Source of the DNA: Sandarakinorhabdus cyanobacteriorum
Lineage (GTDB): Bacteria; Pseudomonadota; Alphaproteobacteria; Sphingomonadales; Sphingomonadaceae
Assembly (NCBI RefSeq): GCF_002251755.1
Contig: NZ_NOXT01000125.1
Location: forward strand, 62,001 to 126,000
Direction: 5' to 3'
Length of the DNA: 64,000 nucleotides
Shown here: positions 1 through 64,000 of the stretch, piece after piece
How the letters are laid out: every line of letters starts with the position of its first letter
Numbering within the stretch: position 1 is the stretch's first letter
Notes under the pieces: model-generated
What the model saw: the letters and a program-made list of their open reading frames with translations, nothing else
Database searches by the model: none
Told to the model about the DNA's origin: nothing
Position numbers and translations under genes: made by a program

Positions 1-284
1 TTGACATAATGCTGGCCGCAACGACGGGCGGCTTCGGCGATCGGGTCCTGCGCCTGGCGCTTGGTGCCGACAAACAGCACCTTGCCGCCGTGCTGCACGG
101 TGACGCGCACGAAATCCAGCGCGCGGGCAAACAGCGGCACGGTCTGCGACAGGTCGATGATGTGCACGCCATTGCGGTCACCAAAGATGTACGGCTTCAT
201 CTTCGGGTTCCAGCGATGGGTCTGGTGACCAAAATGGGCGCCGGCTTCAAGCAGTTGCGCCATGGTGACGACGGGAGCCGCCAT
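1..284 (-). CDS. rpsB: 30S ribosomal protein S2 (5' part; gene continues beyond the window)
   Basis: This is a structural protein of the small ribosomal subunit. The reverse strand reads an N-terminus typical of bacterial S2: [20 protein letters not shown], followed by [20 protein letters not shown] and then [14 protein letters not shown]. These are the conserved S2 rRNA-binding segments. Only about 94 codons are inside the window, and the C-terminal two thirds lie before base 1. The ATG ends at 284 and is preceded by a good ribosome-binding site (GGAGGTAG, complement of 291-298). In most bacteria tsf (EF-Ts) follows rpsB, which would put it just outside this window. The identification is very secure. 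Confidence 0.97.
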
Positions 285-416
285 AAGTATCTACCTCCGG
301 TTGGGCCGCCGCGGGGGAGTGGTCGGGAACGGATCCCGGCACCGGATATGTCCCCCCGCGTGGGGTTTTTGGAAGGCGCGCCATTAGCGGAGCGCGCGCG
401 TGGCGTCAAGCCGGCC

Positions 417-1583
417 TCAACCCGCCGGCGTCACCTTCAGAAGCTTGCCGTCGGCATCGTCCGTCACCAGGTAAAGCTCGCCGGCCGGGCCTTCCACCAC
501 GTCGCGGATGCGCTGCTTGCGGTCGGTGAGCAGCCGTTCCTCGCCCACCACCCGGTCATTCTTCAGCACCAGCCGCACCAGCGCCATGGAACGCAGGCCG
601 CCCACCAGGATATTGCCCTTGTATTCCGGCATGGCCTTGCCGCTATAAAAGACCATGCCCGACGGCGCGATCACCGGATCCCAATAATAGACCGGCTGTT
701 CCATCCCGGCCTTCTGGGTGGCGTTGTCGCTGATCGGCTTGCCCGAATATTCCTCGCCATAGGTGATGCTTGGCCAGCCATAATCCTTGCCCTTGGCGAT
801 CAGGTTCAGCTCGTCGCCGCCGGCCGGCCCATGCTCCACCTCCCACACCCGCCCCTTCGCATCCAGCGCCGCGCCTTGCACATTGCGGTTGCCATAGGTC
901 CAGATTTCCGGCCGGGCGCCGGCCATTTTCACGAACGGATTGTCCTTGGGGATGGATCCATCGCGGTTCAGCCGGACGATCTTGCCGAGCAGGCTGTCCA
1001 GCTTCTGGGCCTGCATGCGGCCCGGCAGGATGGAACGTTCGCCCAACGTGATGATGATGCTGCCATCCTTGGGAAACAGCATGGGGCCGCCATAATGCTG
1101 GGTGGCGTCAAGCGTCGGCATCTGGCGGAAGATCACCTGCACATCGCGCATTTCGGCGCCCACCAGATGCCCACGCGCCACCGCCGTGCCATTGCCGCCC
1201 TCACGCGGCTCGGCATAGCTCCAGTAAATCCAGCCATCGCCCGGATTGGCGAGGCCCAGCATGCCGCCCTGGTTGCGCGCGTCGGTCGCCGGCGTGCCCG
1301 TCACTGGAGTCTTGCTGCCATCGGCCGCCACGATGGTCAGCCGCCCGGCCGCCTTCTCGCTCACCAGGAAGCGCCCGCCCTCCAGCAGCGCGACCGCCCA
1401 AGGCCGGTTGAGCCCGCTGGCCAGTTCCGTCACCTGCAGCTTCGTCTTCGAAACCACCGCCTCGGCCCGGGTCTGGCCGGCAAAGGCCGGGGATTTTTCC
1501 GGCACGTTGGGCGGGCCCTGCGGCACCGGGGCAGCGATGGCGGGGGCCGCAATCAGGGCGGCAAGCAGCAGCGCACGGTTCAT
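417..1583 (-). CDS. PQQ-dependent sugar (aldose) dehydrogenase, secreted
   Basis: This looks like a soluble six-bladed beta-propeller glucose/sorbosone dehydrogenase of the YliI/Asd type, which oxidises aldose sugars in the periplasm with PQQ. The start at 1583 begins a signal peptide (MNRALLLAALIAAPAIAA) and has an AAAAGGAG ribosome-binding site; a longer in-frame extension to 1619 is Arg-rich and lacks a site. Family motifs seen are LNRPWAVALLEGG near the mature N-terminus, TQHYGGPMLFPKDG containing the expected catalytic His, and VEHGPAGGDELNLI. The length of 388 residues is normal for the family. Substrate and cofactor use are inferred from the family. No PQQ biosynthesis genes are nearby. 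Confidence 0.9.
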   Translation of the reverse strand: MNRALLLAALIAAPAIAAPVPQGPPNVPEKSPAFAGQTRAEAVVSKTKLQVTELASGLNRPWAVALLEGGRFLVSEKAAGRLTIVAADGSKTPVTGTPATDARNQGGMLGLANPGDGWIYWSYAEPREGGNGTAVARGHLVGAEMRDVQVIFRQMPTLDATQHYGGPMLFPKDGSIIITLGERSILPGRMQAQKLDSLLGKIVRLNRDGSIPKDNPFVKMAGARPEIWTYGNRNVQGAALDAKGRVWEVEHGPAGGDELNLIAKGKDYGWPSITYGEEYSGKPISDNATQKAGMEQPVYYWDPVIAPSGMVFYSGKAMPEYKGNILVGGLRSMALVRLVLKNDRVVGEERLLTDRKQRIRDVVEGPAGELYLVTDDADGKLLKVTPAG

Positions 1584-1669
1584 CGTGAATCTCCTTTTGC
1601 GCCGTCTATGCCGCCGCACGTGCGCGCGGGCAATGCCGCCCGCGTCGCAGCCGCCTCACACCGCCCGGG

Positions 1670-2173
1670 TCAAAGCGCCATCCGCGGCCGGCCCATATAA
1701 TCCATCTTGCCCAGCGCCACCCCAGCGTTGCGCAAGATGGCGTAGACCATGGAGGCATGGAAATAGAAATTGGGCTGGCTGAAGCTCAGCAGGAAATCCT
1801 CCGATTTGAAGGGCATCTTGCGCTCACCAAACACGAACAATGTCGTGCCGCCGATGAAACCTTCCATCTCGGCTTCGCTCACGCTGGCCAACGCCTCATC
1901 CGCTTCCCTGAGGGCCGCCGCGAAAGCCGCATAGCTCGCTTCCAGCGGCGCGCCACCGGGGCTGAACTGGCCCACCCGCACCGCCGCAATCGCCCCGGCG
2001 CTGTGCATGGCCACCTGCTTCACCTGGAAGCCCAGCGGATACATGTCCGGCGCCAGCCGCGCCTCGGCCGGATCACAGGCGCCGGCGGCCTCCGCCTTGG
2101 CCAGAACCTGCAAGCAGCCGCCAATGATCTGGCGGCAAGACGGAACAAAGGCGGCGTGAAGCGAGATCGGCAT
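1670..2173 (-). CDS. DUF1993 family protein
   Basis: This 167-residue soluble protein matches the DUF1993 family, which consists of DinB-like helical bundles of unknown function. The match rests on the N-terminal MPISLHAAFVPSCRQIIGG, the central LAPDMYPLGFQVKQVAMHSA and the C-terminal SQPNFYFHASMVYAILRNAG. No signal peptide or membrane segment is visible. It is transcribed in the same direction as the sugar dehydrogenase, 86 bases upstream of it, so the two may share a transcript. The biochemical role is unknown. Confidence 0.85.
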   Translation of the reverse strand: MPISLHAAFVPSCRQIIGGCLQVLAKAEAAGACDPAEARLAPDMYPLGFQVKQVAMHSAGAIAAVRVGQFSPGGAPLEASYAAFAAALREADEALASVSEAEMEGFIGGTTLFVFGERKMPFKSEDFLLSFSQPNFYFHASMVYAILRNAGVALGKMDYMGRPRMAL

Positions 2174-2439
2174 GGTGGGCTCCCCTGTCTGGTTCAGGAT
2201 TTGAGTGTGGCGCGGTTTTGGGGCTGGGGCAAGGCCGATCCTCCCCCTCCGGGGGTGGGGCTGCCCTCGATCCTCCCCCTCTGGGGGAGGTGGCGCCGAA
2301 GGCGACGGAGGGGGCTGGGCAAGCGCGAACGTCGCCGGTCTGACCCAGCGCGCGGCCGGCAGCAGAGCCGCCGAGTCCGCTTGGTGAGAGAGGCAGGAAG
2401 AAAGGAAGAGCGCGGCAGAGCCGCGCCGTCAGACGACAC
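2174..2439. other. Intergenic region without a convincing gene
   Basis: This stretch lies between the DUF1993 gene and the terminator of the pnt operon. It holds C/G-rich inverted repeats (described separately) and no open frame with a recognisable protein. The frames that are open here are low-complexity Arg/Pro/Gly translations of the repeat. A promoter for the DUF1993 gene would be expected near 2174-2230, but I cannot point to clear -35/-10 boxes. Confidence 0.6.
2272..2315 (+). repeat. Dispersed palindromic intergenic repeat, copy 1
   Basis: CCTCCCCC (2272-2279) and GGGGGAGG (2283-2290) form a hairpin with a 3-base loop, followed by a spacer and CGGAGGGGGC (2306-2315). The same arrangement of GGGGGAGGTGG, then GCCG, then CGGAGGGGGC occurs at 49973-50007, also in an intergenic gap and in the same orientation. 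A second, partial C/G hairpin (about 2240-2260) lies just before this copy. It looks like a REP-like dispersed element; its function is unknown. Confidence 0.75.
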
Positions 2440-2470
2440 AAAAAAGGGCGGCCTGAGGGCCGCCCTTTTT
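2440..2470 (-). terminator. Rho-independent terminator of the pnt operon (bidirectional)
   Basis: A perfect 8-bp stem GGGCGGCC (2446-2453) / GGCCGCCC (2458-2465) with loop TGAG is flanked by A6 on the left and T5 on the right, so it can terminate in both directions. It sits 65 bases past the pntB stop codon and fits as the end of the transhydrogenase operon. Confidence 0.92.
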
Positions 2471-2534
2471 GGTCGCTGGCCGTGCTTGCGCGAGTGGGTG
2501 GATAGCGCTGCGCACTATCCACACGCCGCGCTGC

Positions 2535-3977
<1,443 letters not shown>

Positions 3978-3992
3978 GGTTTTGCCCCTGCC

Positions 3993-4304
3993 TTACTTCG
4001 AAGCCGCCGGCTTCTTGTCTTTCTTCTTGTACATGGCGAGCATGCGCCGCGTCACGGCAAAGCCGCCGAAGATGTTGATGCTGGCCAGCACCACACCCAG
4101 CAGGCCAAGCCATTGCGAGATGCCGCCGCCTTCGGTGATGGCCCCGGCGGCCGCCGCAATCAGCGCGCCCACGATGATCACCGATGAAATGGCGTTGGTC
4201 ACCGCCATCAGCGGCGTGTGCAGCGCCGGCGTCACCGACCACACGACATAATAGCCGACGAACACCGCCAGCACGAAGATCGACAGGATCGACAGGAAAT
4301 CCAT
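3993..4304 (-). CDS. pntA2: NAD(P) transhydrogenase subunit alpha part 2
   Basis: This 103-residue membrane protein corresponds to the C-terminal transmembrane part of E. coli PntA, carried as a separate polypeptide as is usual in alphaproteobacteria. It has three or four hydrophobic helices (FLSILSIFVLAVFVGYYVVW, AISSVIIVGALIAAAAG, WLGLLGVVLASINIFGGFAV), the conserved TPALHTPLMAVTNAISS segment, and a Lys-rich cytoplasmic tail. It lies 13 bases after pntA1 and 15 bases before pntB, so all three should be made from one transcript. Confidence 0.95.
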   Translation of the reverse strand: MDFLSILSIFVLAVFVGYYVVWSVTPALHTPLMAVTNAISSVIIVGALIAAAAGAITEGGGISQWLGLLGVVLASINIFGGFAVTRRMLAMYKKKDKKPAASK

Positions 4305-4317
4305 GGCGCGCGCCCCC

Positions 4318-5445
4318 TTAACCCAGCAGCCGTTCGTGGACGATTCTACCGCCCTCGGTCAGCTTGATGCCCTTCACGATGTCATCATCGGCGGGCCATT
4401 CGGCAGCCTTGGCCTCCTTGTTCCAGAAGGCCGAGATCATGTTGAAGAAGTTGCGGCTGAACAGGGCCGAGGCATCGGGCGCAATCCGGCTGGCCGGGTT
4501 GGAATGGCCGATGATCTTCACACCATGCACCTCCACCACCTGGCCGGCGACCGCGCCTTCGACGTTGCCGCCGCTGTCCACCGCAAGGTCAACCACCACG
4601 CTGCCGGGCCGCATGCTGGCCAGCTGCGCATCGGTGATCAGCCGCGGAGCCGGACGGCCGGGGATCAGGGCGGTGGTGATGACGATGTCCTGCTTTGCGA
4701 TGTGGCTCGACACCAGCTCCGCCTGCGCGGCCTTGTATTCGTCGCTCATCTCGGTGGCATAACCACCGGCGCCCTCGCCCTCGATGCCCTTCACCTTGTC
4801 GACAAAAATGGCCTTGGCGCCCAGCGATTCAATCTGTTCCTTGGTGGCCGACCGCACGTCGGTGGCCGACACGACGGCGCCCAGGCGGCGGGCGGTGGCG
4901 ATCGCCTGCAGGCCGGCAACGCCCACACCCATGATGAACACGCGCGCGGCCGAAATGGTGCCGGCGGCCGTCATCATCATCGGGAAGGCGCGGCCATAGG
5001 CTTCGCCGGCATCGATCACCGCCTTGTACCCGGCGAGGTTCGACTGGCTGGACAGCACATCCATCGATTGCGCCCGCGTCGTGCGCGGCATGAATTCCAT
5101 GGCATAGGCGACCAGACCCGCCCCGGCATAGGCCTCGATCTTGCCGCGATCGTTGAAGGGGGACATGATGGCGGCCACGATGGTGCCGGCGGCAATGCCG
5201 GGCAGATCAGCCAGCTGCGGCGCCTGGATGCCCAGCACCATCTGCGCGCCGGCAATCACCTCGGCGCGCGATGCCACGCTCGCCCCGGCCGCGGCATAAT
5301 CCGCATCGGAAATGCGCGCACCAAAACCGGCGCCGCTTTCCACCGCCACGCTGGCGCCCAGACCGATCAGCTTCTTCACCGTTTCCGGCGTCGCGCCGAC
5401 GCGGCTTTCATTCGCCGCAATCTCTTTCAGCACCGCAATCTTCAT
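4318..5445 (-). CDS. pntA1: NAD(P) transhydrogenase subunit alpha part 1
   Basis: This is the cytoplasmic NAD(H)-binding domain I of the transhydrogenase (375 residues), related to alanine dehydrogenase. It starts MKIAVLKEIAANESRVGATP. It carries the dinucleotide-binding segment VFIMGVGVAGLQAIATARRL and the conserved SQSNLAGYKAVIDAG. It is soluble and has no membrane helices, because those are in pntA2. The start ATG has an AAGGGGGC ribosome-binding site. It is 22 bases downstream of the small cox4-like gene. Confidence 0.96.
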   Translation of the reverse strand: MKIAVLKEIAANESRVGATPETVKKLIGLGASVAVESGAGFGARISDADYAAAGASVASRAEVIAGAQMVLGIQAPQLADLPGIAAGTIVAAIMSPFNDRGKIEAYAGAGLVAYAMEFMPRTTRAQSMDVLSSQSNLAGYKAVIDAGEAYGRAFPMMMTAAGTISAARVFIMGVGVAGLQAIATARRLGAVVSATDVRSATKEQIESLGAKAIFVDKVKGIEGEGAGGYATEMSDEYKAAQAELVSSHIAKQDIVITTALIPGRPAPRLITDAQLASMRPGSVVVDLAVDSGGNVEGAVAGQVVEVHGVKIIGHSNPASRIAPDASALFSRNFFNMISAFWNKEAKAAEWPADDDIVKGIKLTEGGRIVHERLLG

Positions 5446-5467
5446 GGCCGCCCCCTTGCCGCGTCAA

Positions 5468-5593
5468 TCAGACCAGGAACACATAGAGCGCGACCACCAC
5501 GGTGACGACAAATGTCGTCCCCCACTTGGTGGCGGCGGTGAAGCCCGAATAGGTCGCCTTGTGACCGTCCATCGGATGATTGTTGCTGGCCAT
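5468..5593 (-). CDS. aa3-type cytochrome c oxidase subunit IV-like small protein (41 aa)
   Basis: The frame encodes a 41-residue protein that begins MASNNHPMDGHKATYSGFTA and continues with a single membrane helix (TTFVVTVVVALYVFLV). This is the layout of the bacterial aa3-type cytochrome c oxidase subunit IV family (COX4_pro_2): a short polar head with the pattern HxxTYxGF, then one transmembrane segment ending at the C-terminus. Start and stop are clear. The gene is 22 bases upstream of pntA1 and in the same direction, so it probably leads the operon. No other oxidase subunit genes are nearby, so whether it serves the oxidase or the transhydrogenase cannot be told here. Confidence 0.82.
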   Translation of the reverse strand: MASNNHPMDGHKATYSGFTAATKWGTTFVVTVVVALYVFLV

Positions 5594-5698
5594 GGCTGGC
5601 AAAACCCTCAAAAATTGCGTGTTCACGTTGCACTGCCGCAAAGGCTGCGTTTCGCCTGTTAGCAGAGTATTCGCGGCTGTGAAGGGGCAGAAGCCCTC

Positions 5699-6691
5699 TC
5701 AGCCCAGACAGGGCTGCGCCGCCGCCCACAGCTTCAGGGCCTGCACGGTTTCCGGCACATCATGAACGCGCAGCATCTGCACGCCGGCACTGGCCCCGGC
5801 CAGCGCAATGGCAAGGCTGCCCGGCAGCCGCCGCTCCACCGGTTCATCGGCAGAAAGCTTGCCAATCAGGGACTTGCGGCTGGCCCCCAGCAGGATCGGC
5901 ACCCCCAGCCCGTGCAGCAGCGAGAGGCGTTTCAGCAGCGCGACATTGTGGTTGACCCCTTTGCCAAAGCCGATGCCGGGATCGGCAATGATCCGGTCCC
6001 GCGCCACGCCGCCGGCCACCACTGCGGCAATCCGCCCCTCCAGCCAGTCAAACACATCCAGCAGCGCATCATCATAATGCGGGGCCTGCTGCATCGTTTC
6101 CGGCGTGCCCTGGTGATGCATCAACACCACCGGTGCCTGCGCGTCCGCCACCACGGCAAGCGCGCCGCGATCATGGCACAGCGCCGACACATCATTGATC
6201 AGGCCCGCGCCAGCCCCCAAGGCTGCCCTCATCACCCCGGCCTTGCGCGTGTCGATGGACCAGGCGCAGCCGGACAGCGCCGGAAACAGCCCTTTGATGC
6301 GTGCCAGTTCGTCCGCCACCGGCAGTTCGCGCGCGCCGGGCCTGGTGGATTCCCCGCCCACATCGATGATCGCCGCGCCATCGGCCAGCATGGCCTGCGC
6401 CACCGCGCCGGCCAGCGCCGGATCATCGTGCCGGCCGCCATCGGAAAAACTGTCGGGCGTCACGTTCAAGATGCCCATCACCAGCGGCAATTGGCGATAC
6501 CCCCAGCGCGCCAGCACCGGGCGCGGCGCGGTCAGCCGGTCCAGCCAGTCAGCCGGCACCTGTTCGGCGGCAATCACGCCCTCGCTGCCGGCGCGGGTCA
6601 GCACTTCGGCCCGCGCAAAGGAAAAGGGGCCGCCGGCCAGCGGCAACCCCTCCCCTTCCGTCAGGATCGGGCGATAATAACGTCTTACCAC
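5699..6691 (-). CDS. folP: Dihydropteroate synthase
   Basis: This enzyme joins p-aminobenzoate to dihydropterin pyrophosphate in folate synthesis. Family signatures are VMGILNVTPDSFSDGG (first pterin-binding signature), INDVSAL, and the C-terminal GVQMLRVHDVPETVQAL. The usual TIM-barrel core is preceded by about 70 residues that begin near RRYYRPI, as is common in sphingomonad relatives. I chose a GTG at 6691, which overlaps the end of the upstream peptidase gene by 7 bases; an ATG at 6760 is also open but would add residues encoded inside the peptidase gene. It is cytoplasmic and probably transcribed with the peptidase. Confidence 0.93.
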   Translation of the reverse strand: MVRRYYRPILTEGEGLPLAGGPFSFARAEVLTRAGSEGVIAAEQVPADWLDRLTAPRPVLARWGYRQLPLVMGILNVTPDSFSDGGRHDDPALAGAVAQAMLADGAAIIDVGGESTRPGARELPVADELARIKGLFPALSGCAWSIDTRKAGVMRAALGAGAGLINDVSALCHDRGALAVVADAQAPVVLMHHQGTPETMQQAPHYDDALLDVFDWLEGRIAAVVAGGVARDRIIADPGIGFGKGVNHNVALLKRLSLLHGLGVPILLGASRKSLIGKLSADEPVERRLPGSLAIALAGASAGVQMLRVHDVPETVQALKLWAAAQPCLG

Positions 6692-8712
6692 ACCTTGATC
6701 CGCTCTTCCGGCTTCAGATACAGCTTCTCGCCGGGCTTCACGTTGAACGCCTTGTACCACACATCCAGGTTGCGCACGACATAGGGGCGGAAGTGGCTGG
6801 CGGTGTGCGGATCGGTCACCAGCTGCTGCTGCAGCGCGGCATCGCGATTCTTGGTGCGCCAGCTCTGGGCAAAGGCCAGGAAGAAGCGCTGATCGCCGGT
6901 GAAGCCATCGATCACCTTGGCCTTCTTGCCCTTCAGGCTGCGCTGATAGGCATCATAGGCGATGGTCACGCCAGCCAGATCGGCCATATTCTCACCCAGC
7001 GTCAGCTGGCCGTTGATCTTCTTGCCCGGCAGCGGCTCATAGGCGCCATATTGCGCCACCACCTTGTCGGTGCCTTCCTTGAAGCGGGCCACGTCATCGG
7101 CGGTCCACCATTCGGCCAGGCGGCCGGTCTTGTCATATTTGCGGCCCTGGTCGTCGAAATGGTGGGTGATTTCATGGCCGATCACGCCGCCGATCGCGCC
7201 ATAATTCACGGCATCATCGGCGTTGGGATCAAAGAAGGGCGCCTGCAGGATCGCGGCCGGGAACACGATCTCGTTCCAGGTCGGATTGGCATAGGCGTTC
7301 ACCGTCATCGGCGTCATGAACCACTCGCTGCGGTCCACCGGCTTGTTCAGCTTCTCTACATCGTCGTTGAATTCGAACTCGGCCAGGCGGCGGGCGTTGC
7401 CGATCATGTCGCCGCGCACGATGGTCAGCTTGGAATAATCACGCCACTTGTCGGGATAACCGATCTTGGGCGTGAAGGCGGCCAGCTTCTCCCGCGCGGC
7501 GGCGCGGGTCTTGGGGTCCATCCAGGCCAGCTTGTCGAGCCGGGCGTCAAGCGCGGCGATGATGTTCTTCACCAGCTCGTCAATCTTGGCCTTGGCCGCT
7601 GGCGGGAAATATTCGGCGACATAAAGCTTGCCGATGGCCTCACCCAGCGCATTGGAGGTGAAATCCACCCCGCGCTTCCAGCGCGGCGCCTGCTCCGGCT
7701 GGCCACCCAGCGTCTTGTTGTACATGTCGAAGGTGGCATCGCCAAAGGCCTTGGGCAGGCCCGACGAGGCGCTGCGCAGGATCTGGAAAACCATGTAATC
7801 CTTCAGCACATTCAGATCAGCGCCATCGATGATCTTGGCAATCGCCTCCACCGAGCTGGGAGTGGAAATGATCACATCGCCCTGCACCGGGATGGTGCTG
7901 GCCTTGAAATAGGCGGCCCAGTCAAAGCCCGGAAAGCGCGTGCCCAGCTCGCCGACCGGCACCGGGTTGTAGGTCTTTTCGGCCTGGCGGCGCTCAACGC
8001 GGCTCCAGTGCACCTTGGCCAGCTGCATTTCCAGCGCAAAGATCGCATCGGCGCGGGCGGCGGCATTGTCATAGCCTGCGAGGCCCAGCATGGTCGCGAC
8101 ATAGGCCTTGTACTTCACGCGCGCGGCGGCGAAGGCCGGGTTCTTCTCATCCAGATAATAATCCCGGTCGGGCAGGCCCAGGCCGCCCTGGCCGCCCTGC
8201 ACGACAAAGCGGTCGGGGTTCTTGCGATCCGGGCCGATGCCGAACTGGATCGGGCCACCCTGGCCCAGGCGGAGATAGCTGCCGATCAGTGCGGCATAGC
8301 CGGCCTTGTCCTTGATGGCGGCAACGGCATCCAGATCGGGCTTGATCGGTGCGATGCCCTTGGCCTCGATGGCGGCCTCATCCATGTAGGTGGCGAAATA
8401 ATCGCCAACCTTCTGGGCCTCGCTGCCCGGCGCGGCGTTGCTGGCTGCGGCCTTCTCGATGATGCTGCGGGTGCGCTCGCGGCTCAGATCCGACAATCCG
8501 CTCGACATGCCAAAGGCGGTCTTGTCGGCCGGGATCTGCAGGTTGGCGAAATATTTGCCGTTGGCATAGGCAACGAAATCGTCCCCCGGCTTCACGCTGG
8601 TGTCCATGCCGGCGGTGTCGAAACCGAAGCTGCCGATCTGCGGCTTGCTGTCGGCGGCCAGGGCCGGGGTGGCCAGGGTAATCAGGCTGGCGGAAATCAG
8701 GAACAGGCGCAT
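6685..8712 (-). CDS. M13 family zinc metallopeptidase, secreted (PepO/neprilysin-like)
   Basis: The 675-residue protein starts with a signal peptide (MRLFLISASLITLATPALAA), so it acts in the periplasm or outside the cell. The zinc site is complete: VIGHEITHHF (HExxH) near residue 511, with the third ligand Glu in LTLGENMADLAG about 60 residues later. The N-terminal M13 domain contains PGDDFVAYANGKY, a family hallmark. The C-terminus carries the typical FRPYVVRNLDVWYKAFNVKPG. Length is normal for the family. The ATG at 8712 is preceded by GGGGAG. M13 enzymes degrade peptides and short proteins; the substrate here is unknown. Confidence 0.95.
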   Translation of the reverse strand: MRLFLISASLITLATPALAADSKPQIGSFGFDTAGMDTSVKPGDDFVAYANGKYFANLQIPADKTAFGMSSGLSDLSRERTRSIIEKAAASNAAPGSEAQKVGDYFATYMDEAAIEAKGIAPIKPDLDAVAAIKDKAGYAALIGSYLRLGQGGPIQFGIGPDRKNPDRFVVQGGQGGLGLPDRDYYLDEKNPAFAAARVKYKAYVATMLGLAGYDNAAARADAIFALEMQLAKVHWSRVERRQAEKTYNPVPVGELGTRFPGFDWAAYFKASTIPVQGDVIISTPSSVEAIAKIIDGADLNVLKDYMVFQILRSASSGLPKAFGDATFDMYNKTLGGQPEQAPRWKRGVDFTSNALGEAIGKLYVAEYFPPAAKAKIDELVKNIIAALDARLDKLAWMDPKTRAAAREKLAAFTPKIGYPDKWRDYSKLTIVRGDMIGNARRLAEFEFNDDVEKLNKPVDRSEWFMTPMTVNAYANPTWNEIVFPAAILQAPFFDPNADDAVNYGAIGGVIGHEITHHFDDQGRKYDKTGRLAEWWTADDVARFKEGTDKVVAQYGAYEPLPGKKINGQLTLGENMADLAGVTIAYDAYQRSLKGKKAKVIDGFTGDQRFFLAFAQSWRTKNRDAALQQQLVTDPHTASHFRPYVVRNLDVWYKAFNVKPGEKLYLKPEERIKVW

Positions 8713-9095
8713 CACTCACTCCCCTCAATGCGGATGGCGGGTGTCCTATCCAGTCAACACGGGGCCCGCAAGGGGTGCGGCAGAATTGCTGTCATTTCGG
8801 CACTACCCGCCAGCGGTCACCGGCAACCAGCCCCGCCACCACCGGCGCGCGAGCTGCGGTCACCGCCGGAACATGTGCGGTCACCGCGCGCCCGTTTGCG
8901 GGCACAAAGGAAGGCGGTTTTGCCACGCCGGCACGGCCATCGACTCGCGCCCTGTCAGCCACGCAGCAAGCGTTGACCGAAAAATATTGGAATGTTCAAT
9001 GTGTTGCTGGCCAACCTGTCCTACACAAAGCCAAAATGGCACAATCAGCAGGCTCTTTCACATTCAAAGCCGCAACCGCCGGAACGTGAAGGATA
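8713..9095. promoter_or_regulatory. Intergenic region between ccrM and the M13 peptidase, with three GCGGTCACCG sites
   Basis: This region holds no convincing gene. It contains GCGGTCACCG at 8813-8822, 8856-8865 and 8877-8886. Each sits in an 11-base near-palindrome (GCGGT-C-ACCGC; the first copy ends G). Starts are 43 and 21 bases apart, close to four and two helical turns, which suggests a cooperatively bound regulator. The stretch 8985-9070 is AT-richer than its surroundings and could carry the peptidase promoter. The regulator is unknown. Confidence 0.5.
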
Positions 9096-10449
<1,354 letters not shown>

Positions 10450-10451
<2 letters not shown>

Positions 10452-11019
10452 AGTTGGAAAATTCCGCCAGCACCCGCTTCACCGGGGCAAAGCTGCGGCG
10501 GTGATGCGGTGTCGGGCCCAGGCTTTGCAGCGCGCGGGCATGATCGGCGGTGCCATAACCCTGGTTCCGCGCCCAGCCATATCCGGGGTGCTGGCCGTCC
10601 AGCTCAGCCATGATCCGGTCGCGCGTCACCTTGGCGATGATCGATGCCGCCGAAATCGCCGGCTCCAGCCCGTCGCCGCCCACAATGGCCCGCGCCGGCC
10701 AGCGCCAGGGCGGGAGGCGATTGCCATCCACCAGAACAAGATCAGGCACTTCGCCCAGCGCATCGACCGCCCGCGTCATCGCCAGATGATTGGCCTGCAG
10801 GATGTTCAGCGCATCAATCTCGGCCACGCTGGCCTGCCCCACGCCGATCCGGCAATCGCTGGCCAGCAGCGCCGCAAACAGCGCCTCGCGCCGCTTGGCA
10901 CTCAATTTCTTGCTGTCATTCAAGCCACTTGGCACCGCCCCACGCAGGATGACAGCCGCCGCCACCACCGGCCCGGCCCAGGGCCCACGCCCGGCCTCAT
11001 CCACCCCGGCAATAATCAC
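10450..11019 (-). CDS. rnhB: Ribonuclease HII
   Basis: This endonuclease removes ribonucleotides and RNA primers from RNA/DNA hybrids. The 189-residue protein begins with the conserved active-site segment [20 protein letters not shown], which carries the first catalytic Asp and Glu. It also has [24 protein letters not shown] (third Asp) and [16 protein letters not shown]. The start is a GTG at 11019 whose GTGA overlaps the stop of the thiD fusion gene by four bases, indicating translational coupling. It is the last gene of the glmM operon, and its stop abuts the GANTC cluster. Confidence 0.96.
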
Positions 11020-12185
11020 ACGCGCCAGGGCGGGAACCGCCGATCCTCACCAGCATGATAAAGGCAGATGCTGTTTCCGGCCGGATCGCGCAGCCGGGCC
11101 TCGCGCCAGCGCCAATCCTCGTCGCGCGGCAATTGTTCAAACCCAAGCCCCGCCGCCTGCAATTCGGCCACCCAGGCATCCAGCCGCAATGATTCCAGAT
11201 AGATGGTGGCACCGCCCACCGCCGCGCCATCAGCGTGGATGGACAAGGTGACGCCATTGCCTGCCTCGAACCTTGCATAGCCATTGTCGGGGCTGTCCAC
11301 GATCTGGCACAGCCCCAGCAGCCGGTAAAAGGCGACCGACGCGGCATAATCGCGGGCTGCCACGGTGATCTGGTTCAGCACCGGGGCCGGCGCCGTCCCA
11401 TCATTGATCACCGCCTGGTGCCCCATCGGGCCATGGCCCGCCCCCAGGCCGGGGGCCGACAACATGGCCAGCCGCACAAAGGCCCGCGCCCGCGCCACCG
11501 CATCCGGCAGCGCCAGCCCCTGCCCCAGCCCGCAGGCCAGCGCCGCCGACAGGGTGCAGCCGGTGCCATGGGTGCTGCCACTGGCAATGCGTGCGCCGCT
11601 GAAGGCCTGGTGGCCATGGCGCGTCACCAGCCAGTCGGTCAGCTCATCACCGTCCAGATGGCCCCCTTTTGCGAGCACGGCGCGCGGCCCAGCGTTCAAA
11701 AGTTCCTGCGCTGCCAACAACATGTCGGCCGCATCCGCCACCTCGGTTTCGGTCAGCGCCTCCAGCTCCGGCGCATTGGGGGTGATCACGCTGGCCAGCG
11801 GCAACAGGCGCTGCATCAGCGCCCACACCGCCTCCTCCTCGATCAGGGCGGCGCCGCCCTTGGCGATCATCACCGGATCCAGCACGATCGGCACCGTCAC
11901 GCCGGCCAGGGCATCGGCCACGGCCGTGATCACCGCCTCGCTGCCCAACATGCCGATCTTGATCGCATCCACGCCAATATCATTGATGCAGGCGCGGATC
12001 TGGCCGGCAACGATCTCCGGTGGCACCCCGTGCACGGCGGTCACGCCACGCGTGTTCTGCACCGTGACCGCCGTCACCGCCGTCATGGCAAAGCCACCCA
12101 GCGCTGTGATCGTCTTGATATCGGCCTGGATTCCAGCGCCGCCACCACTGTCGGACCCAGCGATGCAGAGGATTCTAGCGACCAT
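11016..12185 (-). CDS. thiD: ThiD (HMP/HMP-P kinase) fused to a C-terminal VOC (glyoxalase-fold) domain
   Basis: The N-terminal 265 residues are hydroxymethylpyrimidine (phosphate) kinase of thiamine synthesis. Evidence is the ribokinase-like [19 protein letters not shown] near residues 7-25, [10 protein letters not shown], and the anion-hole motif [16 protein letters not shown]. About residue 269 a separate vicinal-oxygen-chelate domain of about 120 residues begins ([20 protein letters not shown] to [11 protein letters not shown]). Normal ThiD ends near 265 residues, so this is a true in-frame fusion. The VOC part could be a binding or resistance domain. The start at 12185 overlaps the end of the DUF1272 gene by 11 bases. 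The first enzyme activity is secure; the role of the second domain is unknown. Confidence 0.92.
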
Positions 12186-12402
12186 GCCTGCGCTCCAGCG
12201 ATGCCGGGAAACGCGCCAGCGCCGCCCCCACCCGCAACGGCCGCGGTTGCAGATCGCCACCGCAATTGGGGCAACGCCCGGCCAGCGGCCCGGCGGTGCA
12301 ATCCGCACAGAAGCTGCATTCAAACGAACAGATGCGGGCGCCCGCCTGATCCGGCGGCAAATCCACTCCGCAGCGTTCGCAATCCGGGCGCATCGCCAGC
12401 AT
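12175..12402 (-). CDS. DUF1272 cysteine-rich small protein
   Basis: This 75-residue protein matches the DUF1272 family. It begins [18 protein letters not shown] and has the Cys pattern CxxC ... CxxxCxxC ... CPNCGG, which suggests two zinc-binding knuckles. Its ATG at 12402 overlaps the glmM stop codon by one base (TGATG), so translation is coupled to glmM, and its end overlaps the thiD start. Family function is unknown. No membrane segment or signal peptide is visible. Confidence 0.88.
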   Translation of the reverse strand: MLAMRPDCERCGVDLPPDQAGARICSFECSFCADCTAGPLAGRCPNCGGDLQPRPLRVGAALARFPASLERRHGR

Positions 12403-13748
12403 CAGGCCGCCGCCACCGCCGCACACACATCATCGACGACGCGGGCAACCAGCGCCTTGTCCTCGCCTTCGGCCATCACCCGGATCAAAGGCTCGGTGCC
12501 GCTCTTGCGGATCAGCAGGCGGCCGCTACCGGCCAGGGCGGCTCCGGCTGCGGCAATCGCAGCCTTCACCCCGGCCGTTTCCAGCGGCGCCCCGCCGTTG
12601 AAGCGGACATTCTTCAACAGCTGCGGCAGCGGATCAAAAAGGTGCAGCAACTCGCTCGCCGGCTTGCCCGTTGCCACCAGCGCGCTGAGCACCTGCAGCG
12701 CCGCCACCAGGCCATCGCCGGTGGTGGCATGATCGGACAGGATGATATGCCCCGATTGCTCGCCGCCCACGTTGCAGCCGCTTGTCCGCATCATTTCAAG
12801 CACATGGCGATCGCCCACCGCGGCGCGGTGCAGGGCCACGCCCCGGCCGGCCAGGAACCGTTCCAGCCCCAGGTTGGACATCACGGTCGCCACCAGCGCC
12901 CCGCCCTTCAGCGTGCCGGCCTCCGCCGCGCGAGAGGCGATCAGGGCCATCAGCTGGTCCCCATCGACCACCTGGCCGCGTTCATCCACCACGATCAACC
13001 GGTCAGCATCGCCATCCAGCGCGATCCCGATATCGGCGCCGCTTTCCAGCACCTTCAGCTGCAGCGCCTTGGGGTGGGTAGAGCCCACCTTGTCGTTGAT
13101 GTTGAAGCCATCGGGCGCCACGCCCATGGCAATCACCTCGGCGCCCAGTTCCCACAACGCCGCCGGCGCCACCTTGTAAGCGGCGCCATGGGCGCAATCG
13201 ATCACGATCTTCAGGCCATCCAGGCGCAGCTGTTCGGGAAAGGTCGCCTTGGCAAAATGGATATAGCGGCCTTGCGCATCGTCGATGCGCCGGGCCCGGC
13301 CGATGGCGCGCGGCTCGGCCAGCGCAATCTCCTCCTCCAGCAGCGCCTCGATCGCGGCCTCATCCTCGTCCGACAATTTGTATCCATCGGGGCCAAACAG
13401 CTTGATGCCATTGTCGTGGAACGGGTTGTGGCTGGCCGAAATCATCACGCCCAGATCGGCCCGCATCGACCGGGTGAGCATCGCCACCGCCGGGGTAGGC
13501 ATCGGGCCGAGCAGCGTCACATCCATGCCCACGCTGGTGAACCCGGCGGTCAGCGCCGATTCCATCATGTAGCCGGAAAGCCGCGTGTCCTTGCCGATCA
13601 CAACCCGGTGAATATGCTGGCCGCGCAGGAAATGCCGCGCCGCGGCCTGGCCCACCTTCATGGCGAGGGCCGCCGTCATCGGCGTCGTGTTGGTCAGGCC
13701 CCGGATCCCATCGGTGCCGAAATAGCGGCGGCTTTGCTTGGCTGTCAT
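12402..13748 (-). CDS. glmM: Phosphoglucosamine mutase
   Basis: This enzyme converts glucosamine-6-phosphate to glucosamine-1-phosphate for peptidoglycan and lipopolysaccharide precursors. The N-terminus [14 protein letters not shown], the phosphoserine loop [18 protein letters not shown] (active Ser about residue 103), the metal-binding [11 protein letters not shown], the sugar-binding GGEQSGHI and the phosphate-binding [15 protein letters not shown] are all present. Length (448) is standard. It heads a coupled operon with DUF1272, thiD-VOC and rnhB. The divergent aldo/keto reductase remnant starts only 47 bases away. Confidence 0.97.
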
Positions 13749-13795
13749 GGCGACATGTCTTAGCGTGTGGCGCTGCCTATTGAAAGGGTTGCGCC

Positions 13796-14787
<992 letters not shown>

Positions 14788-14866
14788 GAACGTCGCTGGC
14801 GGAAATCGGCCATGGTCTTCGCCTGGCCTCTGGTCGCCTGCGCGGGCTGGGCGTATCGTTTCCGCC

Positions 14867-15472
14867 ATGCACGCCCCTGCCTCGCCAACCGTTCACGGCC
14901 TCGATTTCGATACGATGAACGCCGCCCGCCTGGCCCGCGATCCGGCCTATGACGGTATGTTCTTCATCGCGGTCAAGACCACCGGCATCTATTGCCGCCC
15001 GGTCTGCCGGGTGCGGCCGCCGCTCACCCGCAACATCAGCTTCTTTCCCAGCGCTGCCGCCGCCGAGCGCGCCGGATACCGCCCCTGCCTCAAATGCCGG
15101 CCGGAATCAGCGCCCTTCTGCCCGGCCTGGAACGGCACCCGCACCACGGTCGAGCGCGCGCTGAAACTCATCGATAGCGGCGCGCTGGATGGCGAGGGCA
15201 CGGTGGAGCAACTGGCGATGCGCTGCGGTGTCGGCGCCCGCCACCTCACCCGCCTGTTCCGCCAGCACATCGGCGCCTCCCCCATCGAAGTCGCCCAGAC
15301 CCGCCGGGTGCAGCGCGCCATGCAGATGATCGCCCACACCGCCCTGCCGATGACCGAGATTGCCCACGCCGCCGGCTTCGCTTCCCTGCGCCGTTTCAAC
15401 GAGGTGATCGCCGCCCGCTATGGCCGCTCCCCCACCGAGTTGCGCAAGGTGCGCCCGCACAACGTGACTTGA
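14867..15472 (+). CDS. AdaA-like methylphosphotriester-sensing transcriptional activator
   Basis: The first 85 residues are an Ada metal-binding domain: GIYCRPVCRVRPP and AGYRPCLKCRPES supply the four zinc Cys, one of which accepts methyl groups from damaged DNA in Ada. After a short linker come two AraC-type helix-turn-helix segments (VEQLAMRCGVGARHLTRLF and MTEIAHAAGFASLRRFNEV). The protein stops at 201 residues, so it lacks the O6-methylguanine methyltransferase domain of E. coli Ada and the AlkA domain found in other fusions. It resembles stand-alone AdaA. It presumably activates alkylation-repair genes elsewhere; none is adjacent. Confidence 0.9.
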   Translation: MHAPASPTVHGLDFDTMNAARLARDPAYDGMFFIAVKTTGIYCRPVCRVRPPLTRNISFFPSAAAAERAGYRPCLKCRPESAPFCPAWNGTRTTVERALKLIDSGALDGEGTVEQLAMRCGVGARHLTRLFRQHIGASPIEVAQTRRVQRAMQMIAHTALPMTEIAHAAGFASLRRFNEVIAARYGRSPTELRKVRPHNVT

Positions 15473-15505
15473 CCGCACCGCCCGTCAGCCACTAGGCCAA
15501 GCGCC

Positions 15506-15595
15506 GGACAGATGGCCGAGTGGTTTAAGGCAGCGGTCTTGAAAACCGCCGTGGGGGAAACCTCACCGTGGGTTCGAATCCCACTCTGTCCGCCA
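15506..15595 (+). tRNA. tRNA-Ser (anticodon UGA)
   Basis: The gene runs from GGACAGATGGCCGAG, through the anticodon stem GCGGT-CTTGAAA-ACCGC with TGA at 15540-15542, a long variable arm (GTGGGGGAAACCTCAC) and GGTTCGAATCC, to TCTGTCC-G-CCA. The acceptor arm pairs fully and the CCA end is encoded. The long variable arm marks a class II tRNA, and TGA reads UCA serine codons. It is convergent with the CHAT gene, whose stop codon starts three bases after the CCA. Confidence 0.98.
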
Positions 15596-15597
15596 GC

Positions 15598-18500
15598 CTA
15601 CTTGCCACTCGCCTGCCCCGATGGCAGCGACATCAGCGGCTTGGCGGCATCGCCCACAATCGCAAAGCCCGACCAATAATAGGGGTGCGAGGTTTCGGGC
15701 ACATCCATCATCCGCACCTGCGAACGGCGCAGCGCCTCGCCAACGCTGATGCGGCCAACATCGCTGAACAGGCCGGTGATCAGCGTGCGTGTGGCGTCAA
15801 AGGCATCGGGCACCGGCCAGTGGCTGGCAACAACGGCGCGGGCACCGGCGCCGACAAAGGCGCGAACCAGGCCGTCGAGCGCGAAATTGCCGCCGGTGGT
15901 GATGCCGGCCTCGCGCGTGGCCGATGCGGTGGCAGCGCCGGCAGTGTCACAGGCGGACAGGATGATCGTATCAGCGTCCAGGCTGAGGTCAAAAATCTCC
16001 CGGAACGACAGCAGCCCATCGGTGCCCGCCCCGCCAAAACTGGTGAGCAGCGCCGGGCGTGCCGGGCATTCCGGGCGCGGCGCTGTAACCAGCCCGTGGG
16101 TGGCAAAGTGCAACACCTTGTAATTGCGCAAATCCTTGCGGCCCATCATCGCCGTGTCGGTGAAATCGCCCTGCGTCTGCACGGCCGAGCCGGCCGATTT
16201 CAGCAGATCGGCGGCCAGCTTGAGTTCGGCCGGCGAGATCGGATGCGCCCATTCCGCCAGCGGCCAATCGCATTCGTCGCGGGGCGGCAGCGGTGTCATC
16301 GGGGCCGGTGGCGGCGGCACAAGGGCGGCAACGGCCATCACCGGCGATGATTTCTGGCCTTTGCCCTTGGGCGGGGCCGGCGGTGGCGGCGGTGGCAGCA
16401 CCGGCGGCAAGGCCTGTGCCGGGATCGCATTCTCGCCCAGCCCCAGATAGGCGTTGCTGGCGCGGCTGGCGGCCAGCTTGCGCACATCGATGAAGGCGCG
16501 CGGGCTGGTGGCGGTGGACACGATCCGGTCACGCCCCAGCCAGGCCAGGCCACGGGCATCAAAGGCATCGGCATTGGGATCATCCTGCCGCGCCTGATAG
16601 GCTGCCAGCCCCTCATCACCGCTCAGCATCAGGTTGAACGGCAATTGCAGCAGCGCCCCATCCGGTTCGACGATCAGGTGGCGGCTGGCCAGCACGGCCT
16701 TGTTGCCCGGGCCATCGGCCGGACCCATCACCAGCTGATAGAGCCGGCGCGCGGCGGCGGCATCAAACGGATAGGTGGTCGGCCGGCCATTTTCAAGCAC
16801 CACCACCGAATCCCGGATGGTCTTCACCAACTGTCCCAAGTCAGACGCCGTCGCCGCCACCTTGTGCACCGAGGCGCTGTCGCGCCCCACCACCAGCACA
16901 TAGGATTGTTCACCCAGAACAATCTGCTTCAGATAGGCTTCATCGCCCTTGAGCGCCTGTTGCAGGCTGGCCAGCGTGATGGCGCCGCCGGAAATGGAGC
17001 GGAAGCGCGGATATTCGGCCAGCCGGGCCAGCACGGCCGTCTGGTCACGGCCCAGCGTCGCGACCTTGTCGCGCAGCGCGGCAATCTGTTCCTGTTCCAG
17101 CGCATTGGGCGCTTCGACCTGCGCCAGCCGCTCCAGATCGGCCTGGGCCCGCACCAGATCGCGCGACAGGGTGATGGATTGGCGGAACAGGCCGGCCGCT
17201 TCGTCGCTGCCGCCCGACAGTTCGCGCGCCAGCACCGCCTGGGTCTGCGCCACACCCGGTCGCACCAGGATCTGGGCCGCATCAAAAAGATCAGACGCCG
17301 CCCCGGCATCGCCACGGCTGGCCAGCAGCGCCAGCCAGGGTTCCAGCAGCGGCCCCAGCACCTGCCCTGCCCCCGGCGTGTCGGGCGCCGCCTTGACCAC
17401 GGCGCGATACAGGGTTGCGGCCTGATCGGCCTGGCCCTGGCGGGCAAACAGGGCCGCCTGCCGCGCCTGCTGGGCGAGCAGCGCCGCCGATTGCGGCAAC
17501 TGGGCCGATGTGAGGGCCACGGCTTCGGCCATCGCAGCCAGCGCCGCCGGCCCCTGGCCATTGGCTTCGGCCACGCGTGACAATTCGCTGGCCACACCGG
17601 CGCGCAGCCACAGGATGGACAGCACCCGGCCACCGCGCACCTGGGACAGCGACCGCTGCGCGCCGGTCAGCGCAGCCTGGGCTTCGGCCAGATCGCCGCC
17701 GGCCGCGAGCGCCACGCCACGCAGATAGAGCGCCTGGCCGTCAAGGATGGTGGCGCGTTCCTCCGGCGACAGGATCGTGCTGCCGTACCCGAGTGCCCGC
17801 AGGGCATTGTCATCGGTCTTCAGCCGCTGCGCCAGCGGCACGTCGATATAGCCCTGGGCCAGGCGCGCCGTGTCGGTGGTGCCGATGTTGCCCGACACCG
17901 GCCGCGCCAGCGCCGCCAGCGCGGCTGCCGGCTTGCGCTGGTTCAACGCATGCTGGGCCAGCGCATTGCGCACCAGCCGGCTGGCGATCGGATCGCTGCC
18001 ATCCAGCACCTGGGTGGCACGGGCAAACAGGCGCTGGGCTTCGGCAAAGCGGCTGAGATTGGACTGTTGCAGGCCCTGGTTGGCAAGATATTCGGCGCTG
18101 CGCGTGAAACCGGCGGCCCCGCGCCGGCTGCGCTCCACCAGCAGGTCGAAAAACTCCGCCGCCTCGGCAAAGCTGGCGGCATTGTTGCGCAGATAGGCTT
18201 CGGCCAGCGCCTGCCCCGGTTCCAGATTGCCGGCCTGGATGCGGGCAAAGGCGGCCGGATCACCGGCTTCGGTCGCGGCCACTTCCACCGTGCCGGTCAC
18301 CGGCGCATCGGCGATCAGGCTCTTCAACCCCAGCTCGAGCGCCGAGCCATAGCCGGCCAGACCGTCGGCGATGAACAGCGTCTTGCCGCGCTGCAGCTGA
18401 TAGCGCACCCGGCCAAGCCCCTCGACCGTGCAACGGCTGACCATCGCGCCGGGCAGGCTGGCGAGATTTGCGGCAGCAGGGGCCGGGCAACCGGCCGACA

Positions 18501-18753
18501 GCGCCGGCGCGGCCCCGCGCAAGGCATAAAGCGAGCCCACCGGCTGGGCGGCATCTCGGCAAACGATGCGATAGGCCCGGTCGAACAGGCCGCGGGTCGC
18601 CGGATCGGCCACCTGCACCTGCGCCGTGCACAGCACACCGGCGGTCCCGATGCGGAAACTGTCGGCCAGGGCCAGGCTTTCGGCCTGTGCCGGCACGGCA
18701 AGTCCCAGGCTGGTGCCCAGCAGGAACGGCAGCATCGTCAACGGTTGGCGCAT
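15598..18753 (-). CDS. Secreted TPR-CHAT domain protease of the two-partner secretion operon
   Basis: CHAT domains are caspase/separase-like cysteine proteases. This 1,051-residue protein has a signal peptide (MRQPLTMLPFLLGTSLGLA... ending AQA), so it should be exported. An N-terminal domain is followed by an Ala-rich helical region (about residues 180-560) that looks like TPR repeats and then a coiled-coil segment. The C-terminal CHAT domain has the dyad in VLHFATHGL (His about 884) and IILSACDTAGA (Cys about 934). A proline-rich linker (VLPPPPPPAPPKGKG) interrupts the stretch before the His. The ATG at 18753 follows the stop of the giant exoprotein gene by two bases. Target and mode of activation are unknown. 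Confidence 0.88.
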   Translation of the reverse strand: MRQPLTMLPFLLGTSLGLAVPAQAESLALADSFRIGTAGVLCTAQVQVADPATRGLFDRAYRIVCRDAAQPVGSLYALRGAAPALSAGCPAPAAANLASLPGAMVSRCTVEGLGRVRYQLQRGKTLFIADGLAGYGSALELGLKSLIADAPVTGTVEVAATEAGDPAAFARIQAGNLEPGQALAEAYLRNNAASFAEAAEFFDLLVERSRRGAAGFTRSAEYLANQGLQQSNLSRFAEAQRLFARATQVLDGSDPIASRLVRNALAQHALNQRKPAAALAALARPVSGNIGTTDTARLAQGYIDVPLAQRLKTDDNALRALGYGSTILSPEERATILDGQALYLRGVALAAGGDLAEAQAALTGAQRSLSQVRGGRVLSILWLRAGVASELSRVAEANGQGPAALAAMAEAVALTSAQLPQSAALLAQQARQAALFARQGQADQAATLYRAVVKAAPDTPGAGQVLGPLLEPWLALLASRGDAGAASDLFDAAQILVRPGVAQTQAVLARELSGGSDEAAGLFRQSITLSRDLVRAQADLERLAQVEAPNALEQEQIAALRDKVATLGRDQTAVLARLAEYPRFRSISGGAITLASLQQALKGDEAYLKQIVLGEQSYVLVVGRDSASVHKVAATASDLGQLVKTIRDSVVVLENGRPTTYPFDAAAARRLYQLVMGPADGPGNKAVLASRHLIVEPDGALLQLPFNLMLSGDEGLAAYQARQDDPNADAFDARGLAWLGRDRIVSTATSPRAFIDVRKLAASRASNAYLGLGENAIPAQALPPVLPPPPPPAPPKGKGQKSSPVMAVAALVPPPPAPMTPLPPRDECDWPLAEWAHPISPAELKLAADLLKSAGSAVQTQGDFTDTAMMGRKDLRNYKVLHFATHGLVTAPRPECPARPALLTSFGGAGTDGLLSFREIFDLSLDADTIILSACDTAGAATASATREAGITTGGNFALDGLVRAFVGAGARAVVASHWPVPDAFDATRTLITGLFSDVGRISVGEALRRSQVRMMDVPETSHPYYWSGFAIVGDAAKPLMSLPSGQASGK

Positions 18754-18755
18754 CG

Positions 18756-21700
18756 TCACTTCAGCCCTCCCGGGCGGCGGATGCCGATTGGCATCATCTC
18801 TGGCCACAGGGATTGGTTGCCGCCGCTGGTCACCGGATCATTGCTGTCGGGGGCGGCGAACAGCGGGCTGAAATCGATCAGCCGCTGCAGCAGGATGATC
18901 GGCAGTTTTTCGGCCGCCTCCTGCGCCTCTTCGCGCTGTTCTTCCTCTTCCGGCGTCAGCGCCTCCACATTGTTGACCAGGCTCAGCACCGGTTGTTCGG
19001 TGCCTTCCGGCAACGTGCCGCGGCAGATGCCGCCGATGATGCAGAAGTTCACCGAGCTGCTGGTTGTCAGGATGCTGGTGCCGGGGCTGAACTGCACCTG
19101 TTCACGCGTGTCGCCGTTGGTTGCGAACGTGCCGTCGGCCAGGCGGATGCGGCCGTGGATCACCATGTCGAGCAGGCCCGCGGTGCCACCCTGGCCGGGG
19201 CTGTCGCCGCCACGGCTGACCGTGAAGCTGCTGGCGGTAAAGCCCGCGCGCTCCAGATCGGTGCCGCCATTCTGGATCAGCAACTGGTCCCGTGCGGTCA
19301 CGGCGATCGCGCCGGCGGCCAGCGTGCTGCCGGTGGCGCTTGCCGGCACCGCCTGCAGGGCCTCGTCGCGCGCTTCGCCCGAAAGCGTGCCCGCCGCCAG
19401 GCCATCCAGCGTCGCACTGTCGGCCACCCAGATGCGCGGCGCGCCAAGCGCCAATGTGCCGGTTGGGGCATCAGCGCTGGCGCCCAGCAGGATGGAGCCG
19501 GCGCCGCGCACCACCTCGATCCGGCCATTGGCAGTGAGCGCCAGGCGGTTGCTGGCGCCGGCCTGGGCCATGGTGACTGCACCCGCCACGCGGATATTGC
19601 CGCTGGCGCCAAAGCTGATGCCATCGCCGGTGCTGGCCGGCGCGATGGCAGGCAAGGCCAGCGTATCGAGCGTGAGATTGCCGCTGTTGATCGTCACGCT
19701 GATGCGGCTGGCGCGCAGCGCTGCGAACTCGCCATTCGACAGGCTGTAGGTGCCGGCGGTGGTGACACCATTGCCGCCCGCCACCAGCGCGGTGGCACCG
19801 CTGTCGGCCTGCAGGGCGACGCGGGTGGCCGTGCTGCCGCCGATGGCGGCATTCGGGCCGATCGCGATATTGCCGGAGGTGATCGACACATCGTTGGTGG
19901 CAATGCTGCCGTTCAACGTGGCATTGCCGGCCACCGATACCAGGGTGCTGGTCGGCGCCGTGATGGCCTGGGCGGTGAAGCTACCGGTGGCCGCCGCGAT
20001 GAAGCGGCCGGCGCTGGCCGGGCCGGTCAGTGTGATATCGCCCACCAGCCGCACCGGAGTGCTGGCCAACAGCGCCGCGAACTGCGGATTGCCGGCCTGA
20101 TCAAATGTGATCTGCGGCAATTGCGTGTGCGAGGCGATGTAGACGAAGCCATTGGCCGACGTGGTGAGCGCCCCGGCCGAAATGCCGCCGGTATCCAGCA
20201 GCACGATGCCGCCCGGCGCGCTGACATTGCCGGTGGTGACCCCCAGGGTGCCCGACAGGGTGGCGCTGCCCGAAACATCAATGTTGCCGGTGCGCACCAC
20301 ATCAGGGGAGACAACATAGACATTGCCCGCAGCGCCAGCCAGCGGCCGCACGCGGCCGGCATCGATGCCGCCGGTGGTGATGCTGCTGCCGGCGTTCAGG
20401 AACACCGAATCCGCTGCCGAAAGCCGGCCGGTGGCGATCAAACCATCGGCCGTGAGGCGGATATCATCCTCGGCACGCACATCGCCCAGGCGGATATTGC
20501 CGCCCTGCCCGGCCCGCCGCCGCGCCGTGAAGTTGAGCGTGCCGCCCACATTGACGGTGCCGGCGCTGATATCGCCTTCGGTGCTCAGCGTCAGGCCGCC
20601 ATCGGCGCTGATGTCGCCCAGCGCCAGATCCGATGTGGCGGCGATATCAAGGAAGCCAAGGCTGGTGGCATTGACGACATCCACCGCACTGCCCCGCACC
20701 CGCGCACCGGTGACGACATTGATGCCATCGCGGGCGCGGAACAGGCCGGCCGTGGTCGCTTCGAACAGGCCGGTGTTGATGCTGCCGCCGATGATCACGT
20801 CGCCCGGCACGGTGCCGGTGGCGGCGGCAAAGACCGCGCTGTAATCGGGCACACCGGCGGTGAAGCTGATCAGGCCGGACTGGGCAAAATCGCCCAGCCG
20901 GGTGCGGCCGGTGCCAGGCGTCGCAATCGCCGCCGTGGTGATGGTGCCGCCCGACAGCAGCACCAGATCACGCCCGCTGGTCAGCGCGCCGCTCGCCAGA
21001 TTGCCGCTTGCCACAAGGCCGATATCGCCAACGCTGGTGACCGTGCCGACAGTGACCGCGCCGCCCGATACGAAGGCATCGCCGCGCCCACCGGTGACCG
21101 GATTGGCGGTGACGCTGATGGCGCCGGTGGTGAGCGCGCCGCCCGCGATCAGGCTCATGCGTGCGGCGCTGCTGGCGCTGGCGAGGTTGAGCGCCGCATC
21201 GGTGGTGATGCGCAGCTCGCCCGTGCCGGCATTGACCGCGCCCAGCGCCGCGCTGGCGGTGGTGATGGCCACGCCGGAACCGGCCGTGATGGCCTGGCCG
21301 TTGAAGGCGCCAGTGGCCGCCGCGATGAAGCGGCCGGTGCTGGCCGGGCCGGTCAGCGTGATATCGCCCACCAGTCGCACCGGGGTGCTGGCCAGCAGCG
21401 CGGCAAACTGCGGATTGCCGGCCTGATCGAAGGTGATCTGCGGCAGCTGGTCGTGCGCGGCGATATAGATGAAGCCATTGGCCGCGGTGGTGAGCGCACC
21501 GGCGGTGATGCCGCCGGTATCGAGCAGCACGATGCCGCCCGGCGCCGTCACATTGCCGGTGGCAACGCCCAGCGTGCCCGACAGGATGGCGCTGCCGGCA
21601 ACTGTGATGTTCCCGGTCTGCACCAGCGCCGGCGAGGTGATGGACAGGTTGCCCGCCGCGCCCGCCAGCGGTTGCACCGTGCCGGCATCGATGGCGCCGG

Positions 21701-24700
21701 TGGTGATGTTGCCGCCGGCATTGAGCTGGATTGAATCCGCCGCCGAAAGCGTGCCGGTGGTGATGGCGCCGGCCGCTTCCAGCCGGATATCGTCATCAGC
21801 GCGCACCGAGGTGAGATTGATGTTGCCCGGACCGGCCTGCTGGCCACTGCCAGCCCGCGCGGTGAGCGCCAGGGTGCCGCCCACATCCAGCGCGGCGATG
21901 TTGATATTGCCGTTGGCCGAAAGGCTGAAGCCGCCCGCCGTGGTGATGGCACCAAGCGAGAGATCGGACCCGCTGGCCAGTTCCAGGAAGCCGCCACTGC
22001 CGATGTTGACGACGTCGAGCGCACCGCCCGACAGGCGGGCACCGGTGATGACGGCGATATCGGATTGCGCCCGCAGCAGGCCGCTGGAATTGGCATCCAG
22101 CAAGCCGGTGCTGATGCTGCAGTTGATGCTGATGGTGCCGGCAGGGCTGGTGTTGGCCGCTGCAAACAGGCCGGCATAGTCGGGCACGCCGCTGGCAAGG
22201 CTGATCAGGCTGGCCTGGCTTGCCGCACCCAGACGGGTGCGACCGGTGGCGGCCGTGGCGATGGCGCCGGTGCCGATGCTGGTGCCAGCCAGCAGCACGA
22301 GATCACGCCCGCTGGTCAGCGCGCCGCTGCTCAGCGCGCCCGTGGCCACCAGCCCGATATCGCCGGCGGCGCTGACATTGCCAACCGCGACGCTGCTGCC
22401 CGACACATAGGCATCCCCCCGCGCGCCCGCGATCGGGTTGGTGATGGCGACCGTGATGGCCCCGGTGGCAACCGCACCGCCGGCGATCAGGCTCAACCGG
22501 TCAGCGCTGCTGACATTGGTGAGGGCCAGATTGCCCAGCGTGGTGATCCGCAGTTCGCCGCCCGCAACAACGCTGCCCAGCGCCGAGCTGTCGGCCGAAA
22601 TGCTGGCCTGGCCAAGCGCGGTGAAGGCGCCCGACAGGTCGAACAGGCCAGCGGTGGCGATCTTGGCCCGGCCGGCGCTGATCGATGCCGCCGAAAGCCG
22701 GCTGGTGAACGGCTGGGCAGCCGCCGCCAGCAACGCGGCATAATCGGGCGCGCCGCTGGCAAAGCTGATCAGGCTGCGCTGGCTGGCATCGCCAACAAAC
22801 AAGGTGCCGGTGGCCGTCACATCGCCCAGCAGCACCGGGCCCGTGGCGAGCAGGATGGCGTCGCGGCCGGCCGCGATGCTGCCGACACTGATGCCAGCAA
22901 GGCCGACAATGCCGACGTCGCTGGCGCTGGCCAGCGTGCCGGTCACCAGATTGCCGTTGGCGCGCACATAGATGTCGGTGGGTTGCAGCGGGACGGGATT
23001 GACCAGCCCGGCATCAAGCGCGCCCAGCGTGGCGGTGCCATCGGCCGTCACCTGCAGGCGGCCGCCCGTGCTGATGTTGCCGCCTTCGACATTGCCCAGT
23101 GCCGACACATTGGTGCCGGTGCCCGAGCGCAGCGCGGTGAAGCGGATATTCTGGCCCGACAGGCTGAGGCTGGTGGTGGCGGTGATGGCGGCCACATTGA
23201 TGTCGCCAGTGGGGCCACCGATCAGCTGGATATCGCCGCTGCCAAGCGTGGTGCTGGCGATATCGATACGGCTGCTGCTGTTGATGCGCAGGCTGGTCGC
23301 ATTGATGTTGCCGCCGGCACCCGGCGTGCTGCCCAGGCCATTGACCACCGGGCCCGCGGCGCTGAACAGCAGCGTGCCGCCCACAACGATGTCGCCACCG
23401 TCGTTGAGGCCCAGGCTGTCGCGCGAGACCATGGTGGCGTCACCGCTGATCGCGATGCTGGAACCGCTGGTGGCGATCAGGCCGCCGCGCGGCGTGGTGC
23501 CGGGCGCGAAATTGCCGGTGGCGCTGCTGTTCAGGCTGCCCAACGCCAGCTGGCTGGCATCGCGGGCAAAGACCGTGGTGGTGCCCGGCCGGCCCTGGCC
23601 GCTGCCCGGATCAAAACCGCCGGTCTGGGTGGTGACCGCGCCGGCAATCGCCAACTGGCCCCGTGCTCCGCCGCTGCCGGCCGCCGCGCCGATGCCGATG
23701 GCACCACCGCTGCCGTTGCCCGCCGCCCCCGGCAGATTGCCGAAGCCGCCGCCATTGCCGTTGGCACTGGCCAGCACATCGCCGGCAACATCAACGCGGG
23801 CGCCATTGGCCAGCAGGCGCACGCCGCCGCCGGTGCCGCTGCCGTGCTGGCCGCCGGTGCCGGCGCCGGCAGAACCACCATTGCCGGTGGCGGTGATGCT
23901 GGCACTGGCCAGCGCCAACGTGGCCGCCAGCGGATCGGCGCTGCTGCCGTTCAGGCTGATTTCAATATCGCCGCCAAGGCCCGCGCCGCCATTGCCGGCA
24001 AGAGTGCCGCCGCCTCCGTCACCGCCGGTGGCGGTGGCAGCAAGGTTGAGCACACCAAGCGCCATGCTGACACTGCTGCCACTGCCAAGGATGCCGATGC
24101 TGCCGCCCGCGGCCTGGCCGCCGCTGCCGCCATTGGCCCCCTGGCCGCCGCGCGCATTGCTGCGCAGGTCGGCCGCGCCGGTGATGGCCATCTGGTCTGC
24201 CGCCGTGGCGATCACCATCACCCGGCCGGCACTGGCATTGCCGCCATTGCCGACATCAACCGCATTGCCGCCCGTGGCCGAGGCATTGATGGCCAGATCG
24301 CCCAGCGCCAACCCGCCCGACAGATCGAACTGGCCGCCAAAGCTGCGGCCACCGCCGCCGCTGCCGTTGCCGCCGGTGGCGCTGCCATCCAGATCAATGA
24401 GGCCGCTGGCCGTGATCAGGCCGGCCAGCACGGTGCTGCCGCCGGCGCCCTGCCCGCCGCTGCCCGCGCGGCCGCTGCCGCCAACGCCGCTGCCGGCCAC
24501 GGCCAGCCTGCCATTGATGCGGCTGCCGCCCACCAGGCTGGACAGGCTGAAATTGCCGCCAAACCCGGCACCGCCGTCGCCGCCATTGCCACCCAGACCG
24601 GCATTGCCGATCAGCACGCCGCCGCTTTCAAACCGTCCGGCTTCGTTGCCAGCAAGCCCATTGGCCAGGCTGCCCATGCGGATCACGGCACCGGTGCCAT

Positions 24701-27700
24701 CGCCGCCGTCGCCCACCGTGAAGCCATCGCCGCCCACGCCGCCCAAACCATCACCAGCAATGGTGATGGCCGGATCGCCCGCCAGATTGGCCGCGATCGC
24801 CAGGCTGCCGCCGGTGGCGCGCAGATTGACTGTGCCGCCAAATCCATGGCCACCCGAACCGCCGCTGCCATCGGCCAGATCGCCAAGCCCGCCATCTCCG
24901 CCGCTGCCGCTTGCCGTCACGTTCAGCCGGCCCAGTGTGACCATGCCGCCCACCGGCCCGCCAGCGTCCTCGGCCAATGTGCCAATGGTCAATTCGCCGG
25001 CCAGGCCATTGCCGCCCCTGCCGGCCAGACGCGCGTTCGCGCCGGCGCCGCCGGTTCCGCTCAGCGTGGCTGCCACATTGCCCGTGGTGATACTGCCCAG
25101 ATTGCTGGTGGAGCCGAGGAAAATGCCGCTGCCGCCGCGGTTTTGATTGCCGTCACCAGCGCCGCCCGCACCATTGTCACCGCCGCCGGCACCGCCGGTG
25201 GAGGTGGCCACCAGCGCCAGATTTTCGGTGGTCAAAACGGTCGCGGCCGTGCCGCCGGCAATCCGCACCGCCACGCGGCCGGCAAAGCCATTGCCGCCGT
25301 TGCCATCGCTGGCACTGCCGCCGGTCGCGCTGGCATTCAGCGTGGCATTGCCGATGAGTTGCAGATCGGCATCGGCGCCGGCCGTGGCCACCACCAGGCC
25401 GCCAAGCCCGCGCCCGCCGCTGGCGCCATTGCCGCCAACACCGCGCGCGGTCAGCATATGGCCGCTATCGGCGCTGTCTTCGATGACGAGCAGGCTGTTG
25501 AACGCTGCGGTGATCGCGATCGTACCGCCCCGGCCTTCGCCGGCCGCGCCGTCCTGTGCAGCGCCGCCCGTGCCATCGGCATTCACGCTCAGCCCATTGG
25601 CCGTCACGGTGCCGGTGATCGACAGCACCGCATCATTGGCGCTCAGATCGAAGGTGCCGCCAAGGCCCGATCCGCCCGTTCCGGTGCCGGTGGCGGCGCC
25701 GCCTTCGCCCTGCAGCGAAGCGCCGGCAAGGCCGCCCAGCGTGATGCTGCCGGCCAGCGCCTCGATGGCAAGCCGGCCACCCCGGCCTTCACCTGCCAGG
25801 CCGCCGGATGCGCCGCCCCGACCATTGGCCTGCAGGCCGCTGATCCCGCCAATGCTGGTGCGCCCGCCGGATTGGTTGGAAATCTCGAAACTGCCGCCAA
25901 CACCGGCGCCGCCAGCCAGATCGCCATCGCCGCCCACAGCGTTGAAACGCGCATCAACGATATTGTCGATGTCCAGATCGCCACCACGGGCCAACATGGT
26001 CACGCCGTTGGCCCGGGCATTGGCGCCGGTCTGGCCGTTGCCGCCAACGCCATTGGCCGTGATGGCCATGCCGCCCGCCCGCAGCAGACCGGTCTTGCCG
26101 GCCGCATTGGCCACGGCTTCAAGGCTGATCGCCGTGTCGCTGCCCACCGCACTGCCGCCAGCCCCCTGGGTGCCCAGGCCGCCCAACAGATTGGCATCGA
26201 TGCTCAGCCCGGTTGCCAGGCCATCACCAATCGAGATTGCGCCGCCACGGGCGCTGATGCTGATCTGGCCGGCCGTGGCGCTGCCACCGTCATCGCCGGT
26301 GCCGCCCGTTGCCTGCGCCACCAACGCCATCGGGCCGGTGAACAGCAACGGGCCACCAAAGGCATCGCTGCTGCGCGCGATCAGGTTGATCTGCCGGGTG
26401 GCGGCATCACCGCCCGTCGCCCCGCCGCTGCCGCCGATGGCCGATCCATCAATGCTGACAGCGCCCGTCTGGATCACGCCATTGGCGCCATCAGCCTCGA
26501 TGCTGATCACCCCGCCCAGGGCGTTGCCGGCCTTCAGTCCCGTGCTGCCGGCATTGCCGCCAATGGCCACCCCGGCCAGCACCAGATCGCTGCTGATCAG
26601 CGAGGCGCCCTGGCCACCGCCCAGGAACACATCAATCTGGCCCGCGGTAGCAGCACCACCATCGCCATCAAGCCCATCACCGCCCAGCGCACCGACATTG
26701 GCGCTGACCGTGCCCTGCATCAACAGGCTGGCTGCGGCATCGGCCAGAACCAGCACGTTCCCACCATTGGCAGCCCCGCCAACCAGGCCCGTGCCAGCGA
26801 TGCCGCGCGCCCGCAGGCTGATCGCTTCTTCGCTGGCCGCGCGGCCATCCAGGGCCAGCCGGGCAGTGCCGGCTTCGGCAATCACGTCGACCGCACCGGC
26901 AAGGCCATCGCCGCCCCGGCCGCCCTGGCTGTTGCCGCCCACGCCGGCCGCCGTCAGGCCAATGCCGATGGTGCCGCCCGTGGCCGTGAGCGACAGGTTG
27001 CCGCCGCCCAGCGCCAGCAGCTGCGATGTCCCGCCAAAGCCGGCGCCGCCATCACCGCTGCCATTGGCGTTGCCACCCTCGCCGGTGGCGGAAAGATTGC
27101 TCAGGTTGGCAGCCGAAAGCGTGCCGGCGGCGCTGGCTTCCACCGTGATGGTGCCGCCACGGCCGCTGCCGCCGTTGCCAGTGCCATTGCCGTCGCCGCC
27201 CACGCCGCGCACCCGGCTGAATTCGATGTTGCCCAGCGCGATCGTGCCATTGTTGTCGGCCCGGATTTCGGCATTGCCGCCACGGCCATTGCCGCCGCTG
27301 CCGGCGGTGCCGCTGCCGCCCAGACCTTCGGCGCGGAACAGCGACAGATTGGCCCCGCCGACAATACGGCCATCGTTGGACGCCAGCAGGCGCAGGTTGC
27401 CGCCAAAGCCGGCCCCGCCGCCCTCGCCAGACGCGCCAACGCCATCGGCCTGCAAGCCCAGCGGCGCATCCAGAGCCAGCTGGGCCCCATCAAGGGCCTG
27501 CACGGTGACATTGCCGCCGCGGCCTTCGCCGCCGATCGCGCTGACACTGCCGCCGCCAACGCCGCCGGCCGACACACTGGTCGCCCGCAGGCCAAGCGCG
27601 CTGGCAGGGCCGCTGACGCCAATGCTGATCACCCCGCCAGCGCCATTGCCGCCGGCATCGGCCGAGCTGCCACTGCCATCGGCAAACACGGCAAGGCTGT

Positions 27701-30700
27701 TGTCAAACAGCAGCCAGCCGCCGGCACTGGCCTGCAGATTGAGGATGCCGGCATTGCCGTTGCCGCCCAGGCTGCTGCCCGCGCCGCCAGTGGCACTGAC
27801 CGACAAGGTCGCCGCGCCAAGCGGCAGCAGGCGCCCGCCATCAAACACCAGCATGTTCAGAATGCCGCCGTTGCCGTTGCCGGCCGCCCCGCCATCGCCG
27901 CCGATGCCCTGGGCCGTGGCGTTCAAGGTGCCGCCAATCTGCACACGGCCGGCTTCGGCCAGGATCTGTACGGTGCCGCCACCGCCAAAACCGCCCTGGC
28001 TGGTTTCGCCGTCCAGCGATCCGCCACCCGCGCCCGAGGCATCAAGCGTGGCCGGGCCGGAGATGATCAATTGCCCGGTGTTGCTGTCGTTCGGCCGCGA
28101 CGCCTGGCGCACCGCTGCGATCGTGACCGTGCCGCCACGGCCAGCCCCGGCCGCATCGCCCAGACCGCCGCCGCCACCCGCATTGGCGATCAGGCTGCCC
28201 AGCGTGGTGATCCCCACCGCGCCAGTCACGGCATCGGGGCGCACGTCCACACGCACGCTGCCGCCCTGGGCATTGCCGCCATTCGCCCGCAGCGTGGCAA
28301 GACCGCTGTTGCGGCCACCCTGCCCGGCAATGGCATTGGCGTTCAGCACGACCGTGCCGCCATTCAGCAAACCGCCGTCGTTGCCCAGCAGGATGGTGCC
28401 GGCGTCCACATCGCCGCCGCGACCGCCCATGCCGGTGGCAAGCGCATTTCCGCCATCACCGCTCGCGGCGTTGGCGGAAATGCTGATCGAACTGCTGGTG
28501 AACTGGCCCTGCCCGGCACCCCCGGCGCTGACCAGACCCACATGCACATTGGCACCCAGCGCCGCACCGCCGGCACCGCCAACGCTGCCATTGCCGCCAC
28601 GCCCGGCCACCACATTGGCCGCGATCGTCACATCGCCCAGGCTGAGCGCGGCGCTGGTGCTGCTGCCCAGCAGCTCGACCGTGCCGCCGCTGGCGTTGCC
28701 GCCGGCTGCCGCCCCATTGCCGGCACCGCCGTTTGCCGAAACCGTGATGTCGATCGCATCGGTGGTGATGCCGGCCGGCGTGGTGGTGCCATCGCTGTTG
28801 ATGTTGATCAGGGCCTGGCCGGCCACGGCGACACCGCCCGCGCCGCTGCCGCCGGTGCCGGCAAAGGCCGACGCATCAACCACCAGCGTGCCGGTCACAT
28901 CGACAAGGCCGCCCTCCATCACCAGCTGCGCGGTGCCGGCGGTGGCAAAGCCATTGTCGGCCGTGCCGTTGCCGGCAGTGGCCGCCGCATCAAGCTCCAG
29001 GCCGTTGCCGAACGTCGCACGGCTGCCAACGCCAGAGACACGCACGCCGGCGGCGCCGGCCAGCGCCGCACCGCTGTTGGTGGTTGTGGCGCCGGCCAGC
29101 ACGGCTGCCACATCGGTGGTGGCAAGATTGGCGCCGTTGGACAGGATCAGGCTGCTGGTGCCGGCAGTGGCGCCGGCAAAGCCATCGGCGCTGGCCGAAA
29201 GCTCCATGAACCCGGCGGTGAGGCTGGTGCCAGCCCCCGACACACCCAGCGTCGTGGTGCCGGCCGTGGCAGCACCGCCCGCCGAACCGCTGGATGCAAA
29301 TGTGCCCAGGGTAAAGCTGTCGGTGGCGTCAAACTGGCTGCCGCCCGACAGCAAAACGTTGACGGTGCCGCCCGTGCCGCTGCTGTTGGTCCCGCCAAAG
29401 CCCAAGGCGTTGATGTTGAGATTGGCCGTGGTGACACTGCCGCCGGAAATGATCATTTCCGAGGTGCCGCCCGTGGCATCACCGGCGCTGCCGACCACCT
29501 GGCCGGTGGCATTGACCTGCAGCACGGTGGTGGCCGTGATGGTGCCGGCCGACAGCAGCCGGGCCGTGCCGGCCGTGGTGGTGCCGCCGGGCACGCTGCC
29601 GCCGCTGAACGACACCGCACTGGCATCGATGTTGAAGAAATCGCCCACCGCAACCGCGGCGCCGGCGGCGATCTGCATGCCAGCCGTGCCGCCGCGATTG
29701 AGATTGCCGTTGCGGGCCTGGCCGCGCGCGCCGGCGCCCAGATCAAGGGTCTGCCCAACGTTGAGGGTGCCGCCGCTGATGTTGGCCTGGATGGTGCCGC
29801 CCGTGGCCGCGCCTTCGAAACCAACGGTGCTGAGTTCAAGATTGCCACCGACATCGAACAGGCCGGCGGTGGAGGCGAGGCTGATCATGCCGCCCGTGCC
29901 CGAGCCATTGCCGTCGCTGGCGCCGCTCACGCCGCCCTGGCCATGGCCAACCGCCAGCAGATTGCCGGCCACCGACAACTGGTTGCTGTTGGCGATGCTG
30001 ATGCTGCCGCCGGTGGCGTTGCCGCCGGTGCCGGTGCTGCTGTTGCCGCCGCGCGCATCGGCGCCCAATCGCAGGGTCGCATTGGGCTGGTTCACGATGG
30101 CCAGCGTGCCGCCCGTGCCAGTGGTGGCGAGGGTGATGTTGCCACCAAGGGCCGCGCCGCCATTGCCGGAACTGGCATTGCCGCCAATCGCGTTGGCCAA
30201 CAATTGCGGCGTCGCCGTGCCGGTGTTGATGGTGGCCGTGCCGGCCACAGCCAGCCGGACGGTGCCAGCAGTGGCATTGCCGCCGTTGATCCCGGCGCCG
30301 GCCCCGGCACCGGCTTCCAGCCGGAACTGGCCGGTGACGCTGGCCGAAGCGCCCGCGCCCACGTCAAGGCTGGCGCGGCCACCCGTGGCGCTGCCGCCAA
30401 GGCCGGTGCTGCGGTTGCCGCCACCGGCACCGGCGGTCAACGCCAGCCCGGTCGTGGTGAAGCTGCCGCCGGTGAGGGTGATGCCCAGATCACCGCCCAC
30501 GGCCGCACCGCCTTCGAAACCGCCGCTGATATATTGGGCACCGCCATCAGCCGCGAAACCGCTGCCGCCAATGTCCACCAGGCCGGCCGACGTCATGGCA
30601 AAGCTGCCGCCACGCGCGGTCAGATCATAGGCCGCCGCACCGACCAGGCTGCGCAGATTGGCGAACAGGCCGCCCAGCGCCGTGAAGCTGCCGCTGCTGC

Positions 30701-33700
30701 CGACATCGATGGTGATAGTGCCAGCCTGGGATTGGGCCGTGGGCACCACCACTTCGGTGAAGACATTGGCTGCCAGTTCGACACTGCCACCCACCCGCAG
30801 CGCGCCATCGATGGTCAGCGCCAGATCGCCGCCACGGCCAATGGTGCCACCGCCTTCCGCCGTCATCGTCAGGCCGCCCGCCACATCCAGCGTGCCGCCC
30901 GCCACATCGAGAGTGAGGGTGCCGCCCCTGCCATTGCCGCGCGTCGCTGCCGGGGTGACGCCGCCATTGCCGTTCAGGGTGAGGCTGCTGCCCAGCGTGG
31001 CACTGCCGCCACCGATCGTCACCTGCGCGGTGCCGGCCGTGCTGCTGCCGCTGGCCGTGCCACCCCCGGCCGTTGCATCCACCAGCAGGCTGACCGCCCC
31101 CGTGATGTTCAGCGTGCCATTGCTGTCGAGCAGGGCCGAGCCGCCAAAGCCGCTGCCGCCTTGCGGAGTGGCAAAGCCACCGCTGCCGCGCGCCAGCAAT
31201 TCGGCGCGGCCGGTGATCGACAGGCTCGCGCTGTTGACAATGCGGCCGGTGCCGCCGCGCCCGGCCGCGCCCTGGCCGGTGCCGCTGCTGCCCAGCGCGG
31301 AGAGCAGGGCATCCCCGGTGATGGCGATCGTGCCGCCGCTGTTGATCAGTTCAGCGGTGCCGCCCGTCGCCGCGCCGCCATTGCCGCCAGAGCCAGCCAG
31401 GCTGCGGGCGCTGAGATCAATGCCATCCCCCACGGTCAGATTGCCGGCGGAGGCGAGGATGCGGGCAGTGCCGCCCTGCCCGGCGCCAGTGGCGTTCAGG
31501 CTGGTGTTGCCTTCGGCCAGCAGCAGGATGTCGCGAAGCAGGGTGAGCGTCCCGCCGCCGCCCTGGCCATCGGGGGTCAGGCGGATTTCCGCCGTGCCGC
31601 CAGTGGCATTGCCGCCCAAACTGTCGGCCTCCATGCTCATGTAATCGATCGAAAGGCTGGTGCCGGCACCATTCACCGTCAGGATCGAGCTGCCGCCCAC
31701 CGCGCCACCGCGCACCGTGCCGGATCCGCCAAAACCACTGACCCGCATGAACAGGCTGCGGCTGATACCGGCCTGCGCTCCGCCCGAAACCGTGAAATTG
31801 ATGCTGCCGCCCGTGCCCTGGCTGCCCGCTGTGCCGTTGCCATTGCCGCCAAAGCCAGCGGCGGTCAGATTGACATCGCGGGTGGAGAAACTTCCGCCCT
31901 GGATGGCGAGGTTGAGGGTGCCGCCGGTGCTGCTGCCGCCAGTGCCGCTGTAGCTGGCAATGGCATCCAGCAGCACTTCGTTGGTGGCCTTGAAGCTGCC
32001 GGCGCTGTCGAGGCGGACGTCGCCGCCGGTGAGGCTGGTGCCTTGAGAACCGAAAGAGTTGCTCACCTGCGCACCGGCCAGACCGAAGACACGGTTGGCA
32101 CTGAGCGTGGTGCTGGCCCCCAGCAGCAATTCAACAGTCCCGCCGCGGATGATGTTGCTGCCGTTGGCAGTGCCGGACGCCTGCGCCCGCACCTCCAGGA
32201 AATTGCCCACGGACAAGCTGCCGCCGGTGCCGGTCACGCGGGCCGTGCCGCCGCGCGCCGCGCCAAAGCGGCCGTCGGCCGAAACCGTGAGGTCGCCCCC
32301 CGCCACACCCAGCTGGCCGCCGCTGAAGCTGAGGCTGGCCGTGCCACCCAGGCCGGTGCCGATGCGCGTGGTGCCGTCGCCGGTACCGCCCACGCCATCG
32401 GCCTGCACGGTGAGCGCGCCGGGCACGCTCAGCAGATGGTCATTCACCACCCGCGCCGTGCCGCCGCTGCCGTTGCCGCCGTTGGCGCCGGTGCTGCCAT
32501 TGCCGCCAGTGCCGCTGGCGTTCACCGTGATGATCCGCGCCGTGGTGCCGGTGAAGGCCAGATCGCCCGCCGCAGTCAGGCTTTCCAGGATGGCCGTGCC
32601 GCCCGTGCCCGCGCCGCCGCCGCCAATGCCAAATCCGCCCGCGCCGGTGGCGGTCAGCACGATATCGCTGGCCATCGCCACATCGGCCGTGCCAGACACC
32701 GAAAACTGGCTGGTGCCGCCCAGCGCATTGCCGCCGTTGGCGCTGCCAAAGCCGCCGGTGGCACCGGCATTGAGCACAAGGCCGCCAAGCGTGGCCGAAG
32801 CCCCTGCCCCAACCAGCACCCGCGCCGCGCCGCCGCTGGCGTTGCTGCCGTTGCCAGTCAAATTGCTGCCACCCGCCGCACTGGCGTTCAACGCGATCTG
32901 GCTGGCCTGGAAGGTGCCGCCGCTGATGTTGACGTTGAGCAGGCCGCCCGCCGCCGCGCCGCCGGCCGTGTTGGAATCGGAATAGCGCGCCGAGCCATCG
33001 ATGTTGAGTCCGGACCCTCCCAGATCGACCGTGCCGGCCGAATTGAAGGCCAGATTGCCCCCGGTGGCGGTGAAGCCGAACAGCGCCAGATCGATATTGG
33101 CGGTGATGGTGCCGGTCAGCCCGTTGGTGGCGCGCAACTGGCCACTGGCGCTGACATCGATGCCGATGTTGCCGGCGGTGGCGCGCGCCGCGGCCGACAG
33201 GACATTGCTGTTCGCCCGGCTGTCAAGCGTGATGGCCCCGCCCACCAGCAGATCCCCGGCAGCGGACAATTGCAGATTGCCCCCGGCCGACAGCAGGCCA
33301 TCGCCGGTGGCCAGCAAGGCCAGATTCTGGCCAATCGAAAGCCGGCCGCCCTGCACGTCCAGCGTGATGGCGCCGCCGCTGCCATTGCCGGTGGTGGTCG
33401 CCGCCGGCACCACGGCCGAACTGTCGATGGTCAGGCTGCCGCCAATGTTTGCCACGCCGCCGGTGCGGATGATGTTCACCGCACCGGCGCTGGCATTGCC
33501 GCTGCTGGCACCGTCACCGCCCGTCGCACTGGTGGACAGGCTGACATTGGCTGAAATGCTGATGTTGCCACTGCCGCCCAGGCTGGCGGTGGCGCCCACG
33601 GCATTGCCGCCCTGAACGGTGCCGAACCCGCCTTCGGACTCGGCCGCAATATCAAGCGCACCCGTCAGGTTCAGGCTGCCATGGCTCACGACACTCGCTC

Positions 33701-36700
33701 TGCCGGCGGTGGCATTGCCGCCCACGCTGTCACCAAAGCCGCCAAAGGCCGAGGCATCCGGGCCGACAAGGGCGCTGGGCGGCGCGATGATGGCCAACGT
33801 GCCGCCCGTCTGGGTGAGGATGCTGGCCGTGCCGCCGGTTGCGCCGCCGCCGGCACCGGTCAGGCCTCCGCCGCCAAACGCCGCTGCGGAGACCAGGAAA
33901 CCGGGCAAGGGGCCGTTGTCGATCGACAAATTGCCGCCCACAATCAGGCTGGCCGTGCCGGCCTGGGCCACACCGCCAACAAGGCCGGTGCCGGCAAAGG
34001 CCATGGCATCAAGCGCGAACTGGCCATTGATCGTGCCGGTGGCACCAGCACCAAGGGTGAACCGCGCCAGCCCGCTGGTGGCGTTGCCCCCCGGCCCATC
34101 CGGATCATCGCCGCCCGTGGCCGAGACGTTCAGATTGACATTGCTGGTCTGGAAATTGCCGCCGCTGATGTTGATATCAACACTGCCGGCGATGGCATTG
34201 CCGCCAATCTGGCCAAAGGGCGTGTATTCGGCGCTGGCATCGCCGGTCAGGCCCGAGCCGCCGATCAACAGGGTGCCGGCCGAATTCAGCAGCAGATCGC
34301 CGCCGCGCAGGGTGATGCCGGGATTGGCCACGCTGGAACGCGCCCGCACCAGCGCCCGCAGGCGCCCGGCCACATCCAGCGCGCCGGCGCTGCCAACCGT
34401 GATGGTCACATCGCCGCCACGGGCATCGGCATTCGGGTTGCTCAACCCGGTGCTGCCCGCTGCCGTGATGTCCAGATTGCCATTGATATCGGTGGTGCCG
34501 TTCGACGTGACATTGACCGAACCGCCAAGGCCAACCGGGCCGCTGCCGCTGGCATCCAGCTGCACCGCGGCGCCCACCTGCAAGGTGCCGCCAAGCGTGG
34601 ACAGCGTGACGGTGCCGCCCTGGGCAGTGGCCACACTGGTGCCACTGAAAACCTGACCGGCCGCAAACAGGTCCAGCGCGCCGATGATGTCGGCCGTGCC
34701 GGCGCTGTTGATCAGCGTGGCGCTGCCGCCCGTGGAATTGCCGCTCACACTGCCGCTGCCGCCAAAGCCGCTGCCGTTGATCAGCACACTGCCCGGAATG
34801 CTGAGCGTGCCGGCGTTGGACAAGCGGGCATTGCCGCCCCGGCCGGCGCCACCAACCGCCCCATTGCCGCCAAAGGCCGTCGCGTTTACCTCAAGCCCGC
34901 CCGGCAGGGGCAGGCTGGCGCCGCCGGCCACCGTGGCATTGCCGCCAATGGCCGCACCGCCCTGGGTGACACCACTGCCACCACGCGCCTCGGCCGTGAC
35001 CGAAAGCTGCGGCGTGCCAGTGGCGGTGATGGCAACGCTCCCTGTGCCGCCAGTCGAAATCAGGCGGGCGGTGCCGCCCGTGCCACTGCCGCCAAGGCTG
35101 CTGTCGCTGTTGCCGCCCTCGCCTTCGGCGCTCAGGCGGAACGGGCTGCTGCCCAACTGCAGGTTCAGGCTGCCATCAACATCAACGCTGGCCAGGCCGC
35201 CAACGCCATTGCCGGCATCGCCGTCCACGCCGGCCCCGCCGCTGCCCACCGCCGACACCTCCAGCGTGCCGCTGATGGTGGCGCTGGCGCCATTGCCGAT
35301 CACCAGGCGGGCGGTGCCGCCGGCCCCATTGCCGCCAATATCGCCCTGGCGCACGCCGCCGCGGCCATCGGCCAGCAGGGTGACACCGGCGCTGGCAAAG
35401 CTGCCGCCGGTCAGGCTGATTTCGGCCGTGCCGCCTGTGGCGTTGCGGCCCACAACCTCGTCAAAACCGCCACGGCTGTCGATCAGCAGGCCCGAACCGC
35501 CGATCTGCACGGTGCCGGCACTGGCCAGGGTGGCACGGCCGCCCTCCATCGACATGTCGGGATTGGTCAGCGGGGTGTTGGCAAAGGCAAACAGCGTCAC
35601 GCCGTCGGCCACGGTCAATCGGCCGGCATTGCCGACGGCAAGATCGATCGTGCCACCCAGCCCCAGCGCGGTCGCCGCACTGCCGGTGCTGAAGCCCACG
35701 GCATCGGCCGAAACGGCGCGGTCAACCTGAACCGTGCCGGCAGCGGTGACGGTGATGGCCCCGCCGGTGGCCACCCGGCCGGTTGCACCGGCGCGCAGAT
35801 CAAGATTGCCGCTGACATCCAGCGTGGCACCGGCAGCGGCACCGGTGTTGATGCTGCCGCCCGTGCCGGTGCCCATGATGCCGGCGCTTTGCACCAGGGC
35901 TTCGGTGTTCAGATTGACATCGCCGCTGATCGTGCTGGTGCCCGCATTGGCGATCAGGGTGGCCGAACCGCCAATGGCGCGGCCGGTATCAGGCCCCGCG
36001 CCCGTGGTGGCATTGGCCAGCAGCAGCAGATTGTGCGGCAGGCTGAAATTGCCACCGTTGATGATGCTGGCGCTGCCGCCGGTGGCATCGCCGCCCAGAA
36101 CGGGGGACGCGCCGCCGATGGCCTGCACTTCCAGCTGCAGCAGGCTGGGCGAGCCGACCAGCTGGGTGAAGCTGCCGGTGCTGGCGGTTGACAGGCTGAT
36201 GCTGCCTCCGGTTGCGGCACCGCCCCGGGTGCTGCCGGTGCCGCCGGTGGCGGTCGCGCGCAGCTGCAGGCCAGCAAGGCCGGTGTCCAGTGTCATGCTG
36301 CCGGCGTTGGCGATGCTGATGCTGCCGCCCGTGGCGCCGCCGCCGGTGCCGCTCAACGCCGCATGGCCGTTGGCATTGCTCTCCAGCCGCACGCCGCCGG
36401 TGCTGGTGAAGCTGGCGCCAGCCGCCGTCGAAAGGCTGATGACGCCGGCGGCAATGGCCGGTGCATCGCCAGCGGCCAGGCGGCCGCCCGACACGCCGGT
36501 GTTGATGGTCAAACCGTTGCCGATGCTGAAGCTGCCACCCAGCACAGCAATGGCGGCGCTGCCCCCGGTGGTGGTGCCCGCGCCGTCCGGGCCGAAGCCC
36601 ACACTGGACTGCAGATCGATACCGCCGCCAATCGTGACGGTGCCGCGGCTGTTCCAGCTGAAATTGCCGGCCGCCGCGATGCGGTCGCCGGGCGTGCCGA

Positions 36701-39700
36701 CGAAATTGGTGCTGAAATCGCCGTTCACATCGCCGGCAATGCTGATCGTCGATGTCGCGGCCGTGGTGATGACCACGCTGCCGGCCACACCCTGGGCACC
36801 GGCAAAACTGGTTTCGGTGAAGACATCATCGCGGAAGCTGAGATTGCCGCTGATATCCAGGGTGCCGCCCGTGCTGCTGATCAGGGTGGTGCCACCCTGG
36901 CGCACATGGCCGTCGCCGAAATTCTGGAATCGCAGGAAGCCGGTGACATTGGCCCTGGCCCCGCCATCAAAGCTGAAGCTGATGCCGCCGCCAGTGCTGT
37001 TGCCCGCCGGGCCGCTGGTGCTGCCCCCGCCAAAGGCGATGTTGTCGATGGCGGTGTTGGCGTTGAAATTCACCGTGCCGCCGGTGATGGCGACATTGAT
37101 CAGGCCGGCAGTGGCGTTGCCGGCAACCCCGCTGGACGATCCGCCTTCGACAATATGGCCGATGTTGATGCGGTTGAACCGGCTGTTGAGGTTCAGCACG
37201 CCGCCACTGTTGCTGATGCTGACCTGGCCGCCGGTGGCGTTGCCGCCCGCAACACTGCTGCCAAACTGGCCGCCGGCCACGGCATCAACCGTGAACGACA
37301 GCACGCCGGGCGCCGAAATCGTCGTGGTGCCGGCATTGCTGATCACCAAGGTGCCGCCAACGGCATTGGCCGGTGCCTGCGGCGACGGTTCATTCACAAA
37401 GGCATCGGCCGAAAAGGTGAATTGCCCCGCTGCATCGGCGGCATCGCGCAGCTGCAGTGTGCCGCCGGCCACGTTCAGGATTTCGGCCCGGCCACCGGTG
37501 GCCGTGCCCGCGCCTGGGCGGCCCGATCCGCTGCCGCTGAAGGCCCGGGCATCGATGGCCAGCGTGCTGCCCAGCAACCGCATGGTGCCGCCCGTGCCCT
37601 GCACCGCCACGCGGGCCGTGCCGCCGGTGGCCGTGCTGTTCATGCCCTTGGCCAGGATCTCGCTGTCGCCCGTCACCGTCAGCGTGCCGCCGCTCAGCAG
37701 CAGCTCGGCCGTGCCGCCGCTGCCGTTGCCGGCCTGAACCCCATTCAGGCCTTCGGCACCGCCCGTGCCCTCGGCCTTTAGGCTGATGGTGCCCAGCGTC
37801 ATGCTGCCATCATTGGCCAGCACCCGCACGGTGCCACCCGTGGCATTGCCGCCGGTCAACCGTTCATCCAGCGCCGGCCCACCGCTGGCCGAGGCATTGG
37901 CGACCAGATCCGCAACCGAAACACTGCCAACATTGGCCACAACCGGGCCGCCGTCGTGCTGGCTCAGGGTGATTTCAACCGATCCGCCCGTGGCATTGCC
38001 GGGATCGTTGAGGCTGCCCCCGCCACTGGCATGGGCCTGGGCTTCCAGCTTGCCGCTGATGGTGAGGCTGGTTGGCGCGCCCGACACGAAATGCGGCGTC
38101 GCCAGCACCACGACAGCGCCGCCGGTGGCATCGCCGCCGCGGCCAGACAAGGTCTCGCCCTCGGCAAAACCGCCGGCGGCCGACGCGTCAAGCACCGCCC
38201 CGCTGGCCGTAACCGTGCCGCCACGCGCCAACAGCACGATGCGCCCGCCGGTGGCCGTGCCGCCGCTGCCGCCATCCACGCCGCCATCGAACGGGCCGGT
38301 GTTGCCGCCCAGCGCCTGGGCGTTGACATTCAGCCCGCCAAAATTCGCAGTCGCCGGATTCACCGCTGGCGAGAATGGACCGCTCGACAGGCCAAGATCG
38401 GCCCGGCCGCCCACGGCATTGCCGCCACTGCCCAAGGTTCCGGTGTCGGATCCGCCGCCAGCGCCGCCAATGGCGCGGAAGCTGATGCTGGTGCTGCCGA
38501 AATCAAGTGTGGTGCGCCCGGCATTGCCCAGCAACAGGATGCCGCTGCCGGTTCCCATCGCATTGGCATTGCCACCGGTGCCGCCGGTGCCCGTGGTGGC
38601 AAGGCCGCCGCGACCGCCAAACACGTCGGCACTGATGTTGATCTGGCTGGCCGCCAGGCGTGCGGGCGTGCCGGTGCTTGCCGGATTGCCACGCGCCGTC
38701 AGACGCACCGCGCCTAGCGTGGCCGCACCGCCGGCGCCGGCGTTGCCCGTCGCTGCCGCATCGGCCTCCCCGCCAAACACATTGGCGTTGAAGGTCATGG
38801 TGCCGCTGCTCGACAGATCGGCATCAAACGCCGTGACGGTGATCTCCGAGCCCACCGCCTGGCCGCCGGTCAGGCCGAACCCGCCCTGCGTGTCGGCATT
38901 GACGATCAGATCGCCAAGCTGGTGCGTCCGCGATTGCAGGTTGAAACGGATGGTGCCGCCTGTTGCTGTGCCGCCGGCACCGCCAAAACCGAACCCGCCC
39001 TGCACCTGGGACGAAATGATCAGGCCGCCAACAATGAAACTGCCGGAATCATTCACCGTGCCACTGGGGCCATAACGATAGAAGATCGCCGGCTGCTGGC
39101 CAATGTTGTCGCTGCTGCCGCTGGCATTGCCGCCAACCACGCCCGAACCGCCAGTGGCATCCGCGCGCATTTCCACGTCGCCATTCACCGACAGGCCACC
39201 GGCGTTCATCACGATGCGGCTGCTGCCGCCCTGGGCGCTGCCGCCAACGCCGCCAGCAACACCATTGCCGGCCGTGGCGCTGGCATCCATCACCAGCCCG
39301 GTGCCAAAGGCCAGATTGTCGTTGCCCTGCACGTCAACAAGGGCCTGGCCGCCCGTGGCGCTGCCGCCATCAATGGCGCCCCCGGCCAAGCCGGAGGCGG
39401 CCTGGGCCCAGGCATCCAGCCGCGACGTCTGGGTGACCGAGGTGTTGGCCAGGCCATTGTTGGTGCGCGAGACCAATTGCGCCGTGCCGCCGATATAGGC
39501 GATGCCGCCGCCACCCGCATCGCCCAGCGCCACCGCACTGAGCTCAAACCGGTTGACCGCAATCGATCCCCCAACGCCAACGTCCAGCGTCGCCGTGCCG
39601 GCCCGCACCGTCGCACCGCCGGCTTGCAGCGAGAAGCCCTGCTGGCCGGCATCGGCCCGCGCATCACTGTTCACCAGCAGGCCGCCGGGCATCGACAGCG

Positions 39701-41420
39701 CACTGTTCACCAGGATCTGGGCGATGCCGCCGCTGGCATTGCCGGTTGTCTGGCCCACGTCGGCCAATCGGGTGACGGCACCGGCCGCCACGCTGATATC
39801 CCCAGGCCCGGTGGTGCCGCGAACCGAAAGACTGCTGGTGGCATCGACCTGCACCACGGCAGAACCGCCGCTGGCATTGCCCGATGCACTGCCGGCGGCA
39901 TAGCCGCCAAAGCCCCGCGCCGTGGCGATGATGCCGTCGGCCTGCAGCTGGCTGCCCCCGGTCGCCTCGACAAGGGCGGTGCCGCCGGTGCCGCTGCCGC
40001 CAGCGGAATTCATGCTGCTGTCACCGCGCCCATCGGCGCGGGCCACCACATTGCCCAGCACGGCAACATTGCCGCCGCTGCCGGCCGTCACATTGGCAAA
40101 GCCAGCCGTGCGGCTGGCGCCGTTTCCGGCATCAAACTGCGACGATGCATCGGCGAGCACGCTGCCCGTAACCTCGAGCAACTGGCCGAAACTGGCGCCA
40201 ATGCTGGCGCGGGTGTTGGCAAAGATATCGATGTTGCGCGCCGCATCCAGCTGGCCGGTGCGCGCCACCGCTTCCCCGACATCGCGGGAACGGATGGTCA
40301 GGTTGGAGGTGAGCGTGACGGCATCGAGGCTGATGTTGACCTGGCCGGTCCCGGCACCGGCCGACGCCGCGCCCGAAAACTGGCCAACGCCTTCGCCGCT
40401 GCTGGTCCCGCTGATGTTGTGGCCACCCGAAAGCACGATGGCATTGCCGTCCACATCGGCCGCGCTGGCAATGGCAAAGCCCATCTGCGCCGATCCGGTC
40501 AACAGCAGGGTGATGGCATCATTCTTGGGCACCGCCATCATGTAGATGCGGTGATAATCGCTGTTTACCGAATCCCCGGCCGGGCCGGTGATGCTGCCAG
40601 TGACCGTGTTGGTGCCGCCAGCGGCCGAGCCGACATTGGCGGTGATGTCAAACAGGCCGCCATTCAGCGTGAAGCTGACATCTTCGGCCATCGCCAGCGC
40701 CGCCGAACCATTGACCTGGATGGCGCCAGCCATGTTCACCCGCGGCGCCACCGCGATCACATAGCTGTTGTTGTTCAGCGCGTTGATCTGGGCGCCATTC
40801 TGGATATCGATCGCTGCCGTGCTGCCCGAAGCGCCCTGCAGCCGGAAACTGTTGCCGCCGGGCATGAAATCGCCACCGCCAGCGGCCCCCACCGGATCAT
40901 TGGTGGTCAGCAGCAGGCTGCCCACGTTGAACTGCGCCGTGTTGGAGATTAGCAGGCCGCTGGGGGCATAGAACCAGATGCTGCCGGCGGCATCGCTGTT
41001 GACCGTGCCCAGCAGGCCGACTGCGCGCGACGGATCGGCCGTGATGATCCGGTTGAGCACCGTGTAGCTGCTGATGCCCGAGCCGGCGGCAAAGCTGGCC
41101 GTGTTGCCCGTCGGCAGAAAGGCGATGGTGCCGCCACCGATGGCATTGTCGTCCGGGGTCCAGTTGATGGTGGCCTGGCTGCTGTTGACCTGAAGCGTCT
41201 CGCTGCTGACCTGAAGCGTCTCGCTGCCGGTGCCGAGAAAGCGGTTGACCGATCCGCGGATGACATCGGGTGTCCCAAGAAAGGCCTGCGCCCGCACCTG
41301 CTGGGGCTGCAACGCCAGCATCGCGGCCAGCACGCTGGGCGATGCCGCCAGCGTCAGCCGGGTGCGGATGGACTGGCTCGAGGCTGCGCGCGCCGGAGCG
41401 TTCTCGTCAAACAGACGCAT
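18756..41420 (-). CDS. Giant filamentous-haemagglutinin-like exoprotein (TpsA), 7,554 aa
   Basis: This is a two-partner-secretion exoprotein expected to cross the outer membrane through the adjacent TpsB. Residues 1-45 look like a long signal peptide ending VRAQA. A TPS (haemagglutination-activity) domain follows to about residue 320, with features such as GSIWFYAPSGLLISNTAQFNVG. Residues 330-5,950 are nested Gly/Ala/Thr/Ser repeats with the recurring motif GGxATGG, predicted to form a beta-helix. Residues 5,990-7,300 are a second repeat class that includes a 442-residue tandem duplication. Two Cys (about 7,460 and 7,466) sit near the C-terminus, followed by a Glu-rich stretch and GIRRPGGLK. 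The ATG has a GGAGGA site and overlaps the tpsB stop (TGATG). Function is probably adhesion, biofilm or contact; no toxin domain was recognised. Confidence 0.9.
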   Translation of the reverse strand: MRLFDENAPARAASSQSIRTRLTLAASPSVLAAMLALQPQQVRAQAFLGTPDVIRGSVNRFLGTGSETLQVSSETLQVNSSQATINWTPDDNAIGGGTIAFLPTGNTASFAAGSGISSYTVLNRIITADPSRAVGLLGTVNSDAAGSIWFYAPSGLLISNTAQFNVGSLLLTTNDPVGAAGGGDFMPGGNSFRLQGASGSTAAIDIQNGAQINALNNNSYVIAVAPRVNMAGAIQVNGSAALAMAEDVSFTLNGGLFDITANVGSAAGGTNTVTGSITGPAGDSVNSDYHRIYMMAVPKNDAITLLLTGSAQMGFAIASAADVDGNAIVLSGGHNISGTSSGEGVGQFSGAASAGAGTGQVNISLDAVTLTSNLTIRSRDVGEAVARTGQLDAARNIDIFANTRASIGASFGQLLEVTGSVLADASSQFDAGNGASRTAGFANVTAGSGGNVAVLGNVVARADGRGDSSMNSAGGSGTGGTALVEATGGSQLQADGIIATARGFGGYAAGSASGNASGGSAVVQVDATSSLSVRGTTGPGDISVAAGAVTRLADVGQTTGNASGGIAQILVNSALSMPGGLLVNSDARADAGQQGFSLQAGGATVRAGTATLDVGVGGSIAVNRFELSAVALGDAGGGGIAYIGGTAQLVSRTNNGLANTSVTQTSRLDAWAQAASGLAGGAIDGGSATGGQALVDVQGNDNLAFGTGLVMDASATAGNGVAGGVGGSAQGGSSRIVMNAGGLSVNGDVEMRADATGGSGVVGGNASGSSDNIGQQPAIFYRYGPSGTVNDSGSFIVGGLIISSQVQGGFGFGGAGGTATGGTIRFNLQSRTHQLGDLIVNADTQGGFGLTGGQAVGSEITVTAFDADLSSSGTMTFNANVFGGEADAAATGNAGAGGAATLGAVRLTARGNPASTGTPARLAASQINISADVFGGRGGLATTGTGGTGGNANAMGTGSGILLLGNAGRTTLDFGSTSISFRAIGGAGGGSDTGTLGSGGNAVGGRADLGLSSGPFSPAVNPATANFGGLNVNAQALGGNTGPFDGGVDGGSGGTATGGRIVLLARGGTVTASGAVLDASAAGGFAEGETLSGRGGDATGGAVVVLATPHFVSGAPTSLTISGKLEAQAHASGGGSLNDPGNATGGSVEITLSQHDGGPVVANVGSVSVADLVANASASGGPALDERLTGGNATGGTVRVLANDGSMTLGTISLKAEGTGGAEGLNGVQAGNGSGGTAELLLSGGTLTVTGDSEILAKGMNSTATGGTARVAVQGTGGTMRLLGSTLAIDARAFSGSGSGRPGAGTATGGRAEILNVAGGTLQLRDAADAAGQFTFSADAFVNEPSPQAPANAVGGTLVISNAGTTTISAPGVLSFTVDAVAGGQFGSSVAGGNATGGQVSISNSGGVLNLNSRFNRINIGHIVEGGSSSGVAGNATAGLINVAITGGTVNFNANTAIDNIAFGGGSTSGPAGNSTGGGISFSFDGGARANVTGFLRFQNFGDGHVRQGGTTLISSTGGTLDISGNLSFRDDVFTETSFAGAQGVAGSVVITTAATSTISIAGDVNGDFSTNFVGTPGDRIAAAGNFSWNSRGTVTIGGGIDLQSSVGFGPDGAGTTTGGSAAIAVLGGSFSIGNGLTINTGVSGGRLAAGDAPAIAAGVISLSTAAGASFTSTGGVRLESNANGHAALSGTGGGATGGSISIANAGSMTLDTGLAGLQLRATATGGTGSTRGGAATGGSISLSTASTGSFTQLVGSPSLLQLEVQAIGGASPVLGGDATGGSASIINGGNFSLPHNLLLLANATTGAGPDTGRAIGGSATLIANAGTSTISGDVNLNTEALVQSAGIMGTGTGGSINTGAAAGATLDVSGNLDLRAGATGRVATGGAITVTAAGTVQVDRAVSADAVGFSTGSAATALGLGGTIDLAVGNAGRLTVADGVTLFAFANTPLTNPDMSMEGGRATLASAGTVQIGGSGLLIDSRGGFDEVVGRNATGGTAEISLTGGSFASAGVTLLADGRGGVRQGDIGGNGAGGTARLVIGNGASATISGTLEVSAVGSGGAGVDGDAGNGVGGLASVDVDGSLNLQLGSSPFRLSAEGEGGNSDSSLGGSGTGGTARLISTGGTGSVAITATGTPQLSVTAEARGGSGVTQGGAAIGGNATVAGGASLPLPGGLEVNATAFGGNGAVGGAGRGGNARLSNAGTLSIPGSVLINGSGFGGSGSVSGNSTGGSATLINSAGTADIIGALDLFAAGQVFSGTSVATAQGGTVTLSTLGGTLQVGAAVQLDASGSGPVGLGGSVNVTSNGTTDINGNLDITAAGSTGLSNPNADARGGDVTITVGSAGALDVAGRLRALVRARSSVANPGITLRGGDLLLNSAGTLLIGGSGLTGDASAEYTPFGQIGGNAIAGSVDINISGGNFQTSNVNLNVSATGGDDPDGPGGNATSGLARFTLGAGATGTINGQFALDAMAFAGTGLVGGVAQAGTASLIVGGNLSIDNGPLPGFLVSAAAFGGGGLTGAGGGATGGTASILTQTGGTLAIIAPPSALVGPDASAFGGFGDSVGGNATAGRASVVSHGSLNLTGALDIAAESEGGFGTVQGGNAVGATASLGGSGNISISANVSLSTSATGGDGASSGNASAGAVNIIRTGGVANIGGSLTIDSSAVVPAATTTGNGSGGAITLDVQGGRLSIGQNLALLATGDGLLSAGGNLQLSAAGDLLVGGAITLDSRANSNVLSAAARATAGNIGIDVSASGQLRATNGLTGTITANIDLALFGFTATGGNLAFNSAGTVDLGGSGLNIDGSARYSDSNTAGGAAAGGLLNVNISGGTFQASQIALNASAAGGSNLTGNGSNASGGAARVLVGAGASATLGGLVLNAGATGGFGSANGGNALGGTSQFSVSGTADVAMASDIVLTATGAGGFGIGGGGAGTGGTAILESLTAAGDLAFTGTTARIITVNASGTGGNGSTGANGGNGSGGTARVVNDHLLSVPGALTVQADGVGGTGDGTTRIGTGLGGTASLSFSGGQLGVAGGDLTVSADGRFGAARGGTARVTGTGGSLSVGNFLEVRAQASGTANGSNIIRGGTVELLLGASTTLSANRVFGLAGAQVSNSFGSQGTSLTGGDVRLDSAGSFKATNEVLLDAIASYSGTGGSSTGGTLNLAIQGGSFSTRDVNLTAAGFGGNGNGTAGSQGTGGSINFTVSGGAQAGISRSLFMRVSGFGGSGTVRGGAVGGSSILTVNGAGTSLSIDYMSMEADSLGGNATGGTAEIRLTPDGQGGGGTLTLLRDILLLAEGNTSLNATGAGQGGTARILASAGNLTVGDGIDLSARSLAGSGGNGGAATGGTAELINSGGTIAITGDALLSALGSSGTGQGAAGRGGTGRIVNSASLSITGRAELLARGSGGFATPQGGSGFGGSALLDSNGTLNITGAVSLLVDATAGGGTASGSSTAGTAQVTIGGGSATLGSSLTLNGNGGVTPAATRGNGRGGTLTLDVAGGTLDVAGGLTMTAEGGGTIGRGGDLALTIDGALRVGGSVELAANVFTEVVVPTAQSQAGTITIDVGSSGSFTALGGLFANLRSLVGAAAYDLTARGGSFAMTSAGLVDIGGSGFAADGGAQYISGGFEGGAAVGGDLGITLTGGSFTTTGLALTAGAGGGNRSTGLGGSATGGRASLDVGAGASASVTGQFRLEAGAGAGAGINGGNATAGTVRLAVAGTATINTGTATPQLLANAIGGNASSGNGGAALGGNITLATTGTGGTLAIVNQPNATLRLGADARGGNSSTGTGGNATGGSISIANSNQLSVAGNLLAVGHGQGGVSGASDGNGSGTGGMISLASTAGLFDVGGNLELSTVGFEGAATGGTIQANISGGTLNVGQTLDLGAGARGQARNGNLNRGGTAGMQIAAGAAVAVGDFFNIDASAVSFSGGSVPGGTTTAGTARLLSAGTITATTVLQVNATGQVVGSAGDATGGTSEMIISGGSVTTANLNINALGFGGTNSSGTGGTVNVLLSGGSQFDATDSFTLGTFASSGSAGGAATAGTTTLGVSGAGTSLTAGFMELSASADGFAGATAGTSSLILSNGANLATTDVAAVLAGATTTNSGAALAGAAGVRVSGVGSRATFGNGLELDAAATAGNGTADNGFATAGTAQLVMEGGLVDVTGTLVVDASAFAGTGGSGAGGVAVAGQALININSDGTTTPAGITTDAIDITVSANGGAGNGAAAGGNASGGTVELLGSSTSAALSLGDVTIAANVVAGRGGNGSVGGAGGAALGANVHVGLVSAGGAGQGQFTSSSISISANAASGDGGNALATGMGGRGGDVDAGTILLGNDGGLLNGGTVVLNANAIAGQGGRNSGLATLRANGGNAQGGSVRVDVRPDAVTGAVGITTLGSLIANAGGGGGLGDAAGAGRGGTVTIAAVRQASRPNDSNTGQLIISGPATLDASGAGGGSLDGETSQGGFGGGGTVQILAEAGRVQIGGTLNATAQGIGGDGGAAGNGNGGILNMLVFDGGRLLPLGAATLSVSATGGAGSSLGGNGNAGILNLQASAGGWLLFDNSLAVFADGSGSSADAGGNGAGGVISIGVSGPASALGLRATSVSAGGVGGGSVSAIGGEGRGGNVTVQALDGAQLALDAPLGLQADGVGASGEGGGAGFGGNLRLLASNDGRIVGGANLSLFRAEGLGGSGTAGSGGNGRGGNAEIRADNNGTIALGNIEFSRVRGVGGDGNGTGNGGSGRGGTITVEASAAGTLSAANLSNLSATGEGGNANGSGDGGAGFGGTSQLLALGGGNLSLTATGGTIGIGLTAAGVGGNSQGGRGGDGLAGAVDVIAEAGTARLALDGRAASEEAISLRARGIAGTGLVGGAANGGNVLVLADAAASLLMQGTVSANVGALGGDGLDGDGGAATAGQIDVFLGGGQGASLISSDLVLAGVAIGGNAGSTGLKAGNALGGVISIEADGANGVIQTGAVSIDGSAIGGSGGATGGDAATRQINLIARSSDAFGGPLLFTGPMALVAQATGGTGDDGGSATAGQISISARGGAISIGDGLATGLSIDANLLGGLGTQGAGGSAVGSDTAISLEAVANAAGKTGLLRAGGMAITANGVGGNGQTGANARANGVTMLARGGDLDIDNIVDARFNAVGGDGDLAGGAGVGGSFEISNQSGGRTSIGGISGLQANGRGGASGGLAGEGRGGRLAIEALAGSITLGGLAGASLQGEGGAATGTGTGGSGLGGTFDLSANDAVLSITGTVTANGLSVNADGTGGAAQDGAAGEGRGGTIAITAAFNSLLVIEDSADSGHMLTARGVGGNGASGGRGLGGLVVATAGADADLQLIGNATLNASATGGSASDGNGGNGFAGRVAVRIAGGTAATVLTTENLALVATSTGGAGGGDNGAGGAGDGNQNRGGSGIFLGSTSNLGSITTGNVAATLSGTGGAGANARLAGRGGNGLAGELTIGTLAEDAGGPVGGMVTLGRLNVTASGSGGDGGLGDLADGSGGSGGHGFGGTVNLRATGGSLAIAANLAGDPAITIAGDGLGGVGGDGFTVGDGGDGTGAVIRMGSLANGLAGNEAGRFESGGVLIGNAGLGGNGGDGGAGFGGNFSLSSLVGGSRINGRLAVAGSGVGGSGRAGSGGQGAGGSTVLAGLITASGLIDLDGSATGGNGSGGGGRSFGGQFDLSGGLALGDLAINASATGGNAVDVGNGGNASAGRVMVIATAADQMAITGAADLRSNARGGQGANGGSGGQAAGGSIGILGSGSSVSMALGVLNLAATATGGDGGGGTLAGNGGAGLGGDIEISLNGSSADPLAATLALASASITATGNGGSAGAGTGGQHGSGTGGGVRLLANGARVDVAGDVLASANGNGGGFGNLPGAAGNGSGGAIGIGAAAGSGGARGQLAIAGAVTTQTGGFDPGSGQGRPGTTTVFARDASQLALGSLNSSATGNFAPGTTPRGGLIATSGSSIAISGDATMVSRDSLGLNDGGDIVVGGTLLFSAAGPVVNGLGSTPGAGGNINATSLRINSSSRIDIASTTLGSGDIQLIGGPTGDINVAAITATTSLSLSGQNIRFTALRSGTGTNVSALGNVEGGNISTGGRLQVTADGTATLGALDAGLVNPVPLQPTDIYVRANGNLVTGTLASASDVGIVGLAGISVGSIAAGRDAILLATGPVLLGDVTATGTLFVGDASQRSLISFASGAPDYAALLAAAAQPFTSRLSAASISAGRAKIATAGLFDLSGAFTALGQASISADSSALGSVVAGGELRITTLGNLALTNVSSADRLSLIAGGAVATGAITVAITNPIAGARGDAYVSGSSVAVGNVSAAGDIGLVATGALSSGALTSGRDLVLLAGTSIGTGAIATAATGRTRLGAASQASLISLASGVPDYAGLFAAANTSPAGTISINCSISTGLLDANSSGLLRAQSDIAVITGARLSGGALDVVNIGSGGFLELASGSDLSLGAITTAGGFSLSANGNINIAALDVGGTLALTARAGSGQQAGPGNINLTSVRADDDIRLEAAGAITTGTLSAADSIQLNAGGNITTGAIDAGTVQPLAGAAGNLSITSPALVQTGNITVAGSAILSGTLGVATGNVTAPGGIVLLDTGGITAGALTTAANGFIYIAAHDQLPQITFDQAGNPQFAALLASTPVRLVGDITLTGPASTGRFIAAATGAFNGQAITAGSGVAITTASAALGAVNAGTGELRITTDAALNLASASSAARMSLIAGGALTTGAISVTANPVTGGRGDAFVSGGAVTVGTVTSVGDIGLVASGNLASGALTSGRDLVLLSGGTITTAAIATPGTGRTRLGDFAQSGLISFTAGVPDYSAVFAAATGTVPGDVIIGGSINTGLFEATTAGLFRARDGINVVTGARVRGSAVDVVNATSLGFLDIAATSDLALGDISADGGLTLSTEGDISAGTVNVGGTLNFTARRRAGQGGNIRLGDVRAEDDIRLTADGLIATGRLSAADSVFLNAGSSITTGGIDAGRVRPLAGAAGNVYVVSPDVVRTGNIDVSGSATLSGTLGVTTGNVSAPGGIVLLDTGGISAGALTTSANGFVYIASHTQLPQITFDQAGNPQFAALLASTPVRLVGDITLTGPASAGRFIAAATGSFTAQAITAPTSTLVSVAGNATLNGSIATNDVSITSGNIAIGPNAAIGGSTATRVALQADSGATALVAGGNGVTTAGTYSLSNGEFAALRASRISVTINSGNLTLDTLALPAIAPASTGDGISFGASGNIRVAGAVTMAQAGASNRLALTANGRIEVVRGAGSILLGASADAPTGTLALGAPRIWVADSATLDGLAAGTLSGEARDEALQAVPASATGSTLAAGAIAVTARDQLLIQNGGTDLERAGFTASSFTVSRGGDSPGQGGTAGLLDMVIHGRIRLADGTFATNGDTREQVQFSPGTSILTTSSSVNFCIIGGICRGTLPEGTEQPVLSLVNNVEALTPEEEEQREEAQEAAEKLPIILLQRLIDFSPLFAAPDSNDPVTSGGNQSLWPEMMPIGIRRPGGLK
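19980..22640 (-). repeat. Two tandem units of about 1,330 bp (442-445 aa) in the 3' part of the giant gene
   Basis: Matching landmarks recur 1,326 bases apart (the segment encoding GNPQFAALLAS at about 20.09 and 21.42 kb) and 1,335 bases apart (SGRDLVLL at about 20.97 and 22.31 kb). Both offsets are multiples of three. Parts of the units are about 90% identical in DNA, which suggests a fairly recent in-frame duplication. More divergent relatives of the unit continue toward 23.1 kb. Confidence 0.85.
23600..28900 (-). repeat. Very glycine-rich short-period repeat block of the giant exoprotein
   Basis: This block encodes about residues 4,170-5,940. It repeats a pattern of roughly 45-60 residues: a short beta-strand-like segment (such as GTVTIEA or SLIANA), then GGxGGxGxGG. 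Hydrophobic alternation within each unit fits a beta-helix rung with Gly-rich turns. The block lacks the IGGSG landmark of the preceding block, so it is a separate repeat family. I cannot set exact unit boundaries by eye. Confidence 0.65.
29490..35520 (-). repeat. Six long-period supra-repeats (about 1.0-1.4 kb each) in the giant exoprotein
   Basis: A landmark of the form GGxxxxxSAGTVxIGGSG, followed by GGxAxGGxxxISxSGGxF, recurs near 35.51, 34.27, 33.03, 31.99, 30.58 and 29.55 kb. Two copies are degenerate (31.99 and 29.55 kb, with AT instead of GGSG). Spacings are about 1,240, 1,245, 1,035, 1,410 and 1,035 bases. Between landmarks the order of sub-motifs is kept, for example SxPGxLxV and then GGxLTIDV. 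The exoprotein therefore has a hierarchical structure of roughly 345-470-residue modules built from shorter rungs. Confidence 0.75.
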
Positions 41421-43207
41421 CAGCTATTCCTCCACGGCAGCAATCTTGTGGTAAAGGTCAGCAGCAGGCGCACATCGCCCGCCCGCACCGGCCCGGCATC
41501 CTTCAGCGCCACAGCACCGCCCAGATCGAGCCGCGCCCGATCCGACAGGATGAAGCGCCCGCCGCCCCCGGCCGAAACCAGGCTGACCGGGTTGGCCAAG
41601 GCAGGCCCCACCCCGCGTGACCAGGCCCAGCCGGCATCTGCAAACACATAGGGCTGCACCGCCAGCTTCCAGTCTTCCGACAGGGTGATGGCATCATGGC
41701 GCAGTTCCAGCGAGACGGCCGCGCCATCATCGCCGGTCAACACGCCGGGTTCATAGCCACGGCCCACCGTGTAATTGCCCAGGGCAAAGCGTTCAAAGCC
41801 ATAGACGCCGCCACTGGCCAGCTGCGCCCGCGGCTGCACCACCGCGGTCAACGCCTTGCCCATCCGCAATTCGGCGAGGCCGCCAAAGCGCACGACGGTG
41901 GCGGTGGGGCTGCCGGTGATCAGGCTGGGCGGCACCACGCCGGCGCGGCCGCACAGCCGCACATCGCGGCTGCAATCCAGCGTCGCGCCCAGCATGTCGA
42001 TGCCCTGCCGCACCTCCAGATTGGCGCCCAGCCGCCAGCCGCTGGTGCCACCGGGCCCGCGCCCGCGCAGATCCTGCCATTCGCCATCCAGCCTGAGATA
42101 GGCCACGCGCAGCTGATCGCGCGACAGCGGCGCCGCGTTGAAGCTGACCCGCTGGTTGACCAGATCAAGCCCGCCGCGCCCAGTCAGCGTGGCCGCCTGC
42201 GAACGCTTCAGCGGATAGCTCAGCTCCAGATTGGCAAAGAACACCCGCGCTTCAACCGGCGGCACCGCCGCGCCCAGATCAGGGCTGGTCCAGGCATGGG
42301 TGACCCGCCCGCCCAGCCGCAGCCCCTCGCCGCCGATGGCAAAATCATGCCCGGCCTGCAGCACATGCTGCTCGCTGAAATCGGGCGTGGCATAATAGGA
42401 CACAAAGCTGTGGTCGCCCAGGCCGGTCAGGCCATTGAGCTGCAGGCGCACCTGGCCGCCAAAGGGGCCGGTTTGCGACGGCGCCAGATTGCTCACCACC
42501 AGATCGGCTTCCACCGCCCGGCGCCGCACCGAAACCTCGCCCACCATCTCGCCCGGCGCGCCGCCCGCCGGCTTCAGCTGCAAGCGCACATCCATGCCCG
42601 GCAGGTCGCGGGCCAGCAGCAGGTACCGCTCCGCCGCCACCCGGTTGAACACCTCGCCCGTCACCAGCTTGTTCAGATAGCGCGCGATCTGCGCCTCGAT
42701 GCGGCCGACATCGCCGCGCACCCGCACCGCCGTCAACCGGGCATAGAGCACCTCGAACCGCACCACGCCGCCCTCGATGCGCTGCGCCGGCACCTGCACG
42801 GCCGCCACATAGCCGCGCCGGCGCAAATCGGTGGCGACCGCGTCCCTGATCTCGCACAGCACCGAAATGGGCAACGGCTTGCCCACCAGCGGCTTCCAAT
42901 AGCGTTCCAGGGCGGCGGCCGGCACCGGCCCCAGATTGCTGAACTGGGCCTGGGTCAGGGTGACATTGATGCTGGCATAGGCCGGATCGGCCAGGGCGCA
43001 GGGGCTGCGTTCGATATCGCCATCAACGATCAGGCGGCTGGGCTGGTTCAACTGCGGGCGGCGGGACGGATCAATTTCCTCGCGAGTCGGCGCGCCGGTC
43101 AGGCCGACCTGCGCCAGCGTCGGCGACACGGCCCACAGCGTGGACGCCATCAGAAAGACCGTCCGCCACAGGCCAAGCCCCGCGCCCTGAACGCGCCTTT
43201 GCTTCAT
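41420..43207 (-). CDS. ShlB/FhaC/HecB family outer-membrane transporter (TpsB)
   Basis: This is the two-partner-secretion pore that exports the giant protein encoded next. The 595-residue protein has a signal peptide ending SPTLAQ. Two POTRA domains follow (about residues 60-145 and 150-220; IRDAVATDLRRRGYVAAVQV marks the first), then a 16-strand-type barrel. The conserved loop-6 motif is present as VGRGYEPGVLTGDDG near residue 480, with the essential Arg. The final strand ends TFTTRLLPWRNS, and an aromatic residue lies close to the C-terminus. Its stop codon overlaps the start of the exoprotein gene by one base. The promoter should lie in 43208-43316, after the katG terminator. Confidence 0.93.
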   Translation of the reverse strand: MKQRRVQGAGLGLWRTVFLMASTLWAVSPTLAQVGLTGAPTREEIDPSRRPQLNQPSRLIVDGDIERSPCALADPAYASINVTLTQAQFSNLGPVPAAALERYWKPLVGKPLPISVLCEIRDAVATDLRRRGYVAAVQVPAQRIEGGVVRFEVLYARLTAVRVRGDVGRIEAQIARYLNKLVTGEVFNRVAAERYLLLARDLPGMDVRLQLKPAGGAPGEMVGEVSVRRRAVEADLVVSNLAPSQTGPFGGQVRLQLNGLTGLGDHSFVSYYATPDFSEQHVLQAGHDFAIGGEGLRLGGRVTHAWTSPDLGAAVPPVEARVFFANLELSYPLKRSQAATLTGRGGLDLVNQRVSFNAAPLSRDQLRVAYLRLDGEWQDLRGRGPGGTSGWRLGANLEVRQGIDMLGATLDCSRDVRLCGRAGVVPPSLITGSPTATVVRFGGLAELRMGKALTAVVQPRAQLASGGVYGFERFALGNYTVGRGYEPGVLTGDDGAAVSLELRHDAITLSEDWKLAVQPYVFADAGWAWSRGVGPALANPVSLVSAGGGGRFILSDRARLDLGGAVALKDAGPVRAGDVRLLLTFTTRLLPWRNS

Positions 43208-43316
43208 CCCCGTTCCCCCAAACGTTGCCCGCGACCTTTATGATTACGTCCATCCTAGACCATGGATGCACTGATATGCCAGCCACTTGTTGAGACCCGG
43301 TGCGCAACGGACATGC

Positions 43317-43350
43317 AAAAACGGGCGGTGCCGCACCTGGCACCGCCCGT
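43317..43350 (-). terminator. Rho-independent terminator of katG
   Basis: A perfect 12-bp stem ACGGGCGGTGCC (43321-43332) / GGCACCGCCCGT (43339-43350) is followed on the minus strand by four to five T (complement of 43317-43321). It lies 27 bases past the katG stop and separates katG from the tpsB promoter region. Confidence 0.93.
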
Positions 43351-43376
43351 TCCTGAACGGCAAATTGCCTTCTGCT

Positions 43377-45581
43377 TTACCGGCCGTTGTTCATCACCTT
43401 GGTCCACGCCCGGGCGAAATCGGCCACCATCTGCTTGTGGCCATCGGCAGCGCCATACACCTCGGCCACGGCGCGCAATTCGCTGTGGCTGCCGAACAGC
43501 AGATCAACCGGGCTGGCGGTCCACTTCTTCGCGCCTGTGCTGCGGTCGACGCCGTCATACAGGCCCTCGGTCGCCGCCTTCTGCCACTTGGTCTCCATGC
43601 CGAGCAGGTTGACGAACCAGTCGTTGCTCAGCACGCCGACACGGGTTGTGAACACGCCCACCTGGGAACCGCCGGCGTTGCCGCCCAGCACGCGCAGGCC
43701 GCCCACCAGCACGGTCATTTCCGGCACCGTCACGCCCAGCAGATGCGCGCGGTCCACCATGGCCTGGGTCGGGTTGTAGGGGCTGTCCGGCGTCCAGTGG
43801 TTGCGGAAACCATCGGCCTTGGGCTCCAGCGCGTTGAAGCTGGCCACATCGGTCTGCGCCTGCGTCGCATCGGTGCGGCCCGGCGTGAAGGCCAGGGTGA
43901 CGGGCACACCGGCATCGGCAGCGGCCTTTTCCACCGCGGCATTGCCGGCCAGCACGATCATGTCCGCCAGGCTGATCTTGCGGCCACCGGGGGCGGCAGC
44001 ATTGAAATCAGCCTGCACCTTGGCCAGCACCGGCAGCACCTTGGCCAGTTCTGCCGGCGCGTTCACCGCCCAGTCCTTCTGTGGGGCCAATGCCAGCCGG
44101 CCGCCGTTGGTACCGCCACGCATGTCGGTCCCGCGATAGCTGGCCGCCGCCGCCCAGGCGGTTCGCACCAGTTCCGGCACGCTCAGGCCGCTGGCCAGCA
44201 CCTTGGCCTTCAGATCGGCGACATCGGCATCGATCACCAGCGGGTGGGTGACGGCCGGCACCGGATCCTGCCAGGCCAGCACCTCCTTGGGCACATCGGC
44301 ACCGATGTACCGGGAGCGCGGGCCCATGTCGCGGTGGGTCAGCTTGAACCAGGCGCGGGCAAAGGCGTCTTCAAACCCCTTGGGATTCTTCAGCCAGCCA
44401 TTGGTGATCTTGCCATAGGCCGGGTCCATGCGCAGCGCGAGGTCGGTCGTGAACATGATCGGCGCGTGATACACGCCCTCGCGGTGCGCGTCGGGCACGA
44501 ACTTCTGGTCCTTGGCGTTCTTCGGCTCCCACTGGATGGCGCCGGCCGGGCTCTTGGTCTGCACCCAGTCGAAGCGGTAGAGATTTTCCAGATACTGCAT
44601 CGTCCACTGGGTCGGGGCCGAGGTCCAGGCGCCTTCGAGCCCTGAGGTGATGGCATCGGCGCCCTTGCCGGTGCCATGCTTGTTTTCCCAACCAAAGCCT
44701 TGCTTTTCCAACGCTTCGCCAGCCGGTGCGGCGCCCACATTGCTGGCGCTGGCGGCGCCATGCGCCTTGCCGAACGTGTGGCCACCAGCGATCAGCGCGG
44801 CGGTTTCCTCGTCGTTCATCGCCATGCGGCCAAAGGTTTCGCGGATGTCCTTCGCCGCCAGCAGCGGATCAGGCACGCCGTTCGGCCCTTCCGGGTTCAC
44901 ATAGATCAGGCCCATCTGCACCGCGCCGAGCGGGTTGGCCAGCTTGCGGCCTTCCGAATAGCGCTTGTCATCGAGCATCTTGTTCTCAGGGCCCCAGTAC
45001 ACCTTGTCGGCTTCCCAATCGTCAGTGCGGCCACCGGCAAAGCCGAACGGCTTGAAGCCCATGGTTTCCAGGGAGACATTGCCGGCCAGCACCATCAGGT
45101 CGGCCCAGCTCAACGCACGGCCATATTTGGCCTTCACCGGCCACAAGAGGCGGCGGGCCTTGTCGAGATTGCCGTTGTCGGGCCAGCTGTTCAGCGGTTC
45201 AAAGCGCATCTGGCCACCACCGGCACCGCCACGGCCATCGCCAATGCGATAGGTGCCGGCCGAGTGCCACGCCATGCGGATGAAGAACGGGCCATAATTG
45301 CCATAATCGGCCGGCCACCAGGGCTGGCTGGTGGTCAGCACCTTGGCGATATCGGCCTTCACCGCCTTCAGATCCAGCTTGGAGAATTCGGCGGCATAGT
45401 CGAAACCGGCGCCATAGGGGTTGGACGCGGCCTGCTGGCTGCGCAGCGGCGACAGATCAACCAGTTCCGGCCACCAGAACTGCGGGGAGGTGTTGGCGGT
45501 TTGCGCGGCCGCGCTGCTGCCCAGGCTGGCGGCCATCCCGGCCACAGCCAGGGCGACGATCGATGCGAATGAACGCGACAT
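43377..45581 (-). CDS. katG: Catalase-peroxidase with signal peptide (periplasmic)
   Basis: This haem enzyme destroys hydrogen peroxide. Both catalase-peroxidase domains are present (734 residues). The distal triad lies in [14 protein letters not shown] (Arg102, Trp105, His106). The Met-Tyr-Trp crosslink residues are conserved as Trp105, Tyr227 (GLIYVNPEG) and Met253 (FGRMAMND), and the proximal His is in [10 protein letters not shown] (268). Unlike cytoplasmic KatG it starts with a signal peptide ([20 protein letters not shown], then SSAAAQ), so it is likely exported, as in KatP-type enzymes. The ATG at 45581 has an AAGGGAG site. It is a single-gene unit with its own terminator; no OxyR gene is adjacent. 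Confidence 0.96.
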
Positions 45582-45674
45582 TGGTTTGGCTCCCTTTTGA
45601 CTCTCCGGGTTGCCCCGATGTCCGCAGGCTAAGCCCGGCAGGTTGCAATCAGGAAATTGATTGTCCTGCCCGCT

Positions 45675-45980
45675 TCAATCGATTTTTTTCACAAGCCAGT
45701 CGCCAAGCCACCACAGCGGCACGGCAAGCAGCGCAGCCGGCACGGCCGACATTGCCAGCCCGACGGGAATGATGAAGACATCAGCGCCCATCGCGCCAAA
45801 CAACACCAGGCCGCCGGCCGAACAGGCCATCCAGCTCATCGCCACCAGGATCGGCCGGCTCCACCAGCGGCGCCAGCCCAGCAGGCGGCCCAACGGCCAG
45901 GCCACGGCCAGCAGCACGCCCGCCTGGAACAACAGCATGGCCACAGAAACCGGACCAAATGAAAAGGGGAAGGATGGCAT
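45675..45980 (-). CDS. Small hypothetical membrane protein
   Basis: This 101-residue frame encodes three hydrophobic segments (VSVAMLLFQAGVLLAVAWPL, PILVAMSWMACSAGGLVLFG, IIPVGLAMSAVPAALLAVPL) separated by short basic loops and ending DWLVKKID. That is the layout of a real inner-membrane protein. I do not recognise the family. The start overlaps the efp terminator hairpin (45966-45993), and there is no strong ribosome-binding site, so the true start may be a little downstream (for example the GTG of VSVAML), or the gene may depend on read-through from efp. Confidence 0.6.
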   Translation of the reverse strand: MPSFPFSFGPVSVAMLLFQAGVLLAVAWPLGRLLGWRRWWSRPILVAMSWMACSAGGLVLFGAMGADVFIIPVGLAMSAVPAALLAVPLWWLGDWLVKKID

Positions 45981-45993
45981 GCGCCACCCTTCC
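45966..45993 (-). terminator. Rho-independent terminator after efp
   Basis: On the minus strand GGGAAGGGTGGC pairs with GCCATCCTTCCC around loop GCAT with one mismatch, followed by CTTTTC. It lies about 30 bases past the efp stop codon, and its loop contains the ATG of the downstream small membrane protein gene. Confidence 0.75.
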
Positions 45994-46023
45994 CCCGATT
46001 TCAGGCCAACGCCAAGCGCCAGA

Positions 46024-46596
46024 TCAATCCTTGGCGCGTTCCACGTAGGACGAATCCTCGGTGTTGATCACAATGCGCGTGCCCACTTCGATGTGCGGCG
46101 GCACCATCACGCGGGCGCCCGATTCCACCGTGGCCGGCTTGTAGCTCGACGATGCGGTCTGGCCCTTCACCACCGGTTCGGTGGCGATGATTTCCATGGT
46201 CACGCGGGTCGGCAGGCTGATGGTGATGGCCTTGCCGTCAAACATCAGGATCTTGCACTCGGCATTTTCCTGCAGGAACACGATGCCATCGCCGATCATG
46301 TCTTCCTTCAGGCTGATCTGCTCATAGCTCTCGTTGTTGATGAAGATATATTCGTCCCCATCCTTGTAGAGATAATTGTGGCTGACTTCCTCGACGAACG
46401 CCCGCTCCAGGCTGTCGGTGGTCTTCACCGTGATCACCGTCTTCACGCCATCGGCGATGCGGCGCATGTCGATCGTGGTGGTCGGCGTGCCCTTGCCGGG
46501 GCGGAAGGTCTCGGCCTTCAGCACGACATAGAGCTGGCCATCCTCATGCTCGATGACCTGACCCTTGCGGAAATTGCTCGCGATGTCCTTGACCAT
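46024..46596 (-). CDS. efp: Translation elongation factor P
   Basis: EF-P rescues ribosomes stalled on proline stretches. The 190-residue protein has the usual three beta-barrel domains: the N-terminal KOW-like domain with DIASNFRKGQVIEHEDGQ, then VEEVSHNYLYKDGDEYIFIN, and a C-terminal domain ending GTRIVINTEDSSYVERAKD. The modified loop reads FRPGKGTP, with Lys35 at the position modified by EpmA in other bacteria. The ATG at 46596 has a GGGGAT site; an upstream in-frame extension to 46827 runs through epmA and is not used. It is divergent from epmA, with 79 bases between the start codons. Confidence 0.97.
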   Translation of the reverse strand: MVKDIASNFRKGQVIEHEDGQLYVVLKAETFRPGKGTPTTTIDMRRIADGVKTVITVKTTDSLERAFVEEVSHNYLYKDGDEYIFINNESYEQISLKEDMIGDGIVFLQENAECKILMFDGKAITISLPTRVTMEIIATEPVVKGQTASSSYKPATVESGARVMVPPHIEVGTRIVINTEDSSYVERAKD

Positions 46597-46675
46597 GTGA
46601 TCCCCTATGCGCCAACGCGCCAAAATGCTGCCCGCCGTTAGGGCATCGCGCCGCACAAGTTCAAGGGAAATCATC

Positions 46676-47683
46676 GTGGCCCGCCCCTTCTGGCACAGCG
46701 ACATCCATCTCGACCGCAAGCCGTTCCTTGTCGGCCGCAATCGCATCAAGGCCGCCCTGCGCCACTGGTTCGCCGCGCAAGGCTTCACCGAGGTGGAATG
46801 CGGGGCCGTCCAGATCAGCCCCGGCAACGAGACGCATCTGCACGGCTTTCCGGTGCTGTGGCGGCCCGATGGCGGCGCGGAGCAGACGCTCTATCTCCAC
46901 ACCAGCCCGGAATTCGCCGCCAAGAAGCTGCTGGCCGCCGGCGAGACGCAGATCGTCGATTTCGCCCGCGTCTGGCGCAATGGCGAACAGGGCCCGCTGC
47001 ACGCGCCCGAATTCACCATGGTCGAATGGTATCGCGCCCAGGCGGACTGGACGGCCGTGATCGCCGACACGTGGGCGCTCGCCCGCACGGCGCAGGCCGC
47101 CGGCACTGGCCCGCTGCGTTGGCGCGGGCGCACATGCGATGCCATGGCCGAACCCGAACTGCTCAGCTGCGCCGATGCCTTCCAGCGCCATGCCGGCATC
47201 GATCTCGCCGCCTGCCTGGATGACCGCGATGCGCTCGCCGCCGCCGCCGGCCTGCGCCCCCGCCCCGACGACACGTGGAGCGACATCTTCAGCCGCATCA
47301 TCGTGACCATCGAACCCAGGCTGGGCGACGGCCGCCTCACCTTTCTCACCCATTATCCCGTCTGCGAAGCCGCCCTCGCCCGCCCTTGCGCGGATGATCC
47401 GCGCTGGGCCGAACGCTTCGAGGCCTATGCTTGCGGTGTCGAACTGGCCAACGGCTTTGGCGAACTCACCGATCCGGCCGAACAGCGCCGCCGCTTCGAG
47501 GCCGACATGGACGAAAAACAGCGCCTCTATGGCCGCCGCTATCCCATCGACGAGGATTTCATCGCGGCGCTTGGCGCAATGCCACCGGCCAGCGGCGTCG
47601 CGCTCGGCTTTGACCGGCTGGCCCTGCTGGCGCTGGGCGGCACCGACATCAGGCAGGTGATCTGGACGCCGTTTCCCGGCTGA
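46676..47683 (+). CDS. epmA: EF-P lysine aminoacylase (lysyl-tRNA synthetase-like)
   Basis: EpmA (PoxA/GenX/YjeA) attaches (beta-)lysine to the loop lysine of EF-P. The 335-residue protein is the catalytic core of a class II lysyl-tRNA synthetase without the N-terminal anticodon-binding domain. It begins WHSDIHLDRKPFLVGRNRI and carries LHTSPEFAAKKLLAAG, FARVWRNGEQGPLHAPEFTM (motif 2) and the C-terminal GVALGFDRLALLALGG (motif 3). The start is a GTG at 46676 with an AAGGGA site. Its partner efp is divergent and adjacent. Its 3' end overlaps the convergent membrane-protein gene by 35 bases. The aminomutase EpmB is not in the window. Confidence 0.94.
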   Translation: MARPFWHSDIHLDRKPFLVGRNRIKAALRHWFAAQGFTEVECGAVQISPGNETHLHGFPVLWRPDGGAEQTLYLHTSPEFAAKKLLAAGETQIVDFARVWRNGEQGPLHAPEFTMVEWYRAQADWTAVIADTWALARTAQAAGTGPLRWRGRTCDAMAEPELLSCADAFQRHAGIDLAACLDDRDALAAAAGLRPRPDDTWSDIFSRIIVTIEPRLGDGRLTFLTHYPVCEAALARPCADDPRWAERFEAYACGVELANGFGELTDPAEQRRRFEADMDEKQRLYGRRYPIDEDFIAALGAMPPASGVALGFDRLALLALGGTDIRQVIWTPFPG

Positions 47684-48092
47684 AAAACCCCAGCTTCACC
47701 GCCGGCACCAGGAACTGGATCAGAAACAGCGTGTTGGCGATGGCATTGCCGGGCAGCCCGGTCGCCAACGACAACGCGCTGTCCACCACAAACCAGCCGG
47801 CCACGCCCCAGCCCAGCGCGCGCCACACCCGCACATCGGCCCCCACCGCTCGATACACCGCGATCAGCGACACGCCCCAGCCAAACATCAACCCGCCCAT
47901 CACCCCAAGTGTGCTGCGCATACCCGGCGCATCAAACGCGCCGGCATCCAGCTGCCGACCGCTCACCAGCCAATAATAAAGCCCGGCCGCGGCATCGGCG
48001 CCCGCCAGCCCGCCGGCTGCAAACAACAGGCCAAAGCCCGCAACCTGCCAGCACCAGAGATGCAGTGCCTGTCCCCAAAAACCACTTGTCAT
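47649..48092 (-). CDS. Hypothetical four-helix membrane protein
   Basis: This 147-residue protein starts MTSGFWGQALHLWCWQVAGF after a perfect AGGAGGT ribosome-binding site. It has four hydrophobic segments (CWQVAGFGLLFAAGG, LGVMGGLMFGWGVSLIAVY, ALGWGVAGWFVVDSALSLA, NTLFLIQFLVPAVKLGFF). I do not assign a family. The 3' end runs 35 bases into the convergent epmA gene. It is divergent from the membrane-tethered HTH gene at 48224 and shares an intergenic region with it that contains a palindrome, so the two may be co-regulated. Confidence 0.8.
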   Translation of the reverse strand: MTSGFWGQALHLWCWQVAGFGLLFAAGGLAGADAAAGLYYWLVSGRQLDAGAFDAPGMRSTLGVMGGLMFGWGVSLIAVYRAVGADVRVWRALGWGVAGWFVVDSALSLATGLPGNAIANTLFLIQFLVPAVKLGFFSRETASRSPA

Positions 48093-48170
48093 CGCCACCT
48101 CCTGCGATTGCCAGCCAAGGCTGCAGCAGCTTGCAATGGCCGGCAATTACCCGGCGGATAGGCCGGCCAG

Positions 48171-48187
48171 TCCCAATTTATTTGGGA
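48171..48187. promoter_or_regulatory. Candidate operator palindrome between divergent genes
   Basis: TCCCAA-TTTAT-TTGGGA is a perfect 6-bp inverted repeat with a 5-bp AT-rich spacer. It stands out in this GC-rich sequence. It lies 79 bases upstream of the membrane-protein gene and 36 bases upstream of the LuxR-HTH gene. It may be the binding site of that HTH protein or the -10 region of its promoter. Confidence 0.45.
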
Positions 48188-48223
48188 TAGACGCCGCCGG
48201 CCCCCGCCTGTCACAACAACGGC

Positions 48224-49045
48224 ATGACAGCGATGGAGCATGCACGCGGCGGCATCGATGGCCTCAACCCGGCCGAGATCGAGGTGCTGCGCCTGCTCGC
48301 CGCCGGCCACACCATCAAGAGCATCGCCGCCCGCCTTGGCCGCACCGAAACCGCCATCAACGAACGCCTGCGCTCCGCCCGCCGCAAGACCGGTATCGGC
48401 AGCAGCCGCGAACTCGCCCGCCTGCTCGAAGCCCAGGAAATCTGGGACAGGAAAATCGATCTTCTTCCCCCGCCCGCCCCGGCCAACGATGGCCTGCCGC
48501 CCGCATCCAGCGGGTCTGGCTGGACCAAAGGGAAGATCGCCATGTTGTTTGCCCTGCCCGCCGCCGCCGCCGGCCTGTTCCTGGCCGCCGCTGCCACCAC
48601 CCCGCCCGCCGCGCCCCCGGCGGCCACCATCACCCCCGCCCGCCATTCGCCGCTGGCCGGCAACTGGGCGCTGGATATCGCCCGCATCCCGGCCGAAGAG
48701 CGACCGGCCCGCGTCGGCATCCGCTTCCACCACCAGCCCGATGGCCGCTGGACGACGCTGGTGGAGGTCGTCACCCCCGATGGCGCCAGCGTCCACGCCG
48801 GATCCACCGCCGCCACCGATGGCGTGCCGGTGCCCGTCACCGGCACCATGGCCAATATCGACACGGTCGCCCTGCGCCAGCCGGCGGCCAACACGCTGGT
48901 GATGACCCTGGGCAAGAACGGCGCCCCCGTCTCCACCCGCGTCTACACCGTGGCCAAGGACGGCAAATCGATGACCGAAACCATCGTCTGGGCCGGCGGC
49001 GCGCTGCCCAAGCTGGAAACCACCCACTTCACCCGCGTCGATTGA
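48224..49045 (+). CDS. Membrane-tethered LuxR-type HTH protein with exported C-terminal domain
   Basis: Residues 13-70 form a LuxR/GerE-type helix-turn-helix (LNPAEIEVLRLLAAGHTIKS, then RLGRTETAINERLRSARRKT). After a Pro-rich linker comes one hydrophobic helix (IAMLFALPAAAAGLFLAAAA, about residues 104-123). The remaining 150 residues, with PLAGNWALDIARIP and a beta-rich pattern ending TTHFTRVD, should be periplasmic. The DNA-binding part therefore faces the cytoplasm and a possible sensor faces the periplasm, as in ToxR-like one-component regulators. I do not recognise the sensor domain. It is divergent from the four-helix membrane protein. Confidence 0.85.
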   Translation: MTAMEHARGGIDGLNPAEIEVLRLLAAGHTIKSIAARLGRTETAINERLRSARRKTGIGSSRELARLLEAQEIWDRKIDLLPPPAPANDGLPPASSGSGWTKGKIAMLFALPAAAAGLFLAAAATTPPAAPPAATITPARHSPLAGNWALDIARIPAEERPARVGIRFHHQPDGRWTTLVEVVTPDGASVHAGSTAATDGVPVPVTGTMANIDTVALRQPAANTLVMTLGKNGAPVSTRVYTVAKDGKSMTETIVWAGGALPKLETTHFTRVD

Positions 49046-49135
49046 CAGGCCGGCACGCGCGGCGAGGGTTCACATCATCGCCGCGCTTACCTTGCGGGTC
49101 ATTGCCCTGCCGCGCATCGGTGGCATGATGCCGCC

Positions 49136-49918
49136 ATGGCAACCCGTCCCGACCTTTCCGATCCCGGCCCCTTCGCCACGGCGCTCAAAGCCGCCCGTGC
49201 CAGCCGGCGGGTCAGCCAGCTCGCCCTGTCCCTCGATGCCGGGGTCAGCGCCCGCCACCTTTCCTTCCTCGAATCCGGCCGGGCCAGCCCCAGCCGGGAG
49301 ATGGTGGTCACGCTGGCCGAAGCGCTGGCCCTGCCGCTGGCGCAGCGCAACCATCTGCTCAATGCCGCCGGCTTTGCCTCGGCCTATCCGGCCTCCCCAC
49401 TCTCATCCGAAGCCATCGCGCCGTTCCGCGAGATATTGCAGACGATGATGGCCAACCACGCCCCCTTCCCGGCGCTGCTATGTGACCGGCACTGGAATGT
49501 GCTGGAAGCCAGCCCGTCGGCCGCGGCCATGCTGGCGCCCTTCCTCGATGGCTGGTCGGGCCCGCCCAATGTCTTCCGCCTCACCGCCTGCCACCCACGT
49601 GCGCCCGAATTCATCGCCAACCTGCCCCAGGTGCTGCACGAAAGCCTGGAGCGGCTGGCGCTGGAACAATCGCTGTCGGGCGATGATCCGGTGCTGGCCG
49701 ATCTCATCGCCGTCACCCGCGCCGCCGCCGCCCGCCACCCCTATCGCACCCGCAGCCGCTCGCCCGTGCTGCCGGTCAGCTATCGCGGGCCGAACGGGCT
49801 CCTCAGCTTCCTGTCCATCGTCGCCCAATGCGGCACATCAGAGGATGTGACCGTGCGCGATCTGCGGCTGGAACTGCTCTTCCCCGCCGATGCGGCGACG
49901 CGGGCGGCATTTGCCTGA
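49136..49918 (+). CDS. XRE-family regulator with MmyB-like C-terminal domain
   Basis: The 260-residue protein begins with a Cro/C1-type helix-turn-helix (FATALKAARASRRVSQLALS, then VSARHLSFLESGRASPSREM). An MmyB-like ligand-binding domain follows, marked by LCDRHWNVLEASPSAAAMLAPF and ending VTVRDLRLELLFPADAATRA. MmyB-type domains bind small hydrophobic ligands in related proteins. Target genes are unknown. It stands alone on the plus strand, followed by the intergenic repeat at 49935. Confidence 0.92.
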   Translation: MATRPDLSDPGPFATALKAARASRRVSQLALSLDAGVSARHLSFLESGRASPSREMVVTLAEALALPLAQRNHLLNAAGFASAYPASPLSSEAIAPFREILQTMMANHAPFPALLCDRHWNVLEASPSAAAMLAPFLDGWSGPPNVFRLTACHPRAPEFIANLPQVLHESLERLALEQSLSGDDPVLADLIAVTRAAAARHPYRTRSRSPVLPVSYRGPNGLLSFLSIVAQCGTSEDVTVRDLRLELLFPADAATRAAFA

Positions 49919-49934
49919 CCACTTCGTCCCCTCA

Positions 49935-50007
49935 GCCCCCTCCGCCTCGCGTTGCTCGGCACCTCCCCCAGAGGGGGAGGTGGCAGCCGCAGGCTGACGG
50001 AGGGGGC
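49935..50007 (+). repeat. Dispersed palindromic intergenic repeat, copy 2
   Basis: An outer pair GCCCCCTCCG (49935-49944) / CGGAGGGGGC (49998-50007) and an inner hairpin CACCTCCCCC (49960-49969) / GGGGGAGGTG (49973-49982) make a 73-base nested palindrome. The right half matches the repeat at 2272-2315. It lies between the convergent XRE gene and the last gene of the catabolic operon, so it might also act as a bidirectional terminator. Confidence 0.78.
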
Positions 50008-50030
50008 CCGCCCGCCCGCGCAGCGCCCCC

Positions 50031-50987
50031 TCACATCCCAACCACGCACTTCCCCTCAATGCGCCCGGCCCCCATCGCCGCAAAGGCCGCCTTCACCTCG
50101 CCCAGCGGCACCGCCAGCCCGATGTGCGGCCGCATGTGAACGGCGCGCGCATCAATCTCGCGCATGTGCCGGGCGCCGGCGGCCGGGTCCTGCCGGCCCT
50201 GCTCGCCGGCGCGCACGCCGACCAGTTCGATCTCCTTCAACAACAGCCGGTTCAGCGGCACCGCCTCCCCCCGCCCCCCCACAAAGCCGATGATGGCATA
50301 GCGCCCGCCCCGCCGAAGGCACTTGACCAGCGGCAGCACCAGCGGGCCCGCCACGGGATCGAACACCAGATCAATGTCCCTGTGCGGAATCTGCGGCGCC
50401 GCCCGGTCCACCAGCAGCCCCTCATGCGCCCCAGCCGCCTGCGCCAGCGCCAGCCGCGCACTCGAGGACGCCACCGCCACCACATGCGCGCCCAGGTGCA
50501 CGGCCAGCTGCACCGCGGCCAGCCCCATGCCGCCACCGGCCCCCGTCACCAGCACTCGCTCGCCGGCCTTGAGCCGCCCGCGCTCCACCAGCCCGACCCA
50601 GGCGGTCAGCGCCCCAACGGTGAAGGCGGCAGCCTCGGCCATGGTCAGCCCCGCCGGCACGGCCCGCAAGCCGCGCGCCGGCAGCGTGATGCGCTCCGCC
50701 ATCAGCCCGCTGCGCGCGCCCAGCATCACATCGCGCCCCACCCAGTGCTCCGCCCCCGGCCCGGCGGCCAAAACCGTGCCGGTGCCTTCGGTGCCCGGTA
50801 TGAACGGCACGTCGGGCTTGTACTGGTATCCGCCCTGCAGCATCAGAAAATCGGGGAAGTTCAGGCTGGCATGGCGCACCGCCACCAGCACTTCGCCCGG
50901 CCCGGGCGGCGGCGGTTCCGGCCAGTCGTCATGCAACGACAGGCCCGACAGATCGGGCGACAAATGGGTGCAAACGGCAGCGCGCAT
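50031..50987 (-). CDS. Quinone-oxidoreductase-like MDR family enzyme
   Basis: This is a zinc-free medium-chain dehydrogenase/reductase of 318 residues, probably an NADPH-dependent quinone or enone reductase. The N-terminal GroES-like domain contains RHASLNFPDFLMLQGGYQYK and PGTEGTGTVLAAG. The Rossmann fold carries GERVLVTGAGGGMGLAAVQL, and FVGGRGEAVPLNRLLLKEIE is typical of the family. The ATG at 50987 is 11 bases after the stop of the YciI gene, so this is the last gene of the eleven-gene catabolic operon. The natural substrate is unknown. Confidence 0.9.
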   Translation of the reverse strand: MRAAVCTHLSPDLSGLSLHDDWPEPPPPGPGEVLVAVRHASLNFPDFLMLQGGYQYKPDVPFIPGTEGTGTVLAAGPGAEHWVGRDVMLGARSGLMAERITLPARGLRAVPAGLTMAEAAAFTVGALTAWVGLVERGRLKAGERVLVTGAGGGMGLAAVQLAVHLGAHVVAVASSSARLALAQAAGAHEGLLVDRAAPQIPHRDIDLVFDPVAGPLVLPLVKCLRRGGRYAIIGFVGGRGEAVPLNRLLLKEIELVGVRAGEQGRQDPAAGARHMREIDARAVHMRPHIGLAVPLGEVKAAFAAMGAGRIEGKCVVGM

Positions 50988-50998
50988 GGCCGCCGTTA

Positions 50999-51295
50999 TC
51001 AGCCCTGTTTCCAGGTCGCGCCACCCACCCAAGTGCCAGCTGCGGCGCGGAATGGCTCGATGATCACGTCGCTCCACACGCCGGCCGCGCCATAGGGATC
51101 GGCCATGATGAAGGCCCGGGCATCCGCTTCATCCGCCGCCTCGATCACCAACAGCGATCCCGATGGCGCCAGCGGCCCGGCCACGCGATAGCGCGCCATA
51201 TGCGCCTCCACATGCGCCAGATGCGCGGCCAGATGCAGTTGCCTGAGCGGCCCTGCCCCATCCGCATCCACGCAGCGCACGGCAAACAGCGGCAT
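50999..51295 (-). CDS. YciI-like protein
   Basis: This 98-residue protein of the YCII / dimeric alpha-beta barrel fold contains HLAAHLAHVEAHMARYRVAG, PSGSLLVIEAADEADARAFI and MADPYGAAGVW, the usual YciI pattern with the active-site-like His and Asp. Relatives take part in ring-opening or dehydrochlorination steps, but many have no known role. Its ATG overlaps the upstream VOC gene stop by one base (TGATG). It may act on an unstable intermediate of the pathway. Confidence 0.9.
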   Translation of the reverse strand: MPLFAVRCVDADGAGPLRQLHLAAHLAHVEAHMARYRVAGPLAPSGSLLVIEAADEADARAFIMADPYGAAGVWSDVIIEPFRAAAGTWVGGATWKQG

Positions 51296-52188
51296 CAGCC
51301 CAACTCCACCAGTTCCAGCAGCTCGCCCGCCGGGCCGATCACGCAGCCGGCGCGGCGCCCGTCATACAGCGGGCCGTCCCGCCGCACCGGCGGGCTGATC
51401 CAGGTCACATCGCAGGCATCCAGATCGCGCATCGCCAGCGTCACCAGCGCATTGCCCGGCGGCAACATGCCGTCATGGCGCGGGCGCACGCTGGTTTGCG
51501 GCGGATAATCATCTACCTCCACGATCGGCATGCGGCCCTTGCCCACCATCTGCAGCGCGGTGATGAAATCATCCGGCAAGCCAAAGGCGGTGTTGATCAT
51601 CTGATAGGGCAATTCAAACACCGGCCCCAGATCAAGATCGAGCCGGTCGGCATACCAGCGGCAGGTGGCGGCCCGGTCGGGCGTCGCCAGGATGACGATG
51701 AAGATATGATCGGTGATGCTGGCCGCCTTGGGCAGATCCAGCGTGTCCATGTTGGCAAACACCTGGTTCAGGTAGATCATCTCCTGCCCCGGCCCCAACG
51801 CCTGCATCGGCACAAAGGCGTCCATGCCCGGCAGTTGCTTGGGCTCGCCCACGATGGTGAAACCGCTGCCGGCCAGCCGGTCGGGCCAGCCGAACACATC
51901 CTGCACGGTCAGTTCAAACGCCCCCCAGCCGAAACTGGTGGTCGGCCTGAACCCAGCCACATCGGGCTGCTCCACCAGCCGGAACCAGCAGGGCGCACCG
52001 CTTTTCGGCCGCAACACCGCGTGGGCGCGGCCGGCACTGGCCGGGCAGCCCCAAGCCGCCGCCAGGTCGGCCGGCAGCGGGCCCCGGTGCACAAGATCAA
52101 GCTGCAGCGTGCCCTGATAGGCGGCAAGGCCAGCCGCCAGATCGGGCACGACCGACACGCCGCCCAGGATGGTGCCATGCGGGATCAT
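51295..52188 (-). CDS. Double VOC-domain protein (glyoxalase/extradiol dioxygenase fold)
   Basis: The 297-residue protein appears to hold two vicinal-oxygen-chelate domains: the first from GTILGGVSVVPDLAAGLAAY to about 120, and the second from SITDHIFIVILATPDRAATC to GPAGELLELVELG. The second has a His in ITDHIF and a Glu in LLELVE at the usual metal-ligand places. The first is poor in ligands and may be structural. It is embedded in the catabolic operon, overlapping enoyl-CoA hydratase by four bases (ATGA) and YciI by one. It could be a lyase, isomerase or dioxygenase; the reaction cannot be named. Confidence 0.85.
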   Translation of the reverse strand: MIPHGTILGGVSVVPDLAAGLAAYQGTLQLDLVHRGPLPADLAAAWGCPASAGRAHAVLRPKSGAPCWFRLVEQPDVAGFRPTTSFGWGAFELTVQDVFGWPDRLAGSGFTIVGEPKQLPGMDAFVPMQALGPGQEMIYLNQVFANMDTLDLPKAASITDHIFIVILATPDRAATCRWYADRLDLDLGPVFELPYQMINTAFGLPDDFITALQMVGKGRMPIVEVDDYPPQTSVRPRHDGMLPPGNALVTLAMRDLDACDVTWISPPVRRDGPLYDGRRAGCVIGPAGELLELVELG

Positions 52189-52943
52189 GCGCCAAACTCC
52201 GGTTTGCGCTTTTCAACGAACGCCGTGGTGCCCTCGGCAAAATCGGCGCCGGTGAAGGCGGCGGCAAAGATCGCCAGCGTCTCGGCATCGTCCGCCACCT
52301 GGCCATCCAGCACCCGGCGCACAAAGCCCTTGATCGCCCGGGTCGAATGGCGGGAGGCGGCGAGGATGGCATTCACGAAGCCATCGGGCGCATCGGCCAC
52401 CGCCTCGATCAGGCCAATCGCCTGTGCCTCGGCCGCATCGATCAGCGCGCCGGTGAACAGCAGCCGCTTGGCCTGCCCCGGCCCAACGAGATCAACCAGC
52501 AATTTCACATCATGCAGCGGATAGACGAGGCCCAGCTTGGCCGGCGTGATGCCAAAGCGCGCGGCCGGCGTTGCCACCCTCAGATCACAGGCCATCGCCA
52601 GCCCGCAGCCGCCACCCACCGCATCGCCTTCGGCAAAGGCGATGGTGGGCAGCGGAAATCGCGCCAGATCATGCTGCGCCCGGTTGATCGCCGCCTGGTT
52701 GGCGGCGCGCCATTCGGAATCATCCTTGTTGGCGAGCAGCTCGGCGATATCGGCCCCGGCGCAAAAGGCACTGGCCGGCGTTGCCGATTGCAGGATCAGC
52801 AGCTTCACCGCCGGATCAGCCGCCGCCTCTTCGAGCAGGCGCGGCAGCTCGGCCCACATGGCTTGCGTGAAGCTGTTGCGCTTGGCCGCCCGGTCAATCA
52901 GCAACCGGGCAATCGGGCCTTCGATGGCAAGGCGCAGGCTCAT
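52185..52943 (-). CDS. Enoyl-CoA hydratase/isomerase family protein
   Basis: This crotonase-fold protein of 252 residues contains AKRNSFTQAMWAELPRLLEE, the oxyanion-hole segment SAFCAGADIAELLANKDDSE, EGDAVGGGCGLAMACDLRVA and FGITPAKLGLVYPLHDVKLL. A Glu or Asp suitable for hydration is not clear at the usual place, so isomerase or hydrolase activity is also possible. The ATG at 52943 overlaps the upstream deacetylase stop by four bases. In the operon it would act on a CoA thioester made by the ligase or the transferases. Confidence 0.93.
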   Translation of the reverse strand: MSLRLAIEGPIARLLIDRAAKRNSFTQAMWAELPRLLEEAAADPAVKLLILQSATPASAFCAGADIAELLANKDDSEWRAANQAAINRAQHDLARFPLPTIAFAEGDAVGGGCGLAMACDLRVATPAARFGITPAKLGLVYPLHDVKLLVDLVGPGQAKRLLFTGALIDAAEAQAIGLIEAVADAPDGFVNAILAASRHSTRAIKGFVRRVLDGQVADDAETLAIFAAAFTGADFAEGTTAFVEKRKPEFGA

Positions 52944-53809
52944 GCCGGCTGCACCTTGGCAAAATGCCGGGCGATCTCGTGCCGCGTCGTCACCCACACG
53001 CCATCGTGGCTGCGGACATGGCGGAAAAATTCCTCCAGCGCCCAGATGCGCCCCGGCCGGCCGATGATGCGCAGGTGCAGGCCCAGGCTCATCATCTTGG
53101 GATTGCCCTCGACGCCTTCGCGATAAACCTGATCAAAATTGCGCTTGGCATAGGCCAGCCACTGCTCCGGCCCCATCGCCGGGTCGGTCCACATCTTCAT
53201 GTCATTGTTGTCGAGCTGGTAGGGCACGATCACCATCGGCCGTTCCGGCACGGTCGTCTTGTCCCAGAACGGCACATCGCCGCTGTAATCATCCATGTGA
53301 TAATCAAACCCCGCCTCGATCAGCAGGCGGCGGGTGTGATCGGTGTGGAAATAGCGGGAGAGCCAACCATAGGGCCTGACCCCGCAGCTGCGCTGGATGG
53401 ATTCGACGGCCTTGCCGATGAAGTCGCGTTCGGCCTCCTCGTTCAGCTTGAACTGGTGCACCCAGCGCCAGCCATGGCTGACCGGCTCATGGCCCAGTTC
53501 CACGATGGCTTCGGCCAGTTGCGGATGGTTTTCGAGGGACAGGGCCGCAACCGTCCAGCTTGCCTTGATGTCAAAGGCCTTCAGCAGCTTGACCACGCGC
53601 GGCGCGCCGGCCTTGATGCCATAGAGATAATTGCTCTCATTGCCATAATTGCGGATCGGCGCCTTGATGAAGATGCCCAGTTCGTCAACCGGCTCCATCC
53701 CCTTGTCGCCGCGCGCCACCGTCTGTTCGGAGCCTTCCTCGACATTGACAACGACACTGAGGGCCATCTTCGCCCCGCCCGGCCAATCGATGCGTTCCTC
53801 GGCCAACAT
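52940..53809 (-). CDS. Polysaccharide-deacetylase-fold protein of the PuuE / cyclic imidase type
   Basis: This 289-residue NodB-fold protein resembles PuuE allantoinase and cyclic imide hydrolases rather than sugar deacetylases: MALSVVVNVEEGSEQTVARG, LGHEPVSHGWRWVHQFKLNE (the HGWRW motif of this branch) and LSRYFHTDHTRRLL. It is cytoplasmic and has no signal peptide. Members of this branch open cyclic amides or imides, so with the operon's amidase it suggests a ring-nitrogen substrate. It overlaps its neighbours by one and four bases (TGATG before, ATGA after). Confidence 0.88.
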   Translation of the reverse strand: MLAEERIDWPGGAKMALSVVVNVEEGSEQTVARGDKGMEPVDELGIFIKAPIRNYGNESNYLYGIKAGAPRVVKLLKAFDIKASWTVAALSLENHPQLAEAIVELGHEPVSHGWRWVHQFKLNEEAERDFIGKAVESIQRSCGVRPYGWLSRYFHTDHTRRLLIEAGFDYHMDDYSGDVPFWDKTTVPERPMVIVPYQLDNNDMKMWTDPAMGPEQWLAYAKRNFDQVYREGVEGNPKMMSLGLHLRIIGRPGRIWALEEFFRHVRSHDGVWVTTRHEIARHFAKVQPA

Positions 53810-54606
53810 CAGTGCATCTCCTCCCCGCCCGAGACGTTCAGCGCCTCGCCGGTGATGTAGAAGGCGTCATCACTCGCCAGAAAGGCGCAGGCCGCCGCCG
53901 TGTCGCCCGGCAGGCCGGGCCGGCCCATCGGGTTCTTCGCCGCCATGTTGGCGAGATAGGCCTCGACCGTCGGGAAACCGAGCAGTTTCGAGAAATATTC
54001 ATTCTGCATCGCGCCCAGCCCGGTGGTGACATGGTTGGGGCACACGGCATTGACCGTGATGCCATGCGCGCCCAGCTCCACCGCGGTCGCCCGGGTCAGG
54101 CCGATCATGCCATGCTTGGAGCTGACATAGGCTGGCAGATGCGGAAAGCCGGTCTTGGCGGCCTGGCTGGCGATGTTGATGATGCGGCCGCCCTTTCCGG
54201 CGGCAATCATCGCCTTCGCCGCGGCCTGCGTGCAGTAAAAGGCGCCCGACAGGTTGACGGCAATCACCTTCGCCCAGTCGGCCGGATCAACCTCCAGCAT
54301 GGGCTTCATCATGAAGCCGATGCCGGCATTGTTGACGAAAATATCGACGGCGCCGAATTCGGCCACCACCTGATCGACCAGTGCCACGCACTGCGCGGAA
54401 TCGGACACGTCGCATGCAATTGCGGCCACCTTGACGCCACGCGCGGCAAGGTCGGTGGCCACATTTTGCGCTTCGGCATCGATGCTGATATCCGACACGA
54501 CGCAATTGGCGCCCTCATCGGCAAAGCGCCGCAATATGCCCTGGCCCAGGCCCTTCTCCTTGCCCGACCCGGTGACCACGATGGTCTTGCCGGCGAAAAG
54601 GCCCAT
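53809..54606 (-). CDS. SDR-family oxidoreductase
   Basis: This short-chain dehydrogenase/reductase (265 residues) has the cofactor-binding TIVVTGSGKEKGLGQGILRR, an acidic residue after the second strand (VVSDIS) that favours NAD, NNAGIGFMMKPM, the catalytic Ser in INIASQ, YVSSKHG (YxxxK), and the C-terminal FYITGEALNVSGGEEMH. The glycine motif is of the GxxxGxG type with an insertion. The start ATG at 54606 overlaps the HapK gene stop (TGATG). It probably oxidises a hydroxyacyl or alicyclic alcohol intermediate. Confidence 0.94.
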   Translation of the reverse strand: MGLFAGKTIVVTGSGKEKGLGQGILRRFADEGANCVVSDISIDAEAQNVATDLAARGVKVAAIACDVSDSAQCVALVDQVVAEFGAVDIFVNNAGIGFMMKPMLEVDPADWAKVIAVNLSGAFYCTQAAAKAMIAAGKGGRIINIASQAAKTGFPHLPAYVSSKHGMIGLTRATAVELGAHGITVNAVCPNHVTTGLGAMQNEYFSKLLGFPTVEAYLANMAAKNPMGRPGLPGDTAAACAFLASDDAFYITGEALNVSGGEEMH

Positions 54607-54911
54607 CACAGATCCTCCGTCAGGATGAAGCAGGGATTGTCGGTGAACTGGCCAAATGCGGCGGCGACCTTCTGGAACTCCGGGTTCGAAACATCGGCAA
54701 CAAATGCGTCCATCCCCTTGATATCAATCACCTCGATATAATCATAGGGCGGCGCCGCTTCCGATCCGAACAGCCCGGTGGCGCGGTGGACGGTGAAGCT
54801 GTTGACGCTGCCCAGGGCGTTGACGCCGGGAATGTCGGTGCCGCGCGCCCAGGCCTCATAGGCTTGCGCGGAGGCGCCCGGCTTCAGATTGAACAGGCAG
54901 ATGATGCGCAT
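54606..54911 (-). CDS. REDY/HapK-like protein
   Basis: This 101-residue protein (MRIICLFNLKPGASAQAYEA, then YDYIEVIDIKGMDAFVADVS and QFTDNPCFILTEDL) resembles the REDY-like HapK family, small dimeric alpha-beta-barrel proteins originally found in prodigiosin-type gene clusters. A catalytic role has not been established for the family. It sits between the amidase (6-base gap, ribosome-binding site GGGGAG) and the SDR gene (1-base overlap) in the catabolic operon. Confidence 0.82.
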   Translation of the reverse strand: MRIICLFNLKPGASAQAYEAWARGTDIPGVNALGSVNSFTVHRATGLFGSEAAPPYDYIEVIDIKGMDAFVADVSNPEFQKVAAAFGQFTDNPCFILTEDL

Positions 54912-54917
54912 GTCGGG

Positions 54918-56057
54918 TCACTCCCCTCTTGGCGGCTTGTATTGATTGAGCGCGCCATCCACTTGACGCGCAAGGGAAATCAGCCGGCGTTCGGCTTTCG
55001 GCGGGCCGACCAGCTGCACCGAAACCGGCAGGCCATCGTCACTCCAGCCCGATGGCAGCGCGATGGCTGGCAGACCGGCGATATTGGCCAACCCGGTGAA
55101 ATCGGCCTGGTTCACCGGCGCCCGCGTGCCATGGGCAAAGGCCGCTTGCGGCGCCGTGGGCATCAGCAGCACGCCATCATCGCCAAGTGCCTCAATCAGC
55201 GTGGCTTTTACCGCGGCCAGCAAGTCAGGATTGGCCGGCACCGGCTCCAGCGCATCCAGGATGAAGCGCAATTCGGCCGAGGCACTGGCCCGATGCGGCC
55301 CCAATTCGCCGATCAGAAAGCGAACCGACCCGGCCAGCGCGGCAATGCGGATGGCACTGGTATCGGCCGGCAGCCTTAGCCCTGAGACCGGTAGATCAAT
55401 CGCCGCACAGGCCGCCCGATAGCCCGCCAGCACCGCCGGCTCGCAAGCCACACCGGCCAGATCATCCAGCAAAATCAATCGGCTGAACTGTCCATCGCTG
55501 CCACCATTGCCAATCACGTCCCAGGCGTGTTCGATCAGATCCAGATCGCGCGCCAGCGGCCCGATACAGTCCAGCGCCGGGTCGAGATACAACAACCCAT
55601 CCTCGCTGACGGCGCCATGCGTGGGTTTCAGGCCATAGACTCCGCAATAGGCCGCCGGCAGCCGGATGCTGCCCAGCGTGTCGGTGCCCAGGGCCAGATC
55701 AACCAGCCCCGCCGCCACCGCCGCGCCGCTGCCGCCCGACGATCCGCCCGGCGTATGGCCCATGCGGTGCGGATTGTGGGTCCGGCCATAAAATGTGTTG
55801 TCCGTCGTCGCCCCCAGCGCGGCCTCGTGCATGTTGAGGCTGCCCACGATGCTCGCCCCGGCGCGGCGCAATTGTGCAACAACTTCAGCATCCTGGGCCG
55901 CGATAATGTCGCGCAGATGGCCCATCCCACCGGTGTGCGGCAGGCCCGCGACGGCGATGTTGGATTTCACCCCGACCCGCACGCCGGCCAACGGCCCTGC
56001 CCCGCCACCAGGGTCAGCCGCCCGGTCAACGATGGCATTCCAGGGGTCGTGGCTCAC
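54918..56057 (-). CDS. Amidase (amidase signature family)
   Basis: This 379-residue amide hydrolase contains the Ser-cisSer-Lys triad: Lys in VRVGVKSNIAVAG, the cis-Ser in HTPGGSSGGSGAAVAAGLVD, and the nucleophile Ser in LGTDTLGSIRLPAAYCGVYG. FGLKPT-like YGLKPTHGAVS and the C-terminal GLPVSVQLVGPPKAERRLIS are further family marks. It is shorter than GatA and has no adjacent gatC or gatB, so it is a catabolic amidase. It overlaps the ligase gene by four bases. It presumably cleaves an open-chain amide made in the same pathway. Confidence 0.93.
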   Translation of the reverse strand: MSHDPWNAIVDRAADPGGGAGPLAGVRVGVKSNIAVAGLPHTGGMGHLRDIIAAQDAEVVAQLRRAGASIVGSLNMHEAALGATTDNTFYGRTHNPHRMGHTPGGSSGGSGAAVAAGLVDLALGTDTLGSIRLPAAYCGVYGLKPTHGAVSEDGLLYLDPALDCIGPLARDLDLIEHAWDVIGNGGSDGQFSRLILLDDLAGVACEPAVLAGYRAACAAIDLPVSGLRLPADTSAIRIAALAGSVRFLIGELGPHRASASAELRFILDALEPVPANPDLLAAVKATLIEALGDDGVLLMPTAPQAAFAHGTRAPVNQADFTGLANIAGLPAIALPSGWSDDGLPVSVQLVGPPKAERRLISLARQVDGALNQYKPPRGE

Positions 56058-57409
56058 AGCCCCCTCCGGTCAATCAGGCGGATCGGCTTTTGCCGCACAT
56101 CAATCTGGGTATCGGCCGCGGTGGCGCCAGGGGCACACAGCGCCACCTCCACCTCCACCCCCAGCCCGCGCCGCAGCAGCTCGCGCAGCGCCGCCACATC
56201 GCTGCCGCCACGGCTCTCGATCGTCACCAGCATAGTGTCCCGCCCCGTCACATCGCGGGTGAGGATGCAGACATACTCCCCGGTCAGATCGCTGCGGTTC
56301 TCGATCAGGGCGGCAATGGCGTGCGGGAAGATGTTGATTCCGCGCAGTTTCACCATGTTGTCGCTGCGCCCCTTGAAGCCGGCGATGCGGCGGAAGGCGA
56401 TTTCGCCCTGCCCGGCCAACTCGTGGGTGATGTCGTGGGTGTTGAAGCGGATGCAGGGCGCGATATCGTCCTTGAACAGGCAGGTCACCACCATGTCGCC
56501 GGTCTCGCCAAACGCCACCGGTTGGCCGCTCTCCACGTCCAGCAATTCCAGATATTGCGCATCTTCCCAGACATAGAGGCCATTGCGATCCGGCCCCTCG
56601 CCGGCAATCGTGCCAGTGTCCCCCACGCCATACCAATCATAGGCCTTGGCGCCGTGCCAGGCCGCTTCTGTCGCGGCACGATCCTCGGTGCCCAGATGGC
56701 CGATGATCATCCGCAACTTGATGCGATCAAACAGTTTTTCGGCTTCCGCCACCTCGGCCAGCTTGCGGACATAATCGACAAAGCCAACCATCACCGTCAC
56801 GCCGAAATCGGCCATCAGATTGACCTGGGCGGCGCTGCGCGTCTCGATCCCGGTGCCGGCCGACAGGAACAGCGCGTTGGTGAAATGGGTCACCGCCTCG
56901 CGGATATAATGGCCGCCATTGATCATGCCGTGGCCATAGACGGATTGCACCACGTCAGACGGCTGCAGCCCCATCCAGCGATACATGCGGCCCACCAGCA
57001 AATTGGTGACTTCGCGCCCCTTGGGGCCAAACATCAGCGGCTGCGGCCGGCCGGTGGTGCCGCTGGTGGTATGGAACACCACGGGATCAGCACCCCGCCC
57101 ATCGAAATCGCCATAGGGCGGGTGGGCGTTGACCGAGGCCATCAGGTCGGTCTTGTCATACACCGGCAGCTTGGTGATATCGTCCAGGCCCCTGATATCG
57201 CCCGGCTCGATCCCCTTGGCGCCCCACAGCCGCTGATAAAAGGGGATCTGCCAACCACGCGCCATCAACCGGGCAAATTGCGCCTCCTGCAGGCCGCGCA
57301 ATTCATCGCGGCTGATCCGGCGATAACGGTGGGTGAAGTCATCGCCCACCGGATAATCGGCGAGCAACTGCCTGATGTCGACACACTCGAAATAGCTGCG
57401 CTGGCTCAT
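56054..57409 (-). CDS. Phenylacetate-CoA ligase-like acyl-CoA synthetase
   Basis: This 451-residue adenylate-forming enzyme is of the PaaK branch. The P-loop-like motif is FHTTSGTTGRPQPLMFGPKG, then YDWYGVGDTGTIAGEGPDRN (A5-like), RFNTHDITHEL and FKGRSDNMVKLRGINIFPHA (the usual GRSDDMLIVRG-like motif with Asn and Val-Lys changes). It would convert a carboxylic acid to its CoA thioester with ATP. It lies between the PrpD genes and the amidase, with four-base overlaps on both sides, so it is made in fixed proportion with them. The acid is unknown. Confidence 0.92.
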   Translation of the reverse strand: MSQRSYFECVDIRQLLADYPVGDDFTHRYRRISRDELRGLQEAQFARLMARGWQIPFYQRLWGAKGIEPGDIRGLDDITKLPVYDKTDLMASVNAHPPYGDFDGRGADPVVFHTTSGTTGRPQPLMFGPKGREVTNLLVGRMYRWMGLQPSDVVQSVYGHGMINGGHYIREAVTHFTNALFLSAGTGIETRSAAQVNLMADFGVTVMVGFVDYVRKLAEVAEAEKLFDRIKLRMIIGHLGTEDRAATEAAWHGAKAYDWYGVGDTGTIAGEGPDRNGLYVWEDAQYLELLDVESGQPVAFGETGDMVVTCLFKDDIAPCIRFNTHDITHELAGQGEIAFRRIAGFKGRSDNMVKLRGINIFPHAIAALIENRSDLTGEYVCILTRDVTGRDTMLVTIESRGGSDVAALRELLRRGLGVEVEVALCAPGATAADTQIDVRQKPIRLIDRRGL

Positions 57410-58686
57410 GTCGGGTCCGTGAAATAGCCAAGAGGATTGTCGAAAATGCGGGGATCGGCGGACGGGCTGGCCAATTCACGGGCGAGATCCAGCTTGGCCG
57501 CGGTCTGCGCCGGGGTCAGTGGAGCCGCCGGGCTGCCCAGCGTTGCGGGAATGGCAATCCGCTCGCGCCGGCCACCCCCAAAGATCAACGTAATCGCCTG
57601 CGGAAACAAGGCATTGGGGTCGGGATTGCCATCATCCATCAACGCAACCCGGTCGGCGAAGGCCAGCAACGCCGGATCGGCAAACTGCTGGGGCGTGAAA
57701 CAGCGCGGATCGATCCGGCCATCGCGCAGCATCAGGCCAGCAAGGAACGGCAGGCACAGCCTTGCCCAGCTTGGCGTCATGTCTGCTGTCATCGCCCGGC
57801 CCACCAGGCGGCGGATCAGCGGCGGGCAGGCCAATTCCACCCCCACCACATCCTGGCCGGCAAAACCGGCCAGCACAGCCAGCGCGGCATGGCTGGCCCG
57901 GCCAGAGGGATAGGGCTTTACCGACAATTCCGCGATACGCCAGCGCCGGCCCAGGCCCGCCACCAGCGCACCGCTATCGCCCTGATCAAACAGCCGGAAA
58001 TAACCGAACGGCCCGTCCAGCACATCGGCCGGCGCCGGAAAGCCGGCGGCGGCCAGATCACTGGCCAGCACGGCCGCGCGTGCCGCGTTGGCGATCTGGA
58101 ACGGCAGGGCCAGGCTGCCCTCCACATGTGCCTGCATGGTGCCGGCAAGGCTGGAATAGGCAAGGCCCAGCGCGGGCAGCATTGGCGCGCCATCGATCCG
58201 GGCCACCGCCATGGCCGCGCCCATGGCGCCCGCAGTGGCCGGGCGAAAGAATGTCAACGGCGACGTCGCGGCATCACCAAGCCCGGCGGCCACCTCTACC
58301 CCCACCGCAAGCGCGGCCAACGCGTCTTTCGGGTCACAGCCGCCGCGCCGATCAATCGCGGCGCCCAGCGCGGCCGTCACCACGCTCATCGCATGCACCA
58401 CCGCCGGTTCATGCACCGCATCCCATTCCAGGCAGTGGATGCGATAGGCGTTCACAAAGGCGGCTGCGGCGGCCGGCAGCCGCTCTGCCGTGCCGATCAG
58501 CCGGGCGTCATGGCCCTGCCCCATGGCACGCGCCACGGCGAGGATGGCCGCCGCCCCCGGTGCGTCGTGGGCCGCAGCCCCCACCGCCAGCGTATCGGCG
58601 AGGAAATGTCGGGCAATGGCCACCACATCGGCTGGTATCCGATGCTCGGCACCAGCAAATTCGATCAGGCGGCTCACCGCGTTCAC
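57406..58686 (-). CDS. MmgE/PrpD family protein (first of two)
   Basis: This MmgE/PrpD-fold protein (about 426 residues) begins AVSRLIEFAGAEHRIPADVV and has HFLADTLAVGAAAHDAPG and YRIHCLEWDAVHEPAVVHAM, the conserved His/Asp helical segment. Known members are 2-methylcitrate dehydratase, cis-aconitate decarboxylase and iminodisuccinate epimerase. The start is probably the GTG at 58686, whose GTGA overlaps the stop of the other PrpD gene; a GTG at 58695 is an alternative. It is clearly different in sequence from its neighbour, so the pair is not a recent duplication. Confidence 0.9.
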   Translation of the reverse strand: MNAVSRLIEFAGAEHRIPADVVAIARHFLADTLAVGAAAHDAPGAAAILAVARAMGQGHDARLIGTAERLPAAAAAFVNAYRIHCLEWDAVHEPAVVHAMSVVTAALGAAIDRRGGCDPKDALAALAVGVEVAAGLGDAATSPLTFFRPATAGAMGAAMAVARIDGAPMLPALGLAYSSLAGTMQAHVEGSLALPFQIANAARAAVLASDLAAAGFPAPADVLDGPFGYFRLFDQGDSGALVAGLGRRWRIAELSVKPYPSGRASHAALAVLAGFAGQDVVGVELACPPLIRRLVGRAMTADMTPSWARLCLPFLAGLMLRDGRIDPRCFTPQQFADPALLAFADRVALMDDGNPDPNALFPQAITLIFGGGRRERIAIPATLGSPAAPLTPAQTAAKLDLARELASPSADPRIFDNPLGYFTDPT

Positions 58687-59915
58687 GCCGTCCACTCGGT
58701 CAACATGGCGATCACTGCGCCCACATCATCGCCATCCAGCACCAGAGCCGCCGCGCGATCCGCCTCAGACGCTGGCAGCCCGCCCCATGCTGCCAGCATG
58801 GCCAGTTTGCCGGTCAGGCCCTCCACATCCAGCGGCCGTTCCGGATCGCCCAGCGTGTCGACGCGTTCCAGCCCGTTCAGTCGGGCTCCGAAATGCGCCG
58901 GATAGCGCGAAGTGATCGCCTGGCATTCCGCCACCGTCACCTGGGCGCGCAGATCGGCCAGTTCGGCAATCGCAGACAGGGTGAAGTCGGCAGGGGTGGC
59001 CAGCCGCCCGGCCGCGATCACGGCCACCGAATGCTGCAGGCTGAACTTGGCCTCCAGTTCCGTGGCCGGATGCGGCCGATCGCAAAAGCGCAGCGCATCG
59101 GCATAGGTTTCCACCCGGAACGGCGGCTTGAGTGCATTGGCCGCGCGCAGGGCCAGGGCACAATCGATCACCGGATGCGCGTGGCGACAGGCGGCCCATG
59201 GCTTGAAACTCACTTCGGCGATGCGCCATGCACCGGCGTCGGGCAGCGGGCCCGGCGATTGGGTCATCGCCGCAAACAGGCCCTGCGGCCCTTCCAGGAT
59301 GCCAGCCGGCCCGGTGAAGCCGGCCCTTGCCGCCCGTGCGCACCACAAGCCCTCCAGCGCGGCGCGGGTGACATGCAGCTGCTTTGTCATGACATCATCA
59401 TGGCGCATGTGCCACAGCCCGCCGGCCATAGATGCAGCATGGCCCAGCGCGCTGACGGTTTCGCGGTCCCCAAGGCCAAAAATGCTTGCCGCAGCCGCCG
59501 CGGCGCCAATCCCGCCGGCCGTGCTGGTCGGGTGCCATAGGCTGTAATGATGCGCGTCCAGCATCATGCCGATGGCAATCATCGCCTCATATCCGCGCGC
59601 GCCACCGGCCAGCAGCGCGGCCATGCCGGCGCCCGTCTCCCGCGCCGCACTCAGCGCCGCCGGCCAGATCACCGGTCCGGGATGGAGCAGCGCCTGGCGG
59701 TGGACATCATCCATCTCCAGCACATTGCCCAGATAGGCAACACGTTCCAGCACGTCTGGCCCGGCCCGGCGGGCGGCATCAGCCACGGGGTCCAGACGTG
59801 CCCCCGCGACACAGGCAACCCAGTCCAGCAGGTGCAACCGTGCGCGCTTTTCCTCGCTTTCCGCCGCCGGGCGCGCTAAAGTCCGGACAAGTTGGGTCAG
59901 CAGGGCATCGCTCAT
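58683..59915 (-). CDS. MmgE/PrpD family protein (second of two)
   Basis: This 410-residue MmgE/PrpD-fold protein starts MSDALLTQLVRTLARPAAES and contains LHLLDWVACVAGARLDPVAD, YLGNVLEMDDVHRQALLHPG and VSFKPWAACRHAHPVIDCAL. The last is the basic/His cluster expected at the active site. The ATG at 59915 is 33 bases from the divergent GntR gene, so this is the first gene of the eleven-gene operon. With the first PrpD it might form a hetero-oligomer, or the two may act on successive intermediates. Confidence 0.9.
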   Translation of the reverse strand: MSDALLTQLVRTLARPAAESEEKRARLHLLDWVACVAGARLDPVADAARRAGPDVLERVAYLGNVLEMDDVHRQALLHPGPVIWPAALSAARETGAGMAALLAGGARGYEAMIAIGMMLDAHHYSLWHPTSTAGGIGAAAAAASIFGLGDRETVSALGHAASMAGGLWHMRHDDVMTKQLHVTRAALEGLWCARAARAGFTGPAGILEGPQGLFAAMTQSPGPLPDAGAWRIAEVSFKPWAACRHAHPVIDCALALRAANALKPPFRVETYADALRFCDRPHPATELEAKFSLQHSVAVIAAGRLATPADFTLSAIAELADLRAQVTVAECQAITSRYPAHFGARLNGLERVDTLGDPERPLDVEGLTGKLAMLAAWGGLPASEADRAAALVLDGDDVGAVIAMLTEWTA

Positions 59916-59947
59916 GCCGACACCTGGGCTGAGGGCGGGAGCAATCG

Positions 59948-60700
59948 TTGAACGACATGGCGACCAAGGTTCGCGGGCAAGCGGCGCCGCGCTACCTGCA
60001 ATTGGCGGCCGAACTGCGCGCCGACATATTGGCCGGCCGCTTTGGTGCGGAGCAGCCATTTCCCACCGAAAGCGAATTGTGCTCGGCCCATGGTGTGTCG
60101 CGTTTCACCGTGCGTGAAGCGCTGCGCCGGCTGCAGAATGAAGGGCTTATCGCCCGCCGCCGCGGGTCGGGAACCGTGGTGCAACCGGCCGGCGCACGCG
60201 GCGGCGCCCTGCACCAGCCGCTCAGCAACGTCGGCGAAATCCTGCAATATGCGCGCGACACGCGGGTCACCTACCAACCGGCCGGCACCGGGCCGCTGCC
60301 GGCCTGGCTGGCCACCAGCACCGGCCTGCCCGCCAGCGGCACCTGGACGCTCGTGCACGGGGTGCGCACCACCGCCGATGGTGATCAGCCGATTGCCGCC
60401 ACGATTGCCTATTTCCACGAACTTCTGGGCGACGCGCCGGCGCGGCTTGATCTTGCCGCCGGCACCCTGTTCAGCCAGATCGAGGCGCTGTCGGGCGTCT
60501 CCGTCGGCCAGGTCACCCAGGATATCCAGGCGGTGATCGCCAGCGCCGAGGTTGCCCGGCAACTGGGCATCAAGCGGGGTGCGGCCGTGTTGCGCATCAT
60601 CCGCTGCTACCGCGATGCGCAAGGGCGGGTGTTCGAAATTTCGGTCAGCCATCACCCCGGCGACCGCTTCGCCTATTCGATGCACATCGACGTCGAATAG
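59948..60700 (+). CDS. GntR-family regulator (HutC/UTRA type)
   Basis: The 250-residue protein has a GntR winged helix at the N-terminus (PRYLQLAAELRADILAGRFG, then FPTESELCSAHGVSRFTVRE and ARRRGSGTVVQ) and a UTRA effector domain (FSQIEALSGVSVGQVTQDIQ, then LRIIRCYRDAQGRVFEISVS). It is the only plus-strand gene in the catabolic locus and lies between its two arms, so it probably represses both until a pathway intermediate binds. The TTG at 59948 has a GGGAG site six bases before; an ATG at 59957 is the alternative. I saw no clear operator palindrome in the 32-base divergent gap. Confidence 0.92.
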   Translation: MNDMATKVRGQAAPRYLQLAAELRADILAGRFGAEQPFPTESELCSAHGVSRFTVREALRRLQNEGLIARRRGSGTVVQPAGARGGALHQPLSNVGEILQYARDTRVTYQPAGTGPLPAWLATSTGLPASGTWTLVHGVRTTADGDQPIAATIAYFHELLGDAPARLDLAAGTLFSQIEALSGVSVGQVTQDIQAVIASAEVARQLGIKRGAAVLRIIRCYRDAQGRVFEISVSHHPGDRFAYSMHIDVE

Positions 60701-60705
60701 GCGCA

Positions 60706-61791
60706 TCAGCCTTGCCCCAATCCGGGCACGCTGCCGGGTGTCCACTCCTCCCCGGCAAAGCGGATGGCCGGCGCGATATGATGGCGGCCATCGGCCTCCA
60801 CGATCAGGCCGCGCTCCGCCACATGCGGCTGGGCAAAGGCTTCGGCGAAATCCAGCACCGGGGCATAGGCCACGTCGAGATTGTGCATGAACCGGTCCCA
60901 ATCATCGCGGCTGCGGGTGCGGAAGGTATCGCGCAGGAAGGCGATCAGCGGGGCCTGCGCGGGCCCGGCATCGGCTTCGGCAAGCGGGATGAGATCGGGT
61001 CGGCCCAGCGCCGTGAGCAAGCTGCGCGCAAACTTGATCTCGCGCCCGCCCAGCACAATGTGGCGGCCATCGGCGCACGCATAGACATTGTAGAAGCCAG
61101 CCCCGCCCAGCGAGCGTTGCGCCGCAGAGCTCGGCGCCTCCCCACCGGCCAGCGCGCTGCCGGCGATATGGGCGCACCAGGGCAACAGGCTGTCGAACAT
61201 GGCGATATCCAGATAATCGCCCTGTCCGCTCCTTTCGCGCCCGATCAGCGCCATCAACACCGCGGCCAGGCCGGTCAGGCCAGCGGCGACATCGGCGGCC
61301 GGCACGCCCGGCACCACGGGCGGGCTGCCATCACCGGCATCATTCACGCTCATGAAGCCTGCCATCGCCTGCACCGCCATGTCATGGGCCGGATGCTGGG
61401 CCAACGCCCCCTGCTGGCCAAAGGCCGAGATGGAGCAATAGACGATGCGCGGATTGAGGCTGCGCACATCTTCCCAGCCAAAGCCCAAACGCGCCATCAC
61501 GCCGGGGCGAAAGCCTTCGACGAACACATCGGCATTGCGGATCAGGTCGCGCAGCTCCGCCTTGCCGGCCTCGCTCTTCAGATCGATCACCCGGCTTTGC
61601 TTGCCGCGGTTGAGATTGGCGAACCAGATGCTCTGGCCATTTTCAAACGGCGCCTGCGCCCGGGCGGGATCGCCAGCGGCCGGCTCCACCTTGATCACCT
61701 CGGCCCCTTGATCGGCCATCATCACGGTCAGCATCGGGCCAGGCAGAAACTGCGACAGGTCAACAACGCGGATGCCGGAAAGCTTGCCCAT
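60706..61791 (-). CDS. Family III CoA-transferase (CaiB/BaiF)
   Basis: This 361-residue CoA-transferase begins GIRVVDLSQFLPGPMLTVMM, with ADQGAEVIKVEPAAGDPARA, and FANLNRGKQSRVIDLKSEAG. The catalytic Asp is in GDYLDIAMFDSLL. It moves CoA between carboxylic acids in the cytosol. A much longer frame open to 62346 runs through the next gene and is not used; the ATG at 61791 begins 8 bases after the upstream CoA-transferase stop. It and its neighbour may work together or on different acids of the same pathway. Confidence 0.94.
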   Translation of the reverse strand: MGKLSGIRVVDLSQFLPGPMLTVMMADQGAEVIKVEPAAGDPARAQAPFENGQSIWFANLNRGKQSRVIDLKSEAGKAELRDLIRNADVFVEGFRPGVMARLGFGWEDVRSLNPRIVYCSISAFGQQGALAQHPAHDMAVQAMAGFMSVNDAGDGSPPVVPGVPAADVAAGLTGLAAVLMALIGRERSGQGDYLDIAMFDSLLPWCAHIAGSALAGGEAPSSAAQRSLGGAGFYNVYACADGRHIVLGGREIKFARSLLTALGRPDLIPLAEADAGPAQAPLIAFLRDTFRTRSRDDWDRFMHNLDVAYAPVLDFAEAFAQPHVAERGLIVEADGRHHIAPAIRFAGEEWTPGSVPGLGQG

Positions 61792-61799
61792 CGCCGGCC

Positions 61800-63002
61800 T
61801 CACACGATCCCGGCGCGTTTCAGATCGGCCACCTCGTCGGCCCCCAGGCCAAGATCGGCCAGGATGGCATCGGTGTCGGCCCCCAGCAGCGGCGCGGGCC
61901 GGTTGGGCAGGCGCGCACCGCCGATGCGAATCGGGTTGGCCAGCACCTGCATGCCGGGCCGGTCGGGGTGATCCACACTGTCGCGCATGCCGGTGCGCTG
62001 CAGCCAGGGATTGTCCAGCGCCTGATCCAGGCCATAGACCGGTGCCACCGGCACATGCCCGGCCAGCAGAGCCTGCCAATGGGCCATCGGCTGCGATTGG
62101 AAAATCACGTCCAGCGCGGCGGTTAGCGCCTCGCGGTTGGCCAGCCGGCTCTTGTTGCTGGCAAAGCGCGGATCGCTGGCCAGATCGGGATGGCCGATCC
62201 GTTCGACCATGATCGTCCAGAATTTCGGCAGCTGGCACATCACGAACATCCAGCCATCCGCCGCCTTGAACATCTGGCTGGGCGTGGCGGTGGGATGGGC
62301 GCTGCGCGGGGTGCGTTCCGTCACATCGCCTTCGTTCATGTACCATAGCGCCGGATAGCTGGTCTGGTGCACGGCCGCCGACAGAAGATCGGTATCGACA
62401 TCGCAGCCAACGCCGCTGCGCTGCGCATCCACCAGCGCCGCCAGCAGGCCGATGGCGTGGATGGTGCCGGTGATGAAATCCACCATCGACAGGCCCATGC
62501 GCTGCGGCTCACCGCCCGGATCGCCGGTCAACAGGCAATAACCCGCCTCAGCCTGCATCAGATAGTCATAACCCGGCCAGCGCGCCCGTTCATTGTCGCG
62601 GCCATAGGCCGACAGGTGCGCACACACGATGGCAGGATTGATGTCCTTCAGCGCGTCATGGGTCAGCCCCAGCCGCGCCGGCAGATCGCCGCGCATATTG
62701 TTGGCCACCGCGTGCGCCGTGCCGGCCAGCTTGCGAAAGATGGCCTGGCCTTCTGGCGCATTCAGATCCAGCGTCAGGCTGCGTTTGTTGAGGTTGAAGG
62801 CCTGGAAATACAGGCTTTCGCCCTCGCGCAGATAATGCGGCCCCACCGCGCGCGCCGTATCGCCCCCCTTGCCTGGCGGGCCTGGCGGCTCGATCTTGAT
62901 CACATCGGCGCCAAGCTGGGCGAGGAACATGCTGCCATAAGGGCCAGCGCCATATTGTTCGGCGCTGATGATCCGGAAGCCTGAGAGCGGAAGATGGGGC
63001 AT
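61800..63002 (-). CDS. Family III CoA-transferase-like protein with altered active-site Asp
   Basis: This 400-residue CaiB/BaiF-fold protein contains GFRIISAEQYGAGPYGSMFL, AQLGADVIKIEPPG, FNLNKRSLTLDL and GHPDLASDPRFASNKSRLAN. At the place of the catalytic Asp (found in the next gene as IAMFDSLL) it reads VDTDLLSAAVHQTS, so the residue is Ser by this alignment. It may therefore have an altered mechanism or be a partner subunit. The ATG at 63002 overlaps the acyl-CoA dehydrogenase stop by one base (TGATG). Confidence 0.9.
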   Translation of the reverse strand: MPHLPLSGFRIISAEQYGAGPYGSMFLAQLGADVIKIEPPGPPGKGGDTARAVGPHYLREGESLYFQAFNLNKRSLTLDLNAPEGQAIFRKLAGTAHAVANNMRGDLPARLGLTHDALKDINPAIVCAHLSAYGRDNERARWPGYDYLMQAEAGYCLLTGDPGGEPQRMGLSMVDFITGTIHAIGLLAALVDAQRSGVGCDVDTDLLSAAVHQTSYPALWYMNEGDVTERTPRSAHPTATPSQMFKAADGWMFVMCQLPKFWTIMVERIGHPDLASDPRFASNKSRLANREALTAALDVIFQSQPMAHWQALLAGHVPVAPVYGLDQALDNPWLQRTGMRDSVDHPDRPGMQVLANPIRIGGARLPNRPAPLLGADTDAILADLGLGADEVADLKRAGIV

Positions 63003-64000
63003 CAGGCCGGGTTCATCTTCAGCCACTGCTTGGCAATGATCATCCGCTGCATCTCGTTGGTGCCCTCGCCAATGCACATCAGCAGCGAATCCCGGTAATA
63101 ACGCTCGATGTCATACTCCTTGCTGTAGGAGTAGCCGCCATAGATGCGCATTGCCTCCTGGCTGTTTTCCACCGCCGCCTCGCTGGCGAAATATTTGGCC
63201 ATGCCGGCTTCCATGTCGCAGCGGTCGCCCCGGTCATAGGCTTCCGCGGCATCCAGCGTCAGCAGCCGGGCGGCGCGGGCGCGGGTCACCATTTCGCCCA
63301 GCTTCAACTGGATGGCCTGATGCTCGGCGATCGGCTTGCCCATGGTGTGACGTTCCTGGGCATATTGGGTGGCCAGCCTGAGCGAGCCTTCTGAAAGGCC
63401 AACCCCGCGCGCCGCCACATTGATGCGGCCCAGCTCCAGCCCGCCGGTGGCCTGGAAGAATCCCTGGCCCTCCACCCCGCCAATCAGCTGGTCGGCCGGA
63501 GCGCGATAATCCTGGAACACCAGTTCGGCGCTGTCGATCGACTTGTAACCCAGCTTGTCGAACTTCTTGCCGGTGGTGAAGCCATCGCGCTTGTCGGCGA
63601 TGAAAAGGCTCATCCCCTTGTAACGCGGGCTGGCATCGGGATCGGTCTTGACCAGCAGGGCAAAGCAGCTGCCGTTCAGGGCATTGGAAATCCAGGTCTT
63701 GGTGCCATTGATCACATAATGGTCGCCATCGCGGCGGGCCACGGTGCGGATCGCCTGCAGATCGGTGCCGGCGTTGGGCTCGGTCAGGGCCAGGCCGCCG
63801 CGGATCTCGCCGGTGGCGAATTTCGGCAGCCACTTGGCCTTCTGCTCCGGCGTGCCAAAACGCTCCACGGCGGCGGCCATGATCAGGTGGGAATTGAAAA
63901 TGCCGGTGATCGCCATCCAGTAACTGGAGATCTTCATCACGATCTTGGCATAGGTCGTCGCCGGCAGCCCAAGCCCGCCATATTGCTGGCCGATGGTGGC
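63002..64000 (-). CDS. Acyl-CoA dehydrogenase (3' part; gene continues beyond the window)
   Basis: This flavin-dependent acyl-CoA dehydrogenase is open at the right edge, so its N-terminal part is missing. It shows GLALTEPNAGTDLQAIRTVA (FAD-binding signature), the segment YVINGTKTWISNALNG, FDKLGYKSIDSAELVFQDYR and the C-terminal MRIYGGYSYSKEYDIERYYR, then EGTNEMQRMIIAKQWLK. A possible catalytic base is the Glu of IGEGTNEMQ. The reading frame runs without a break to base 64000. It is coupled to the two CoA-transferase genes that follow. Confidence 0.94.
   Translation of the reverse strand, partial: ATIGQQYGGLGLPATTYAKIVMKISSYWMAITGIFNSHLIMAAAVERFGTPEQKAKWLPKFATGEIRGGLALTEPNAGTDLQAIRTVARRDGDHYVINGTKTWISNALNGSCFALLVKTDPDASPRYKGMSLFIADKRDGFTTGKKFDKLGYKSIDSAELVFQDYRAPADQLIGGVEGQGFFQATGGLELGRINVAARGVGLSEGSLRLATQYAQERHTMGKPIAEHQAIQLKLGEMVTRARAARLLTLDAAEAYDRGDRCDMEAGMAKYFASEAAVENSQEAMRIYGGYSYSKEYDIERYYRDSLLMCIGEGTNEMQRMIIAKQWLKMNPA

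Follow-up and report, generated by a model that had tools for sequence, protein, structure and literature searches.

The locus examined here raises the question of which compound is broken down by the products of an eleven-gene operon in Sandarakinorhabdus cyanobacteriorum. The genes are arranged head-to-tail on the minus strand between positions 50031 and 59915 of the 64,000-nucleotide stretch that was analyzed (the window), and their ORFs and protein families are as given in a preliminary description of the sequence. In the 5' to 3' direction of that strand they encode an MmgE/PrpD protein (PrpD1, 58683-59915, ATG at 59915, Pfam 7e-38), an MmgE/PrpD paralog (PrpD2, 57406-58686, MmgE_PrpD_N 3e-35), a PaaK-like acyl-CoA ligase (56054-57409, AMP-binding_C_2; 156 bits with TIGR02155, under the cut-off), a short amidase-signature amidase that is the proposed half-amidase (54918-56057, Amidase 1.6e-76), a small HapK/RedY-like or HapK/EthD-like protein (54606-54911, HapK 1e-12; PDB 2jdj), a short-chain dehydrogenase/reductase (SDR, 53809-54609, adh_short_C2 1e-60), a PuuE-like hydrolase of the polysaccharide-deacetylase family that is the proposed cyclic imidase (52940-53809, Polysacc_deac_1), an enoyl-CoA hydratase/isomerase family protein (52185-52943, start MSLRLAIEG, ECH_1 7e-39), a VOC (glyoxalase/dioxygenase superfamily) protein (51295-52188, Glyoxalase), a YciI-family protein (50999-51295, YCII) and, last, a quinone-oxidoreductase-like MDR protein (50031-50987, ATG at 50987, ADH_zinc_N/ADH_N). 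With gene starts taken from the sequence, the junctions from PrpD1 to MDR are overlaps of 4, 4 and 4 bases, a gap of 6, overlaps of 4, 1, 4, 4 and 1, and a gap of 11. The PrpD2 ORF opens at 58695, and the GTG at 58686 is the start that gives the 4-base overlap; an ATGA overlap joins the PuuE-like and enoyl-CoA hydratase genes. The tight spacing reported earlier for nine junctions in fact extends to all ten, and the proteins may be made in fixed proportion.

The eleven genes are not free-standing, as had been supposed, since a divergent regulator gene, a second operon and shared operator-like sites belong with them. The proposed regulator, a GntR-family protein with a UTRA domain (59957-60700, plus strand, GntR 3e-21, UTRA 3e-18), is encoded between the two operons. 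The second operon, also on the minus strand, contains genes for two class III CoA transferases (CoT1, 60706-61803, CoA_transf_3 1e-103; CoT2, 61800-63002, CoA_transf_3 2e-107) and an acyl-CoA dehydrogenase (ACD, 63002-64000, to about 64195 on the contig), proposed to be an (alkyl)methylsuccinyl-CoA dehydrogenase. It extends beyond the end of the window, where genes for an Ich-like MaoC protein (contig 126216-126719) and then a Ccl-like HpcH protein are located upstream of ACD. RipC/Ccl is the best match of HpcH (213.5 against an NCBIfam cut-off of 375), and RipB/Ich is the best match of the MaoC protein of a relative (242 against a cut-off of 340). The ACD is 63-74% identical to the ACDs of the Azospirillum, Pseudosulfitobacter, Tistrella and Variovorax clusters, and MaoC (59-72%) and CoT2 (50-56%) resemble proteins from related modules. 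The Azospirillum cluster, whose transferase is 50% identical to CoT2, comprises Ccl, Ich, PrpD, ACD, CoA transferase, GntR, amidase and a C4-dicarboxylate TRAP transporter.

The methylsuccinate/itaconate module consists of Ich, Mcd, a class III CoA transferase and Ccl together with an MmgE/PrpD protein (PMC12290011). An Ich-like hydratase, an Mcd-type ACD, class III CoA transferases, a Ccl-like lyase and MmgE/PrpD proteins are likewise encoded together here, the same five enzyme types as in the cluster of saprophytic bacteria (ich, mcd, mmgE/msi, ict, ccl; PMC12290011). The second operon matches the published module, with its steps assigned by homology, and the earlier view that the gene mix matches no nameable pathway is not supported once this co-conserved neighbor is considered. 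The locus differs from the published cluster in having two diverged PrpD proteins instead of one isomerase, in having two CoA transferases, and in the attached GntR-regulated block of PuuE-like, amidase, PaaK-like, SDR, HapK-like, enoyl-CoA hydratase and VOC genes.

The order ACD-CoT2-CoT1-GntR (divergent)-PrpD1-PrpD2-PaaK-amidase-HapK-SDR-PuuE-ECH-VOC is preserved in 67-73 of the 80 named loci, which come largely from Sphingomonadales and also include two Steroidobacter relatives. Because this order recurs in tens of genomes with proteins 45-93% identical, a chance arrangement is excluded. Cultured strains that carry the locus include Blastomonas natatoria DSM 3183, Sphingobium chungbukense DJ77 and Novosphingobium taihuense CGMCC 1.3432. 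By gene, the SDR is found in 73 loci, the VOC, enoyl-CoA hydratase and HapK-like proteins in 72 each, the PaaK-like ligase in 71 and the GntR regulator in 67. HpcH lies upstream in 12 of 20 relatives and MaoC in 11 of 20, both also being present in this genome. A YciI ortholog above 45% identity occurs in 26 of the 80 loci and is codirectional in about a third. The MDR gene has a codirectional ortholog only in two very close relatives (L056 and L057), elsewhere giving weak matches (30-39% identity) on the opposite strand; it is a local addition and the sole local gene of the operon. A search for catabolic plasmids of known substrate led to a Tistrella mobilis plasmid, which carries the cluster in split versions and gave no substrate, and to a Variovorax PaaK-like match in an unrelated neighborhood.

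The two operons also share a sequence signature. HutC-type operator patterns, tried first, gave few sites, from which the perfect palindrome TTGTCCGGACAA was derived; it is therefore a post hoc choice, which was subsequently put to the test, also in whole genomes. It occurs in 8 copies in this genome (about 0.1 expected) and is located at the promoters. In relatives, the count is 3-9 per genome where the cluster is present (19 genomes) and 0-1 where it is absent (11 genomes). Within the 5' end of PrpD1 there is an operator-like site with 2 mismatches, AAGTCCGGACAA (59879-59890), at whose position the two nearest relatives carry TTGTCCGGACAT. From this co-occurrence we infer that the GntR protein binds TTGTCCGGACAA. 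The palindrome-tagged regulon adds TonB receptors, two further PuuE-like hydrolases, an isochorismatase, LeuC/LeuD, an HMG-CoA-lyase-like enzyme and a nitrilase-family protein; examination of the TonB receptor families indicated no substrate. In sphingomonads, the operon belongs to a large conserved gene set under joint regulation.

The preliminary description had proposed opening of a cyclic imide or lactam followed by CoA-dependent oxidation. The best NCBIfam and PDB matches of the PuuE-like protein are TIGR03212 (PuuE allantoinase; 244.3 bits, under the cut-off of 424.6) and the PuuE structure 3cl6 (E 7e-64). In the alignment to 3cl6 it shares the fold and the PuuE-type motifs NxEEGxE, GHExxSHGxRW and GLHxRxIGRPxR, whose residues are invariant or nearly so among 75 orthologs. 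These orthologs form a separate group, 70-88% identical within sphingomonads and 36-40% identical to the next homolog set there. The Lys-cis-Ser-Ser catalytic set of the amidase (K31, S106, S130) is present in all 64 aligned sequences. The folds of the PuuE-like, PrpD and amidase proteins are already fixed by homology to known structures. A precedent exists in nicotinate breakdown by Aspergillus nidulans, in which HxnM and HxnN act as a pair of imide and amide hydrolases (PMC9304392): the cyclic imidase is a relative of HpPgdA and PuuE, and the amidase that acts after it is a relative of fatty acid amide hydrolase. HxnM is described as structurally closest to HpPgdA, whereas the protein here is nearer PuuE, and the fungal pathway differs in its glutarimide-type substrate and in having no methylsuccinate-type module (PMC9304392). 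An imidase and an amidase followed by CoA chemistry make a coherent reading, and the earlier proposal is partly supported by genuine homology to PuuE, intact motifs, the catalytic set and the precedent, with C-N cleavage itself a prediction.

The two PrpD proteins bear on the type of acid that would be formed. PrpD1 retains the full catalytic set (H78, Y124, H128, K178 and K238, invariant in 57 of 57) expected for the two-base site of a methylsuccinate isomerase. It includes residues that bind the carboxylates as well as the catalytic His and Tyr, which are shared with the published cluster (PMC12290011). The active site of PrpD2 is altered, the equivalents of His159 and Lys207 of human ACOD1 being missing in 59 of 59 sequences. 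Since the two share only about 28-31% identity with the PrpD proteins of the Azospirillum and Pseudosulfitobacter modules, the diacid may be something other than methylsuccinate. Opening of a five-membered imide yields a dicarboxylate of the C4 1,4 type. All known MmgE/PrpD substrates are C4 1,4-dicarboxylates (PMC12290011).

We propose, with about an even chance of being right, a GntR-controlled catabolic regulon for opening a nitrogen-containing ring, deamidation, and passage of the resulting diacid through the methylsuccinate/itaconate sequence. The PuuE-like enzyme would open a C-substituted cyclic imide or lactam to a half-amide, from which the amidase would release ammonia and a substituted succinate-type 1,4-dicarboxylate. 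PrpD1, to judge from its residues, would epimerize or isomerize this diacid by a two-base mechanism, perhaps with PrpD2, part of whose site is lost, as a partner. A branched four-carbon diacid would be the entry compound to the methylsuccinate/itaconate route, and the CoA transferases, ACD, Ich-like hydratase and Ccl-like lyase would, by homology, convert it to a 2-oxo acid and an acyl-CoA. The PaaK-like ligase, enoyl-CoA hydratase, SDR, HapK-like and VOC proteins most likely act on a side chain that the substrate carries; the scheme does not require the PaaK-like ligase.

A nitrogen-free route, which we regard as unlikely, would start from a lactone, ester or aromatic acid processed by the PaaK-like ligase, enoyl-CoA hydratase, SDR and VOC proteins, with the PuuE-like protein and amidase hydrolyzing lactones or esters; the product would drain through the methylsuccinate/itaconate module. 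That module is itself a nitrogen-free C5-diacid route (PMC12290011), the PuuE relative HpPgdA was inactive on allantoin (PMC3084791), and aryl acids are the usual substrates of PaaK relatives. Yet the core invariably encodes two C-N hydrolase families in intact form, the wider regulon has the further PuuE-like, isochorismatase and nitrilase-family proteins, and PuuE, PaaK and amidase remain together in other alphaproteobacteria although other cluster genes are lost.

Somewhat more doubtful is a general acyl-CoA metabolism or detoxification cluster that handles several substrates rather than a dedicated ring compound. The component proteins do come from broad families, and in several related genera a 71-76% identical PuuE-like gene lies among unrelated genes without the remaining cluster, so that the PuuE-like product need not reach the amidase of the operon. 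But the tight gene order, the dedicated regulator and a regulon-specific operator shared with TonB receptors point to one inducing compound.

A narrower version of the ring-opening scheme, which we consider a long shot, is that the regulon mineralizes ring fragments of tetrapyrroles (chlorophyll, heme, bilins), with alkyl-substituted maleimides and succinimides taken up via TonB receptors. Several PuuE-like imidases would open these rings before deamidation, and the alkyl-C4-diacids would enter two parallel CoA modules, one Ich/Ccl and one LeuCD/HMG-CoA-lyase-like. A purine or ureide pathway, in which the PuuE-like protein would be the allantoinase-type enzyme of uric acid breakdown as its top matches might suggest, is highly improbable, being disfavored by the TIGR03212 cut-off, the separate orthologous group, a cluster devoid of purine genes, and the lack of the uricolytic partner OHCU decarboxylase in all 23 cluster-bearing genomes (control genomes were positive; in the allantoicase search the controls themselves gave no match).

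A literature search on the gene combination, DUF1838, and bacterial clusters for maleimide or bilin breakdown found no description of the locus in the library covered. The environmental origin of methylsuccinate was called unclear until recently by the authors who described the module (PMC12290011). This conserved and dedicated regulon would link the hydrolysis of a C-N ring with the methylsuccinate module, and it offers a short enzyme list, a candidate operator and cultured strains for the substrate search.

The eleven minus-strand genes that the preliminary description had placed at window positions 50031-59915 (PrpD1, PrpD2, PaaK-like ligase, amidase, HapK-like, SDR, PuuE-like, enoyl-CoA hydratase (ECH), VOC, YciI, and MDR) were recovered by ORF listing and family searches, and the tight packing described there was confirmed: at all ten junctions the neighbouring genes either overlap by 1 or 4 bases or are separated by 6 or 11, lengths that rest on start codons read from the sequence, with PrpD1 starting at 59915 as previously given. 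Within the 3.53-Mb genome (130 contigs, the window being bases 62001-126000 of one of them), PrpD1 and PrpD2 are the only PrpD genes detected. Directly past the last gene of the operon is a gene (49136-49918, plus strand) for a regulator that combines an HTH with an MmyB-like ligand-binding domain; its orthologs occupy the equivalent place in two loci of other genomes (L056 and L057). Elsewhere in the window, a single open frame runs from 30003 to 41420 (minus strand), approximately 3800 codons in length and strongly biased towards G+C at third positions.

The PuuE-like protein can be aligned with PuuE (3cl6) along its length, and in 75 sequences all motif positions checked are invariant except His107 (74/75) and Trp114 (Trp or Tyr). 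The amidase catalytic residues are present in 64 of 64 sequences; the pairing of an imidase with an amidase has a fungal precedent (PMC9304392). PrpD1 carries H78, Y124, H128, K178, and K238 in 57/57 sequences, which align with the His and Tyr that serve in catalysis in IDS epimerase and with positions assigned to the ACOD1/IRG1 site. PrpD2 retains D92, H101, and K260 and is devoid of equivalents of ACOD1 His159 and Lys207 (59/59). That PrpD1 and PrpD2 might form a heteromer is conjectural.

A GntR/UTRA regulator is divergent from PrpD1, the two start codons being 41 bases apart, and beyond it on the minus strand are two class III CoA transferases (CoT1 and CoT2) and then an acyl-CoA dehydrogenase (ACD), with an Ich-like MaoC hydratase (contig 126216-126719) and an HpcH lyase (contig 126712-127551), both also on the minus strand, past the window end. 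The best NCBIfam matches, both below cut-off, were RipB/Ich of itaconate degradation for MaoC (scanned with a relative's protein) and RipC/Ccl of the same pathway for HpcH. The itaconate cluster of saprophytic bacteria has been shown to break down methylsuccinate as well: its MmgE/PrpD member acts as a methylsuccinate isomerase and its acyl-CoA dehydrogenase as a methylsuccinyl-C4-CoA dehydrogenase (PMC12290011). Proteins of related plasmid clusters are 63-74% identical to ACD, 50-56% to CoT2, and 59-72% to the MaoC of a relative (itself 85% identical to that of S. cyanobacteriorum), whereas the PrpDs of the Azospirillum and Pseudosulfitobacter clusters show just ~28-31% identity to ours; the Azospirillum cluster additionally carries an amidase and a C4-dicarboxylate TRAP transporter.

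PuuE-like orthologs at 70-88% identity were found in 39 of 301 family genomes (S. cyanobacteriorum included), followed by a gap down to the next homologs at 36-40%. The order ACD, CoT2, CoT1, divergent GntR, PrpD1, PrpD2, PaaK, amidase, HapK, SDR, PuuE, ECH, VOC is kept in 67-73 of 80 named loci, two of them from Steroidobacter relatives; ACD, frequently lost to the locus boundary, is seen in 64, YciI in 26, and MDR in two. These conserved neighbours are a non-exhaustive sample, and the relatives' genes were called by a simple script on third-position G+C, with start errors present. Rearranged subsets of the cluster occur in other alphaproteobacteria, in some with TRAP or ABC transporters close by, and several related genera have the PuuE-like gene without the rest. 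In L128, L130, and L134 (Sandarakinorhabdus MAGs and a Sphingomonadales MAG) this gene has close to it three conserved genes on the opposite strand, which by eye look like those for a Nudix hydrolase, an acyl-CoA dehydrogenase, and a phosphotransferase.

In the extended region, the palindrome TTGTCCGGACAA, a candidate operator, is found at the promoters of HpcH/DUF1838 and of two TonB receptors (TBDR1 and TBDR2), with a degenerate copy at the PrpD1 start. Allowing up to two mismatches, there are seven matches in 53 kb, against 0.41 per 20 kb (~1.1 for 53 kb) in shuffled sequence. The genome holds eight perfect copies, versus ~0.1 expected from base composition (our own calculation). Nineteen cluster-bearing relatives have 3-9 perfect copies each, against two matches in total for the reversed control pattern; among 11 relatives picked as lacking the cluster, nine have none and two have one.

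Other palindrome sites adjoin an isochorismatase-family gene that precedes two further PuuE-like genes and an aldehyde dehydrogenase gene; an alpha/beta hydrolase gene that precedes LeuC, LeuD, an HMG-CoA-lyase-like gene, and a third CoA transferase; and a methyltransferase gene and TonB receptor genes. In assembled stretches from 12 relatives and S. cyanobacteriorum, unevenly covered and with gaps in some, the isochorismatase, LeuC, methyltransferase, and aldehyde dehydrogenase clusters are present in 13/13 genomes and one PuuE-like paralog in 12/13. That paralog, scored only at ≥70% identity in sets hand-compiled from two tables, is present in 36 of the 39 genomes with the cluster-type PuuE versus 18 of 262 others (Fisher p = 1.4e-29, kinship ignored). 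The paralog is seen, too, where the cluster is absent, and its neighbours are then often isochorismatase, HMG-CoA-lyase-like, and LeuCD genes. At L252-L259 and L263, in other sphingomonads in which the cluster was not found, there is a compact unit, whole or partial, that comprises HMG-CoA-lyase-like, isochorismatase, two PuuE-like, LeuC, and LeuD genes. One member of the wider regulon, a nitrilase-family protein (L004:13314-14360), has its catalytic Cys apparently substituted, by eye (ASEEILYPE). At L226:6934-8987 a promoter tagged by the palindrome adjoins a LeuC/LeuD-type pair, together with an HMG-CoA-lyase-like gene and one for a CoA transferase, and this setting suggests that the pair is a catabolic hydratase.
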